From contig CM037584.1 of NCBI GenBank assembly GCA_021018995.1, positions 146,709,317-146,773,316 on the forward strand: 64,000 nucleotides of DNA, written 5' to 3'. This document shows positions 1 to 64,000 of the stretch, piece after piece. Positions within the stretch are counted from its first letter, which is position 1; each line of letters starts with the position of its first letter. This stretch comes from Chloranthus sessilifolius (taxonomy: Eukaryota > Streptophyta > Magnoliopsida > Chloranthales > Chloranthaceae). The notes beneath the pieces are model-generated. The model was given only the letters and a program-made list of their open reading frames with translations, did no database searches and was not told where the DNA came from. Position numbers and translations under genes: made by a program.

Positions 1-60
1 TAAAACACCAAGTCTTTCTTTAAATTCGGTGCAATCACTTAAAAAACGTGTGCAAGTAAT

Positions 61-222
61 GGCTCCCAAAGATATTTGAGACTAACAATTGGAAACATAA
101 TCTCTATCATTTGATTTATAAGAGTCGCCATTGAATCAGATAATGGACTTTGACTTTATTGAATTAGATGATAGAGATTATGTTTCATGCTAACCTTTGG
201 CCTCAAAGATCTTTCCCTCATT
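61..222. repeat. Imperfect inverted repeat, arms about 55-60 bp
   Basis: The stretch around 65-118 is matched on the opposite strand by about 160-219, both containing the core AACATAATCTCTATCAT, with a loop of about 40 bases. This could be a decayed foldback or MITE element. No clear target duplication was found. A related direct repeat (GTGTGCAAGT...GCTCCC) recurs at about 328-345. The pairing was read by eye. Confidence 0.5.
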
Positions 223-744
223 ATCTTCATATCAAACGGCGAAGATGGTGTTCCATGGGACACGTACAAATATAAAAAATAAGGAAGTCTTTATTTATAA
301 CCATGTGCCATGGCGCATATCTCGTGTGCAAGTTTTAGCTCCCTTCTTTGAGAGGTATTAGGCATATTCACAAGGATAAGAGGAATAAAACGGCATGGGA
401 AAAATCGATCCAGGAAAAAAACAGTGAAAGGGGGGAAAAATAGAGTACCCGAAGAATACGGGAAGGGAAAATTATAGTAAAAACATAAAAGTACCAAAAA
501 AATACAAAAATTTAAAATATACATATATATATATATATATATATTAATATAAAGATACATTTAATTAAACCATTTTTCCATTTAAAAAGTAATTTTTACG
601 GAAAAAAAAACGTACAACATGCATTTTAAACAAAAACTACATGTTTTATACATTTTTCCGTATAAGCGGCTTTTTATACGTCTCTTGAAACAATGCAATT
701 TATAGCATCAAGAGGGGTGCACTAGTCCAATGGTCAAAAGATAG
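223..744. other. AT-rich flank without a gene
   Basis: No supported gene. It holds a short (TA)n microsatellite at about 518-545. The longest open frame over it is a low-complexity Tyr/Ile-rich translation of that repeat and is not a gene. Confidence 0.6.
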
Positions 745-906
745 CACTACAAAAAATAAGACTATTAACGGCAGTTTTTTAGAGCAAAAAACTGCCGCTA
801 TTAATAAAAAACTTATTAAGACTATTAGCGATAAGGGTTTTAACGGCTGTTTTTTGTTAATAGCGGCAATTTTTGTCTGCCGCTAATACTTTTGTTTTTT
901 GTATTG
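745..906. mobile_element. CACTA-type MITE
   Basis: It begins CACTACAAAAAATAAG and ends in an inverted, slightly decayed copy (CTTTTGTTTTTTGTATTG). Between them lie inverted subterminal repeats built on CGGCAGTTTTTT / AAAAAACTGCCG and TTAATAGCGGCA. CACTACAAAAA ends with GC-containing subterminal hairpins are typical of En/Spm (CACTA) elements and their non-autonomous derivatives. At about 160 bp it cannot encode a transposase. The expected 3-bp target duplication is not evident (TAG before, GAT after), so the exact right end is uncertain. Confidence 0.65.
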
Positions 907-2091
907 GATCGCCGATCCGATATTGAATCGACCAATTGTTTTAGCCCATAGTTACTTAGTTCGCTAATTTACTTGATTTGAAGCCGGGTTCGTAACTCAC
1001 AATTCTCTATTTTTAAATGAATCCGATTCGCAAAGGTAGTATGAGTTTTTAAATTATTTACTAACTACATAAATAGTAGGTTAAATTATATTTTTATACT
1101 TTCAAAATTTTATTATAAACAAATTACTCATGATTAATTCGGCAATTCCTTTATTATTGAAATTCCAGTATCCTAGATTTTCCTAGCGATGATATTGAAA
1201 ATAAATAATATAAACTAAATTAATCACCACTGCACATGAGATTTTTACATGAAAACCCAAAAAGGAAAAAACAACGGGATCTATACTAGATCCAAGGCAA
1301 TAAATACACTATGAGTTAAATGATTACAGAAAGTATCGAAAGAATGTTGACTCTCTAGTCCTATCAAACTTTTCCAAATCACAACGCTAGAATCCACTAC
1401 ACGCCCCCACAGTTTCTCGATTTGTCACCTTCAACCATCGAGCTGCACGATGGTCCACTCGTGCTCAAACGAGCCACAACAACACTCCGGATTACATCAA
1501 GGTCACTCGAATCCACGAGCCTAGACATGCTTAAAATTTAAAGCGCTATTTACTTCAAAAAATAGAAACGAAACAAGTGTCTTTGAATAACCAAGAGATC
1601 CGATCAAAAGTTTCAAAGGTAAAAGAGATTTTTTTCTCACAAAGACGACTAAGCAATAAAGTGGGAGAGCTAAAAACTAAAAGGTTCTTAAGAGACTATT
1701 TATATTAGTTGTAATCATAAAGAAAGATATAGAAATATCTTTTACAGAATCAATTTTATGGTTGACCATCACTTTGGTTGCAGTCAACCACGAATATTTA
1801 CAACTCTTATATATAGTTCTTAAAATAAAAACACTTGTGAATAAGAATAACTCAATCAAACATCATAGGAATCACAAATGAGTAGCTATACTTGGCAACA
1901 CATAAGGGAGTGAACTACTAGGTTATCATAGATCATTACAATCAAATCAAAAAGTCTCCTCCTTTGTCACCATCTATGGCAAAACCTAGTTTACAGGGAT
2001 ATGAAATAAAAAAGAATTAAATCTATCATAAACTAACCCTATACAAATAATCGATATGTCATGCAAGAAATTATAACTCAATATACTCACC
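907..2091. other. AT-rich flank, nothing recognised
   Basis: Stops in all frames, no LTR boundary, RNA gene or coding homology that I recognise. It is the left flank of the big array insertion and was originally contiguous with 29744 onward, because the CTAAA duplication separates them. Confidence 0.5.
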
Positions 2092-2096
2092 CTAAA

Positions 2097-4667
2097 TGTA
2101 GCATCCCGAAAATTTTTCGAAACCATAGGTCCTGATTAGGTATGTGTCCGCTGAGAAACCGTCACCGTTTTGAATTTTTTAGATAAAATCATTTTGGGTC
2201 CGTTTGGACTTTGTCTGGGATTTTTGGACCAAAGCTTATACACAGTTGTGGTGTATTAGCTTAACATTGAATTCAGTGGATAAGTGGTTTGGGTATGCAA
2301 GCCCCACACCCAACCAAAAGTTTTGTTGTATAATAGTTAACACCTTATTTAGGTGTATGTGCTTAACACCAAACCAAACTAATATGTCGTTTTGGGTGTG
2401 TGAGCTTCACACCGAACCGACTCCCTTAGTTATAAATGAAACTTCTCAAGGAAGTTTCATTCGGTTGCAAAAGAAGAGAGAAGAGAAGGAAGGAGAAAGA
2501 GAAGACCTAAGAGAGAAGAAGCTCTGTTCCCCTTGTCTTCTTCGTTGTTCATCGAGTGCGTTTGAATGAATTGATCTTCAAATTTGATGTCGTTACGATT
2601 AGAGAGAAGAGATCGAACCATCGAAGAAGAAAGACGGTTTCACATGTGGGTTTCACGTCAATCTCATCCATAGATGTTGCGTGCTCGTAGATCGAGGAAA
2701 GAATCATGATTTAAAAGTATGGATTAAGTTTAAGTTTCATTTGTGTGTGAATTAGAGTAAGTGGAATAGGTTCTAAACGATTCAGAGCCAAGGAAGAAGA
2801 AGCCCGAGGGCTACAGAATCTATCAAAATCGAACAATCGATTTCTGAATCGATCGATCGATTTTGACAAGACAGAGATATGTAAAGATTTTTTAAGGAAT
2901 CGATCGATCGATCGAATTAGGAATTCTGAAGGAATCAATCGATCAAATTGAAACCGATTGTTCGAATTTGAAACTGATCAATCGATTTGGAAATTGATCG
3001 GTCGAATTGAAGCTGATCATTTGAATTTGAAACTGATCGATCAATTTGAAAATTGATCGATCGACTTGTATAAAACAGGGATTGAAAAATATATATTATG
3101 GGAAATCGATCGATCGAATTTCTTTGCTTTGGAAATTGATCGATTGATTTGTTCTATTTTGGTTGGTTCAGTTTTCCTTGGAAAAACTTTGAGAAACTTT
3201 GAGCAAATTTATTTTTCGCCACCATTGACACGTAGTATGATCTTAATGTGATCTAGGTTAAGAATGGGAGACCGTATCTGAGGACCTTTGGATTGCTTTG
3301 AACGGCTCCGAATTTAAGGTAGGGGAAACTCCGTACTCATTACATTTTTGAATTGATTTCATAGACATCATTGTAGGATCGAATGAAGTGATTAGAGCTC
3401 TTTGAAATTGATGCCTTGAATTTGATTTGACGTGATATCTGTTTGAATTAAATTGTGATCTAAGCAATGGATTTAGAACTTATTGATTTGACTGTATTTA
3501 CATATTTGGATTGAACAGTGATAATTGTGATTTGAAATTGAATTTATAAGATTGACTGCATTTGAGAAATTGAATCTTGTTAAGTCTAAAACCATTTTTG
3601 TAGCAATATTGGAAGTTGACAATCTTTGAACTATTAACACTAAAATCTCTTAAATGTTAGTTGCATTTGGATATCGAATGATTTGACGTTAACTCTGATA
3701 TTGGTAGGGAACATTGGTATCTTGTTGTACACTACATGCATCTTTGGAGCGTGCGACTACATACTTGGGGACCGGTATGGCGGGTTATCCGTACATTGAA
3801 CCTTTGCATGCATCTTGGACGGTCGATACGATTGGGTTTTACCTTACATACTATATAAACTGACTGAACCTGAGTGGTATGTACTTTGATTGGACCGGTC
3901 GTGGTTTTTATACACTAATAGATAGTGGAAGATATGAACGCACTGGAAGATGTGAATGCACTAAAAGAAGTGAATTTGGAATTTGAGGAATTAGAAGATC
4001 TGTGGGACTTCAAACTGTTATGATTTAAGGATACTTGGGACTTTGTTTTGACAAGGGATTGTCTTTGCCTCTGTCATTGTATTTCTACTTTTGTTTCACA
4101 TTGAATATCCACTATGTTTTCGTATTTGTTTCGATCATTGAATATCTGCTCAGTTTTATTTTTGCTTTTGTCATTAAATCTATGCAATGATATGATAAGA
4201 TGTCAATTAAATTTGAGATTTTTCTACTGATCTTAGACTGTTAGCTCACCCCGACTATACGTCACAGGGTATTGACTAGGACCTTGGACTTAAGGAGGAT
4301 CCAAATTACCTACTGAAGAAAGAAGCTCAATTAGATTTGGTATAGTGACTTTTGAGATTTGAGCTTGGTGTATTATAGAGTTTCAGTTTTTATACATATT
4401 TGTATACCACTGTTTAAGTGATGGTTAGTCATCACTGGTGATGAATTTTAGTTCTTCCAATCATGTCTTCATAGAAATGAAATATATATTTCTGCCATTT
4501 ATGCTATAACTGCTTGATTTTTGCAATGTGTAAATGTACCAAGTACTCTGTAATTCAGATTGTGATCTGTATGACCCGACGGTGTAGGTTTTCCCATTTG
4601 GTTGAAAGTTTAAAGAAAAAAATCAATATCTCAGAAAATCTGTGTGGAGAAAATTCGAGCTGTCACA
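2097..4667 (+). repeat. LTR 1 of the gag-only array
   Basis: It starts TGTAGCATCCCG after the duplication CTAAA and ends GAGCTGTCACA, two bases before the primer site; 2571 bp. Modules in order: TATA box TATAAAT at 2431-2437, a purine-rich leader, a TCGATCGA palindrome cluster at about 2815-3160, a splice-acceptor-like GATCTAG|GT near 3253, TTTAAG|GTAGGG at about 3313, ACCGGTATGGCGGGTTATCC near 3770, a hairpin at 4228-4248 and ACGTCACAG just after it. The same module order recurs in the other LTR families of the window. Confidence 0.9.
2815..3160. repeat. TCGATCGA palindrome cluster in LTR 1
   Basis: Repeated, imperfectly spaced copies of ATCGATCGATCGAATT-like sequence and one-base variants (TTGATCGATCG, TCGATCAATT). 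TCGATCGA is its own reverse complement. Spacing is irregular, so it is neither a simple microsatellite nor a fixed-period satellite. Homologous clusters lie at about 6715-6985, 10940-11180 and 15300-15590 in the other three LTRs of the array. Confidence 0.85.
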
Positions 4668-4669
4668 GT

Positions 4670-4681
4670 TGGTATCAGAGC
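4670..4681 (+). other. Primer binding site, unit 1
   Basis: TGGTATCAGAGC lies two bases (GT) after the LTR end. This is the usual plant Ty3/gypsy primer site complementary to the 3' end of initiator tRNA-Met. Confidence 0.9.
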
Positions 4682-4902
4682 TTAGGCTTTAGGTCTCATG
4701 AGAACTCAGATCCATAGCTTTAGGTTAAGATATATGGTAGTAGGTTTTGTCAGAGTCTGAGCTTTAGGTCTTGTGGGAGACCCGAGGGATATGACTTTAG
4801 GTTTGTCATAGCGTAGGGGACATAGAAAGATCACTTCTGGTTAAGGCTTGGATCTTCACAATCACTTCTGATTGAACCTATTTTTGAACATGGCATATCA
4901 GT

Positions 4903-6022
4903 ATGGACCCACGTGTCAAAGGAGGTAGAGGCGGACTTTGAACAGTTCGCATGACAGCTGTCCCTGAAGGCGATGGAACATCGCCTGGTGTAGGAATCGC
5001 CACCAGTCCTAATCCCATTCCGTTTGGAAGTAGTGATAGTGGCAGTGATAGACAGTTGTTGGAGACCATGGCCAATGCAATGATACAATAGATGACTTCA
5101 ATGGCACAGGAGACCGAGCTACTAGCATCTAGGCAACAACCTTTCGGATTTTCAGAATTTAGAAAGCTGCGTCCTCCGAGCTTTTCGGGTCAAGTCAATC
5201 CCCCTGAGGCCGAGAAGTGGTTGAACGAGATGGAGAAGATCTTCAGTGTACTTCCTTGCACTAAGGATGAGAAAGTGAGATAGGCAGCCTTCAAACTGGA
5301 TGGAGAGGTTGATCCCTGGTGGAAAGCAATGCAGAGAAATAGGGTGCAAGAGATCTCGAATGCACCATGGACTTGGGCCGAGTTTACTGAGAAGTAACTA
5401 TGAGTACTTCCCCAACGTGGTGAGAAATCAATAGGAAGTCATGTTTATACAATTGAAGCAAAACCAGATGAGAGTACGCAGGTACGGGGCCGAATTTACT
5501 AGGCTTTCGAGGTTTGCACCTCAGCAAGTGGCCACAAAGTTGATGAAGGCCAAGAAGATTCAACGCGTCTTACGGCCTGACATTCAGGAGAGGGTCTCAC
5601 TGTTTGAGTCAGAAACATATACAGCGATAAAGGCCAAGGCCCTTATAGCCGAGGAAGACAATGAAAAGAAGTACCAAAGAAAAGAGCAGAACCAAAGAGA
5701 GGGGATAAGTCAAACACGAGCTTGTGCTTCCGAACAAGCAAGCAAGGAACCGAGACTCCTAATTCCAGCACTTATCCAGCCTGCTCAGATTGCCTACTCG
5801 AGGCCACCCGTGTCTAGGTCTCAGAGGTCACACACCACTTCATCCGCACTGGTTGGGTCATGCGCACGGTGTGGAGGACAACATAAGACGACGGAATGTT
5901 GGTGGTCCACTCGCGCATGCCTCAGGTGTGGTCAGATGAGACATCATATAAAAGACTGTCCAGAGAAAGGAAAGGAAACAACAACTTTGGCGGCTACTCA
6001 GAGACCTCTTAACCCACAGTGA
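4903..6022 (+). pseudogene. gag: Degenerate gag, unit 1
   Basis: Gag is the nucleocapsid/capsid polyprotein that packages retrotransposon RNA. The start is placed at the ATG shared with the other two units. Readable pieces include a capsid segment (FRKLRPPSFSGQVNPPEAEKW, from about 5155), a retrotrans_gag-like stretch to about 5400, and a C-terminal open frame 5441-6022 with two zinc knuckles, CARCGGQHKTTEC and CLRCGQMRHHIKDC, both with their Cys/His ligands in place. In-frame stops (for example 5281-5283) and a frameshift near 5395 break it. It ends with a normal stop and no pol follows. It is clearly homologous to the gag of elements C, D and E. Unit 1 differs from units 2 and 3 in keeping both knuckles. 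Confidence 0.85.
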
Positions 6023-6240
6023 TGGCCAAATGATGAGTAGGTCACAAGCTCAAGAGATAGGTTTACGCCTTGTAGATACTCAGTGTCTCCAGCATTTTGT
6101 ATGAGCTCCATGAGAAAATGGACATCTTTGGTGTAAATTTCAATGAACCCTACACTTTTGTGGTGATAGTGGTTGGCCTTGTAGATTAACGGTTTAGATT
6201 TCTTTCTTATAAGGGTTTAAATGTTGAGCTGATCTTTAGC
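6023..6240 (+). other. Truncated 3' internal tail, unit 1
   Basis: Noncoding tail after gag, matching 9820-10035 of unit 2. At 6240/6241 it jumps directly into the middle of an LTR. The breakpoint shows short homology (TTTAG) between the tail and the LTR, so one deletion removed the polypurine tract and the first roughly 250 bases of LTR 2. Confidence 0.75.
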
Positions 6241-8461
6241 GGTGTATGTGCTTAACACCAAACCAAACTAATATGCCATTTTGGGTGTGCGAGCTTCACA
6301 CTGAACCGACTCCCTTAGTTATAAATGAAACTTCTCAAGGAATTTCATTCGGTTGCAAAAGAAGAGAGAAGAGAAGGAAGGAGAAAGAGAAGAGCTAAGA
6401 GAGAAGAAGCTCCGTTCCCCTTGTCTTCTTCATTGTTCATCAGGTGCATTTGAAGCATTTGATCTTCAAATTTGACGCTATTAAGATCGGAGAGAAGAGA
6501 TCGAACGATCGAAGAAGCAAGAGGGTTTCACATGTGGGTTTCACTTCAATCTCGCACATAGATGTTGCGTGCTCATATATCCAGGTAAGAATCGTGATTT
6601 AAAAGTACGGATTTAGTTTAAGTTTCATTTGTGTGTAAATTAGAGTGAGAGGAATGGGTTTTGAACGATTCAGAGCCAAGGACGAAGAAGCCCGAGGGCT
6701 ACATAATCTGTCATAATCGAACGATCGATTTCTTAATCGATCGATCGATTTTGACAAGATAGAGATATGTAAAGATTTCTGAAGGAATCGATCAATCGAA
6801 TTAGGAATTTTGAAGGAATCGATCGATCGAATTGAAATCGGTCTTTCGAATTTGAAACTGATCGATCGAGTTTGAAATCGATCGATCGACTTGTATAAAA
6901 CAGGGATTGGAAAATATATATTCTAGGAAATCGATCGATCGAATTTCTCTGCTTTGGAAATCGATCGATCGATTTGTTCTATTTTGGTTGGTTAAGTTTT
7001 CCTTGGATAAACTTTGGAAAACATCGAGCAAATTTATTTTTCCCCACCATTAACACGTAGTATGATCTTAATGTGATCTAGGTTAAGAATGGGAGACCGC
7101 ATGTGAGGACCTTTGGATTGCTTTGAATGGCTCCGAATTTAAGGTAGGGGAAACTCAGTTTTCATTACATTTTTGAATTGATTTCATAGACATCATTGTA
7201 GGATCGAATGAAGTGATTAGAGCTCTTTGAAATTGATGCCTTGAATTTGATTTGACGTGATATCCGTTTGAATTAAATTGTGATCTAAGCAATGGATTTA
7301 GAACTTATTGATTTGACTGTATTTACATATTTGGATTGAAAAGTGATAATTGTGATTTGAAATTGAATATATAAGATTGACTGCATTTGAGAAATTGAAT
7401 CTTGTTAAGTCTAAAACCCTTTTTGTAGGAATATTGGAAGTTGACAATCTTTGAACTATTAACACTAAAATCTCTTAAATGTTAGTTGCATTTGGATATC
7501 GAATGATTTGACATTAACTCTGATATTGGTAGACATAATATTGATCAACATACACTACATGCATCTTTGGACAGTCGTACAATCGCATTGCATGCATACT
7601 GGACCGGTACTGTGGGTTTTACCTTACATACTATATAAACTGACTAGACACTGACTAAGTGACTGTACTTTGATTGGACCAGTGCGGCTGTTTATCCGTA
7701 TACACTAATAGATAGTGGAAGATATGAACGCACTAGAAGATGTGAATGCACTAAAAGAAGTGAATTTGGAATTTGAGGAAATAGAAGATATGTGGGACTT
7801 CAAACTGTTATGATTTAAGGATACTTGAGACTTTGTTCTGACAAGGGATTGTCTTTGCCTCTGTCATTGTATTTCTACTTTTGTTTCACATTGAATATCC
7901 ACTATGTTTTCATATTTGTTTCGATCATTGAATATCTGCTCAGTTTTGTTTTTGCTTCTGTCATTAAATCTATGCAATGATATGATAAGATGTCAATTAA
8001 ATTTGAGATTCTTCTACTGAGCTTAGACTGTTAGCTCACCCCGACTATACGTCACAGGGTATTGATCAGGACCTTGGAGTTTAGGAGGATCCAAGTTACC
8101 TACTGAAGAAAGAAGCTCAATTAGGTTTGGTATAATGACTTATGAGATTTGAGCTTGGTATATTATAGAGTTTCAGCTTTTGTACATATTTGTATACCAC
8201 TGTTTAAGTGATGGTTAGTCATCACCAGTGATTTATTTTAGTTCTTCCTGTCATGTGTCTGTATAGAAATGAAATATATATTTCTGCCATTTATGCTATT
8301 ACTGCTTGATTTCCGCAATATGTGTGAATGTACCAAGTACTCTAAAATTCGGATTGTGATCTGTACGACCTAACGGTCCGGGCTTTCCCATTTGGTTTAA
8401 AGTTTAAAGAAAAAAATAAATATCTCATAAAATCTATGTGGGAAAAATTCTAGCTGTCACA
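6241..8461 (+). repeat. LTR 2 of the array, 5'-truncated
   Basis: It corresponds to LTR 1 from about 2351 onward: same TATAAAT (6320-6326), TCGATCGA cluster (about 6715-6985), hairpin (8018-8038) and the ending CTGTCACA. Its shortened central segment near 7540-7700 resembles LTR 1 more than LTRs 3 and 4. Confidence 0.88.
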
Positions 8462-8463
8462 GT

Positions 8464-8475
8464 TGGTATCAGAGC
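8464..8475 (+). other. Primer binding site, unit 2
   Basis: TGGTATCAGAGC, two bases after LTR 2. Confidence 0.9.
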
Positions 8476-8697
8476 TTAGGCTTTAGGTCTCATGGGAACT
8501 CAGAGCCATAGCTTTAAGTTAAGAGATATGGTCGTAGGTTTTGTCAGAGTCCGAGCTGTAGGTCTTATGGGAGACCCGAGGGATATGACTTTAGGTTTGT
8601 CATAGCATAGGGGACAGAGGAAAATCACTTATGGTTAAGGCTTGGATCTTCACGATCACTTCTGATTGAACATTTTTGTTGAACATGACATATCAGT

Positions 8698-9819
8698 ATG
8701 GCCCCACATGTCAGAGGAGGTAAACGCATACTTTGAACGGTCCACATGACTGATGTCCCTGAAGGCGAGGGAACGTTGCGTGGTGTAGGAATCGCCACCG
8801 ATCCTAATCCCATTCCGTTCGGAGGTAGTGACAATGGGAGTGATAGACAGTTGTTGGAGACCATGGCCAATGCAATGACACAGCAGACGACTTCAATGGC
8901 ACAACAGACCGTGCTACTAGTGCCTAGGCAACAACCTTCCAGATTTTCAAAATTTAGAAAGATGCGTCCTTCGAGCTTTTCAGGTCAAGTCAATCCCGTT
9001 GAGGCTGAGAACTGGTTAAACAAGATGGAGAAGATCTTCAGTGTACTTCCTTACACTGAGGATGAGAAAGTGAGGTGAGCAGCCTTCAAACTTGATGGAG
9101 AGGTTGATCCCTGGTGGAAAGTAGTGCAAAGAAATAGAGTGCAAGAGATCCCGAATGCACCATGGACTTGGGCCGAGTTTACTGCGAAGTTTGAAGACGA
9201 GTACTTCCCCAATGTGGTGAGAAATCAATAGGAAGTCCAGTATATAGAATTGAAGCAAGACCAAATGAGCATACGTGAGTACGGGGCCGAATTTACAAGG
9301 CTTTCGATGTTTGCACCTCAGCATGTGGCCACAGAGTTGATGAAGGCCAAGAAGATTCAACGTGGCTTACGGCCTAACATCTAGGAGAGGGTCTCACTTT
9401 TTGAGTTAGGAACATATGCAGCAGTAATGGCTAAGGCCCTTATCGCCGAGGAAGACATTGAAAAGAAGTACCAAAGAAAAGAGCAGAACCAAAGAGATGG
9501 GACAAGTCAAACACGAGCTTGTGCTTTCGAACAGACAAGCAAGGAACTAATACCCCTAATGTCAGCACCTATCCAACCTGCTCAGACTGCCTACTCGAGA
9601 CGACCCATGTCTACGTCTGAGAGGTCACACACCACATCATCCGCACTGATTGAGCCCTACGCAAGGTGTGGAGGATGACATAAGACGACATAATGTTAGT
9701 GGTCCACTGGCGCATGTCTCAGGTGTGGTCAAATGGGACATCAGGTAAAAGACTTTCCAAAGAAAGGAAAGGAAAGAACAACTTCGGTGGCTACTTAGAG
9801 GCCTCTTAACCCACAGTGA
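8698..9819 (+). pseudogene. gag: Degenerate gag, unit 2
   Basis: Same gag as unit 1, starting at the ATG in CAGTATGGCCCC and ending at the stop after LNPQ. A good open stretch 8746-9078 encodes the N-terminal part and the start of the capsid (FRKMRPSSFSGQ). A further frame, 9427-9678, encodes the linker and the first half of knuckle one, then stops directly after CARCGG. The second knuckle is still readable but degraded. Stops at about 8738, 9076-9078, 9229, 9382 and 9676-9678 leave no product. The last of these is shared with unit 3 and absent from unit 1. Confidence 0.85.
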
Positions 9820-10225
9820 TGCCCAAACGACGAGTAGGTCACAAACTCAAGAGATGGCTTTACGCCTTGTAGATACTCAGTGTCTCCAGCATTATGTATG
9901 AGCTTCATGAGAAAATAGACATCTTTGGTGTAAATTTCAATGAACCCTACACTTTTTTGGTGATAGTGGTTGCCCTTGTAGATTAATGGTTTAGATTTCT
10001 TTCTCATAAAGGTTTAAATGTTGAGCCGATCTTTAGCTGGCGGTTGGTAACTACTAATTACTGAGATAACCACCAAAAGTAATAAGATAAATTTTCGAGG
10101 ATGAAAATTTCTAAAGGAAGGGTGAATGTAATGACCCTAATTTTGGGGATGTTGAATTGTACTCCTACCTTTTCGAATACAACACGTAAATTTTTTAGGA
10201 TGAAAATTCTTTAAGGTGGGAAGAA
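9820..10225 (+). other. 3' internal tail with two polypurine-like tracts, unit 2
   Basis: After gag comes noncoding sequence with TCGAGGATGAAAATTTC followed by CTAAAGGAAGGGTGAA and then TGTAATGACCC, which looks like an LTR start of another family. After about 75 bp a second copy of the same arrangement follows (AGGATGAAAATTC, TTAAGGTGGGAAGAA), and only then the real LTR begins at 10226. Unit 3 has the same double structure at 14435-14572. Confidence 0.7.
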
Positions 10226-12809
10226 TGTAACATCCCGAAATTTTTTCAAAACCCTAGGTCCCGATTAGGTGCATGTCCATTGAGAAACGTGTCACCGCCT
10301 TGAATTTTCCAAATAAAATCATCTTCGGTTCGTTTGGACTTCGTCTGGGATTTTTAGACCAAAGCTCATACATCGTTGCGGTGTATTAGCTTAACACCGA
10401 ATTCAGTTGATAAATGGTTTGGGTGTACTAGCCCCACACCAAACCAAAAGTTTAGTTGTATAATAGTTAACACCTTGTTTAGGTGTATGTGCTTAACACT
10501 GAACGAAACTAATATGCCATTTTAGGTGTGCGAGCTTCACACCGAACCAACTCCCTTAGTTATAAATGAAACTTCTCAAGGAAGTTTCATTCGATTGCAA
10601 AAGAAGAGAGAAGAGAAGGAAGGAGAGAGAGAAGAACCTCCTTTCCCCTTGTCTTCTTCGTTGTTCATCGGGTGCATTTGAAGGATTTGATCTTCAAATT
10701 TGACGTCGTTACGATCGGAGAGGAGAGATCGAACCATCGGAGCAACAAGAGGGTTTCACATGTGGGTTTCACTTCAATCTTGCACATAGGCGTTGCGTGC
10801 TTGTATATCGAGATAAGAATCGTGATTTAAAAGTATGAATTTAGTTTAAGTTTCATTTGTGTGTGAATTAGAGTGAGTGGAATGGGTTTTGAACTATTTG
10901 GATCCAAGGACGAAGAAGCCCGAGGGCTTCAGAATCTGTCAAAATCGAACGATCGATTTCTAAATCGATTGATAGATTTTAACAAGACAGAGATATGTAA
11001 AGATTTATGAAGGAATCGATCGATCGAATTAGGAATTTTTATGGAATCGATCGATCGAATTAAAATCGGTCGTTCGAATTTGAAACTGATCGATCGAGTT
11101 TGAAATCGATCGATCGACTTGTATAAAACAGGGATTGAAAAATATATATTCTAGGAAATCGATCGATCGATTGATTTATTCTATTTTGGTTGGTTAAGTT
11201 TTCCTTGGATAAACTTTGGAAAACATCGAGCAAATTTGTTTTTCCCCACCTTAACGCGTAGTATGATCTTAATGTGATCTAGGTTAAGAATGGGAGGCCG
11301 TATAGGAGGCCATTTGGATTACTTTGAACAGCTCCGAATTTAAGGTAGGGGAAACTCATTATTCATCGCATTTTTGAATTGATTTCATAGACATCATTGT
11401 AGGATCGAATGAAGTGATTAGAACTCTTTGAAATTGATGCCTTGAATCTGATTTGACGTGATATATGTTTGAATTAAATTGTGATCTAAGCAATGAATTT
11501 AGAACTTGTTGATTTGACTGTATTTGAATATTTGGATTGAAAAGTGGTAATTGTGATTTGAAATTGAATTTGTAAGATTGACTGCATTTGAGAAATTGAA
11601 TCCTGTTAAGTCTAAAACCCATTTTATAGGAATATTGGAAGTTGACTATCATTGAATTGTTAACATTGAGATCGCTGAAATATTAGTTGCATTTGGATAT
11701 CGAATGATTTGATAGTAACACTGATATTGGTAGACTGGATGTTAACTGCGTCACTGTACACTACATGCATACTAGACCGGTACGGCGGGTTTTTTCATAC
11801 ATACTACATACTGCATACACTGACTGAACCGGTATGGCGGGTTATCCTTACACACTGTACACTGCATGCATACTGGACCGGTATGCCGAGTTTTTTTGTA
11901 CATACTGCATACTGCATAAAATGACTGGACACCGATTGAGTGACTGTACACTAACTGGACCGATACAGTGGTTTATCCGTATACACTGATAGATAGTGGA
12001 AGACAAGAACGCACTGGAAGAAGTGAATGCACTGAAAGAAGGGAATTCGGAATTTGAGGAATTAGAAGATATGTAGGACTTCGACTATTTTCATTTCAGG
12101 ATACTTGAGACTTTGTTCTGATAAGGGATTGTCTTTGCCTCTATCATTCTATTTATGGTTTTGTTTCAAATTAAATATCTACTCTGTTTTCGTATTTGTT
12201 TCGATCCTTGAATATCTACTCTATTTCTTTTTTGCCTCTGTCATTAAATCTATGCAATGATATGATAAGATGTCAATTGAATTTGAGATTCTTCTACTTA
12301 GCTTAGACTATTAACTCACCCCGACTATACGTCACAAGTGTAGGTATTGACTAAGACCTTGGACTTGAGGAGGATCCAAGTTACCTACTGGAGAAAGAAG
12401 CTCAAATAGATTTGGTACAGTGACTTATGAGATTTGAGCTTGGTATATTATAGAAATTCAGTTTTTGTACATATTTGTACATCACTGTTTAAGTGATTTG
12501 AGCTTGGTATATTATAGAATTTCAGTTTTTGGACATATTTGTATATCACTGTTTAAGTAATGGTTAGTCATCACCTATGGTTTATTTTAATTCTTCCAGT
12601 CAGGTGTCTGTATAGAAATGAAATATATATTTATACTAGTTATGCTATACCTGCTTGATTTCCGCAATATGTGTGAAAGTACCAAGTACTCGGTAATTCG
12701 GAATGCGGTTTGTATGACCCAACGGTCTGAGTTTTCCCATTTGGTTTAAAGTTTAAAGAAAAAAAATATATCTCAAAAAATCTGTGTGGGGAAAATTCTA
12801 GCTGTCACA
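10226..12809 (+). repeat. LTR 3 of the array
   Basis: It starts TGTAACATCCCG and ends GCTGTCACA; 2584 bp. It has TATAAAT at 10561-10567, a palindrome cluster at about 10940-11180, an expanded ACCGGTAYGGCGGGTT minisatellite at about 11745-11990, a weakened hairpin at 12298-12318, and a private tandem duplication of about 68 bp near 12425-12555 (GATTTGAGCTTGGTATATT repeated). Confidence 0.92.
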
Positions 12810-12811
12810 GT

Positions 12812-12823
12812 TGGTATCAGAGC
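12812..12823 (+). other. Primer binding site, unit 3
   Basis: TGGTATCAGAGC followed by AT, two bases after LTR 3. Confidence 0.9.
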
Positions 12824-13045
12824 ATAGGCTTTAGGTCTCATGGGAAATCAGAGTAATAGCTTTAGGTTAAGAGATATGGCAGTAGGTTTTGTCAGAGTCC
12901 GAGCTTTAGGTCTTCCAGGAGACTCGAGGGATATGACTTTAGGTTTGTCATAGCGTTGGGGATATAGGAAGATCACTTCTGATTAAGGCTTGGATCTTCA
13001 CGATCACTTCTGATTGAACGTTTTTATTGAACATGACAGATCAGT

Positions 13046-14167
13046 ATGGCCCCACCGGTCAGATGAGGTAGAGGCAGTCCAAGAACGGTGCGCATGACGG
13101 ATGTCCCTGAAGGCAAGGGAACATCACGTGGTGTAGAAATCTCCACAGATCCTAATCCCATTCCGTTGAGAGGTAGTGATAGTGGTAGTGATAGACAACT
13201 GTTGGAGACCATGGCCAACGCAATTACACAACAGATGACTTCAATGGCACATCAGACCGAGAAACTAGCATCTAGGCAACAACCTTTCGGATTTATAGAA
13301 TTTAGAAAGATGCGTCCTCTGAGCTTTTCGAGTCAAATCGATCCACTTGAGACCGAGAAGTGGTTGAATGAGATGAAGAAGATCTTCAGTGTATTTTGTT
13401 GCACTGAGGATGAGAAAGTGAGATGGGCAGCCTTTAAACATGACGGAGAGGTTGATCCCTGGTGGAAAGCAGTGCAGATAAATAGGGTGAAAGAGATCCC
13501 GAATGTACCATGGACTTGGGCCGAGTTTACTGAGAAGTTTGAAGACGAGTACTTCCCCAACGTTGTGAAAAATCAATGGGAAGTCCAGTTTATAGAATTG
13601 AAGCAAGTCCAGATGAGCGTACGCGAGTATGGGGCTGAATTTACTAGGCTTTCGAAGTTTGCACCTTAGCATGTGGCCACAGAGTTGATGAAGGCCAAGA
13701 AGCTTCAATGCAGTGTACGGCCTGACATCTCATAGAGGGTCACACTGTTTGAGCTAGGAACAGATGCAGCGGTAATGGCCAAGGCCCTTATCGCCAAGGA
13801 AGACATTGAAAAGAAGTACCAAAGAAAAGAGCAGAACCAAAGAGATGGGACAAGTCAAACACGAGCTTGTGCTTTTGAACAGACAAGCAAGGAACCGATA
13901 CCCCTAATGTCAGCACCTATCCAGCCTGCTCAGACTGCCTACTCAAGACGACCCATGTCTACGTCTCAGAGGTCACACACCACATCATCCGCACTGATTG
14001 AGCCCTACGCAAGGTGTGGAGGATGACATAAGACGACGGAATGTTGGTAGTCCACTGGCGCATGCCTTAGGTGTGGTCAAATGGGACATCAGGTAAAAGA
14101 CTGTCAAGAGAAAGGAAAGGAAAGAACAACTTTAGCAGCTACTCAGAAGCCTCTTAACCCCCAGTGA
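13046..14167 (+). pseudogene. gag: Degenerate gag, unit 3 (best capsid)
   Basis: The longest intact gag stretch of the array is 13088-13669: N-terminal region, FRKMRPLSFSSQ, the YFPNVV motif and VQMSVREYGAEFTRLSKFAP, covering most of the retrotrans_gag domain. It then stops at the codon after FAP. A second frame, 13775-14026, covers the linker and ends after CARCGG with the same stop as unit 2. Knuckle two survives in pieces up to 14105. No protease or RT follows. Without a pol gene and with its gag stopped, it is non-autonomous and dead. Confidence 0.87.
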
Positions 14168-14572
14168 TGCCCAAACAACGAGTAGGTCACAAACCAAGAG
14201 ATGGGTTTACACCTTGTAGATACTCAGTGTCTCCAGTATTTTGTATGAGCTCCATGAGAAAATGGACATCTTTGGTGTAAATTTCAATGAACCCTATACT
14301 TTTGTGGTGATAGTGGTTGGGCTTGTAGATTAATGGTTAAGATTTCTTTATGATAAGGGTTTAAATGTTGAGCCGATCTTTTGCAGGCGGTTGGTAGCAA
14401 CCAATTACTGAGATAACCACCAAAAGTAACAGGATAAATTTTCGAGGATAAAAATTTCTAAAGGAGGGGTGAATGTAATGACCCTAATTTTGGGGATGTT
14501 GAATTGTACTCGTACCTTTTCGAATATAACACATAAATTTTAGAGGATGAAAATTCTTTAAGGTGAGAAGAA
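14168..14572 (+). other. 3' internal tail, unit 3
   Basis: Noncoding tail parallel to 9820-10225, again with two successive polypurine-like tracts (AAAGGAGGGGTGAA near 14459 and TTAAGGTGAGAAGAA ending 14572) separated by about 75 bp of LTR-start-like sequence. Confidence 0.7.
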
Positions 14573-16885
14573 TGTGACATCCCAAATTTTTTTTAAAACC
14601 CTAGGTCCTGATTAGGTGCTTGTCCATGGAGAAATGCGTCACCGCTTTGAATTGTCTAGATAAAATCATCTTGGGCTCATTTGGACTTCGTCTGGGATTT
14701 TTGGACCAAAGCTTATACACAATTGTGGTGTATTTGCTTAACACCGAATTCAGTGGATAATGGTTTGGGTGTGCTGGCCCCACATCGAACCAAAAGTTTA
14801 GTTGTATAATAGTTAACAACTTGTTTAGGTGTATGAGCTTAACACCGAAACAAACTAATATGCCATTTTGGGTGTGCGAGTTTCACACGGAACTGACTCC
14901 CTTAGTTATAAATGAAACTTCTCAAGGAAGTTTCATTCGGTTGCAAAAGAAGAGAGAAGAAAAGGAGGGAAAAAGAGAAGGGCTAAGAGAGAAGAAGCTC
15001 CATTCCCCTTGTCTTCTTCGTTGTTCATCAGGTGCGTTTGAAGGATTTGATCTTCAAATTTGATGCCGTTACGATCAGAGAGAAGAGATCGAACCATCGA
15101 AGAAGCAAGAGGGTTTCACATGTGGGTTTCACATCAATCTCACACATTGACGTTGCGTGCTCATAGATCGAGGTAAGAATCATGATTTAAAAGTATGGAT
15201 TTAGTTTAAGTTTCATTTGTGAGTGAATTAGAGTGAGTGGAACGGGTTTTGAATGATTCGGAGCCCAAGAAGAAGAAGCCCGAGGATTATAGAATTTGTC
15301 AAAATTGAACGATCGATTTCTGAAATGATCGATCGATTTTGACAAGACAGAGATATGTAAAGATTTTTGAAGGAATTGATCGATCGATTTTGTAAATCGA
15401 TTGATCGAATTAGGAATTTTGAAGGATTCGATCGATCGAATTAAAATCGATCGCTCGAATTTGAAATTGATCGATCGATTTTGAAATCGAGCAATCGAAT
15501 TTTATAAAATAGGGATTGCAAAATATATATTCTAAGAAATTGATCAATCGAATTTCTCTGCTTTGGAAATCGATCGATTGATTTTTTCTATTTTGGTTGG
15601 TTCAGTTTTCCTTGGAAAAACTTTGGAAAACTTTGAGCAAATTTGTTTTTCCCCACCATTGACACGTAGTATGGTCTTAATATGATCTAGGTTAAGAATG
15701 GGAGACCGTATATGAGGTCCTTTGAATTGCTTTGAACGGCTTCGAATTTAGGGTAGGGGAAACTCATTACTCATTGCATTTTCGAATTGATTTCATAGAT
15801 GTCATTGTAGGATCGAATGAAGTTATTAGAACTCTTTGAAATTGATGCCTTGAATCTAATTTGACGTGATATCTGTTTGAAATAAATTGTAATCTTAGCA
15901 ATGAATTCAGAACTTATTGATTTGACTGTATTTGAATATTTAGACTGAAAAGTGATAATTGTGATTTGAAATCAAATTTGTAAGATTGATTGCATTTGAG
16001 AAATTGAATCATGTTAAGTATAAAACCCTTTTTGTAGAAATATTGGAAGTTGACAATCTTTAAATTGTTAACATTGAGATCTCTGAAATGTCAGTTGCAT
16101 TTGGATATCGAATGATTTGACATTAACTCTGATATTGGTAGACTGGATATTGACTGCGCGACTGTACACTGCATGCATACTGAACCGATACGGCTGGTTT
16201 TTTCATACATACTGTATACTGCATACACTGACTGGACCGGTATGGTGGCTTATCCGTACACACTATACACTGCATGCATATTAGACCGGTATGGCGGATT
16301 TTCTCGTACATACTGGATACTACATAAACTGACTAGACACCAACTGAGTGACTGTACACTGGCTGGACCGGTACAACGGTTTTTCCGTATACACTGAAAC
16401 ATAGTGGAAGATATGAACGCACAAGAAGAAGTGATCGCAGTTAAAGAAGTGAATTTGGAATTTGAGGAATTAGAAGATATGTGGGACTTCGAACTGTTTT
16501 GATTTAAGGATACTTGGGACTTTGTTCTGACAAGGGATTGTCTTTGCCTTCCTCATTGTATTTCTACTTTTTTTTCAAATTGAATATCCACTATGTTTTC
16601 ATATTTGTTTCGATCCTTGAATATCTGCTCAATTCCGTTTTTACTTCTTTCATTTAATCTATTCAATGATATGATAAGATGTCAATTGAATTTGAGATTC
16701 TTCTACTGAGCTTAGGCTGTTAACTCGCCCTGACTATACGTCACAGGTGTAAGTATTGACTAGGATCTTTGACTTGAGGAGGATCCAAGTTACCTACTGG
16801 AGAAAGAAGCTCAATTAGATTTGGTACAGTAACATCTGAGATTTGAGCTTGGTATGTTATAGAGTTTCAGTTTTTGTACATATTT
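14573..16885 (+). repeat. LTR 4 of the array, first part
   Basis: It starts TGTGACATCCC. TATAAAT is at 14907-14913, the palindrome cluster at about 15300-15590, the ACCGGTATGG minisatellite at about 16150-16390 and the hairpin at 16707-16727. It is interrupted after TACATATTT by element C. The five bases TATTT (16881-16885) are duplicated at 29433-29437. It resembles LTR 3 in carrying the long minisatellite. Confidence 0.92.
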
Positions 16886-18336
16886 TGTGACAGACCGGAT
16901 TTTGGCACCCCAAAATCCAGACCATCAGATCACCCGTTAGGGTAATCCCACGCTTACACGAACACTTGGCACATCCACATAAACAAATTTCACATAGATA
17001 TCTCCTTTAAACAGATAGATTTATTCTAAGCTTCAAAAGAAAATACATTTCTTAATGTAGCCTGATCAAAATAACGATTCTAAATTTCATGCCAAATGCA
17101 TGAAGGGAATAACCGAAATGAACCATCGGTGATAGACATCTATCACCAACCAATGGTTCACAAAATAATATCCAAAAGAATTATATTACATGACTTAGCA
17201 TAACTCAAAAATGGTTGGACGTACCAAGCCAAACAAAATATAAGTCCTGACTGCTCAAACACCCACTCAATCTATTTAGGAAAGAACTCCGATAGGGGCT
17301 CAATCTCCTCTTCAGGTTCGTATTCTAGATCACTTTCAATACCCAGGTCCTTCTCTAAGTCCTAACCTGTAACGTATAGTCGAAGGGTAAGCTAACATAG
17401 AAGCTCAATAGGGGAAAATACTAGTAGCATTCAATATCATATCTCAAGCATAATGTCATATAACTGATTTTCATAGGCACATTCCGCATTTATCTCAATT
17501 GAATTCTATATGCAAAATTTAATCACACACATGCTTGAATCACATACTTTATTTTGAAAATATTTTTCATAACTTAAAGCATTAACTTAAATACTTTTCT
17601 AAGCAATTATAGCATTAGAAGACGCATATAATACCGACGGGAATCCTACCATCATCATTTAATGAATCATTTACACATAAGCCCAAGCCTTTGCGTTAGG
17701 AGGGATGTTTGTGCCAAATAAATATTACCGTTGGCCGGTAAGAGAATTGAATAGATATCCCGCCGTATCGGAGCACAATGAATGAATATCCCGCCGTACC
17801 GGAGCACAATGGATTTGTTATACTAAATCTTAAATGAATGTGCACCTTCTAACTTATAGTTTCACACCGTGTATTGTGATACATTAAACTATTTTTGGAA
17901 AACTAATATTCTTACACATTTTTAGAATTCTCACATTTCACAGTTAACACATCACATTTTCTTCTTTCACATCACATATATTCTATTCAAAACTTGTTTG
18001 AATTAAAGAATTTCATATCATGACTTATCACATCATAAAACTTGTTTGAAACAATACTATATCACATGCTTATTTTTCACATAACTCTTATGGCTTATCA
18101 CATCACATTACTTCACTTATACGAAGCACAATTAATTGAAATGATCGTACGTTTTCCCTACCTCAAGTCACGCTTATCACATTCCACACATTGATCTTTT
18201 GAGCAGTTACACATAAGCTCAATGCTTTAGTCCTATATTCAAAAATATCCAAATACCCCTTTGGAATTGCCTTAGAAAGCCTAAGATACATAATATCAAA
18301 GAATTCATGCAAAAAGAGTCCAAACAAATTTGATTG

Positions 18337-18580
18337 TGCTTCTCGTACGAGCGAGCCCTGGAGCTCAGGCACGCGAGCTCTGAAGCTAGTTACGCGAGAC
18401 TTGGACATCGGGCGACCGACTGGATTTTAGCTTACTGGAGCTACTCACGTGAGGCCTCGCGCGAGCAAGCCTTTTTCTCATTTAAGCCCTCGCACGAGCG
18501 AGTCTCAGAGTCTCTCAGGCATTTATGCTTTACAGAAGGCTTCTCGCGCGAGCGAGCTCTAGAGCTCAGGCGCACGAGAA
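18337..18580. repeat. CTCGCGCGAGCGAG-like palindrome cluster in C 3' LTR
   Basis: Recurrent, unevenly spaced motifs such as CCTCGCGCGAGCAAG, CCTCGCACGAGCGAG and TTCTCGCGCGAGCGAGC, interleaved with GAGCTC. The core CTCGCGCGAG is palindromic. It occupies the LTR position held by TCGATTAATCGA in D and E and by TCGATCGA in the gag-only array. A homologous cluster lies in the 5' LTR at about 28640-28875. Confidence 0.8.
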
Positions 18581-19042
18581 GCAGAGTTCTTTCAGATCTG
18601 AGTTTTTTCTCAACTCGATCTTCTCAGTTTTGTTCCCTAATTTCTTTCACACTTCTCACACATCATATTAAAACACATTATTAACACAATTCATACATTA
18701 GAGTGTCGATTTCTCACCTTTAACTCAACGGTTCACTCGTAGATCGGATCGTCTTCCTTCCTTGCAAGTAAATGGGTTTCAAAAACCCACTTTGATCTCT
18801 CCAAGCTCCACAATCACCACGACTCCAACACAATTGTATGGCAATCCTTCACACGCAAGTTTGCATAAGATTCACTATGATCTAGTGGTTCTTAACACAA
18901 GGAATGAAGCAATCCTTCTCTCTTCACATCAAACCTTTCTTCCTTTTCTCTCAAAACAAACAAGTTAGCAAACCCATAATTGGGTTTCATGCGTGGGTTA
19001 TCCCTCACACCCAAGCAATCACTTTACTTACATGTAAAAAAC

Positions 19043-19349
19043 CACTGGCGTAGCCAGGATTTTTTGTTGGTGGGGGCTACAAATGATAAATATAATGTTA
19101 GTAGTTATTTTACGATCGATTTGGGGGCTTCTCCATCATAGTTTGGGAGATTATAGATTTTTTGTTGGTGGGGGCTACAAGTGATAAATATAATGTTAGT
19201 ACTTATTTTACGATCGATTTGGGGGCTTCTACATCATAGTTTGGGAGATTATATACAAACAAAGGTTGTATAAGAACCATATTCCATAGAAACTCTAGAG
19301 TGAAATGGGGGCTTGAGCCCCCACACCCTTATATGTGGCTACGCCACTG
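19043..19349. mobile_element. hAT-type MITE in C 3' LTR
   Basis: The ends CACTGGCGTAGCCA and TGGCTACGCCACTG are inverted copies differing at one position. They are flanked by TGTAAAAAAC and TGTAAAAC, an 8-bp-type duplication with A-run slippage. The other LTR of C has the unoccupied site (ACATGTAAAATACAAACAC near 29252). Inside is a direct tandem duplication of about 99 bp (from 19059 and again from about 19158, each with TTTTTTGTTGGTGGGGGCTA). Ends of this CAGTGGCG type with 8-bp duplications fit hAT elements; there is no coding capacity. Confidence 0.8.
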
Positions 19350-19527
19350 TGTAAAACACAAACACTAAAGATGTTTGTTACACATATCCACTTGTTCATT
19401 TGGTGTGAGACACATACACACCAAAGTGTGTACAAAATTTCATGGGTTCCCTTGTGAAGCACACACACCGCAATCATTCACACATCCTTTTGACTTACGT
19501 ATTTGCCCAAAATTTGAGGATATTACA

Positions 19528-20395
19528 TTTATCTCATCTTATAAAATTTTCATCCTCGAAAATTGACCTAAGTCACACTAACAAACCCACACACATGAGA
19601 CTGTAAGCGTACACATAATAGCAAACTAACGCCCACTTTCGGCAGAAGTATACACTAACTACCTGCAAGGATACAATTTACAGCACACATGTATGTGGCA
19701 CCTATGTACGTATAAATGAAAACATATACATAATATATGACACCGTTATTATCCACATCTATCAACTTGACACAGCCACACACTGTGTCCTATACACGTT
19801 CACACATATGATAAGTACATTCTATTTTCCATGTAGGCAAAGAAACTCATAATAAAACCTGCAGTCTAAATGTACTACAATGTATCAACCACAAGTTGTG
19901 TCAACCCAGATATGTCATTAAATTGACATAGAATCTGCATCCCGCACAAAATTTACCAATTGCGGTATCCACAATACCACACAACAACAAATCAAAACTT
20001 CCATTATAGGAAACTATAATTCTAAGCACATAAGACCATAACCATTCCTAGCACATTAAATTAACATGTCGTGAAAATTTAAACCAGAACCATCCACAAT
20101 TACTTCGCAGAGGAACTTCCAAGACGTAATAATCAAACACACTAGGCTGAAATACTAAATCATTTGAATACTAAGTAATCCATTCACAACTAAGTAACCA
20201 TTCACATTGAAATATTAAACTATTCACATAATATAAATACCATTCACACCACAAAAAATTTAAACAAGTATCCATGTGACAACCATGTCACCATAGTTTC
20301 AGAGTTTACACATCAAAAGTTTACAATTAATTTCTCCCTGTATATTTTAAAAAATGAAAATATCACAAAATGTTCTCCATGATCACCAACAGTGG
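19528..20395 (-). other. 3' untranslated region of element C
   Basis: AT-rich sequence between the third gene and the 3' LTR with no supported gene. Directly next to the LTR, the minus strand reads GAGGATGAAAATTTTATAAG then ATGAGATAAA, a weak polypurine tract resembling the tract of the gag-only array. Confidence 0.6.
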
Positions 20396-21697
20396 CTAAC
20401 TCTCATCATCTCCACCCTGATCAGACTCCTCATCTCCAGAACTTGACTCCTCCTCGATCTCATCACCATCATCGGCCTTATCGCCATCGTCATCATCAGC
20501 CTCAGCATCACCAGCGCTAGCAGCCGCGCCAGAGCTGGAAGCACCAAAAACCGTATTTCGCATTGTGGTAAGGTGCTCCCTGAAAGTCTGCGGATAGGCA
20601 TGGCGCATCAAGTCTATGCTAATGGCCCCCTGAAACCACTGATGCAGCCTTATTTTCCGGTTCTGCTGGAGTATTTCACGAAGTATTTCATCTTGACTAC
20701 TCATACTAGTATGGATTGGAGGTGGTACACTGGTTTGGGAAATTGGGTGTGGGACTGTTCCGGGTTGAGGGGGTTGTTGCTATGCCGCCTATTGTGCTAT
20801 CTCTCTCTCTCTCTCTTTTCCTTTTAACATTGTTCTAAAGGTTGTGCAGGCTTTAGGTTAAATCCTTGGCTCGATAGGTTTTGGTATTATCCGTGAGTAT
20901 AGGCTCATAAGGAGGGATTTCATAACCATCAACCCCATCATGCAACTCAAACAACCATGAGATTAACCGGGCGTAGGGTAACCGGTTTATAGGTGTGGGG
21001 ATAGCACCTAGTCTATTTCGCTCATAAGCATGTTTAATCGCTTTTCTCACCAGAATAGGCGCACTAAACCACCTACCCTAATGAGCCGCATAGATTGCTT
21101 GTAGGAAAGGTTCCCTTCTCTCCTGTTCATGGCCTAAGGGAAATAAATTTTCCTAAAAATGATATCTAAAGGCCACATATATTATGGTAACTGGGTCCGT
21201 GTCATCGACTTTCCCGTGCCAATCACCCCTCGAGTCATATTGGTCACAATATCCTTAAATTCTACAGTTCCTCGGATTGGGGATTTTAAAGCTCCATCAT
21301 CCACGTATTTCAGCGTGCATCCCATAGCATTGGAAATATCCTCGTCATCAAAAATAAATTTTCTTTCGTCATTCTCGCAAATCAATTTGGTTTGGGTATC
21401 ATCCATTTTAAAAGTTTGGTAAAACAATTTCACCAAACGGGGGTAATAGCGTGCATGAAAAGGCGCTAACAGTGGTTTCAAATCATTCGTCTTAATATAG
21501 TCTAACATCCATTGGGTGGACGGTTGATCCTCAAAAATATCTTTGTGAATCGACCATTCAAGTTCAAAGACTTTATCTTCCCACCATGGGGCAGGTTCGG
21601 TCAAAGGAATTGGCAGTGGAGCATTCCTTTTGCGCGAACTAGGTGGTGTCACCGCCATTTTCTTCCTAGGTTTGCGATTTGGGCACTTAGAAGCCAT
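20396..21697 (-). pseudogene. Third gene of element C, Transposase_32-like protein with acidic tail
   Basis: A sense-strand gene downstream of pol. From ATG 21697 an open run to 21182 gives a basic N-terminus (MASKCPNRKPRKK), then WWEDKVFELEW and YYPRLVKLFYQ. After stops near 21182 and 21150 the frame continues through FPLGHEQERREPF, IYAAH, GRWFSAP and LPYARLIS (about 20930). The C-terminal part (20704-20396) starts MSSQDEILREILQQN and ends in a very acidic Asp/Glu/Ser tail. The blocks LVKLFYQ, QAIYAA-GRWF and LPYARLIS match, in order, those of the third genes of D and E. The fold pattern resembles the plant 'putative transposon protein' (Transposase_32) family. Function is unknown. Several stops make this copy a pseudogene. 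Confidence 0.72.
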
Positions 21698-21893
21698 TCT
21701 AGGGCTTGTAATCCAAAATAAATGAAAATGGAGCTTGAAAAGTGATTCTAGATTACCTTGTGAGCAAGAAAATCCAATTGAATCGTGAAGAAATCTGATG
21801 AATCACTTATGCAAAGCTCCACCGTGAAAAACTCAAACCCTAGATCTCTCCCTCTCAAGATTTGATGTAAAATGCCGTCGAGAAGGGTTAAAA

Positions 21894-21904
21894 CCCTTTT
21901 ATAG
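21894..21904 (-). promoter_or_regulatory. TATA box of the C third gene
   Basis: The minus strand reads CTATAAAAGGG, about 195 bp upstream of ATG 21697, with the palindrome cluster immediately upstream. The same order occurs in D and E. Confidence 0.55.
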
Positions 21905-21929
21905 TCTATTCCTCACACGTGTGACTTAA

Positions 21930-22170
21930 GGCAGCTCAGGCACGCGAGTGTCAGTCATCCACTGGAACTCAATTTCTTTTTATTATTGTATATATTTTTT
22001 TTTTCATTTATGAGTGGCTTGCACAAGCGAGCTTTAAGTTCACTTAAGCCTCGCGCGAGCGAGACTCAGTAAGCTCTCAGGGAGTCAAACTTCCCTACCT
22101 GTTTCCTTTGTCTGAGTGCCTTGCACGAGCAAGCACTAAAGCTTGGGCGCGCGAGAACCATAGTACTTCT
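21930..22170. repeat. Internal CTCGCGCGAGCGAG-like cluster of element C
   Basis: Motifs CCTCGCGCGAGCGAGACT, CTTGCACAAGCGAGC, CTTGCACGAGCAAGC and GGGCGCGCGAGAA lie between the chromodomain and the TATA box of the third gene. They are the same motif type, with the same neighbouring words (TTCACTTAAGCC, CTCTCAGG), as in the C LTRs. Confidence 0.75.
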
Positions 22171-22377
22171 ATTATGTAGTATTTTCTCTATATTTTTCGA
22201 TTCTTTTTCTTTTTCCCTTTAATTCTTCCTTATTTGAGACATCATTTTGTGTCCAATTTGTTACCAGTCTGTAATGATTTTAACGTTTACCAATCCTTAC
22301 ACAGTCAATCAAGAAAAATCATAATTCAACATTACATTCATAACACTTGTTCAAAATTATGCATAACTACACAAAAC

Positions 22378-25300
22378 TCATGTAAACAAATTCGGATAAG
22401 CATTATGCACATTCGACTCACGTTCCCACATGGCTTCCTCTGGTAAATGGTTCTGCCACCAAATGAGCACCAATGGAATTCTCTTTATGCGTAATACTTG
22501 TTCCTTCTGATCAAGAATCTGTACTGGTTCTTCCTTGACCATCAAGTCCTCCTGTATTCTATCGGTTGGTAATCCAATATGTGAGTTGGATCCTTTACAT
22601 ATCGTCTCAGCATTGAGACATAAAATACATCGTGCATGCTTGAGAGTTACGGTGGGAGTGCAACTCGGTAAGCAACCTCTCTAACATGTCCCAAAACCTC
22701 AAAAGGTCTAACGTATCGAGGACTCAACTTGCCACGCTTTTCAAAATGCATAACACCCTTAGTCGGTGAAATCTTAATGAAGACATTATCTCTAGTCTGA
22801 AAGAAATACTTTGTATTAACACCGATACTGACAGCTATTTAGATATATATATATATAACTGTGCAATTCATTACAACAAAACCTTAACTTTTACCTGAAA
22901 TTTCATGTTTGTCCTCTTAAGGTCAGTATAACTCTTCTGTCTACTCTGTGTGGCCCTTAATCTCTCTCTAATCACATGTACCGCTTCAGTGGGTACTCTC
23001 CAGAATCTCTGGCCCCAAAATAAATTTCTCTCTTATTTCTTTCCAATTAATTGGAGATCTACACCGTCCACCATACAAAGTTTCATATGGTGCCATACCT
23101 ATACTCGTCTGATAGCTATTGGTGTATGCGAACTCGATCAATGGTAAGTGTTGATCCCATGAGCTTTGAAAATCTAGCATACAAGCCCTTTGCATATCCT
23201 CTATGATCTTATTTACTCATTCAGTCTGACCATATGTCTGTGGATGAAACGCTGAAGTCAAATCTAGTCTAGTGCTCATACCTTCTTAAAATTTCTGCCA
23301 AAATTGTGAAGTATACAACAGATCTTGATGGGAAACGATGCTTACTGGAATAGCGTGTAACCGAACAATCTCCCTCATATACATATCTACCAGTCTACTT
23401 GCAATATACGTGGTGTTATAGGGCAAGAAAGACCGATTTAATTAATATGTCAACGATCACCCATATTGCATTATGTTTCCTCACCGTCTGTGGTAATCCT
23501 AATATAAAGTCCATTGAAATAGATTCCCACTTCCACTCGGGTATCGACAACGGTTGTAATAATTCAGATGGATGCCTGTGATCCACCTTCACCTGCTGAC
23601 AAAGCAAATATTTTGAGACTTACTCTGCTACATCTTTCTTCAAACCTCTCTACCAAAAACTTTTCTTCAGATCTTGATACATCTTTGTACCACCCGGATG
23701 GATTACGTAGTTTCACTTATAGGCCTATTCTAAAATGGTACGACGCATATCGACATCGGTAGGCACACATAAAAGCCCTCTAAATAACAGTGATCCATCA
23801 CTCTTGATAGAAAAATATGAACTAGCACCATCTTTCACACCTTGCCGAATTTTTAACAACTCATCATCTTTCATCTGAAGCTCATATATGCGATCAAAAA
23901 TCACTGGTCTGATCATAACATTTGCTAAGAAAGCCCCTGAAGCCTTCTCCTCAATCCTCGTATCATACAATGATATGTCCTCTAACAGCTTCCAGCGGTG
24001 GAGTCCCAAAATAAGATTCGACAATTGAGCCGAAGTCTTCTAACTCAAAGCATCTGCAACTACATTTGCCTTGCCTGGATGGTATTGTATGGAGTAATTA
24101 TAGTCTTTAAGAAATTCTATCCACCTTCTCTGTCTCATATTTAGGCCTCTCTATGTGGACAAATACTTGAGACTCTTGTGGTCTGTGAATATGTTAATGG
24201 TTTCTCCATATAGATAATGCCTCCTTATCTTCAGTGCAAATATCACAATTGCTAAATCAAGGTTATGCATCAGATAGTTTTTTTCATGATCCTTAAGTTG
24301 TCTAGATCCATAGGCAATAATCTTCCTATTTTGATTGAGCACACAACCTAAGCCATTGTACGATGCATCGTTATACATAGTAAAACCTCCCCTCCCAGAT
24401 GGAATGGCTAACACTGGTGCTGATGTCAATCTCTTCTTGAGTTCTTGGAAACTCTTTTCACATTCATCCGTTCACTGAAATTTAACGTCTTTCTATATAA
24501 GCTTCGTGAGTGGCCATTAGATCTTCGAAAACCCTTCCACAAACCTCCTGTAGTATCCATCTTGACCAAGGAAATTGCGAATCTCTGTCACAGTCTGTGG
24601 TTGTTCCCAATTCACTGTTGCCTCGGTCTTTGCAGGATCCACAGTGACATTGGTTTCTGAGACCACATGTCCCAAAAAGCTTACTTCTTCAAGCCAAAAA
24701 CTCATACTTACTGAGTTTATTTAGCATATAACTGGTGTTCACGTAATGTCTGCAAAGCAATCCTCAAATGTTGCTCCTGTTCCTCTTGGGACTTTGAGTA
24801 TATAAGAATATCGTCTACGAACACCACAACACACATATCCAAATGTGACTTGAATACTCTATTCATGAGATCCATAAATGAAGCTGGAGCGTTGGTTAAA
24901 CTGAAAGGCATCACAAGGAATTCATAATGTCCATACCTAGTTCTGAATGCCATCTTCTGAACATCCTCGACTTTCACCTTTAGCTGGTGATAACCCGATC
25001 TCAAATCTATCTTAGAAAAGAATTTTGCCCCTTGTAACTGATCAAATAGTTCGTCGATTCTTGGCAGAGGATATCGATTCTTAATTGTTAATTTACAAAA
25101 ATGCTAGATATCCACTACACCCATTTCTCATCATTTTCTTCGCACAGATCGCAGAAATGAGCGGTACAAAAGTCGATCGCATGCTAAAAAATTTGAATGA
25201 TCTACCCTCATCTGGGTGAAATGTAACTATATTTCTCCGGTAATTGACATTTGCATTATGGGTGGATAACCAATCCATGCCAATGATTACATCGAATCCT

Positions 25301-25564
25301 TGCATATCCAACAATATCAAGTTGGTCATCAACTCGTGATCTCCACCTCCCCTATGTTTACCATCACTGATCGACACACTGTATCGATTTTAACTGAATT
25401 CCCTGTTGGGACCGAAATGTCCAACATGAAGTCTAAAGGTTTAGGAATGACCTTCACCTTTATCGTGAATTCAGGTGTCACAAATGAATGTATAGACCTT
25501 GGGTCTATCAGAACTCGGGCTTCATAACAAAAATAGTCGTCTTTTCTACACATTTGTAATGTAC
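22378..25564 (-). pseudogene. pol: pol of element C: protease, RT, RNase H, integrase, chromodomain
   Basis: Protease begins at 25564, with YEARVLIDPRSIHSF (the glycine of the catalytic loop is replaced by R) and GMDWLSTH. A deletion near 25090 removes about 130 residues, joining GYLAFL to the NRYPLPRID region of RT, so the first part of RT is missing. The rest of RT (25004-24717) has RSGYHQL and [10 protein letters not shown]. RNase H (24429-24151) has [10 protein letters not shown] and FTDHKSL. Integrase follows with [21 protein letters not shown] (first catalytic Asp kept) and EFAYTNSYQTSIG. A 98-bp intron-like segment (22797-22894) precedes the GPY/F module (GKLSPRYVRPFEVL) and a chromodomain (IPLVLIWWQNHLPEEAMWE) that stops at 22378. 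Frameshifts and stops elsewhere. Confidence 0.85.
22797..22894 (-). other. Intron-like segment inside C integrase C-terminus
   Basis: On the minus strand the coding sequence ends TTTCAG, then GTAAAAGTT ... TATTTCTTTCAG, then resumes ACTAGAGATAATGTC. Removing these 98 bp gives a phase-0 join whose residues align without gap to the uninterrupted homologues in D (61400-61460) and E (54400-54450). The segment is AT-rich with a TATATA run, and 98 is not a multiple of three. Confidence 0.65.
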
Positions 25565-25722
25565 CTACGTTATACACATACTACGAATTTAATTACACAA
25601 CAAAAGAAACATAAAAGTCAATGTAGAAATTAAAATAAAAAATTCTACTTTTCTATTTATGCACCTTCTTCATCTAAAATTTTAGTAAGAATCTCAATTG
25701 ACTTTAATTAAATTCTTTATAC
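25565..25722 (-). other. gag-protease intron-like segment of element C
   Basis: CCAAG|GTATAAAG at 25722 and AACGTAG|GTACATT at 25565; 158 bp, AT- and T-rich. Joining G to GT gives a glycine codon and restores the frame from NDIIQ to GTLQMCRKDD. Read through, the gag frame stops 7 codons past the GGT codon spanning the 5' boundary, at 25694. Equivalent segments lie in D (46367-46508) and E (56313-56460). Confidence 0.75.
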
Positions 25723-27049
25723 CTTGGATTATGTCATTGCTTGTGTTGGAATCCTTAGCTGTGACTGCATACGCTCGGCCTTGCACTGTAGGTCGTGATT
25801 GTCGCGTAGGCCTTTGCGGTCCTACAACAGTTACTCTTCCCTCGCTCTTTAACATTGGGCAATCCCTTATCATGTGCCCTATTTTTCCATATTTAAAGCA
25901 TGCCACTATGCCTCTTCTACAATCTGTGGTCTTATGTGGTTTACCACAACGTGCACACTTGTCCTGCGGTGTAGATGATGCTGCTCTCAAAATTCCTTGA
26001 GCAATTGATCCTCCGGTGGTATGAGTAGGGCTAAAAGGACGAAATGACCTAGTAAGCGTAGGCACAAACGGCCTAGTGTAATTTCCTTGAGTAAATTGTG
26101 TAGGTGTTGGTGCCATGTACCTCGACTTTTTATTCATCGAATCTGAACTTCCAAACTTCCCTTGACTTGCTTTACCTTTGTTATGTTGATCCCTTCGTTT
26201 GTACATCTTATCTATATCTTCCTCTGCCACTAATGCCTTGCTCGTAACTTCCCATATGTTTCCAATTGAAGCATTGAAACTCGGTCTCAGATGTTCGGTC
26301 TCAATCCCCATTGAAATTTCTTTACTTTCATCCTATCCAAGGCTATATGTTCCAATGTAAACCTCGACAATCTTATAAACTCTACTCCGTACTCTCGCAC
26401 GGACATTTTTCCTTGCTCTAGGTTTATAAACTTGACCTCCATCTAATCCCTTACCTGTTTAGGGAAATATTCCTTATTGAATTCCTCTAGGAACTCTTCC
26501 CACGTCCATGGTATACCTAGTGTAACCTGTTCTCTTGTTCTCGATACCGATGTCCACCATGGGCCTGCTTCCCCTTCTAATTTAAATGTCGCCTATCTTA
26601 CTTTCTCATCCTCAGTGCATGGAAGCACACTGAAGATCTTTTCTACTTCCTTGATCCAGTTCTCTGCCTCTATTGGTTCAGCTTGTCCTGAGAAACTGGG
26701 AGGATGTATTCTTCTAAATTCCACAAATGCTAATGGTTGTACTTGTGGCTGAGGTGGTGGTTGAGGTGGTGTCTATTGGTGATCATTGGCATTATTAGAC
26801 GCAATCAATTTCGTCTGTTGCGTCATGGCATTAGCCACAATCTCTATGCATTGTGCCATCCTTTCTATTCCCAACCTTTCTCTGCCTTGATCTCCATGTT
26901 CGGGAAGATCTCTCTCTAACCGGATTCCTATTCGAACCCGTAGCCATGTCCTCATTCCTCACATCCTCCATACCAGTATCCAATCTCTCACTACTCCTTG
27001 TGGTTCGGGCACGACCACCTCTTCGTCATCCTCTACCCCTAGGAGGCAT
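25694..27049 (-). pseudogene. gag: Degenerate gag of element C
   Basis: Starts MPPRGRG and meets a stop at once (a CGA-type codon now TGA). Later pieces include the N-terminal region (26955-26773), a capsid with frameshifts around 26300-26750, and an open stretch 26311-25694 with zinc knuckle one intact (CARCGKPHKTTDC). Knuckle two has its second Cys replaced by Tyr (CFKYGKIGHMIRDC). The frame ends inside the intron-like segment, as expected for an unspliced Gag. It is homologous to the gags of D, E and the array. Confidence 0.82.
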
Positions 27050-27223
27050 CTTGTTCGATTAACATGAAATAAAAGTTTCACTAATAGAAAGTTCTAAACA
27101 CACTACACAACACACACTACAACTCACTTCTAACTCTATCAGAATCGCAAAATAATGAAGTTGTGATACCAACTATGCCAAATATGACACAGTTGATCCT
27201 CATAGAATCTAGAGCCTAAGCTC

Positions 27224-27235
27224 GCTCTGATACCA
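27224..27235 (-). other. Primer binding site of element C
   Basis: GCTCTGATACCA on the plus strand is TGGTATCAGAGC on the element strand, two bases from its 5' LTR. Confidence 0.92.
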
Positions 27236-27237
27236 AC

Positions 27238-29432
27238 TGTGACAGCTGGATTTCGACACCCCGAAACTCGGACCATCAAATCACCCATTAGGACGATCCC
27301 ATGCTTACACGAATACTTGGCACATCCATATAAACAGATCTCATATAGATATCTCCTTTAAACAGATAGATTCATTCTAAGCTTCAAAAGAAAATACATT
27401 TCTAAATGTAACCTGATCAAAATAACGGTTCTAAATTTCATTCCAAATGCAGGAAGGGATGAATCGAAATGAACCATCGATGATAGATATCTGTCACCAA
27501 CCAATAGTTTACAAAATAATATCCAAAAGAATTATATTACATGACTTAGTATAACTCAAAAATGGCTGGACGTTCCAAGCCAAACAAAATATAACTCTTG
27601 ACTACTCAAACACCCACTCAATCTATTTAGGAAAGTACTCCTCCGGTAGAGGCTCAATCTACTCTTCTGGTTCGTATTCTGGATCACTTTCAATATCCAG
27701 ATCCTTCTCTAAGTCCTAACCTGTGACGTAGTCGAATGGTGAGTTAACATCGAAGCTCAATAGGGGAAAACATTAGTAGCATTCAATATCATATCTCAAG
27801 CATAATATCACATAACTGATTTTCATAGGCACATTCCACATTTATCTCAATTGAATTCCATATGCAAAATTTAATCGCACACATGCTGGAATCACATAAT
27901 TAGTTTTGAAAATATTTGTCATAACTTAAAGTATTAACTTAAATACTTTTCTAAGCAATTATAGCATTAGAAGATGCATATAATACCGATGGGAATCCTA
28001 CCATTGTCATTCAATGAACCATTTACACATAAGCCCAAGCCCTTGTGTTAGGAGGGATGCTTGTGCTAAATAAATATTACCATTGGCCGGTAAGAGAATT
28101 GAACGGATATCTTGCCGTACCGGAGCACAATGGATTCATTATATTAAACCTTAAATGAATGTGCACTTTCTAACTTATAGTTTCACACCGTGTATTGTGA
28201 TACATTATACTATTTTTGGAAAACTAACATTCTTACATAGTTTTAGAATTCTCACATTTCACAGTTGACACATCACATTTGCTTCTTTCACATCACATAT
28301 ATTCTATTCAAAACTTGTTTGAATTAAATAATTTCATATCATGACTTATCACATCACAAAACTTGGTTGAAATAATACTATATCACATACTTTTTTTTCA
28401 CAAAATTCTTATGGCTTTTCACATCACATTACTTAACTTATACGAAGCACACTTAATTAAAATGATCATACATTTCCCCTACCTCAAGTCACGCTTATCA
28501 CATTCCACACATTGCTCTCTTGAGCACTTACACATAGGCTCAATGCTTTAGTCTTACATTCAAAAATGTCCAAATACCCCTTAAGAATTGCTTAAGAAAA
28601 CATAATTTCAAAGAATTCATGCAAAAAGAGTCCAAACAAATTGGTCTATCGAGCCTGAGCTCTGCATGCGAGCCTGAAGTTCAAGCTACGCGAGGCCCAG
28701 ACCTCAAGGGCGACATCGGATTTTAGCCATCGAGCTCCACGTGAGGCCTCGCGCGAGCGAGCCTTTTGTTCACTTAAGCCCTCACACGAGCGAGTCTCAG
28801 AGCCTCTCAGGCACTTATGCTTTACTGAAGGCTTCTCGTGCAAGCGAGCTCTGGAGCTCGGGCGCGCGAGAAGCAGAGTTCTTTCAAATTTGAGTTTTTT
28901 CTCAACTCGATCTTCTCACTTTTGTTTCCTAAATTTTTCCACACTTCTCACACATCATATTAAAATACTTTTATTAACACAATTCACACATTAGAGTGTC
29001 GAATTCTCACCTTTAACTCAACGGTTCACTCATAGATCTCTCCAAGCTCTACGATTATCACGACTCCAGCACAATCGTATGGCAATCCTTCACACATGAG
29101 TTTGCATAAGATTCACTATGATCTAGTGGATCTTTACACAAGGATTCATGCAATCCTTCTCTCTTCTCTTCAAACCTTTCTCCTTTTCTCTCAAAACAAA
29201 CAAGTTAGAAAACTCACAATTGGATTTTACATGTAAGCAATCACTTTTCTTACATGTAAAATACAAACACTAATGTTGTTTGTTACACATATCCACTTAT
29301 TCATTTGGTGTGAGACACATACACACCAAAGTGTGTACAAAATTTCATGGGTTCCCTTGTGAAGCACACACACTGCAATCATTCACACATCCTTTTGACT
29401 TACGTATTTGCCCAAAATTTGGGGATATTACA
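27238..29432 (-). repeat. 5' LTR of element C
   Basis: TGTGACAGCTGG to GATATTACA; 2195 bp. It is colinear with the 3' LTR, lacking the hAT MITE and several short segments. It carries the CGCGAG cluster at about 28640-28875, GTAGGGGAAATG downstream of it on the element strand, and a hairpin at 27739-27758. Confidence 0.93.
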
Positions 29433-29437
29433 TATTT

Positions 29438-29651
29438 CTATACCACTGTTTAAGTGAAGGTTAGTCATCACCGGTGGTTTATTTTAGTTCTTCCAGTCGT
29501 GTGTCTGTATAGAAATGAAATATATATTTCTACCCGTTATTCTATAACTACTTGATTTCCGCAATATGTGTGAATGTACGTCAAGTACTATGTAATTCCG
29601 ATTGTGATCTGTACAACCCAACGGTTCGGGTTTTCCTATTTGGTTTAAAGT

Positions 29652-29703
<52 letters not shown>

Positions 29704-29738
29704 AGAAAATCTGTGTGGAGAAAATTCAGGCTGTCACA
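29438..29738 (+). repeat. LTR 4 of the array, second part
   Basis: Resumes CTATACCACTGTTTAAGTG exactly where LTR 4 broke off (16885), after the second TATTT copy. It contains a long (TA)n run at about 29654-29699 and ends GGCTGTCACA before the duplication CTAAA at 29739-29743. It is not followed by a primer site, confirming that it is the terminal 3' LTR. Confidence 0.92.
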
Positions 29739-29743
29739 CTAAA

Positions 29744-30551
29744 CCTAAGCCAAATAAACACCCGATGATGTGGGCAAAAAACTTTTTAGCATCTTCAACC
29801 TATAATCTAAAGCACTAAAGACAAGAGATCTCAAATCTAGAAGAGACAAAAATAGAGACGATACAGCTCTAAAGGGGTCGATCATTACATCATCATTACT
29901 TGAGAGATAAGGTTAATCATTAAAGAGCATTTAATAGCCACAAAACAAAACAAGCCACACAAATACATTCTCCCCCTTTTTATTATAAGGTGACAAGGGG
30001 ACAAACCTGAAGGTCTTAGAAAAAGAATATGAAAAAGAAATTCATAGGCTCTCCATAAAAGAAAAAAAATCCAACAAGAACACAATTAATTTTTTTTTTT
30101 TTTTAATAACACTCTAAAAAATGAGACGGTGATCAAGCTTTAAAACCAATGCCACACAACTACACCAGAGTAGATAGAACAATACTCTCATTCTCCCATT
30201 CATTTACCGTCTAAGATCAAATATTCCACATTCAACCCTTTCAAAATTAATTTCAGAATTTGCAAAAATGAAATCAAATCAAGTAGGTCATCATCACAAT
30301 CATAAATTTCAAAGAATCATCAATCATGCACATCAAATCAGAGAGGATAATCCTACAATGCATTGAATCTCAAGTGACTAGTAAACAACAAACATCGTAC
30401 ACATATGTCTCCAAAGCAACAAACACTCATCAACCTTGTTTATACAAATTCACAACTTTCACATATATTTGACAAGATAAAAGTGATGATGCAATGGCCA
30501 AAGATAACTGTCTCAAACATGAAAAGTGTAAGAAAAAATAGGGGATATAAG
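29744..30551. other. AT-rich segment, nothing recognised
   Basis: Right flank of the array insertion, originally joined to 2091. No gene, LTR end or RNA was identified. There is a T-run at about 30090-30105. The edge with the Tat-like LTR is placed at 30551/30552. Confidence 0.5.
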
Positions 30552-32302
30552 TGTAGACACCCCAATTTTATCCTCTCGGAGTATACATCCTATTTGGTCA
30601 ACTTTTGACCTTACCCACGATCTCTGAAAAAGGACTGACTTTCTCCAAAATTCTTAAAACCCTAAATACGGGGACTATATACTATATACATAGTATATAG
30701 TCGAGGTATGGATTGAAATATCAACCTAAAAACTCAGACTCGACCTGGCTCGGGAGTTTCTCCAATTTCGTGTTATTACCCATGCACGGAATTGATTGCA
30801 CGCGTGCCATGATGCGTGTAATTGATCCCAAATAGACCAGAACTCCACTTTCGTGCACCGCCTAAAACCCTCAATTTGGCGCATACATTCCTACGTGGAA
30901 TCGGTTCCACATGTGAGACCACACGCAGAATCAATCTAGATATGGACTGGGACTCTACTTCCCAAAACCACCCGAACTCCTCGATCTCGCTCATACCTCC
31001 CCGCGCGGAATTGGATTCCACACATAGCCATATGCGCATAATTGGTTCCAAAGCACACTAGATAGGACACCTGCTCAGTCGAGCACTCCCGAGTCAGTGA
31101 TCGACTCAAAGTGAAATAAGCGCATTACACTATGCACAAAATTCAATTGAGTGCTTCAAGTCATGTGTGCAATCCACCTATTGCGCACATGCCCTACACG
31201 TGGAATTACCCATACACCTATAAAAAGACCCCCCTACGTCACAACTTTTACACCAATTCAATAGCAATCTCTCCTCTCTCGAGCTCAAGCCTCTCCCAGG
31301 AAGCTCTAGTTTCTCTCTGCAGCACTAGAAGGAGGAAGAAGCATTTAGCTTCAGATAATCTCTTTCTAGTTCTTAGTTTTTAATTTTCTAATTCTAGATC
31401 TTAGTTTCTAGTTTTAGTTCTTAAGTTCTTAGTTCTAGTTCTCAATCTTTCATTCTAGTTCTTAAGTTTTAATTCTAGTTCTTAATTTTAGTTCTAGTTC
31501 TTAATTCTAATTCTTAGTTTTTCCACTTTAGTTCTTAGTTCTTAGATCAAATCTTAGTCCCCAATCCTTAAATCCTTCATTTTTAACCCTTAAATTCTTA
31601 ATTCTTAATTTAAATTCAATCTTTAATTTGTAATACTTATAAAAATTGCCTTAGCCACCCAATTTTCCCAAGAGAGCTTATGAAGGATACCTAGGAATGG
31701 GGCTAATCCTCCTTAGAATAACGGACCACAACCCCCCTTTCTTTTTTTATTAGAGTAACATTAGGGGGCTAAAATAGTTAGAATTAGAGTAACATTAGGA
31801 GACTAAAATAGTTAGAATGAGAGTATCATTAGGAGACTAAGCTAATTAGAATTAGAGTAGCATTTGAAGACCAAATTAATTAGAATCTAAGTGGCAGTAG
31901 GAAACTAAACTAGTTAGACTTAGAGTAGTGCTAGGAAACCCAACTAGTTAAAATCAGAGTAGGATTAGGAAACCAAACCAATTAAATTTAGTGCAGGAGT
32001 AGGAAGTTAGATTAGACAAACCTCAAGCTACTCATAGCTGCTAGAGTCGGTCGGCCGACATTTAATAAAGGAGAAAGCCTGTATCTCCTCGTGCATGATT
32101 AGTGACATGTTGTAGTGTCAATAAATATATGTAGCTGGCGATCGCATCATCCAGGTATTCTTCATTTAATATTTGCCTTTTCCTTTCAACATGTAATATT
32201 TCATAGTTTACCATTCTATTGCCCCTACCCAAAGTCAACAGGATCGAATTGGGCCACTTCTTTCAGGAATTGAAAGGAACCCAGAAAAAGTGCGTACCAA
32301 CA
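30552..32302 (+). repeat. 5' LTR of the Tat-like element
   Basis: TGTAGACACCCCAATTTTA to TACCAACA; 1751 bp. Two low-complexity blocks: AGTTCTTA-type repeats at about 31370-31620, and roughly seven copies of an about 40-bp unit (TTAGAGTAACATTAGGAGAC and variants) at about 31752-32012. The left boundary rests on the TGTAGACACC start usual for this group. No second LTR is available to confirm it. Confidence 0.72.
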
Positions 32303-32305
32303 GAC

Positions 32306-32322
32306 TGGCGATCACAATGGGA
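32306..32322 (+). other. Primer binding site of the Tat-like element
   Basis: TGGCGATCACAATGGGA, three bases after the LTR end, resembles the TGGCGACTCCRCTGGGGA primer sites of plant Tat/Ogre elements. Decayed. Confidence 0.65.
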
Positions 32323-32525
32323 CGCTTTATGCTAAAGTAGTTTTTGTCTAGTTTAGCTTTATTTTCCTACTTTATTTTCTTGCTTTAATTATTTTCTCGC
32401 TTTATCACTTTCTCGTTCCCACTCACACTCTCGAGGGCTCTCCGAGAGCGCATGAACATCTATCAAGGGTTAGAGATGTCAAGGTTACATAGAATAAACC
32501 TGACCAGTAGTGGTAATCCTCCATT

Positions 32526-35500
32526 ATGAGGGTACCACAACAACCCTATATACAATGTCGACCCGTCCTACGATTCAACCCTGAGATTAATATGGCCGGC
32601 AACGAGGGGAACCCCTTCACTCCCCTGACCACCAGTAATCATGATGACCAGAGAGAAAGCAACATTGGGCAGAATTTCACGGCCCGAAAACTTGTGGAAC
32701 TTAGTGTCCAAAAGTTGCAATTAGGAGGAAAGGAAGCAAAAGAACTACTCCGAGGCATGGTTGCTGCATACGAGACTGTCAGAGATCAATAGGAGCAAGA
32801 GGAGTGAGAGCAAAGACAGGAGGAAAGACTGTCTCCGACTTCAAGCACCCCGTCCCCTAGCGTGACTCCACCGAGGCAGACTGTGCACACCTTCATTACT
32901 AATAACCGGCAAGATAGAGCCCATCCCCAAACTACCAAGAAAGACACCAATGTAAGAATAGAGGATCTCTCAAGATTTTCGACGATTACATAGATAAGAG
33001 TGTAATGTCCCTGAGTTCTGACCTATGAATTGTATGCCTCAGTATGCGTGCTTGACGATCCATACGTTGAGGATCATGCTGATGGTCTATGTAATGTCTA
33101 TAGATCAAATCCGATGGATCGAATTTTGTATAGGTAGGTTAGATTATGAGTTAGTGAACGCACGTACACCAACTTTGGTGTAGCTGTGTTACACCTAAAC
33201 CCATGGCTTGTTAAAAGGGAAATAAATACCCTCATTTAATTTGCATTCAAAACCCTTCTTATTGCTGATCATTGAAGTTAAGAAGAGATAGAGAATCTTG
33301 GGCGTCGACTGTGAACTAAATGCGTGATCGATCCATCCTCGAAGCTAGTAGTTGAGGGTTTTGAGCGACGAATAGCCGTTGTTCGCTTGGTGGAACCCTA
33401 ATCTGATTTTGAAGCAAGGATTGAGGATTCAGATAGAATCAAGGTATGAAATTAAGGATAGGTTGCGAAATTTTGTTAAGGATAGTTTTTATTCAATTTC
33501 AGACCAAGAAATCACAAGGATTGAGGTCTGAATTGGGAAAGAAAAGAGAACATGTGTGAAAACCCAAGAACAAATGAAAGCTGTTCATTTCGACCGATCG
33601 AAATTCAATTTGATCAATCAAAATGGGCTTAAGGAGGAAGAATTCGATGTTTGAGGGAATTCGTTCAATCGAAATAAATTTTGATCGAACGAAGTGTGTT
33701 TTGATCGATCGAATTACACACTCAATCGATCGAAACATATAGAACAGAGATTTTGAAAAAGTCTGTTGAGAGGATTCCACTGATCAGAATATCCTCTATC
33801 GATCAAATTAGAAAATTCGATCGATTGAATTAAAATTCGTTCAATCGAACTGTGTTGATTGTCATTTAGCTTCTGAGGGATTCGACCGATCGAAATATTT
33901 TCGATCGATCGAATTATGTGATTTCGATCGACTGAATTGGGATTCGTTCAATCGAAATGTGTTGTAGTCAATTGGCTCTGTGAGGATTCGACCAATCAAA
34001 ATTATTTTCGATCGATCGAATTTGTGTCCGTTCGATCAAAAAGGCAGAATTGTTCGATCGAACTAAGAAATGATATATGCTTTGAGGAGTTCGACTGATC
34101 GAAATGAGATTCGATCGATCAAAAATGGGTTTTGATCGGTCGAAATAGGGATTCGATCGATCGAAATTGCCAGATTTTGGATTTTGTTAAGTTTGGACTG
34201 TGAGATTTTTTAGGAAAGTTGTTAGAGTATGTTTACCATAGTTCTAATGTGTGAACCATGGATTTTATATGTTTAGGTGACCTGACCTTGTGTAATGAAG
34301 AGCAAGCCCAAACCGCAGATTGAGCGCGTGCGGGTTAAGATTTTGAGGTAGGGAACACTTGATATCATGTGTATTTACTATATTAGCATGTGTGTTATAT
34401 CATGATGCAAATTTGGATTCAATCTTGTAAATTTTGTTTATAACTTCAAATTAAAAAGCCATGTGCATCATTATATTTCTGAATTGTGCAAGTGTTATGA
34501 AATCTTTCGAGATTCATTCCGATCTATGTATGTGGGTGTGACCTTCACATTTCGTTCTGACATTTGATATAAACTATAATTATTACTTTACACGGTGGTA
34601 AGCTATATGTATGCACAACGATTTAAGGTTTTGTGAATACTTGACCAGTACGGCGGACAATCTGTACACCTTTGTGCTATGTGCTTTGTTACTCCTACCG
34701 TATAACGGTAATTATGTTCGGCCAAGTGTCCACCTTTTTTGGGACCTTGGATATATGTGAAAAAGGTTCATATGAGCGACGATGGTAGGTATTCCATCAA
34801 GGGCTTGAGGCTATAGTTCCTCATTCTAATATTTTAAGTAAAGCACTTTAAGTTTTCTTTTCATATGTTGGAATGAAATGAGAGCATGTGTATGAATTTC
34901 AAACAAGCATTGTATGTGCCTTTCATGTCATGATAATCACACTGTGCATATACTCTGAAAATTTTTGCTTCATTATGCCATAAGATATATGTTGATGTTA
35001 TATAAACATGCTATGATTTTTTCCCTACTGAGCTTGGATGAAGCTCATTCCTCGACTAAATGTCACAGGTTCATGTGAAGGCATTGGAACAGAGATCTTG
35101 GAGAGGGAGGATCCTGAGTTATCACCTGGTGCGGATCTAGAAGAACTTTCCCCTGAGTGCTATTTCCTTTGTGCGATGCCAAACATAGTTGGCCTTAGGT
35201 TGAGAGAGTAGTATTTTGAGACGATGTGAAGAATACTTGTTTTATATGATAATTATAAATTAATTCCTTTAGGTGAACCATGTTTCGGTAAGGAATGGTC
35301 CTTATAGGTGGCTCTCGTCTGTTCTCTTTCCATAGGTGTTCATATGGAATTAGAACTGTCGTTTTGAGCTTTTGTGGATAGTACTAGTTCCATTATATTG
35401 TTATGATGGTTAGTTAGTATGGTTCTACTTTATTTTCGTTGTGCTACGTGAGGCTATGTAATGCGTTCGGGTTCGGCCTTAGTGCTAGCCCACTGACGAC

Positions 35501-37784
35501 ACAGGTTTCGGGGTGCTAAAATCTGGGCTGTCATAAAGAGAGAGCGTCCTGGATTATCGTTCGGATTTGACAAATTCTATCGGGACCTCGAGTTTAACTT
35601 ACCTACAGGATTCAAGCCGCCGAAGTTCAGTAACTACAACGATACCGAAAACCCAAATCACAATCTGGCATTATTCTGTAACGACTGTCAGCCCATTCGT
35701 GAAAACCAAGGGCTCCTAATCCACTACTTTCATAGATCGTTGGAAGGAGAGCCCTCGATTGGTTTGTCAGATTACAGCTCCACAGGATCGACACCTCCGA
35801 AGATCTGACCGACCAATTCCTGAACCAGTATAAGCATCTGATACAAGAAGCGGTCAGTCTTGGTGACCCAATGACAACTAAACAAGAACCCGAAGAGGAC
35901 TTCGCGGACTTCAAAAATTGTTGGAGGAAGCTTACAGCCCGCACCGGGAGCCAGATGAAAGAGAAGGATGCGATCTACATCATCATAGATAACGTTAGAG
36001 ATCCTCTTCAAAGCGCTCTTATTATAAGTGATTGCCCAGACTTCGATGCCCTTCACTTGCACGCTAACTGTATCCAATGACACATCAAGAGAGGAGACTT
36101 TGCCTTTTCGATAATAGCATCGCAGGTTGACTCTTTCAGTGACTCGAAGGCAAAAAACAATAAGAAAGCCTCCAGCTTTGAGCAAGTCAACATGGTTATC
36201 AATCGACAGAACTCTAAAATAGAAACTATCAACCAAGGAATCCTGGTCAAAATCAATACCAGAACCAGAATCAACAGCGGTACCCTAATCAAAACAAGAA
36301 CTAATATCAAAATTGGAACTAATACCCTAACCAAAATACCTACCAGAACCAGAATCATAATATAGCCCAAAATCGGCCAGCTAACCCTCAGAATTATAAC
36401 AACATACCCCCGCCCTAGAACTTCAACCAGCAAACCAGGGGTCCTTACCAACCAAAACGCGAACATTACCCTCCATTGCTCAACACCATCCCTAGCATCT
36501 TTTGCCTCCTTAGCAACCAGAACCTCATTTGATTCCCACCAGAATGACCAAGACCCTGGCCCGTAAATCTCAACTACAGTAAGTTTTGCCCATTTCATCA
36601 ATTCGCAGGACATAACTTCGAAGACTGTTGAGTTTTATAGGGCATGATCTATGACATGAATGATCAAAACCAAATTGACTGGGAGTCTCTCCAAAATTCC
36701 AACCCCAATCACAATCAACCCTCACAGAACCTATGGATCATTATAAACCCCATGCCTAACCATAACTAGGAACCAGTATCGCACATTACTACAATGGATC
36801 TCCCTAGCCGACTCCCCATTCATCCTTACCAGCATCAATCTGCCCAGTGCCCCAGCCGGCTCAATTGAACCCCCAAGACCTCTAGCCATCCGTATGCACC
36901 CCTCATTATTGATCACTTGAATCACACCTTCGGATTCTCCTCTATATTTGACCTTTAATCAGATCAGAGTCCAAGCATTTAGGGCACGGAGGCCCAACCT
37001 TCAAAGACTGCCGCCAGAATCCTTGACTCCCCCAAACCCTAAACCAACTCTACTGACATTGCCCCTCTACGACTCTGAACCCGAAGATAGTGGTATCCTC
37101 ACTCAAAACTTACCAGAGGTCGATGATGCTCCGGATCAAATGCCCCTCTATGATACTAAGCCTGAAGACGATGAAACCCCCATTCAATATTTGACACAGG
37201 TCGACAACACATTCGACCAAGGACCTGAAGCAATACCTCAATTCAAGCTAACCACCGAAACAGATAGACAGAATGAAGAGTCAACCAAGAAAGATGAACT
37301 AATCTCCACATTTCTGGAAGAAGAGGATTACACACAATACCTCCCCCCATGGAATGGCATAGCCCCAGTGCGTATCCCTGCTTCCAACGTCACTTCATTC
37401 TCTATGATCATTCCAAAAAGTTCATCAAGATGAATCGCCGTATAACCCGAGCACCAACAATCTGCGTACCCGGTACTTTCCCCGGGGAGAAGCAGAATAT
37501 GGGTGCTCAGCCATCGGAGAGAATAACATAAGAAAGGGAAAAAAACTTGTCTCCCTCGCCTCATGTGATTACTCCACCTCCATCCCCGGTGCCAGTACCT
37601 CAGCCACCACAACCGAACGCAATACAAAGCACATAGAGCCAGTAAAGAGCCAGCACTCGAGAGAGGCTAGGAGTATGATCTCCTATGACACCTTGAAAAA
37701 GTCTCAACATAGATATCAATACTTGAGCTTATCAATAAGTCACCCAAGCATCACCGACTACTAATGAAAGCGTTGGATGAGGCA
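32526..37784 (+). pseudogene. gag: Tat/Ogre-like gag, split by a solo LTR
   Basis: The N-terminal part is at 32526-33000; the reading then resumes at 35541 after the solo LTR. Tat-type gag landmarks: FKPPKFSNYNDTENPNHNL (about 35612-35665), LLIHYFHRSLEGEP (about 35710-35755), a DFKNCWRKL segment (from about 35908) and DALHLHANCI (to about 36078). An Asn/Gln-rich stretch at about 36190-36420 precedes a CPFHQFAGHNFEDC zinc-finger-like motif (about 36585-36630). An open frame, 36948-37433, is acidic and rich in Pro/Asp/Glu with two related segments (PLYDSEPEDSG, PLYDTKPEDDE). Stops and frameshifts lie throughout, and the frame ends at the Athila insertion in RLLMKALDEA. Confidence 0.72.
33001..35535 (+). 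repeat. Solo LTR of a chromovirus relative, TSD AAGAG
   Basis: TGTAATGTCCCTG to GGCTGTCATA (terminal CA decayed to TA), flanked by AAGAG at 32996-33000 and 35536-35540; 2535 bp. The host gag reads on across it. No internal region remains, so it formed by LTR-LTR recombination. It has TCGATCGA-rich palindromes at about 33590-34165, donor-like CAAG|GTATGA near 33442, acceptor-like TATGTTTAG|GTGACC near 34277, GAG|GTAGGGAACAC, GACCAGTACGGCGGACAAT and a hairpin at 35029-35047. Confidence 0.9.
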
Positions 37785-39192
37785 TGTGATCAGTCACAGA
37801 ATATACCATTTTATCACCCTTAACTTAATACTACTAGACCCTAGTTTGGTAGTAACAAGATAATGATGTGAAGATATTAAAGAAAATCAGTAAAAGAGAA
37901 CCAAAGTGTTTATCTTCATCAAAATGAACTCAACAAATAATAAGAAAAATGATTGAACGAGAAAGACGATTCGACACTTCTAAAAGCTAAGAATCGTGCT
38001 TTACGATTGAATGAAGTCAAAGAAATAAAAAATCATAATTTATGATTCTTCAGAAGATGTTCAAAGCAAAAGGCGATATATAAAGAAAGTGATCGATCGT
38101 AATATAGAATCATCCAAAGAGAAAGCTATAACAGAAGAGAGAAATCATGATTTACGATTTAACAAATAGAAGCTTCTCAGTGTTGCTGATCACGTGAAGA
38201 TCCACACCGCCATGCACCAAAATAGAAGAACTCCTGAATTAGAAATTTGGCAAATCACAGATCTAAGAAGATTGATGAAGAAGGACTCCTAAAGATCTTG
38301 ATTGCTGAAATTAAGGAGAAAATCTAGAAGCGCATGAACCAGTGAAAGCAAGGAAGATAAAATTAGGAATTTAAATTATATTAGGAATCTTTTGGTTTTA
38401 ATCGTTTCTTTTATTAGAATTAGATCACTGTAAACTGACCTCTTATGATCTATAAATAAGAGGGCTCGGCATAGGAATAATTTCATCGAAGAATTTATCA
38501 ACATCAATTGACCACTGAGGTTTGGGTTTTCTTCCAATACCCATTGTACATTAGATTTATCAAGTAAAATCATCCACAGTTCTCTAAGGCCTTGCTTGAC
38601 AATCAAGGCTGAGGAAGCTGAAAGATCAATCCTTTGGATGGTTCTACTTTGCTTTCTAGTTTAGATTTATTTTATTGCATATTTCCTGCTTTGTAAACAT
38701 CTTCAAGTTTTTTATTTGAATTGATGAGTCAAGTTGAGAATTTGTAGATTAGTGTAATGGTATTTTATTTTTCATCTACAATTCTTCTAGATTTGATTGA
38801 CACCCAAATTTTGGTTGGTTGCAGATTAGATTAAATCTGTATTGATAGGATTTTAGTTTTGATTGACGACCAATGTTAGGAGACTTGATATAGTGTAATG
38901 GTAGTTTTAATTTCATAAATATCTGAGAATAGAAGGAGACTAATTGACGACCAGGATCCAGAAGTTTAAAGATTAGGATTTATTTTCTTGCACTTTAGTT
39001 TAAACAATAACCATTCTTTTATTCATATTTCCCAAGTAGTTTAGAACCTTAAAGATAAATATACATTTTTTAAAATAAAAATATAAGGATAAATCACTTC
39101 CTCGTGGGAACGATCCTATACTAGCATTACAATTTCCATTGTGTGCTTGTAATAGGTTAAAACTTAATTAGAACAACATAAAAAGCATATCA
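37785..39192 (+). repeat. Athila-like LTR
   Basis: TGTGATCAGTCACAG to AAGCATATCA; about 1408 bp, inserted into the Tat-like gag. Inside are TATAAATA (about 38450), the CTCGTGGGAACGATCC segment typical of Athila LTR ends, and an Athila-type primer site directly after. No partner LTR was found, so the left end is inferred from the TG start and the break in the host reading frame. Confidence 0.72.
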
Positions 39193-39198
39193 AGTTTT

Positions 39199-39216
39199 TG
39201 GCGTTGCTGCCGAGGA
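39199..39216 (+). other. Primer binding site, Athila type
   Basis: TGGCGTTGCTGCCGAGGA, a decayed form of the TGGCGCCGTTGCCGGGGA (tRNA-Asp) site of Athila-like elements, following TCAAGTTTT. Confidence 0.75.
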
Positions 39217-39639
39217 AGCAGATTTTATTTTATATTTTTATTTTTTTAAAAGGAATTTATCTTTCTCTTTTTATTTTTCTTGATCACTTCTTAAGCTTTT
39301 ACAAGTTTTACTCAGAGTAGTGAATCCCAAGTTTCAACACTTCCCCTGATCAGAGAAGCTAGAGGTTCAGATTTATCTTCTCTCCCTGTTTTCTAAAATA
39401 AAAATGAAATAAACCCAAAAACAAAAATAAAAATCAAGTAAAATTAAAAACATAAAAATATATTTTTCTGGTGTATGCATCACACTCGATCTCAAAATTT
39501 AAATCTTTTTGAGTATTTAAATGTCATGTTGCCCCATTATACCCGAAGATGATAGGCTGGGAATGGGCGTATGCATTCCATCGAAGTGAATACGGTAACA
39601 CGTAAAACTCGCAATGGAATAAGCATCCTTATTTTAATT

Positions 39640-40020
39640 ATGGCTCAACAACAAGGACCCTTTGTTGTTGAGTCAAGCTATCCTCCTGCACATAATTTCT
39701 AATAGACCTACCTGCCACCCATGAGACCATATCAGCCATATGAGCAGTAGCAGTTTAGTCCTCCGAGCAGCGAATTTGATGACACAGTTGTTCAAATCCT
39801 TACGGATTTACAACAACAGTGGCATCAACGTTCCAAGGATTTATCCCAACTTGCTCAATTCTCTCAAGTTTTACATTCACACACACAATCCATTACGAAG
39901 CTAGAAGCCCAAGTTGGGCAGCTTGCTATGCAATTGGTGGAATGAGAGAGGCTCCAGTTACAGTCACGACCTGTGAGTAACTCAAGAGAACAAGTTTTTG
40001 TGGGAGAAACATCGATTTTT
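39640..40020 (+). pseudogene. gag: Athila-like gag remnant
   Basis: From MAQQQGPFVVESSYPP the frame continues with stops through PPSSEFDDTVVQIL and SITKLEAQVGQLAMQLVE (about 39890-39942) to SRPVSNSRE. The KLEAQVGQLA block followed by an RP-rich segment is characteristic of the C-terminal part of Athila-like gag. The capsid, pol and env-like regions are absent here. Confidence 0.6.
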
Positions 40021-42480
40021 GTAGTGCATGTCCAAATTATTCAATTTTATGAAGTGGCAGAGCCGTGGATAATAAAGTTGAGATTCCCACAACTGTGGAT
40101 GTCCCAAAAAAATTAAAGGATGAGCCTAAGAGAAACAAGGAAGTTTCTAGACCAGAAAAATATAACACTGAAAATCAAAAAAATAATAAAATAGTGTGCC
40201 TAATATTATGACTGAAGTATCATGTGTACCAGGTTACCTTTTCCTAATGCTTGCGGCGCACCGTCAATTTTTTATAAAAACTCAAAAAAAATAAAGGAGA
40301 ACATATTTTGTTCATATTCTCCAACTTAATTATCAAACGAGGATATGAAACCCTGAAATTTTTCTTTCCAGACGAAGATGGGTCAGTGATCATTATATCA
40401 CTGGAAGACCCTGAGTATGTCTGATATACTCATGGGCACTGTCGAGCTACTGACTCATTCGTAGAAAAATCCTGTAAAATATGTAAACTAACTCTTTTAT
40501 TTTGCTTTAGCTAAAAAAATTTTCTTAGTATGTTATGATTCAAATCATGGTAAAACACGATCGATCGTAAGATACTTCATGCTGTATAATATTATGTTCT
40601 CAAGTAATCGTATGGATTTACTATATCCTAAACCCCACAGGTATGAATTTTTTTTGTATCTCCTATTTTTTATGCCAGTGAGGACATTATCCAATTTAAG
40701 TTGTGGAGGGGATATAAACTTGTGTATATATTAGTTTAATTTTGTAAATAACACTTTAATTTTTGACTTGTGTATATATTAGTTTAATTTTATAAATAAA
40801 ACTTTATTTTTTGATATACAACTTGTGTATATATTAGTTTAATTTTATAAATAACACTACTTTTTGCATTACTTTTACCATTTTGCAGAAAAAAAAAAAT
40901 TTCTTTCTGTTTCAGTTTTAGTAGTTCTTAGTTTAGAATTTTGCTATTTAAACATTACATGTGAGTATGATAGACAAAAATATGATTCCAGAAACCTTAC
41001 AATCCATCGTAGTAGAAGTTTAACAACCAGAAATAGAACAATTACAATTCATATTTCAGCTCTTCAAGAGCACTATATCAATCGAATATTTGAAATAATA
41101 GGTTGATTTGAACTGCAATATTTAGACTAGTAGTTTCAAAATTATATAACCAGTGAGCTTCAAAGACTAATCTTTCCTTTCTTTGGAGAGAGAGACTGTT
41201 ATCTATTCAATTAAAATTCTTTGAACTTCTCTACTATTTTTATGAAAAATCTCATATTGCTGAACTTAGAATCAAAATATTCTATGATTATGATAACCTA
41301 TTTTTTTTATCTATAACTATCTATTAGAAATATCAAAACAATAAGGCATTTATGCTAACAAATTGTGAAGATGATTTAAGGCCATCTTTTGTTAACCAGA
41401 GCTAAAAAGTCAAAATCTTAGAAAATATATTATCCTTTGAACCCATATTAGAAGCTTTAACCAAATTTCTTTGTACCAAGATCTTATAAACCCTTAACTA
41501 TATATGCTACCCAAAACTTTTAACCTTCAACCCTTACAATTCCTGAAAGTTTAGAATACAAAAGAAGGAAAGAAGAGGGAGTGAAAGGAGTATAAGTCAC
41601 TAAAAAAAGGGTTATGCAATAAAAGGGTACAGCTGAAGAAATACGCACAATAAAAGAATATGGGAAAAGAATGAAAAGTCGTGAAAAGACGATTTCTAAA
41701 AGAAAAGAAAGGTTCTAAAGCAAAAAGCTTTCGAAAAGAATGAAAATCGTAAAAAAAAAAAGACATTTCTAAATCAAGGGACTTAAAATGGGATTTTACA
41801 AAAATAAGAATTAGTAAATAGGAAGAAGTTATCCAATTCCTGGATGCTTACTGAAGTATAAAAGAAAAGAAGAGAAGGAGATAGAGAAGGAAGAACTAAA
41901 TTCTCAGAAACCTTTGAATCATATCTACCTTTCTTTGGAACCTTTTAAACTTAAAGCCCCATTACAAGCTGAAGGAAAGACCTTTTTGATTTATGATTTG
42001 CAAAAGCATAAGCCTATTAGAGATGTGAATAATAGATACTATGGATTGCATAAGGAATCATATGAATAGAATTGATTATCCTTTGCATGAGATTCATGTT
42101 TTTTTAATTATCTTTTAAATAATTCTTCAAGAGATATCATACTGTGAGAACCACAAATTTTGATATATTTTTTAAAGTATGCCAATAGCGAGAGTTTGAT
42201 TGAAAATGTTTTCTAAATTTGCAGTTTAGATAAATTTATGATGAATAAACTTTTTACTGGTACACACACACTCCATGCTTTACAGAATCAAAATTGTTGA
42301 GTTCTGATTAAGGATAACTGTTAAGATGGAAAGTGGTGGTTAATGAAATCCTATATTTGGAAAAACATAACAACCATGTGATGATTAGATAATTAGTGTA
42401 TAAAATTAGTTTAGATTTTTTTACGTTTGATTAGTTTTGTTTTTGAAAAATATAAAAAGATTTGAAGTTTTTAGATAACT
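40021..42480 (+). other. Decayed Athila-like 3' region
   Basis: No gene. Traces of the Athila 3' region are visible: GGCACTGTCGAGCTAC (about 40434) and GAGGACATTATCCAATTTAAG then TTGTGGAGGGG (about 40679-40711). About 50-bp units (CTTGTGTATATATTAGTTTA) are repeated three times at about 40718-40861. The rest to 42480 is AT-rich with no recognised content. A 3' LTR was not found. Confidence 0.5.
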
Positions 42481-42499
42481 TCACTGAAAACCTTCAAGA

Positions 42500-44871
42500 G
42501 ACTACAACTCCTCCACTAGGGATCACCTACGGGTTTAAAGGCTTGTTGCATTTGCTAAACCGTGGAGCATTGATTGCCGGATTCAACGCGTTTGGAGCCG
42601 TTGAAGCAAAAGCTGGAGCCCTAGCCATTCCAACCTAGATCTTAATCAATTTGAGATTGATTGAAGGTGAGTTTTAAATTGAGGTTAATGCATAGATTAT
42701 AGATCATTAAATTCAGTCAAGAAGGGTTTAAAGGATATATTAAAGGCTTAGAGAAGAAAGGGAAAAGATATGGAAGAACAGCCAGAAAGGGGGCTGAATC
42801 AAACCAAATTAATTAATCGAAATTGGGATTCGATTAATCGATTTTGGTCTGAAAGTTGAAAAGTCAAGTAAACCCGATTTCGATTAATCGAATTAGATTT
42901 CAATTAATCGATTTAGAAGGTTGATTAATCGATTTGGAGATCAACTAATCGAATTAGATTTCGATTAATCGATTTGGAAGGTTGATTAATCGATTTGGAG
43001 ATCGACTAATCGACTAGGTACCTCCAGTGGCTGGAGAAACATGACCTGGGGAAATTGACTAATCGAGTTGAGAAATCGATTAATCGACTTTGGATTTCAA
43101 TTAATCGATTTGGGATCGACTAATCGATTTCAGACTTTCGACCACTCGATTTGAGAATCGACCTTACTATGTTGGAGATTTTGATTAATCGATTTGGGAT
43201 CGATTAATCGAATTTGAATCTCGATTAATCGATTTTGGGAATCGATTAATCGATTTGGACTTCGATTAATCAATTTTGGGAATCGATTAATCGAATTGTG
43301 TTTCGATTAATCAATTTTGGGAATCGATTAATCGACTTTGGCAGTTTTGCTTGACTTTATAGTATTACTTTGAGACTCATGAAGGGTCTAGGACCTTCTT
43401 CATTATATCTTTAGTGATATATTGCATGTGTTATAATGTACCATAGGTGGTATGTGTGAAAGCGAGCACAAGGAACTGCGTGGGACCTTGATGCTTGGAC
43501 CTCCAGAGAATTAAGGTAGGGAACACTTTGAATATGTACTTTAATTGTAAGAGCATGTATGTAGTGATATATTTATCAGAATTGAAAGTGTTTTAACTAT
43601 GAAAAGCTTTGTGAAAATGGGTGTGTGTGTGACACTAAGAATGCGATAAAGGCATCTATGTGATGCGAGTAACTAAGATCAAGTAATCTAATGAGAATGA
43701 GACATTCCCAGGGGATGAGAAAGTAATAAAGGCATCAGTGGATGCGAGTAAGTTATACATCGCAGGGATGTATATGTGATTGAATAATTATTGTTGAGGC
43801 CTAACTGATATAAGATAGCATTTTATACGGTGAACAACTATATGTAAAGCACATGTTATTTTTGTTATTTGAGATTTGTTTAGGATACCCCACCGACGTG
43901 GCTGGATAACCACGACTGACACGGTAGGATATCCGTGACCGGTACGATGGCCAATCCATACACCAGTGCGGAGGTCTATCCATATACAGTAAGCACATCC
44001 CAGGGATGTTGAGATGAGTTTTAATCCCGCCGCCTATTGAGAAAGGGGCTTGGGTCATATTCCCAGGGAATAAATTTTTACAACTGTCTATTTAGAAGAC
44101 GATGAAGGGTATCTCATCGGGGCTCGATGCTATATTGCTCGGGGATTACTTAAGTTGAAGATTTAAGTTTTTCTTTAGGCCTGTTCAGTGTCATTCATGA
44201 TAAATCAACAGTAAAGTAAGACATGCTAATTACCAGTGAACTTGAATGTAAATCATCAGTTGTTAAACTATTTTTCTAGCAAATGCATGGACTCATCATG
44301 CTTAGAATATCATGGAATATATGTGAGTTTTAATTTATATGTTCATTGTGTTGTTCCCTATTGAGCTAGGATGTAGCTCACCCCTTTAGACTATACGTCG
44401 CAGGTCCTTTGTTGGCAGCAGCTGAGGCTTCGGGAGGCGTTGATCCGGGTGATTCGGATTACGTGCCTGGAGACTAGTTGGAGGCTCCTCCCGAGGATTT
44501 CTTCTAGGAGACTCTGCTGTGTACTTTGACAGAGAGTAGTTTTTGAGAGTAGACTTGTACGGCTTGGTATCTCAAGCCTTTATTTTTGATAAACAATGTA
44601 ACTAAATTGGATTATTCTTTTGGCGAACCATCTGGGGTGATCTGTTTATCACCGATGGTTCGGATCGGTTCTCTGTTCATGCAGTAGCATGAAAGTAGAA
44701 CTGTCTTTTGTTATGCCAGATGGGCATGTTACTTTCCATTTTATGAAATTTTTTACCTTATTTATTTATGGTTGCTTGTTATACCAATGTTCCGTGAATA
44801 GTTTTGGGGCACGGTCTGGAGGATCGTGCTGATGGCACGGGTTTTGGGGTGTCGAAATCCGAATTGTCACA
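42500..44871 (+). repeat. 5' LTR of element D (left edge uncertain)
   Basis: Ends GAATTGTCACA at 44871. It aligns with the E LTRs from about 42560; the first few hundred bases expected from E (TGTAATATCCC...) are missing, so the LTR looks truncated or replaced at its left end. Modules: GAAG|GTGAGT (42667), TCGATTAATCGA cluster, CCATAG|GTGG (43446), TTAAG|GTAGGGAACAC (43516), GACCGGTACGATGG (about 43937), hairpin 44362-44380 and CGTCGCAG|GT (44403). Confidence 0.82.
42808..43336. repeat. TCGATTAATCGA palindrome cluster in D LTR
   Basis: Many copies of ATCGATTAATCGAATT, TTGATTAATCGATTTGG, GACTAATCGA and similar, spaced irregularly by about 10-30 bases, with CCAGTGGCTGGAG in the middle (about 43024). 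The 12-mer TCGATTAATCGA is its own reverse complement. Confidence 0.9.
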
Positions 44872-44873
44872 GT

Positions 44874-44885
44874 TGGTATCAAAGC
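44874..44885 (+). other. Primer binding site of element D
   Basis: TGGTATCAAAGC, one base different from the standard site (G to A). The same variant occurs in E, so it may be a family feature. Confidence 0.88.
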
Positions 44886-44961
44886 AGTTTTTTTAGAAAT
44901 TCTGAAAATCATTCTTTTGTCAGAGCATAGGGACTTCTGTTAATGAAAACTTTATTTTCAC

Positions 44962-46383
44962 ATGCAGACCATTATGTCTTCTAGAAGAAGGGGCCGATCC
45001 AAGGGCGGCCATAGTAGAAGCTTGTGTAGTCGAGATGATTTTATCTCGGACGTGAATAGAGAGCCTATAGAAGATGGAGGGGCTTCTGGCAGTGGAGGCC
45101 AAGGGAGCCAGGATCAGGGAGAGAACCGTGATCGTCAGGATCAAGATTAAAGAGGGCAGGAAAGAGTTAGAGAAAGGAATGAGGATAGAGAGGAGCGTCA
45201 GAGGATGATGCACACCATGGAGACCATGGCGGCTGCTATGGCTCAACAGGCAGCATCCTTGGCAGCTCATACTGCCCACGAGAAGCATTAGCCACCGACA
45301 CCTCCAGTGGCTCCAACACCGCCAGTATCTTCTGCTTTTATCGAGTTTAGGAGGATGAGACCTCTTAGCTTTTCAGGACAGGCTGATTTTATGGCAGCTA
45401 AAAACTGGCTGAGTGAGATGGAAAAGGTGTTTAGTGTGCTCACTTGTACAGAGGACAAGAGCGTCCGTTGGGTAGCCTACATGTTAGACGGGGAGGCTGG
45501 GCCTTGGTCAAAGTCCGTTTCTAGGACTAGGGCTGAGGAGACCCCAGACATGCCTTGGACATGGGACGAGTTCGTCAAGGAATTCAACAAGCAGTATTTC
45601 CCGGAGGTGGTGAGAAACCAGATGGAAGTTCAATTTTTGCAGTTAGTACAAGGGAAGATGACTGTGAGAGAATACGGAGTGGAGTTCATGCCACTCGCTC
45701 GCTTTGCGCCCGACTACGTCATCACAGAGATGATGAAAGCAAAGAGGTTTCAGCAAGGTTTGAAGCCAGACGTGAGGGGAGGAGTGGCACCATTCCAACT
45801 GAGGACCTATGGTGAGGTCATGAGCAAAGTGCTGATAGTGGAGGAAGAAAATAACAATAAATACCGCCAGAGAGAGCAACAAGGAAGGTGGAATACGGAC
45901 CAGAGCAGAACGGGGAATTATGAACCGGTGAACAAAAAGTTGAGATTCATACCAAACAATCAGAAACCACCATTCCAAGGAGGTTATGGGAGACCGGCGC
46001 AGTAGAGCAACCAATAGAAATTTCCATTGCTTGCGTCGAGGAGGCCGATAAGATACGAGAGCCCTGCTATTACTATCGGAGCGACAGTTACTCAGGGGTT
46101 CTCGCGAGCAGCTTCTTCCACACCATGGGAGACTTGTGCCAAGTGTGGCAAGTCTCATAGAACAGCTGACTGTAGGCAAGGAACTTGGGGTTGCTTTAGA
46201 TGTGGCAAGGTGGGCCACTTGATCAATGAGTGCCCTAAGATGAACAAAGGGAAGACGACTTCAGCTCCTATGCCATGACCTATACAAGCGAGGAAGCCGA
46301 TCATCCAAGGGAGAGCCTTCGCAGTCACAGCTCAAGAGGCTCAGAATACAAACGATGTCATTCAAGGTGAGCTTCCTTTTTAA
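44962..46383 (+). pseudogene. gag: gag of element D (single frame, five stops)
   Basis: One continuous reading frame from MQTIMSSRRRGRSKGG to the stop just inside the intron-like segment, interrupted only by stops at 45148, 45289, 46003, about 46015 and 46276, with no frameshift. Capsid: FRRMRPLSFSGQADFM (from about 45343), a retrotrans_gag-like core to about 45720, and a charged linker. Two zinc knuckles: CAKCGKSHRTADC (from about 46135) and CFRCGKVGHLINEC (about 46193-46234). At least three of the stops sit where E reads CAG, matching C-to-T change in a CHG methylation context. Confidence 0.88.
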
Positions 46384-46508
46384 ATAAAGAATTTCAATTA
46401 TTGAAATTGTAGATAGAGAAGGTGCATCCATATATGAAATAGAAAAGAACTTGCATGTGATAAATTCTAGTATGATGATAAACACTACATATGTGTATGT
46501 ATGGTTAG
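46367..46508 (+). other. gag-protease intron-like segment of element D
   Basis: ATTCAAG|GTGAGCTTCC at the 5' edge and ATGGTTAG|GTATGTT at the 3' edge; 142 bp, AT-rich, not a multiple of three. Removal joins NDVIQ through a split glycine codon (G|GT) to MLQIYKKG in the protease frame. Unspliced, Gag stops five codons past Q (TAA 46381-46383). Confidence 0.78.
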
Positions 46509-48497
46509 GTATGTTACAAATATATAAGAAGGGAAGCGACGTGATATACGAAGCTCGAGTGTTGATAGACCTGGGGTCTACCCACTCATTTGTTACCCCT
46601 CGCTTTACAAAGAGGATGAAAGTCGACCCAGAGGAGTTAGACTTCGTTTTAACCCTAACTGTTCCTACTGGGAAAGCGGTTGATATCGAAAAGGGTTGCA
46701 ACTCCGTGATCGTGAGGGTCATGGATGGAGATGTATTTGAGCTACCGACGAACCTAATTCTGTTAAACATCTAAGGATTCAACATGATCCTTGGCATGGA
46801 TTGGCTGTCGACTCACTGTGCGACGGTAGATTGCAAGAATAAGGTCGTCATCTTCAGACCAAATACAAGGAGATCGTTCCAATTTTGAGGAGAAAGGTCG
46901 ACACACCTACCACTTATCCTGGCAGTCAGGGCCGAGTGCTTGATCAGAAAAGGGTGTAGTGGATACTTGGCGTTCTTGAAGGAAGATAAAGAGGAGAAGA
47001 ATGTTATATCTGAGATAGCAGTTGTGCGAGACTTTGCCGATGTATTTTCGGAGGAGTTACCTGGATTACCTCCAGAGAGAGGTAGAATTCGCCATCGACT
47101 TAGCACCAGGAACGAAGCCTGTTTCTAAAGCACCATACAGAATGGCTCCTGCTGAGTTGAAGGAGTTGAAAGAACAGTTGCAAGAGTTAATGGACAAGGG
47201 GTTTATTAGACCGAGTGTGTCTCCATGGGGAGCACCGGTCTTGTTTGTAAAGAAGAAAGATGGGTTGATCATTCTGAGCATTGACTATCGACAATTGAAC
47301 AAACTCACAATTAAGAATCGATACCCTTTGCCTAGGATAGATGACCTGTTTGATCAATTGCAAGGAGCGAAGTACTTTTCCAAGATCGATTTGAGATCTG
47401 GATACCATCAGTTGAGAGTCAAGGCAGAGGATATTCAGAAGACTGCATTCAGGACTCGATATGGACACTACGAGTTCTTAGTGATGCCGTTTGGGTTAAC
47501 AAATGCCCCGATGTCATTCATGGATTTGATGAATAGGGTGTTTAAACCACACCTAGACTTTTGTGTCGTAGTGTTTGTTGACGACATCCTGATTTATTCA
47601 AAATCAGAGGAAGAGCATGAGAAGCACTTGAGAGTAGCCCTACAAACTCTACGTGAACACCAACTATATGCCAAGCTCAGCAAATGTGAGTTCTGGTTAG
47701 AAGAGGTTAGCTTTTTGGGACACGTTGTCTCAAAGCATGGTGTCACTATAGATCCAGCAAAAATCGAAACAGTGGTGAATTGGGAGCAACCAAAGACCGT
47801 GACCGACGTCCGTAGTTTCCTTGGGTTAGCAGGTTACTATCGACGTTTTGTTGAGGTTTTTTCAAAGATATCAGGACCACTCACGAGACTTACACGGAAA
47901 GATGCAAGGTTTGAAAGGAGTGAGGCATATGAGAAGAGTTTTCAAGAACTCAAGAAGAGACTCACTTCAGCTCCAATGTTAGCTATTCCTTCAGGCAGTG
48001 GAGGGTTTGCAGTGTATAGCGATGCTTCTTGTACTGGTTTGGGCTGTGCTTAATCAACACAAAAAGGTGATAGCGTATGGGTCGAGATAGTTGAAAGAGC
48101 ATGAGAAGAATTATCCGACACATGACCTGGAATTAGTAGCTGCCATTTTTATGCTTAAGATTTGGAGACATTACCTATATGGTGAGACCTTTGAGATCCT
48201 CACTGATCATAAGAGCCTCAGATATCAGTTTACACAGAAGGAACTAAATATGAGGCAGAGCAGATGGATGGAGTTTCTCAAGAACTATGATTGCTCTATA
48301 CAGTACCATCTAGGCAAAGCTAATGTAGTAGTCGATGCCTTGAGTCAAAAGAGTTCAGCTCAGTTGGCTAGTTTAATTTTGGGTATGCATCGATGGAAGT
48401 TATTTGAAGATCTGGCACTATATGATGCGAACATCGAGTCGCAAGTTATAGGAGCCTTCTTAGCTAATATCTCAGTGAGACCGATGATATTTGAACA
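46509..48497 (+). pseudogene. pol: pol of element D, first part: protease, RT, RNase H, start of integrase
   Basis: Protease: YEARVLIDLGSTHSF (about 46551-46595) and LGMDWLSTHCATV (about 46791). RT in one long open run, 47022-48053: [47 protein letters not shown] and the catalytic FVDD at 47574-47585. RNase [13 protein letters not shown], then a 2-bp loss near 48048, then [19 protein letters not shown] and NVVVDALSQ. Integrase begins [18 protein letters not shown] and is cut after IFEH by element E. Lesions: stops at 46772 and 46886, a 2-bp deletion in a GA run near 47080 and the RNase H frameshift. Confidence 0.88.
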
Positions 48498-51000
48498 TGT
48501 GACAGCCTGAATTTTAGCACCCCGAAACTCGTGCCATCAGCACGATCATCTTGACTGTGCCCCTTGACTACGCACGGAACACTGGTATATCAAGCAACAC
48601 TAATGGAAAGAACATAAATAGGGCTGCGAAATAAATCACCATTTAAATATTACTCAAAAGACAGTTCTACTTTCATGCCTCTGCATGAATGGAGAATCAG
48701 CCCGAACCATCGATAACAGCTAATCATCAAGGATGGTTCGCCCAAAAGAATAATCCCAACAATTATTTACATTTTTTAATCAAAAACAAGGCTTGACATA
48801 CCAAGCCGTACCAAATACGCTCACAAAACTCTCAAAGGTGCACAACGGAGTCCTCTAGAAGAAGTCCTCCGGAGGCGGCTCCAACTCGTCACCAGGCGCA
48901 AGGTCCGACTCACCAGGGTCAACGTCCCCTGAAGCCTCAACAGCTGCTAATAGTGGACCTGCGACATATAGTCTAAAGGGTGAGATACATCATAGCTCAA
49001 TAGGGAACAAAACACAGTGAACATATAAATTAAAACTCACATATTTTCCATGATATGTCATGCATGATGTATCTATGCAATTACTGAGAAAAACAGTCGA
49101 AAAGCATCACCTTTTACTGGTAGTTTACACATGTCTTTTAATTACTCATGAATGATACTGACTAGGCCTAAAGCAAAACTTAACCTTTCAACTTAAGTAA
49201 TCCCCGAGCAATATAGCATCGAGCCCCGATGAGATACCCTTCATCGTCATCTATATAGACAGTTTTAAACGTATTCCCTGGGAATACAATTAGTACCCAA
49301 GCCTCATTCCCCGAGGGATCGGTGGCGGGGTTTCAACTTATCTCAATTCAACACCCCTGGGGTGTGCTTACTGTGTACGGATATGCCTCCGCACTGGCTT
49401 ACGGTTTCGCCGCCGTATCGGTCACGGATATCCTGCCGCGTCAGTCGTGGGTATCCCGCCACGTCGGTGGGGTATCCTATCAAACCTCAAATAACAAAAA
49501 TATCAGGTGCTTTACATATAGTTATTCACCGTGTAAGTGTGGTATCTTATATCAGTTAGGCCCTATCAGACATTATTCAATCCTAGATACATCCCTGGGA
49601 TGTATCTATTCACTTGCATCACACCTGATGCTCTTATTAAATCACTTCCTCATCCCCTGGGGATGGCTCATCATTATATACTCTTATTGGTGTCACTCAC
49701 ACATAATTTTCACAAAACTTTAAGCAATAAAATAGTTTTCAATTTGATTCTATATCAATACATACATGCTCTTGCAAATTAAAGTATATGTTCAAGGTGT
49801 TCCCTACCTCAAATCTCTGATAATTCATGCATCAAGGTCCCACGTGGCTCCTTGTGCCCATGATCATACGTACTACCTTTGGTACAACATAACACATGCA
49901 ACACATCATTAAAGATGTAATAAGGAAGGTCCAAGACCCCCCCGAGAATCTTGAAGTCAAACTAAAAGGTCAATAAATTTTAAGTCAGTCGATTAATCGA
50001 ACTCCAAGATCGATTAATCGAAACTGATTTGATTAATCGATTCCCAAAATCGATTAATCGAAATTCAAAATCGATTAATCGATTCCCAAATTCGATTAAT
50101 CGAGATCCCCGTTCGATTAATTGAATCCCACATCGATTAATCAAAATTCTCTAATCTATCAATTCGATTCTCAATTTGAGTAATCGAATTCCCAAAATCG
50201 ATTAATCGATCCCAAATCGATTAATCGAAATTCGAAATCGATTAATCGAAATCCCATTTCGACTAGTCGATTTCCCCAAGTCACTTTCCTCTAGCCACTG
50301 GAGGTTCCCAGTCAATTAATCGACACCAAAATCGATTAATCGAAATCCAAAGTCGATTAATCGAATTCGGGTTCTTTGACTTTTCAACTTCTTGGCGAAA
50401 ATCGATTAATCGAAACCTGATTTCGATTAATTGATTTGGCCTTCAAATTTTTTCCTACTCTTTTTCCTTCATTTTTCTAAGTACTTAATCTATCATTTAA
50501 AACATTTTTGACTGAATTTAAACCTCTATAACCTATGCATTAAATTTACAAAATTTTACCTTCAATCAATCTCAAATTGATATGGTCAAAGGGGTTGGAA
50601 AGGCTAGGGTTCCAGCTTTGGCTTGAACGGATCCTTCGTGTCGAATCGGCCTTTTAAATGCTTGAATTCCCCTTCCAAACACCCACCATTACTCCTTGCA
50701 TTAACTATGCTCTCCTTCTCTCTCTCTCTCTTCTTTACTCTCTCTCAACAACCAAACAAAAGAACTAGGGCTATTAAACCCTTTTATTTCTCATTCAACC
50801 CGTGTGTTGAGCACATACACTAGAAGTAGGTGTATGTAGCTGCAGATTTCGTCATGTTCCACACAGTTACTTAAATTCTCACATCTCATCCGTTCATCTT
50901 ATCCTACGTTAACTTGTGAACTCTTACATGGTCAAACCTATGACCAGTCGGGCACGGATCCCGAGGTCACTGTTTAACTCTGAATTTTTGGGATATTACA
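48498..51000 (-). repeat. 3' LTR of element E
   Basis: 2503 bp, TGTGACAGCCTG to GGATATTACA. TCGATTAATCGA cluster at about 49988-50435, hairpin at 48981-48999 (one pair mismatched), short acidic reading frame on the minus strand 48958-48855 ending ELEPPPEDFF. Confidence 0.94.
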
Positions 51001-51013
51001 TCCTCCCCACTTT
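51001..51013 (-). other. Polypurine tract of element E
   Basis: The minus strand reads AAGTGGGGAGGA directly before the 3' LTR, a standard plus-strand priming tract. A nearby poly-C/G run (about 51061-51080) is a simple repeat. Confidence 0.8.
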
Positions 51014-51352
51014 GGGAATTTTTGTCCCCAAAAATATTCCAAGGGCGTCGGTCTGGTTTGCCCCCCTCCCCCCCCCCCCCACACTTGTGTGAGGTGGACC
51101 AGTTGTTTAACACAATAGAGTGTAGACACACACATAGCATAAAAATATAATTGTAGGAGAAAATTTACAAAACCATTACATAATGTAAGAAAACGACGAC
51201 ACGTGACAGAATGTAAGAAAATCAATGATCATAAATATACAAAATTGTTTCTGTATTTCATTATATTTCCAAAATTACCGTTGTTGTTTATAGCTTTTGA
51301 ATTACATCAAAACTCCTAAAATCGATAATACAAAAATATCCTCGTCTTGGTG

Positions 51353-52869
51353 TCAAGCTGTCCCCTCTGGTGGCTGATCTGGTGTAAGAGCAAGCTGCTC
51401 TGACTGGGCTAGCTGCTGTTGCTGGGGTGGCTCTGTAGGGTGCTCCTGCGGCTGGGGTGTGGAGCATGCTGCATCGGTAGCCGCGGTGGTCGGACGGAAG
51501 ACGGGACCCCTATGGAAGGCAGTTCGTCCCGCGGTCCACTCCTCCTCCTGAGCTAAATACCACTGGTAGTCCAACAGGTAGATGTAGCGGAGGGTATGGA
51601 ACATAAGGAAGTCCATCCTCCGGTTCATCCGCTCGTTGTTGGCCTCCATGCGTGCCAACACATCCTCGACGGTAGGACCGGAGTGAGCTGCGCGCCGACG
51701 GTAGGATGACGTGGGTGTAGCTGGCGCGGACTATGCTGGCGGTGTAGGGGAAACGGTGGTATGGGAGGGCACCCCCTCCGCTGCGGGCTCAACCGGGTGT
51801 GCCCCTCCCATGGGTGGGTCCTGATGTGGTGGTGGGGGTGGTGGTGGTGCTACTTCCGCTGCTGCTGCTACTGGAACTGGACCCGGAGCCAGTAGGGTCT
51901 GCTTCAACAAGTTGTAGCTTTGGCTCCATGAAGACTTGGAAAACATCTTCACTCAGTCCATCGCCCGCACCTCGTGGGGCGATACCGCATACTCGGGAGC
52001 GTTGGAGTAACACTCCAACATGCTCGAGATCAGCCGAGCATACGGCATTTTCTCTTTGGGCCTCAAGTTGCCCTTCATCAATTTACCTTTTATGTATCTC
52101 ATCCCTTCTAGGATGAGCATGGTTGCGTCGAACCAACGACCACAAAAGGCCGCATATAGTGCCTGCTGCACCATCTCTATCCGCTCGGTGTCGTGCCACA
52201 ACGGGTAGAGGTTACACTTGATGATGGAATCAAGCATCCACATGTAGTGGGGAAGGTCGACCCTCTTGATGGAGGATCCTGACCCCTTTTTCCCGTTAGT
52301 CATGCGGGTCATAATCTCTTCAAATTTAACTTCCTCTTCAAAGAGTGGGAAGAGGGTGGTCTCTGGGGTGAAATCGAGGTAACACTCGAGTACCTCGTGT
52401 ATGTGGCGACGGGTGATTATGTACTCCCGACCCTCTATGGTGGTCTTAATCACGTCGTCGGTAGAGCCGTCTACGAGCCCTTGGTAAAACAATCTAACTA
52501 ACCTAGGGTAGTAGGAACCCCGGATGGTTTGAGAAGGTTTTCGAGACCGGCATTTCGGAGGTAGTTGCGAGCCCATTGGGTGTCACCCGGTATATCGGGG
52601 TTCGTAAAGAGGGTTGGGTCGATGTTATACTCGACCTCAAAGGTCTTCGCCTCCCACCACTCATTGGGTTGTAGTACGTTAGTGGGTTGTGGCGGCATGG
52701 GGGTAGATTCACGTGAAGACGCACTCGTCGAACCAGAGGTGGTCTCCGATGCCGACGGTGATAGAGTCCTCACCGGTGAAGGGGTAGGTGGTGGCGGTGT
52801 GGCGTTCTTACGCCGGACCGGGAGTTTAGAGGTCGCCCTTGCCGAAGACAACCGGCTTTTCGGCAGCAT
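51353..52869 (-). pseudogene. Third gene of element E, Transposase_32-like protein
   Basis: Sense to pol, between chromodomain and 3' LTR. ATG at 52869 (MLPKSRLSSARATSK), a basic then Pro/Ser-rich N-terminus, NEWWEAKTFEVEY, then a one-base frameshift near 52512. The second run, 52576-51953, has YYPRLVRLFYQGL, IEGREYIITRRHIHEVLEC, LPHYMWMLDSIIKCNLYPL, AFCGRWFDATMLILEGMRYI and MPYARLISSMLECY. Then a stop, a proline-rich low-complexity stretch (51952-51731), a stop, and a C-terminal part with a probable coiled coil (DVLARMEANNERMNRRMDF) and a Gln/Pro tail ending 51353. Its block pattern (VR-FY, GR-hydrophobic-I-VL, NL-P, GRWFD, P-LIS) is that of the plant 'putative transposon protein' family. 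About 500 codons; role unknown. Confidence 0.8.
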
Positions 52870-53094
52870 TTTAGTGAAAATTCAAGAGACTAGGGTTTCT
52901 CTAACTCAATTTGAAAAAAAACACAAATTTAGGGTTTATCGTGGGTTTTGGATGCGATGGTACTTGAATCCGATCCGAACATTGACGGAAAACGCAAACC
53001 CTAGAGTGCTCGGTTGGTTGGAGAAGAAGAAGAAGAAATGGCGCCCAAAACACAAAAAACCCAAATGATTTCGAATGGGGAGCAAAATCCCCAA

Positions 53095-53107
53095 ATTTAT
53101 ATATATA
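53095..53107 (-). promoter_or_regulatory. TATA box of the E third gene
   Basis: The minus strand reads CCTATATATATAAAT, about 230 bp upstream of ATG 52869 and just downstream of the palindrome cluster. It is identical in sequence and spacing to the one in D (62808-62820). Confidence 0.65.
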
Positions 53108-53112
53108 GGCTT

Positions 53113-53790
53113 AGATTCGATTAATCAAAATTTAATCTCGATTAATCGAGATTCAAAACTAGGTCAAGCCGCGCAAAATCGATTAGTCAAAACTCAAATT
53201 CGATTAATCGAAACCATTTCGATTAATCGAAATCGTATCCATTAAAATTTTCAAGTTTTTGAGCTCACTGGCGCAAGCCAATCGATTAATCGAAATCCAT
53301 TTCGATTAATCGAAATTCCAAAATCGATTAATCAAAATTCAGTTCTATTAATCGAAATCGTGCAGTCCCTTCTAAACTTTTCAGGATTCTTTTAGTTACT
53401 CGATTAGTCGAACTATGATTCGATTAATCAAAATCGTTCCTCATACTTCAAATTTTCTAATTTCCTTAAATTAATCGATTAATCGAACTTCCAGTTTGAT
53501 TAATTGAAACCATAAATCGATTAATCGAATTCCTCCTCGATTAATCAAAATTTCATAAAATCCCTCTAAGTTCTTCTAAAATTCTCAATTTGTTCGATTA
53601 ATCGAACCCTCAATTCGATTAATCAAAAAACTAAATCAATTAATCGAAACCATGATCGATTAATCAAAATTTCACTCTGTCATTTTTCTAATCCTCATTC
53701 AAGTTCCCAGTCACTAGCACATGCCAGTTGACTAATCGAACAAAATCGATTAATCGAATTTCCAAATCGATTAATCGGTTTTGATCAAAT
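53113..53790. repeat. Internal TCGATTAATCGA cluster of element E
   Basis: Dense, irregular copies of TCGATTAATCGAAAT, TCGATTAATCAAAAT and relatives between the chromodomain stop and the TATA box, punctuated by CACTGGCGCAAGCCAATCG (about 53267) and CACTAGCACATGCCAG (about 53713). Same motif and same CACTGG-type punctuation as the LTR cluster. Confidence 0.88.
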
Positions 53791-53994
53791 TCTGTTGGTT
53801 TTCAAATTTCGCTATCTATTTGATTTATCTTGGTAATTTATGATATCAAGTGATCCTTGGTTCTACAAAACACATCATCATGGTCATGTGTGTATATAAA
53901 AAAAATTTCTATGCCATACTTTGATCAAAATTTTACATTGGATTACAAGTGTTGTCAAAATCCACAAACACGCTTGCGGGGGTATAATTGACTC

Positions 53995-56312
53995 TCAAGT
54001 GGTTGGAAACAAGGCTGGATATTGTTCCTTCATATCGGCCTCTCGTTCCCATGTAGCTTCCTCAGCCGGATGATGGTTCCATCTGACAAGTACGAGTGGA
54101 ATCACTTTCGTTCGCAGTACTTATTTCTTTCGATCTAAAATCTCCACCGGCTCTTCGATCATGGTCATGTCCTCATGCATCTCTAACTCTTGACCACTCA
54201 ACACGTGGTCAGGGTCGTTAATGTACTTCCTAAGCAGTGATACGTGGAAGACATTGTGTACTGAATCGAACAACGGTGGCAATCCAATACGGTAAGCAAC
54301 TTTCCCTACTCGTCCCAAAACCTCAAATGGTCCAAGATAGCGGGGACTTAGCTTACCTCTCTTTCCAAATCTCATCACCCCTTTCATAGGTGACACCTTC
54401 ACAAACACGTGTTCACCCACCTTGTAGTCTACACTCGTCCGCTTGATATCAGCGTAGCTTTTCTGTCTGCTCTGCGTCGCTTTAAGTTTTGCCCTTATCA
54501 TACGAACATAGGTAATGTATAGAACAATCATAGTCCTTGAGGAACTCCATCCATCTGTGCTGTCTCATGTTGAGCTCTTTCTGTGTAAACAGGTATCGGA
54601 GGCTCTTATGATTGGTGAAAATTTCAAACATCTCACCATACAAGTAATGTCTCCAAATCTTCAGTGCAAAAATGACTGCTGATAGCTCCAAGTCATGAGT
54701 CGGGTAATTTTTCTCGTGTTCTTTCAGCTGTCTTGACCCGTAAGCTATCACTTTCTTGTGTTGGTTGAGCACGCAACCCAAACCATTGTATGATGCATCG
54801 TTGTACACTGCATATCCTCCACTACCTGAAGGAATCGCTAGCACTGGAGCTGAAGTGAATCTCGTCTTAAGTTCTTGAAAACTCTTCTCGCATGCCTCAC
54901 TCCACTCAAATCTTGAATCCTTTCGTGTCAGCTTCGTGAGAGGTCCCGATATCTTTGAAAACTCCTCGACGAAATGTCAATAGTAGCTTACTAACCCAAG
55001 AAAACTTCGGACATCGGTCACTGTCTTTGGTTGCTCCCATTTAACCACTGCTTCTATCTTTGTTGGATCTACAGTGACACCGTGCTTTGAGACAACATGT
55101 CCTAAAAAGCTAACCTCTTTCAACCAAAACTCACATTTGCTGAGTTTGGCGTACAATTGGTGTTCACGTAGCGTCTGTAGAGCAATCCTCAAATGTTCTT
55201 CGTGTTCCGTCTTGGATTTGGAGTATATCAAAATATCATCAACGAATACTACTACGCAGGAGTCCAAGTGTGGTTTAAACACTCGATTCATCAGATCCAT
55301 AAACGACGCTGGAGCATTCGTCAACCCAAACGGCATTACAAGGAATCCATAGTGTCCATACCGTGTCCTGAAAGCTTCCTTCTAGATGTCCTCTGCCTTG
55401 ACTCTCAACTGATGGTATTCAGATCTCAGGTTGATCTTGGAAAAATACCTTGCTCCTTGCAGTTGATCGAACAGATCATCGATTCAGGCAAAGGGTAACG
55501 GTTCTTGACAGTGAGTTTGTTCAGTTGTCGATAGTCAATGCATAGACGCATTGACCCATCTTTCTTCTTAACAAACAAGACCGGTGCTCCCCACGGAGAC
55601 ACGCTCGGTCTGGAAAACCCCTTATCCATGAGCTCTTGTAGTTGCTCTTTCAACTCCTTCAACTCAGCAGGAGCCATTCTAAATGGTGCTTTTGAAACAG
55701 GCTCCATTCCCGATGCTAAGTCAATGGTGAATTCTACTTCTCTCTCTGGAGGTAATCCAGACAACTCTTCTGAAAAAACATCGGTGAAGTCTCACACAAC
55801 TGCTATCTCAGAGATGACGTTCTTTTCTTCCTTGTCCTCCTTTAAGAAAGCCAAGTATCCATTGCAACCCTTCCTGATCATCCGCTCGGCCCTTACTGCT
55901 GAGATCAGTGGCATACGTGATGACCTCACTCCTTGAAATCGAAATGATCTTCTTGTGTTGGGTCTGAAGACGACAACCTTGTTCTTGCAATCGACCGTCG
56001 CACAATGCTGTGCCAACCAGTCCATGCCAAGGATCACATCAAACCCTTGCATGTCCAGTAGTATCAACTTTGCCTCCAATTCATGCACCTCCAGGTCTCG
56101 AATTGCTACGATGACGGATTTGCAAGCTAGCTCTGTGTCCACTAACTCTCCAGTCGGAATAGACACAAATAGGATAAAATCCAACGCCTCTGGAATAATC
56201 TTCATCCTCTTGGCAAATCGTGGAGTGATGAATGAGTGTGTAGACCCTGGGTCTATCAACACTCTAGTGTCATATCCAACGAAGCATCCTTTCTCATATA
56301 CAGTTAGCGTAC
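53995..56312 (-). pseudogene. pol: pol of element E with deleted integrase core
   Basis: Protease (56312-55800): YDTRVLIDPGSTHSF, VILGMDWLAQH. RT (about 55780-54970): [27 protein letters not shown], a one-base loss near 55483, then [13 protein letters not shown] followed by a stop near 54977. RNase H (54844-54520): [11 protein letters not shown] and FTNHKSLRY (D to N). At about 54510 the frame jumps from DYDCSIHY to [11 protein letters not shown], so the integrase zinc finger and the whole DDE core are missing; a 3-4 bp homology (ACC) sits at the join. GPY/F module (SPRYLGPFEVL) and chromodomain (IPLVLVRWNHHPAEEATWE) close the protein at 53995, with an in-frame stop after DRKK. Confidence 0.88.
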
Positions 56313-56460
56313 CTATAGTATACATACATACAATAATTTACACCCCTAATTCACGTACAAATTCAGTGTTTTAAAAATAATCTACACTATTTCCTAATGA
56401 ATGCACCTTCTCTATCTAAAATTTTTAAGGAATTTACAACCCTTTATTTAAATGAAAATC
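56313..56460 (-). other. gag-protease intron-like segment of element E
   Basis: The minus strand reads GATCAAG|GATTTTCATTT ... ACTATAG|GTACGC; 148 bp, aligned with the C and D segments (shared AAATAAAG and TAGATAGAGAAGGTGCAT). The 5' GT is lost by a small deletion; the 3' site is kept. Joining gives glycine and the protease frame GTLTVYEKG. Confidence 0.68.
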
Positions 56461-57821
56461 CTTGATCATGCTCGCCTTCGAAAGGATCGATAGGCTCTTC
56501 CATGAACGAATCATGCGTTTGAATGGGTCGTGTAACCCAAGTCGCCTTCCCTTATCAACCTCAATCTCTTGATCAAGTGGCCCACCTTGCCACATCTAAA
56601 CAACCCCGGTTCCTACTTAGCAATACGTAACCGAACGTGAGGCTTGCCACACTTGGCACAAGTCTCTCGAGGTGCGGAAGAAACTGTACGAGAACCCTGT
56701 GTGACGGTAGCGCCAGTAGACATGGCAGGGCTCTCATAGCATAAAGGTCTCCCCGACGCAAGTAGTGGAAATCTCTGTTGGTTGTGCTGCTGCGCCGGTC
56801 TTCCGAAACCTCCCTGGAACTGTGGTCTCTGATTTTGGGCCACGAACCTCGGCTTTTTATTCACCGGTTCGTAGTTCCCCGTTCTTCCTTGATCATTGCT
56901 TCCTCTTTGTTGCTCTCTCTGTCTATATCTGTTGTTAGTTTCCTCTTCCACAACTAGTGCCTTGCTCATGACCTCTTCATAGGTCCTCAACTGAAATGGA
57001 GCTACTCCTCCTCTAACCTCAGGCTTCAAGCCTTGCTGAAACCTCTTTGATTTCATCACGTCGGTGGCGACGTAATCAGGAGCAAAATGGGCGAGTCATA
57101 GAAACTCCACTCCGTATTCTCTCACATTCATCCTCCCTTGCACTAATTGTAGAAACTGAATCTCCATTTGGTTTCTCACCACCTCTGGAAAATACTATTT
57201 GTTGAACTCCTCAACAAACTCCTCCCAAGTCCATGGCAACTCTGGGGTCTCCTGGGCCCTATTCCGTATCACGAACTTCCACCAAGGCCTAGCCTCCCCA
57301 TCTAGCATGTAGGCTGCCCATCTAACACTCTCATCTTCCATGCATGTCAGCACGCTGAATACTTTCTCCATTTTCATCAACCAATTTTCTGCTGCCATCG
57401 TGTCTGCCTGCCCAGAAAATGTAAGAGGTCTCATCCTCCTAAACTCAGTAAAATACGAAGGCACAGGCAATGTAGGTCCTACAGGTGGTGTAGGTGGTTG
57501 CTGCTCTCTTGCTGCATGAGCTGTAAAGGATGCGGCTTGTTGTGTCATGGCAGCTGCCATAGTCTCCATGGTGTGCATCATTCTTTGGCGCTCCTCTCTA
57601 TCTTCCTGTCTTTCTCTCACTCTCTCCTGTTCTCTCAGATCTTGATCCTGACGATCTCGATCCTCTTCCTCTTGTTGTCTACTACTGTTGCCCCCTGGGG
57701 CTTCACTCCTTCCCAAGGGTACTCGATTGGTAGGAGAGATGTAATCATCTCCACTACGTAAACTTCTCTGTTGGCCTCCTCTCGGTCGGCCTTTTCCCCT
57801 AGATGACATTCGCGGCTGCAT
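56444..57821 (-). pseudogene. gag: Degenerate gag of element E
   Basis: ATG 57821 (MQPRMSSRGKGRPRGG). A long open N-terminal run to 57195 includes a charged Arg/Glu/Gln-rich region (possible coiled coil) and the capsid start FRRMRPLTFSGQADTM. A stop follows in the FNKQYF region; later runs give MKSKRFQQGLKPEVRGG and a linker. The first zinc knuckle is broken by a frameshift (CAKCGKPH then out of frame) and the second is partial (FRCGKVGHLI). It ends in the intron-like segment. Same gag as D, with CAG codons where D has TAG. Confidence 0.85.
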
Positions 57822-57898
57822 TTGAAACTAAGGTTTTGTTAGCAGAAGTCCCTATGTTCTGACAAAATGAATGATTGTCAGATTTGCTAAAAGAAATT

Positions 57899-57910
57899 GC
57901 TTTGATACCA
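57899..57910 (-). other. Primer binding site of element E
   Basis: GCTTTGATACCA on the plus strand, that is TGGTATCAAAGC on the element strand, the same A variant as in D. Confidence 0.9.
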
Positions 57911-57912
57911 AC

Positions 57913-60442
57913 TATGGCATCCCGGATTTCGACACCCCGAAACTCGTGCCATAAGCACGATCATCTTGACTATGCCCCTTGACTACGCATGGAACACTGG
58001 TATATCAAGCAACACTAATGGAAAGAACATAAATAGAACTGCGAAATAAATCACCATTTAATTATTACTCAAAAGACAGTTCTACCTTCATGCCTCTGCA
58101 TGAATGGACAACCGGCCCGAATCATCGATAACAGCTGATCATCAAGGATGGTTCGCCCAAAAGATTAATCCCAACATTTATTTACATTGTTTAATAAAAA
58201 ATAAGGCTTGACATACCAAGCCGTACCAAATACGCTCACAAAACTCTCAAAGGTGCACAACGGAGTCCTCTAGAAGAAGTCCTCCGGAGGCGGCTCCAAC
58301 TCGTCACCAGGCGCAAGGTCCGACTCACCAGGGTCAACGTCCCCTGAAGCCTCAGCAGCTGCTAATAGTGGACCTGCGACGTATAGTCTAAAGGGTGAGC
58401 TACATCATAGCTCAATAGGGAACAAAACACAGTGAACATATAAATTAAAACTCACATATTTTCCATGATATGTCATGCATGATGTATCTATGCAATTACT
58501 GAGAAAAACAGTCGAAAAGCATCACCTTTTACTGGTAGTTTACACATGTCTTTTAATTACTCATGAATGATACTGACTAGGCCTAAAGCAAAACTTAACC
58601 TTTCAACTTAAGTAATCCCCGAGCAATATAGCATCGAGCCCCGATGAGATACCCTTCATCGTTATCTATATAGACAGTTTTAAACGTATTCCCTGGGAAT
58701 ACAATTAGTACCCAAGCCCCTTTCCCCTGGGGATCGGTGGCAGGGTTTCAACTTGTCTCAATTCAACACAGGGTGTGCTTATGTCTGGATATGCCTCGAC
58801 CGGCTTACGGTTTTGTCTTCGGTCACGGATATCCTACCGCGTCAGTCGTGGGTATCCCGCCACGTCGGTGGGGTATCCTATCAAACCTCAAATAATAAAA
58901 ATATCAGGTGCTTTACATATAGTTATTCACCGTGTAAGTGTGGTATCTTATATCAGTTAGGCCCTATCAGACATTATTCAATCCTAGATACATCCCTGGG
59001 ATGTATCTATTCACTTGCATCACACCTGATGCTCTTATTAAATCACTTCCTCATCCCCTGGGGATGGCTCATCATTATATACTCTTATTGGTGTCACTCA
59101 CACATAATTTTCACAAATCTTTAAGCAATAAAACAATTTTCAATTTGATTCTATATCACTACATACATGCTCTTGCAAATTAAAGTACATGTTCAAGGTG
59201 TTCCCTACCTCAAATCTCTGATAATTCACGCATCAAGGTCCCACGTGGCTCCTTGTGCCCATGATCATACGTACTACCTATGGTACAACATAACACATGC
59301 AACACATCATTAAAGATATAATAAGGAAGGACCAAGACCCCCCGAGAATCTTGAAGTCAAACTAAAAAGTCAACAAATTTTAAGTCAGTCAATTAATCGA
59401 ACTCCAAGATTAATTAATCGAAATTGATTTGATTAATCGATTCCCAAAATCGATTAATTGAAATTTAAAATTGATTAATCGATTCCCAAATTTGATTAAT
59501 CGAGATCCCCATTCGATTAATCGAATCCCACATCGATTAATCGAAATTCTCTAATCTATCAATTCGATTCTCAATTCGAGTAATCGAATTCCCAAAATCG
59601 ATTAATCGATCCCAAATCGATTAATCAAAATTCGAAATCGATTAATCGAAATCCCATTTTGACTAGTCGATTTCCCCAGGTCACTTTCCTCCAGCCACTG
59701 GAGGTTCCCAGTCGATTAATCGACACCAAAATCGATTAATCAAAATCCAAAGTCGATTAATCGAAACTCAGTTCAATTAATCGAATTCGGGTTCTTTGAC
59801 TTTTCAACTTCTTGGCAAAAATCGATTAATTGAAACCTGATTTCAATTAATCGATTTGGCCAGATTCAACCCCCCTTTGGGCTGTTCTTCCAAATCTTTT
59901 CCTACTCTTTTTCCTTCATTTTTCTAAGTACTTAATCTATCATTTAAAACATTTTTGACTGAATTTAAACCTCTATAACCTATGCATTAAATTTACAAAA
60001 TTTTACCTTCAATCAATCTCAAATTGATATGGTCAAAGGGGTTGGAAAGGCTAGGGTTCCAGCTTTGGCTTGAACGGATCCTTCGTGTCGAATCGGCCTT
60101 TTAAATGCTTGAATTCCCCTTCCAAACACCCACCATTACTCCTTGCATTAATTATGCTCTCCTCTCTCTCTCTTCTTTACTCTCTCTCAACAACCAAACT
60201 AAAAAACTAGGGCTATTAAACCCTTTTATTTCTCTTTCAACCCGTGTGTTAAGCACATACATCAGAAGTAGGTGTATGTAGTTCTTGATTTCGTCACGTT
60301 CCACACAGTTACTTAAATTCTCACATCTCATCCGTTAATCTTATCCTAAGTTAACTTGTGAACTCTTACATGGTCAAACCTATGACCAGTTAGGCACGAT
60401 TCCCGAGGTCACTATTTAACTCTGAATTTTTAGGATATTACA
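57913..60442 (-). repeat. 5' LTR of element E
   Basis: 2530 bp; the inner end has decayed from TGTGACAG to TATGGCAT. TCGATTAATCGA cluster at about 59388-59850. Hairpin at 58396-58414 with a perfect 7-bp stem. Acidic reading frame 58373-58270 on the minus strand. Colinear with the 3' LTR with few indels. Confidence 0.94.
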
Positions 60443-61854
60443 GAGCATATCCATGAACTACAGATAAAAGACCCGGCGCTAACAAAGATTCGTCAAGATG
60501 TAACTGAAGGCATTGGATTTGAGTTTTCGATCAAGGAGGATGGTTCCTTATTGTTCAAGGGCCGTCTTTGCATTTCGGATAATGCCGATCTGTAGTGAAC
60601 AATTCTGGATGAATCACACAAATCAAGCTATGCTATCCACCCAGGAAGCACAAAGATGTATCAAGATTTGAAAAAGAATTACTGGTGGAAAGGCTTGAAA
60701 CAAGATGTGGCAGAGTAAGTGTCACGGTGTTTGACGTGCCAGCAAGTCAAGATCGATCATAGACACCCCGTAGGTCTATTGCAGCCTCTACCTATACCAG
60801 AATGGAAGTGGGAATCGATCTCTGTGGACTTCAACGTTGGGTTACCACGTACTGCAAAGAAGTATAATGCCATTTGGGTAGTGGTCGATCGATTGACCAA
60901 GTCAACACACTTCTTGCCTTACAACACGATGTACACGGCGGGAAGACTGGCAGAGCTGCATTTGAAGGAGATTGTCCGTTTGCATGGGATTCCGAGTAGC
61001 ATTGTTTCAAACCGTGACCCATTATATACATCAAAATTTTGGAAGAAATTTTAAGAAGGAATGATTTGACGCAAGATTCCATCCACAAATGCAGAAGCGA
61101 GCAGAGGGTCAATCAGATCATTGAGGACATGCTTAGGGCATGTATGTTAGAATTACAAGGATCATGAGATCAGCACCTACCCTTGACTGAGTTCGCATAT
61201 AACAATAGCTTTCAGACGAGCATTGGGATGGCACCATATGAAGCACTTTATGGATGGCGATGTAGATCGCCCATCAATTGAGAAGAAACCGAGGAGAAAT
61301 TTGTTTTGGGACCCAAGATACTTGAAGATAATGCCACCTATGTTCGTATGATAAGGGCAAAACTCAAAGCGGCTCAGAGCAGACAGAAAAGCTACGCCGA
61401 TATCAAGCGGACGAGTGTAGACTTCAAGGTGGGTTAACACGTGTTTGTGAAAGTGTCACCTATGAAGGGGGTGATGAGATTTGGAAAGAGAGGAAAGCTA
61501 AGTCCCCACTATCTTGGACCATTTGAAGTTTTGGGTCGAGTAGGGGAAGTTGCTTACCACATTGGATTGCCACCGTTATTTGATCAGGTACATAATGTGT
61601 TCCATGTATCTATGCTCAGGAAGTACCTTAACGACCCTGATCACGTATTGAGCGGTCAATCATTTGAGATGCATGAGGACATGACTATGATCGAAGAGCC
61701 AGTGGAGATTTTAGATCGAAAGGAACAAGTGTTGCGAACAAAAGTGATTCCATTAGTACTGGTTCGATGGAAGCATCATCCGACCGAGGAAGCTACATGG
61801 GAACGAGAGGCCGACGTGAAAGAACAATATCCGGACTTGTTTGCGACAGCTTGA
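60443..61854 (+). pseudogene. pol: pol of element D, second part: integrase and chromodomain
   Basis: Integrase zinc-binding module [11 protein letters not shown] ... CLTCQQVK (about 60640-60747), then SVDFNVGLPRT (first Asp) and VSNRDPLYTSKFW, in which the second catalytic Asp is changed to Asn. The region holding the catalytic Glu is frame-broken (about 61075-61110). [20 protein letters not shown] follows, then a final open run 61441-61854 with the GPY/F module (HYLGPFEVLGRV), HNVFHVSMLRKYL and a well-kept chromodomain (IPLVLVRWKHHPTEEATWE). There is no intron at the position where C has one. Chromodomains of this kind are thought to steer integration to heterochromatin. Confidence 0.88.
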
Positions 61855-61901
61855 GAGTCAAAAATTGTATCACTGCAAGCATGTTTGTGGATTTAGATTA
61901 C

Positions 61902-62160
61902 ATGTTGTAATTCAATGTCGATCTTTTGATCAGTTCATTCAAAGAGAAACAATTTTATTCACATAGCGTTCTAAGTTAAATGTCATGATGATGTATTTTG
62001 TAGAACCAATGACCAACTGGTCAAAATTATATGTTGTAATTCAATGTCGATCTTTTGATCAGTTCATTCAAAGAGAAACAATTTTATCCACATAGCGTTC
62101 CTAAGTTAAATGCCGTGATGATGTATTTTGTAGAAACAATGACCAACTGGTCATAGTTTA
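61902..62160 (+). repeat. 129-bp tandem duplication downstream of D chromodomain
   Basis: ATGTTGTAATTCAATGTCG starts at 61902 and again at 62031; the copies differ at few positions. Not present in E at the matching place. Otherwise 61855-62212 is noncoding. Confidence 0.85.
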
Positions 62161-62212
62161 CCAAGAGAAATCAAGGAGACATGAAAAGTTTTAAATCTGA
62201 AGAATCAGATCA

Positions 62213-62805
62213 AAACTGATTAATCGATTTTGGTCGATTAGTCGACTAGCATGCGCCAGTGAGTGGAAATTTAATGAGGAATCCGGAAATGAAAGAAGTG
62301 AAAATTTGATTAATCGATTTTAGTTTCGATTAATCAATTTTAGATTTTGATTAATCGATCTAGAGATTCGATTAATCGATAACTTAAGAATTTTGGAAAA
62401 TTTTGAAGAATTTTATACGATTTTGATTTATCGAAGAAGAATTCAATTTATTGATTTGGGATTTCGACTAATCGATCTGGAAGATCAATTAATCGAGTCA
62501 CTGAGGAATTGGGAAAATTTTGAAGAAACCTCACGATTTCTACTAATCGAAGTAAAATTCGATTAATCGATTTTAGAATTTTGATTAATCGAAGTGAATT
62601 TCGATTAATCGACTGGCTCATACCAGTGAGCTCGAAAACTTAAAAATTTTAATGACTACGATTTCGATTAATCGAAATGAGTTTGATTAATCGATTTTGA
62701 GTTTCGATTAATCAATTTTGGAAATTGATTAATCAATTTCGCGCGGCTGAACCTAGTTTTGAAACTCGATTAATCAATTTTGCAAATCGATTAATCGAAC
62801 CGGGG
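62213..62805. repeat. Internal TCGATTAATCGA cluster of element D
   Basis: Irregular copies of the same palindrome as the D LTR, with GCATGCGCCAGTGAGTGG (about 62250) and CATACCAGTGAGCTCG (about 62622). It lies between pol and the TATA box of the third gene, as in E and C. Confidence 0.88.
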
Positions 62806-62807
62806 CC

Positions 62808-62820
62808 TATATATATAAAT
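62808..62820 (+). promoter_or_regulatory. TATA box of the D third gene
   Basis: CCTATATATATAAAT, about 230 bp upstream of ATG 63046. A donor-like CTAAG|GTAAAA lies in the leader near 62970. Same layout as in E. Confidence 0.65.
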
Positions 62821-63045
62821 CGAAGGGATTTTTTCCCCATTTGAAATCATTTGGAGTTTTTCCTTGCGCGCCTTCTTCTTCTTCTTCTCCAACCGACAGA
62901 GCAACCTGGGGTTTTTGGGCATTTCGAATCAATTTCGGATCGAAATCGCGTGACATTGGGTCGAATACCTAAGGTAAAACCCTAGTTTTCGCTTCTTTTC
63001 CATTTCAAACTACATAAACCCTAGTTTTGGTGAATTTTCACCAAG

Positions 63046-64000
63046 ATGCTGCCTAAAACCCGATTGTCTTCGAAGAAGGCAACATCCAAACTCCCGGTCT
63101 GACGTAAGAACGCCGCACCGCCACCACCTACCCCATCACCGGTGAGGACTCCGTCACCGTCGGCATCGGATACCACATCCGGTTCGACGAGCGCGTCTTT
63201 GCGCGAGTCTTCACCAATGCCACCACCACCCACCAATGTACTCCAACCCAACGAGTGGTGGGCGGCTAAGACTTTTGAAATCGAGTACATTAGTGATGAA
63301 ACCCTATTTACAAACCCCGATGTATCGGGAGAGACCCAATGGGCTCGAAATTACCTTGTAAAGGCCGATCTCGGCAATATTTTGAAACCAATCTGCGGGT
63401 CCTACTACCCTATATTTGTCCGACTATTTTACCAAGGGCTGACGGACGGACCTACGGACGACATAGTCACGACCAAGATAGAGGGTCGTGACTACACTTT
63501 CACTCGTCGCCACATCCACGAGGTCTTAGAGTGCCATTTGGACTTTGTACCCGAGACCACCCTCTTCCCACCCTTTGAGGAAGAGGTGAGATTTGAAGAA
63601 ATAATGACTCGGATGACAAATGGGAAAAAGGGGTCGGGATCGTCCATTAGGAGGGTCGACCTTCCCCATTACATGTGGATGCTTGATTCCATAATCAAGT
63701 GCAACCTTTACCCGCTATGTCATGACACCGAGAGGGTGGATAAAGTGCAGCAGGCACTTTACGCGACCTTCTGTGGCCGTTGGTTTGACGCCACCATGAT
63801 CATCCTGGAGGGGATGAGATATATTAAGGGGAAGTTGATGAAGGACAATCTAAGGCCCAAAGAAAAAATGCCCTATGCTCGGCTCATCTCGAGCATGCTG
63901 GAGTGTTACTCAAACACTCCAGAATACACTATATCGCCTCATGAGGAGAGGGCTACGGTCCGAGTGAAGACGTTCTCAAACTCTTCATGGGGTCGTAGTT
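63046..64000 (+). CDS. Third gene of element D, Transposase_32-like protein (partial, one stop)
   Basis: ATG at 63046 (MLPKTRLSSKKATSK), matching the E start. One stop at 63100-63102, then an uninterrupted frame from 63103 to the window edge (about 299 codons): Pro/Ser-rich segment, NEWWAAKTFEIEY, QWARNYL, YYPIFVRLFYQGL, IEGRDYTFTRRHIHEVLEC, LPHYMWMLDSIIKCNLYPL, TFCGRWFDATMIILEGMRYI and MPYARLISSMLECY. The conserved core is complete; the proline-rich and coiled-coil C-terminus known from E lies beyond the window. It is much better preserved than the gag and pol of the same element. It may represent a sense accessory gene under its own promoter. DNA- or RNA-binding is possible from the basic N-terminus but not shown. 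Confidence 0.8.

Follow-up and report, generated by a model that had tools for sequence, protein, structure and literature searches.

According to the available parts of the source papers, LTR retrotransposons are a major component of plant genomes (PMC11728184), and extra ORFs, including sense ones between pol and the 3' LTR, are widespread and heterogeneous among them (PMC6317226, PMC7264820). The accessible sections of these three reports call the function of such ORFs unknown or speculative (PMC11728184, PMC7264820, PMC6317226). The classes eORF-3'F (PMC6317226) and aORF-3S (PMC7264820) are, as far as the available text defines them, extra sense ORFs outside gag-pol, similar to the gene analysed here. 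In sunflower, Athila 14 has a 3' aORF with PF20167 at its 3' end, the same Pfam family as that matched here, and the conserved aORF of Tekay is located 5' and has no known domain in the portion of the paper at hand, unlike the present gene (PMC11728184). The gene23 of maize Grande also resembles the present gene: it is an accessory gene located between pol and the 3' LTR and driven by a promoter of its own; its product is a nuclear protein, and it runs antisense to gag-pol, unlike the sense gene here, according to the excerpt available (PMC7264820). Beyond these elements, partial sources describe the VANC proteins of the Arabidopsis VANDAL (MULE) elements, which are likewise products of a transposon-encoded accessory gene (PMC5735166, PMC10398659), and Tas/Bel1 of foamy viruses, the product of an accessory gene that similarly works with an internal promoter (PMC517496, PMC8670036). 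In the parts of the papers on plant extra ORFs that were available, no family-specific palindrome arrays at both LTR and ORF were found (PMC6317226, PMC7264820, PMC11728184), and a sunflower paper from 2026 gives VANC as an example and refers to the Tekay ORF, with no arrays seen in its accessible text (PMC12844716). Among the literature matches listed, mostly without subscription papers, no LTR retrotransposon combining such a gene with palindrome arrays was found. Rare 3' extra ORFs in chromoviruses were reportedly noted by Steinbauerova et al. in 2011, and maize Grande is not a chromovirus.

The window, that is, the whole stretch of DNA analysed, comprises 64,000 nt of Chloranthus sessilifolius (assembly GCA_021018995.1, contig CM037584.1, positions 146,709,317 to 146,773,316 of the forward strand) and is densely packed with plant-type LTR retrotransposons. 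Three of them, termed C, D and E, are chromovirus-type Ty3/gypsy elements, each with an accessory gene, and E (minus strand) sits within D (plus strand) by insertion. The elements are arranged as follows.

2095-16885, plus strand: element A, a tandem of four LTRs and three short interiors, with a TCGATCGATCGA array in every LTR
about 16886-19530, minus strand: 3' LTR of element C
about 27235-29434, minus strand: 5' LTR of element C
33003-35533, plus strand: element B, an apparent solo LTR, with a TCGATCGATCGA array at 33590-34164
42594-44871, plus strand: 5' LTR of element D, first few hundred bases absent, end approximate
44.9-48.5 kb, resuming at 60443 onward, plus strand: interior of element D
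48498-51000, minus strand: 3' LTR of element E
57915-60442, minus strand: 5' LTR of element E, 93.5% identical to the E 3' LTR

The 3' LTR of D lies outside the window. Pfam searches matched Retrotrans_gag, RVP_2, RVT_1, RT_RNaseH and SH3_Tf2-1 in pieces of the elements, and the full set that defines a plant chromovirus was found, namely gag, PR, RT, RH and integrase with a C-terminal chromodomain. The match to Chromo lies above the cut-off in D (9.5e-7), just under it in E (2.5e-5 for a 41-residue piece, with 24.5 bits against a cut-off of 25.1) and under it in C, where it is weak (0.0028), in agreement with the chromodomain lineage to which an earlier note on this DNA had assigned the elements. 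The same note had called all three pol-bearing; pol-domain pieces are indeed present, but E is without the integrase core, the integrase pieces of D and C matching each other and not E. The primer-binding site was read as TTGGTATCA-A/G-AGC, which we take to fit tRNA-iMet and not to be clade-specific. Each of the three interiors of A has a gag relative and gave no match to the RT, RNase H or integrase pieces of D or C, and A has no accessory gene.

The accessory gene is sense-oriented and follows the chromodomain end of pol in C, D and E, as had been described, and it precedes the 3' LTR in C and E. Its three copies are located as follows.

20396-21697, minus strand: accessory gene of C, broken; ORF 21182-21697 open
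51353-52869, minus strand: accessory gene of E, broken; pieces 52498-52869, 51953-52576 and 51353-51661
63046-64000, plus strand: accessory gene of D, interrupted by a single early in-frame stop and truncated where the window ends; ORF 63142-63999 open

The E copy has a frame change near 52.5 kb plus further stops, and the second half of the C copy contains stops and frame changes. The longest open pieces span 171 (C) and 207 (E) codons, and the D ORF stays open for 286 codons up to the window end, so that it exceeds the at least 250 codons set for a sense ORF downstream of the polyprotein in the eORF-3'F class, which it also fits in position and sense. The ordered blocks previously noticed in all three proteins reflect real homology, with 32% identity between C and D (BLASTP, E-value 4e-27) and about 80% between D and E. 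The C and E tail pieces gave no alignment. A tblastn search of the whole window with the three proteins recovered the gene in C, D and E, and no match below an E-value of 0.69 outside these genes.

Between D and E, the omega of the gene core is 0.069 (195 codons; bootstrap 0.036-0.122, with 13 of 500 replicates undefined) and that of the N-terminal part 0.181 (96 codons; bootstrap 0.084-0.350), compared to 0.072, 0.064, 0.058, 0.046 and 0.108 for five gag/pol segments (gag, PR, RT, RT-RH and the INT end, respectively); these ratios are approximate, because dS reaches 1.2-1.8 in five of the seven segments. Thus the gene core is constrained as much as gag and pol. In a first pass over all matching frames, omega was near or above 1 for many out-of-phase matches. 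The dN/dS check proposed in the earlier note reveals purifying selection for the D-E pair, whereas C versus D is saturated. None of the three copies is intact, so the constraint is that of their transposing ancestors, not of the copies seen here. Altogether, judged from three gene-bearing elements, two of which (D and E) are closely related, the gene is genuine and is explained fairly well as an accessory gene that this chromovirus group has long maintained.

Domain searches placed the protein near the PF20167 (Transposase_32) family, the likeness that the earlier note had suggested. The D piece scored 30 bits (E-value 5.8e-7) and the E piece 35.6 bits (1.1e-8), both partial copies below the curated cut-off of 45 bits, at which membership is called on a whole protein; the likeness thus holds at a sub-threshold level for D and E, but not for the C 5' piece, which the Pfam search left unmatched. 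The same searches recognised no DNA-binding domain in the protein. DUF1985, the domain carried by VANC, was unmatched in the three pieces at a limit of E-value 10, with HMMER filters dropping most matches above 0.1. The heads are basic, with 8 (E) and 9 (C) K/R within 40 residues, and, of the 45 tail residues, 21 are D/E in C (an acidic tail) and 17 are Q/P in E (a Q/P-rich tail), a combination seen in many nuclear regulators, which may be regarded as suggestive only. Searches against solved structures gave one match at an E-value of 0.95, not credible as a relative, and the structure model of the protein is too poor for use (pLDDT 37.6). The protein collection yielded 337 candidates for the D piece, none at or below an E-value of 1e-3, and 4617 for an alignment of the three pieces, none at or below 10, which, in our view, points to few plant proteins in that collection rather than to a unique gene.

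Upstream of each gene, in the sense direction and at a distance of about 205-240 bp, there is a TATA box of the form CTATAWAW, as the earlier note had reported.

21894-21904, minus strand: TATA box of the C gene, CTATAAAAGGG, at about -206 from the ATG
53095-53109, minus strand: TATA box of the E gene, CCTATATATATAAAT, at about -238
62806-62820, plus strand: TATA box of the D gene, CCTATATATATAAAT, at about -238

CTATAWAW occurs 14 times in the 64 kb, seven times on each strand, and three of the 14 are these sense boxes (62807+, 53101- and 21897-); since D and E are homologous, they amount to two independent cases, not three. In the E leader, a CTTCTTC run follows the TATA box at about -160; the D and E leaders share CTTCTTC runs and two copies of AAACCCTA (at about -69/-68 and -29), and the C leader has TAGGGTT at -145 and AAGCCCTA at -10, all of which we take to resemble words of plant leaders. 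The internal promoter that had been proposed keeps its TATA boxes, with a weaker case than first stated and an activity read from the sequence only: transcription of the gene is probably driven by a TATA promoter of its own, located within the element.

The earlier note had not described the palindromic arrays that lie both in the LTRs and upstream of the gene, and these say more on function than the TATA box does. The arrays were located as follows, with matches counted at two or fewer mismatches.

42809-43335: D 5' LTR array, 21 copies of TCGATTAATCGA
62216-62798: D spacer array, 19 copies of TCGATTAATCGA
49989-50434: E 3' LTR array, 18 copies of TCGATTAATCGA
59389-59854: E 5' LTR array, 18 copies of TCGATTAATCGA
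53117-53778: E spacer array, 23 matches to TCGATTAATCGA (22 non-overlapping), directly upstream of the TATA box
18342-18578: C 3' LTR array, CTCGCGCGAG-type, 7 matches (5 non-overlapping)
28748-28872: C 5' LTR array, CTCGCGCGAG-type, 7 matches (4 non-overlapping)
21912-22157: C spacer array, CTCGCGCGAG-type, 4 matches (3 non-overlapping), its limits set at three or fewer mismatches

In D and E, TCGATTAATCGA is found in two places only, as one block per LTR and in the spacer that separates pol from the gene, just ahead of the TATA box. Of the 126 matches with at most two mismatches in the 64 kb, 99 lie in D/E and 27 in A/B, all of them within arrays in an LTR or upstream of the gene; the D/E genes and gag-pol stretches (3914, 3639 and 1418 bp) have none, compared to a mean of at most 0.4 per shuffled region (maximum 2). 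Among the 74 exact 12-base palindromes with at least three kinds of letter, 40 are TCGATTAATCGA and 17 are TCGATCGATCGA, the other 17 being all different. A double-motif pattern gave 11 matches in the window against none in 100 shuffles, 0 contigs in viral_contigs and 3 contigs (loci L001-L003) in the prokaryote collection. A separate pattern search of viral_contigs returned 4 matches, none of them confirmed. Once the motif was masked, the LTR and spacer arrays within D and within E had no clear similarity (best E-value 0.15), with little sequence left to compare, so the motif is what the two arrays have in common. In the eight LTRs compared, the arrays are positioned at 22-45% of the LTR length, with the truncated D LTR (9-32%) and a stray B match (4%) as exceptions; their place in the LTR is similar across five elements and three motifs. 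In E, the LTR array lies about 350 bp downstream, not upstream, of a TATA-like site.

Element C repeats this layout with another, more degenerate palindrome, CTCGCGCGAG, in short arrays, and the D/E motif is absent from C. Shuffling gave means of 0.18 and 0.12 for the C 3' and 5' LTRs and 0.06 for the C spacer (maximum 2); CTCGCGCGAG was not found in the C gag-pol, gene or stretch after the gene, and its 6 matches in the rest of the window are close to the shuffle average of about 5. The C LTR and spacer arrays can be aligned over 173 bp at 70% identity, that is, beyond the motif, so shared descent explains part of their match, and both descent and selection are at work in C. In addition, A and B, families without the accessory gene in the window, carry arrays of TCGATCGATCGA, of which the 17 exact copies are divided into 14 in the A LTRs and 3 in B.

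Intervals between neighbouring motifs called at three or fewer mismatches are mostly 19-22 bp in the D/E LTRs (46 of 59), the D/E spacers (26 of 43) and B (14 of 23), and frequently so in A (18 of 40), compared to a single one of 18 in C, which has 26 bp intervals in 4 of 18. This spacing equals two helical turns, and the phasing holds for D/E, A and B. Between D and E, identity is 83-95% at core CpGs and 90-94% at other core positions, against 69-71% in non-CpG linkers. The two LTRs of E, which differ solely by change since insertion, are 82-90% identical at core CpGs, 94-97% at other core positions and 97-98% in non-CpG linkers (linker CpGs are few); core CpGs therefore change fastest once unselected, yet they are well kept between D and E. 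The core-linker comparison is biased, as motifs were called in one copy, and neutral simulations were added to correct for this. At each of three CpG rates, 0 of 1000 simulations reached the thresholds, which were taken from the spacer and the D-E 3' LTR (best LTR) comparison, not from every comparison; the simulations are simple, starting from a perfect ancestral array without indels or gene conversion. When the LTRs of A were compared among themselves, cores were not better kept than linkers, a result from one tandem non-autonomous cluster that is uninformative or mildly against selection on the cores.

We propose that the gene product may be a DNA-binding regulator that recognises the family palindrome at both promoters, as a VANC-like anti-silencer or a Tas-like transactivator, a reading to which we give an even chance. 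The protein would most likely enter the nucleus, given its basic head, bind the palindrome of its own family as a dimer or higher oligomer, and fill the arrays in the LTR and ahead of its own gene; once bound, it would open or activate chromatin, and both the genomic RNA and its own mRNA would be switched on. The outcome would be either anti-silencing or transactivation. With a different palindrome in each family, activation would be limited to the family itself and its non-autonomous kin. Binding by an element-encoded protein would explain why arrays stand at both promoters with the coding parts spared, why the motif has dyad symmetry and mostly helical phasing, and why C departs strongly from D/E in motif as well as in protein. 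The wider statement, namely that a lineage of LTR retrotransposons recognises itself through a gene with its own promoter, encoding a DNA-binding regulator, and through palindromic, mostly helically phased arrays re-specified per family at the LTR and the gene promoter, is tentative, and we rate it somewhat below even. Counting against a regulator, A and B carry arrays but, within the window, no gene, the degenerate C arrays hardly follow the 19-22 bp spacing, the E LTR array stands on the downstream side of its TATA-like site, and the protein has no recognised DNA-binding domain.

Alternatively, the arrays might be bound by a transcription factor or chromatin protein of the host, the gene serving RNA packaging, nuclear import or movement. 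Host factor sites are frequent in plant LTRs, and arrays in A and B, with the gene absent in the window, fit this explanation; however, a single host factor predicts one shared motif, whereas the motif differs between families in one host and immediately precedes the accessory gene in each of the three elements with such a gene, which makes this alternative unlikely. We consider it distinctly improbable that the arrays are slippage minisatellites, the spacer copy a fragment of the LTR, with neither functional and the gene an ordinary extra ORF. A unit of 20-21 bp is what tandem duplication gives, and the alignable C arrays and the missing core-over-linker excess among the LTRs of A point the same way, but the D-E cores are kept beyond both linkers and neutral simulations even though core CpGs change fastest after insertion, masking leaves the D and E arrays with no other clear similarity, and five elements with three motifs have their arrays at comparable places in the LTR.

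Very little probability goes to the palindromes acting in RNA, as dimerisation or packaging signals of genomic RNA with the LTR array in its 5' leader. Retroviruses dimerise through self-complementary loops, and the E LTR array, being downstream of a TATA-like site, is probably transcribed; nevertheless, the second array stands ahead of an internal gene and away from the 5' end of the RNA, and a spacing of 19-22 bp agrees with the turns of the DNA helix. The reading of the gene as env-like, from an endogenous plant retrovirus, was rejected as hardly credible: the heads are basic and no hydrophobic segment was found, the top 19-residue Kyte-Doolittle mean being 0.96 over six pieces (some residues of the broken copies lie outside these), which makes a transmembrane helix unlikely.

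With regard to the regulator, the partial sources on VANDAL describe a short family-specific motif in dense arrays in non-coding parts, with the coding parts largely spared (PMC5735166, PMC10398659), and such arrays confined to non-coding parts were also found here, more weakly for C. As in our elements, motif and protein diverge together in VANC, which has conserved and highly variable protein parts, according to the portions available (PMC5735166, PMC10398659). VANDALs are DNA transposons, unlike the LTR elements C, D and E. The VANC21 motif YAGTATTAY is not palindromic and has one orientation in the accessible text, unlike the palindromes here, and binding and demethylation have been demonstrated for VANC, whereas binding is inferred here (PMC5735166, PMC10398659). 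Membership of the gene in VANC is not claimed. Tas/Bel1 offers the second comparison: in the parts of the reports at hand, its binding elements are at the internal promoter and the LTR, a layout like that of our arrays, although foamy virus is a vertebrate retrovirus and phased palindromic arrays are not mentioned there for Tas (PMC517496, PMC8670036).

The extra 3' sense ORFs and the PF20167-bearing 3' aORF of sunflower Athila, as far as their sources describe them, weaken the novelty that the earlier note had seen in the gene itself (PMC6317226, PMC7264820, PMC11728184). The new part would rather be the gene-plus-array architecture, which the sequence statistics of two gene-bearing families, and of two further LTR families with arrays, support. 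A gene paired with a conserved family-specific motif makes the function of an extra ORF directly testable. If the protein binds its own palindrome, LTR retrotransposons would have evolved sequence-addressed self-activation of their own; if the proposal is true, an array alone would be enough for non-autonomous kin to be served in trans, and such short addresses could be of use in targeted epigenome work. The elements would then be the class I equivalent of VANC/VANDAL, combined with a two-promoter circuit like that of Tas in foamy viruses.

The LTR arrays of the retrotransposon elements A to E, which are rows of family-specific palindromes, form CpG-rich islands within CpG-poor host elements. 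Across the eight LTRs compared, the observed/expected CpG ratio is 1.07-2.75 within the arrays and 0.63-0.72 in the non-array remainder. The elements A, B and E are arranged as follows:

2095-16885, element A, a head-to-tail tandem of four LTRs and three short interiors
33003-35533, element B, apparently a solo LTR, which carries a TCGATCGATCGA array of its own
48498-60442, element E, inserted within element D

The repeat units of element A are ~3.8-4.4 kb long, and the sole gene match in each of the three interiors is a relative of gag. The tandem looks like the product of unequal exchange that multiplied a non-autonomous element. The LTR of element B is surrounded by other element-like sequence.

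In element C, the spacer array upstream of the accessory gene (21912-22157) is colinear with, and related in sequence to, the arrays of the 3' LTR (18342-18578) and 5' LTR (28748-28872), sharing 70% identity with the latter over 173 alignable bp; this stretch was therefore once copied between the LTR and the gene promoter.

Element E is flanked by GAACA and GAGCA, the two copies of a 5-base target duplication that differ at one position. At 54511-54514, its RNase H is joined directly to the integrase C-terminus. Nothing in E corresponds to the integrase-core pieces of D and C, so this element carries an internal deletion and either depended on other copies from the start or came to do so. Comparison of D (61336-62015) with E (53851-54513) revealed 84-89% identity over the end of pol and the start of the spacer, dropping to ~74-75% on either side. 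This block probably reflects past recombination between families.
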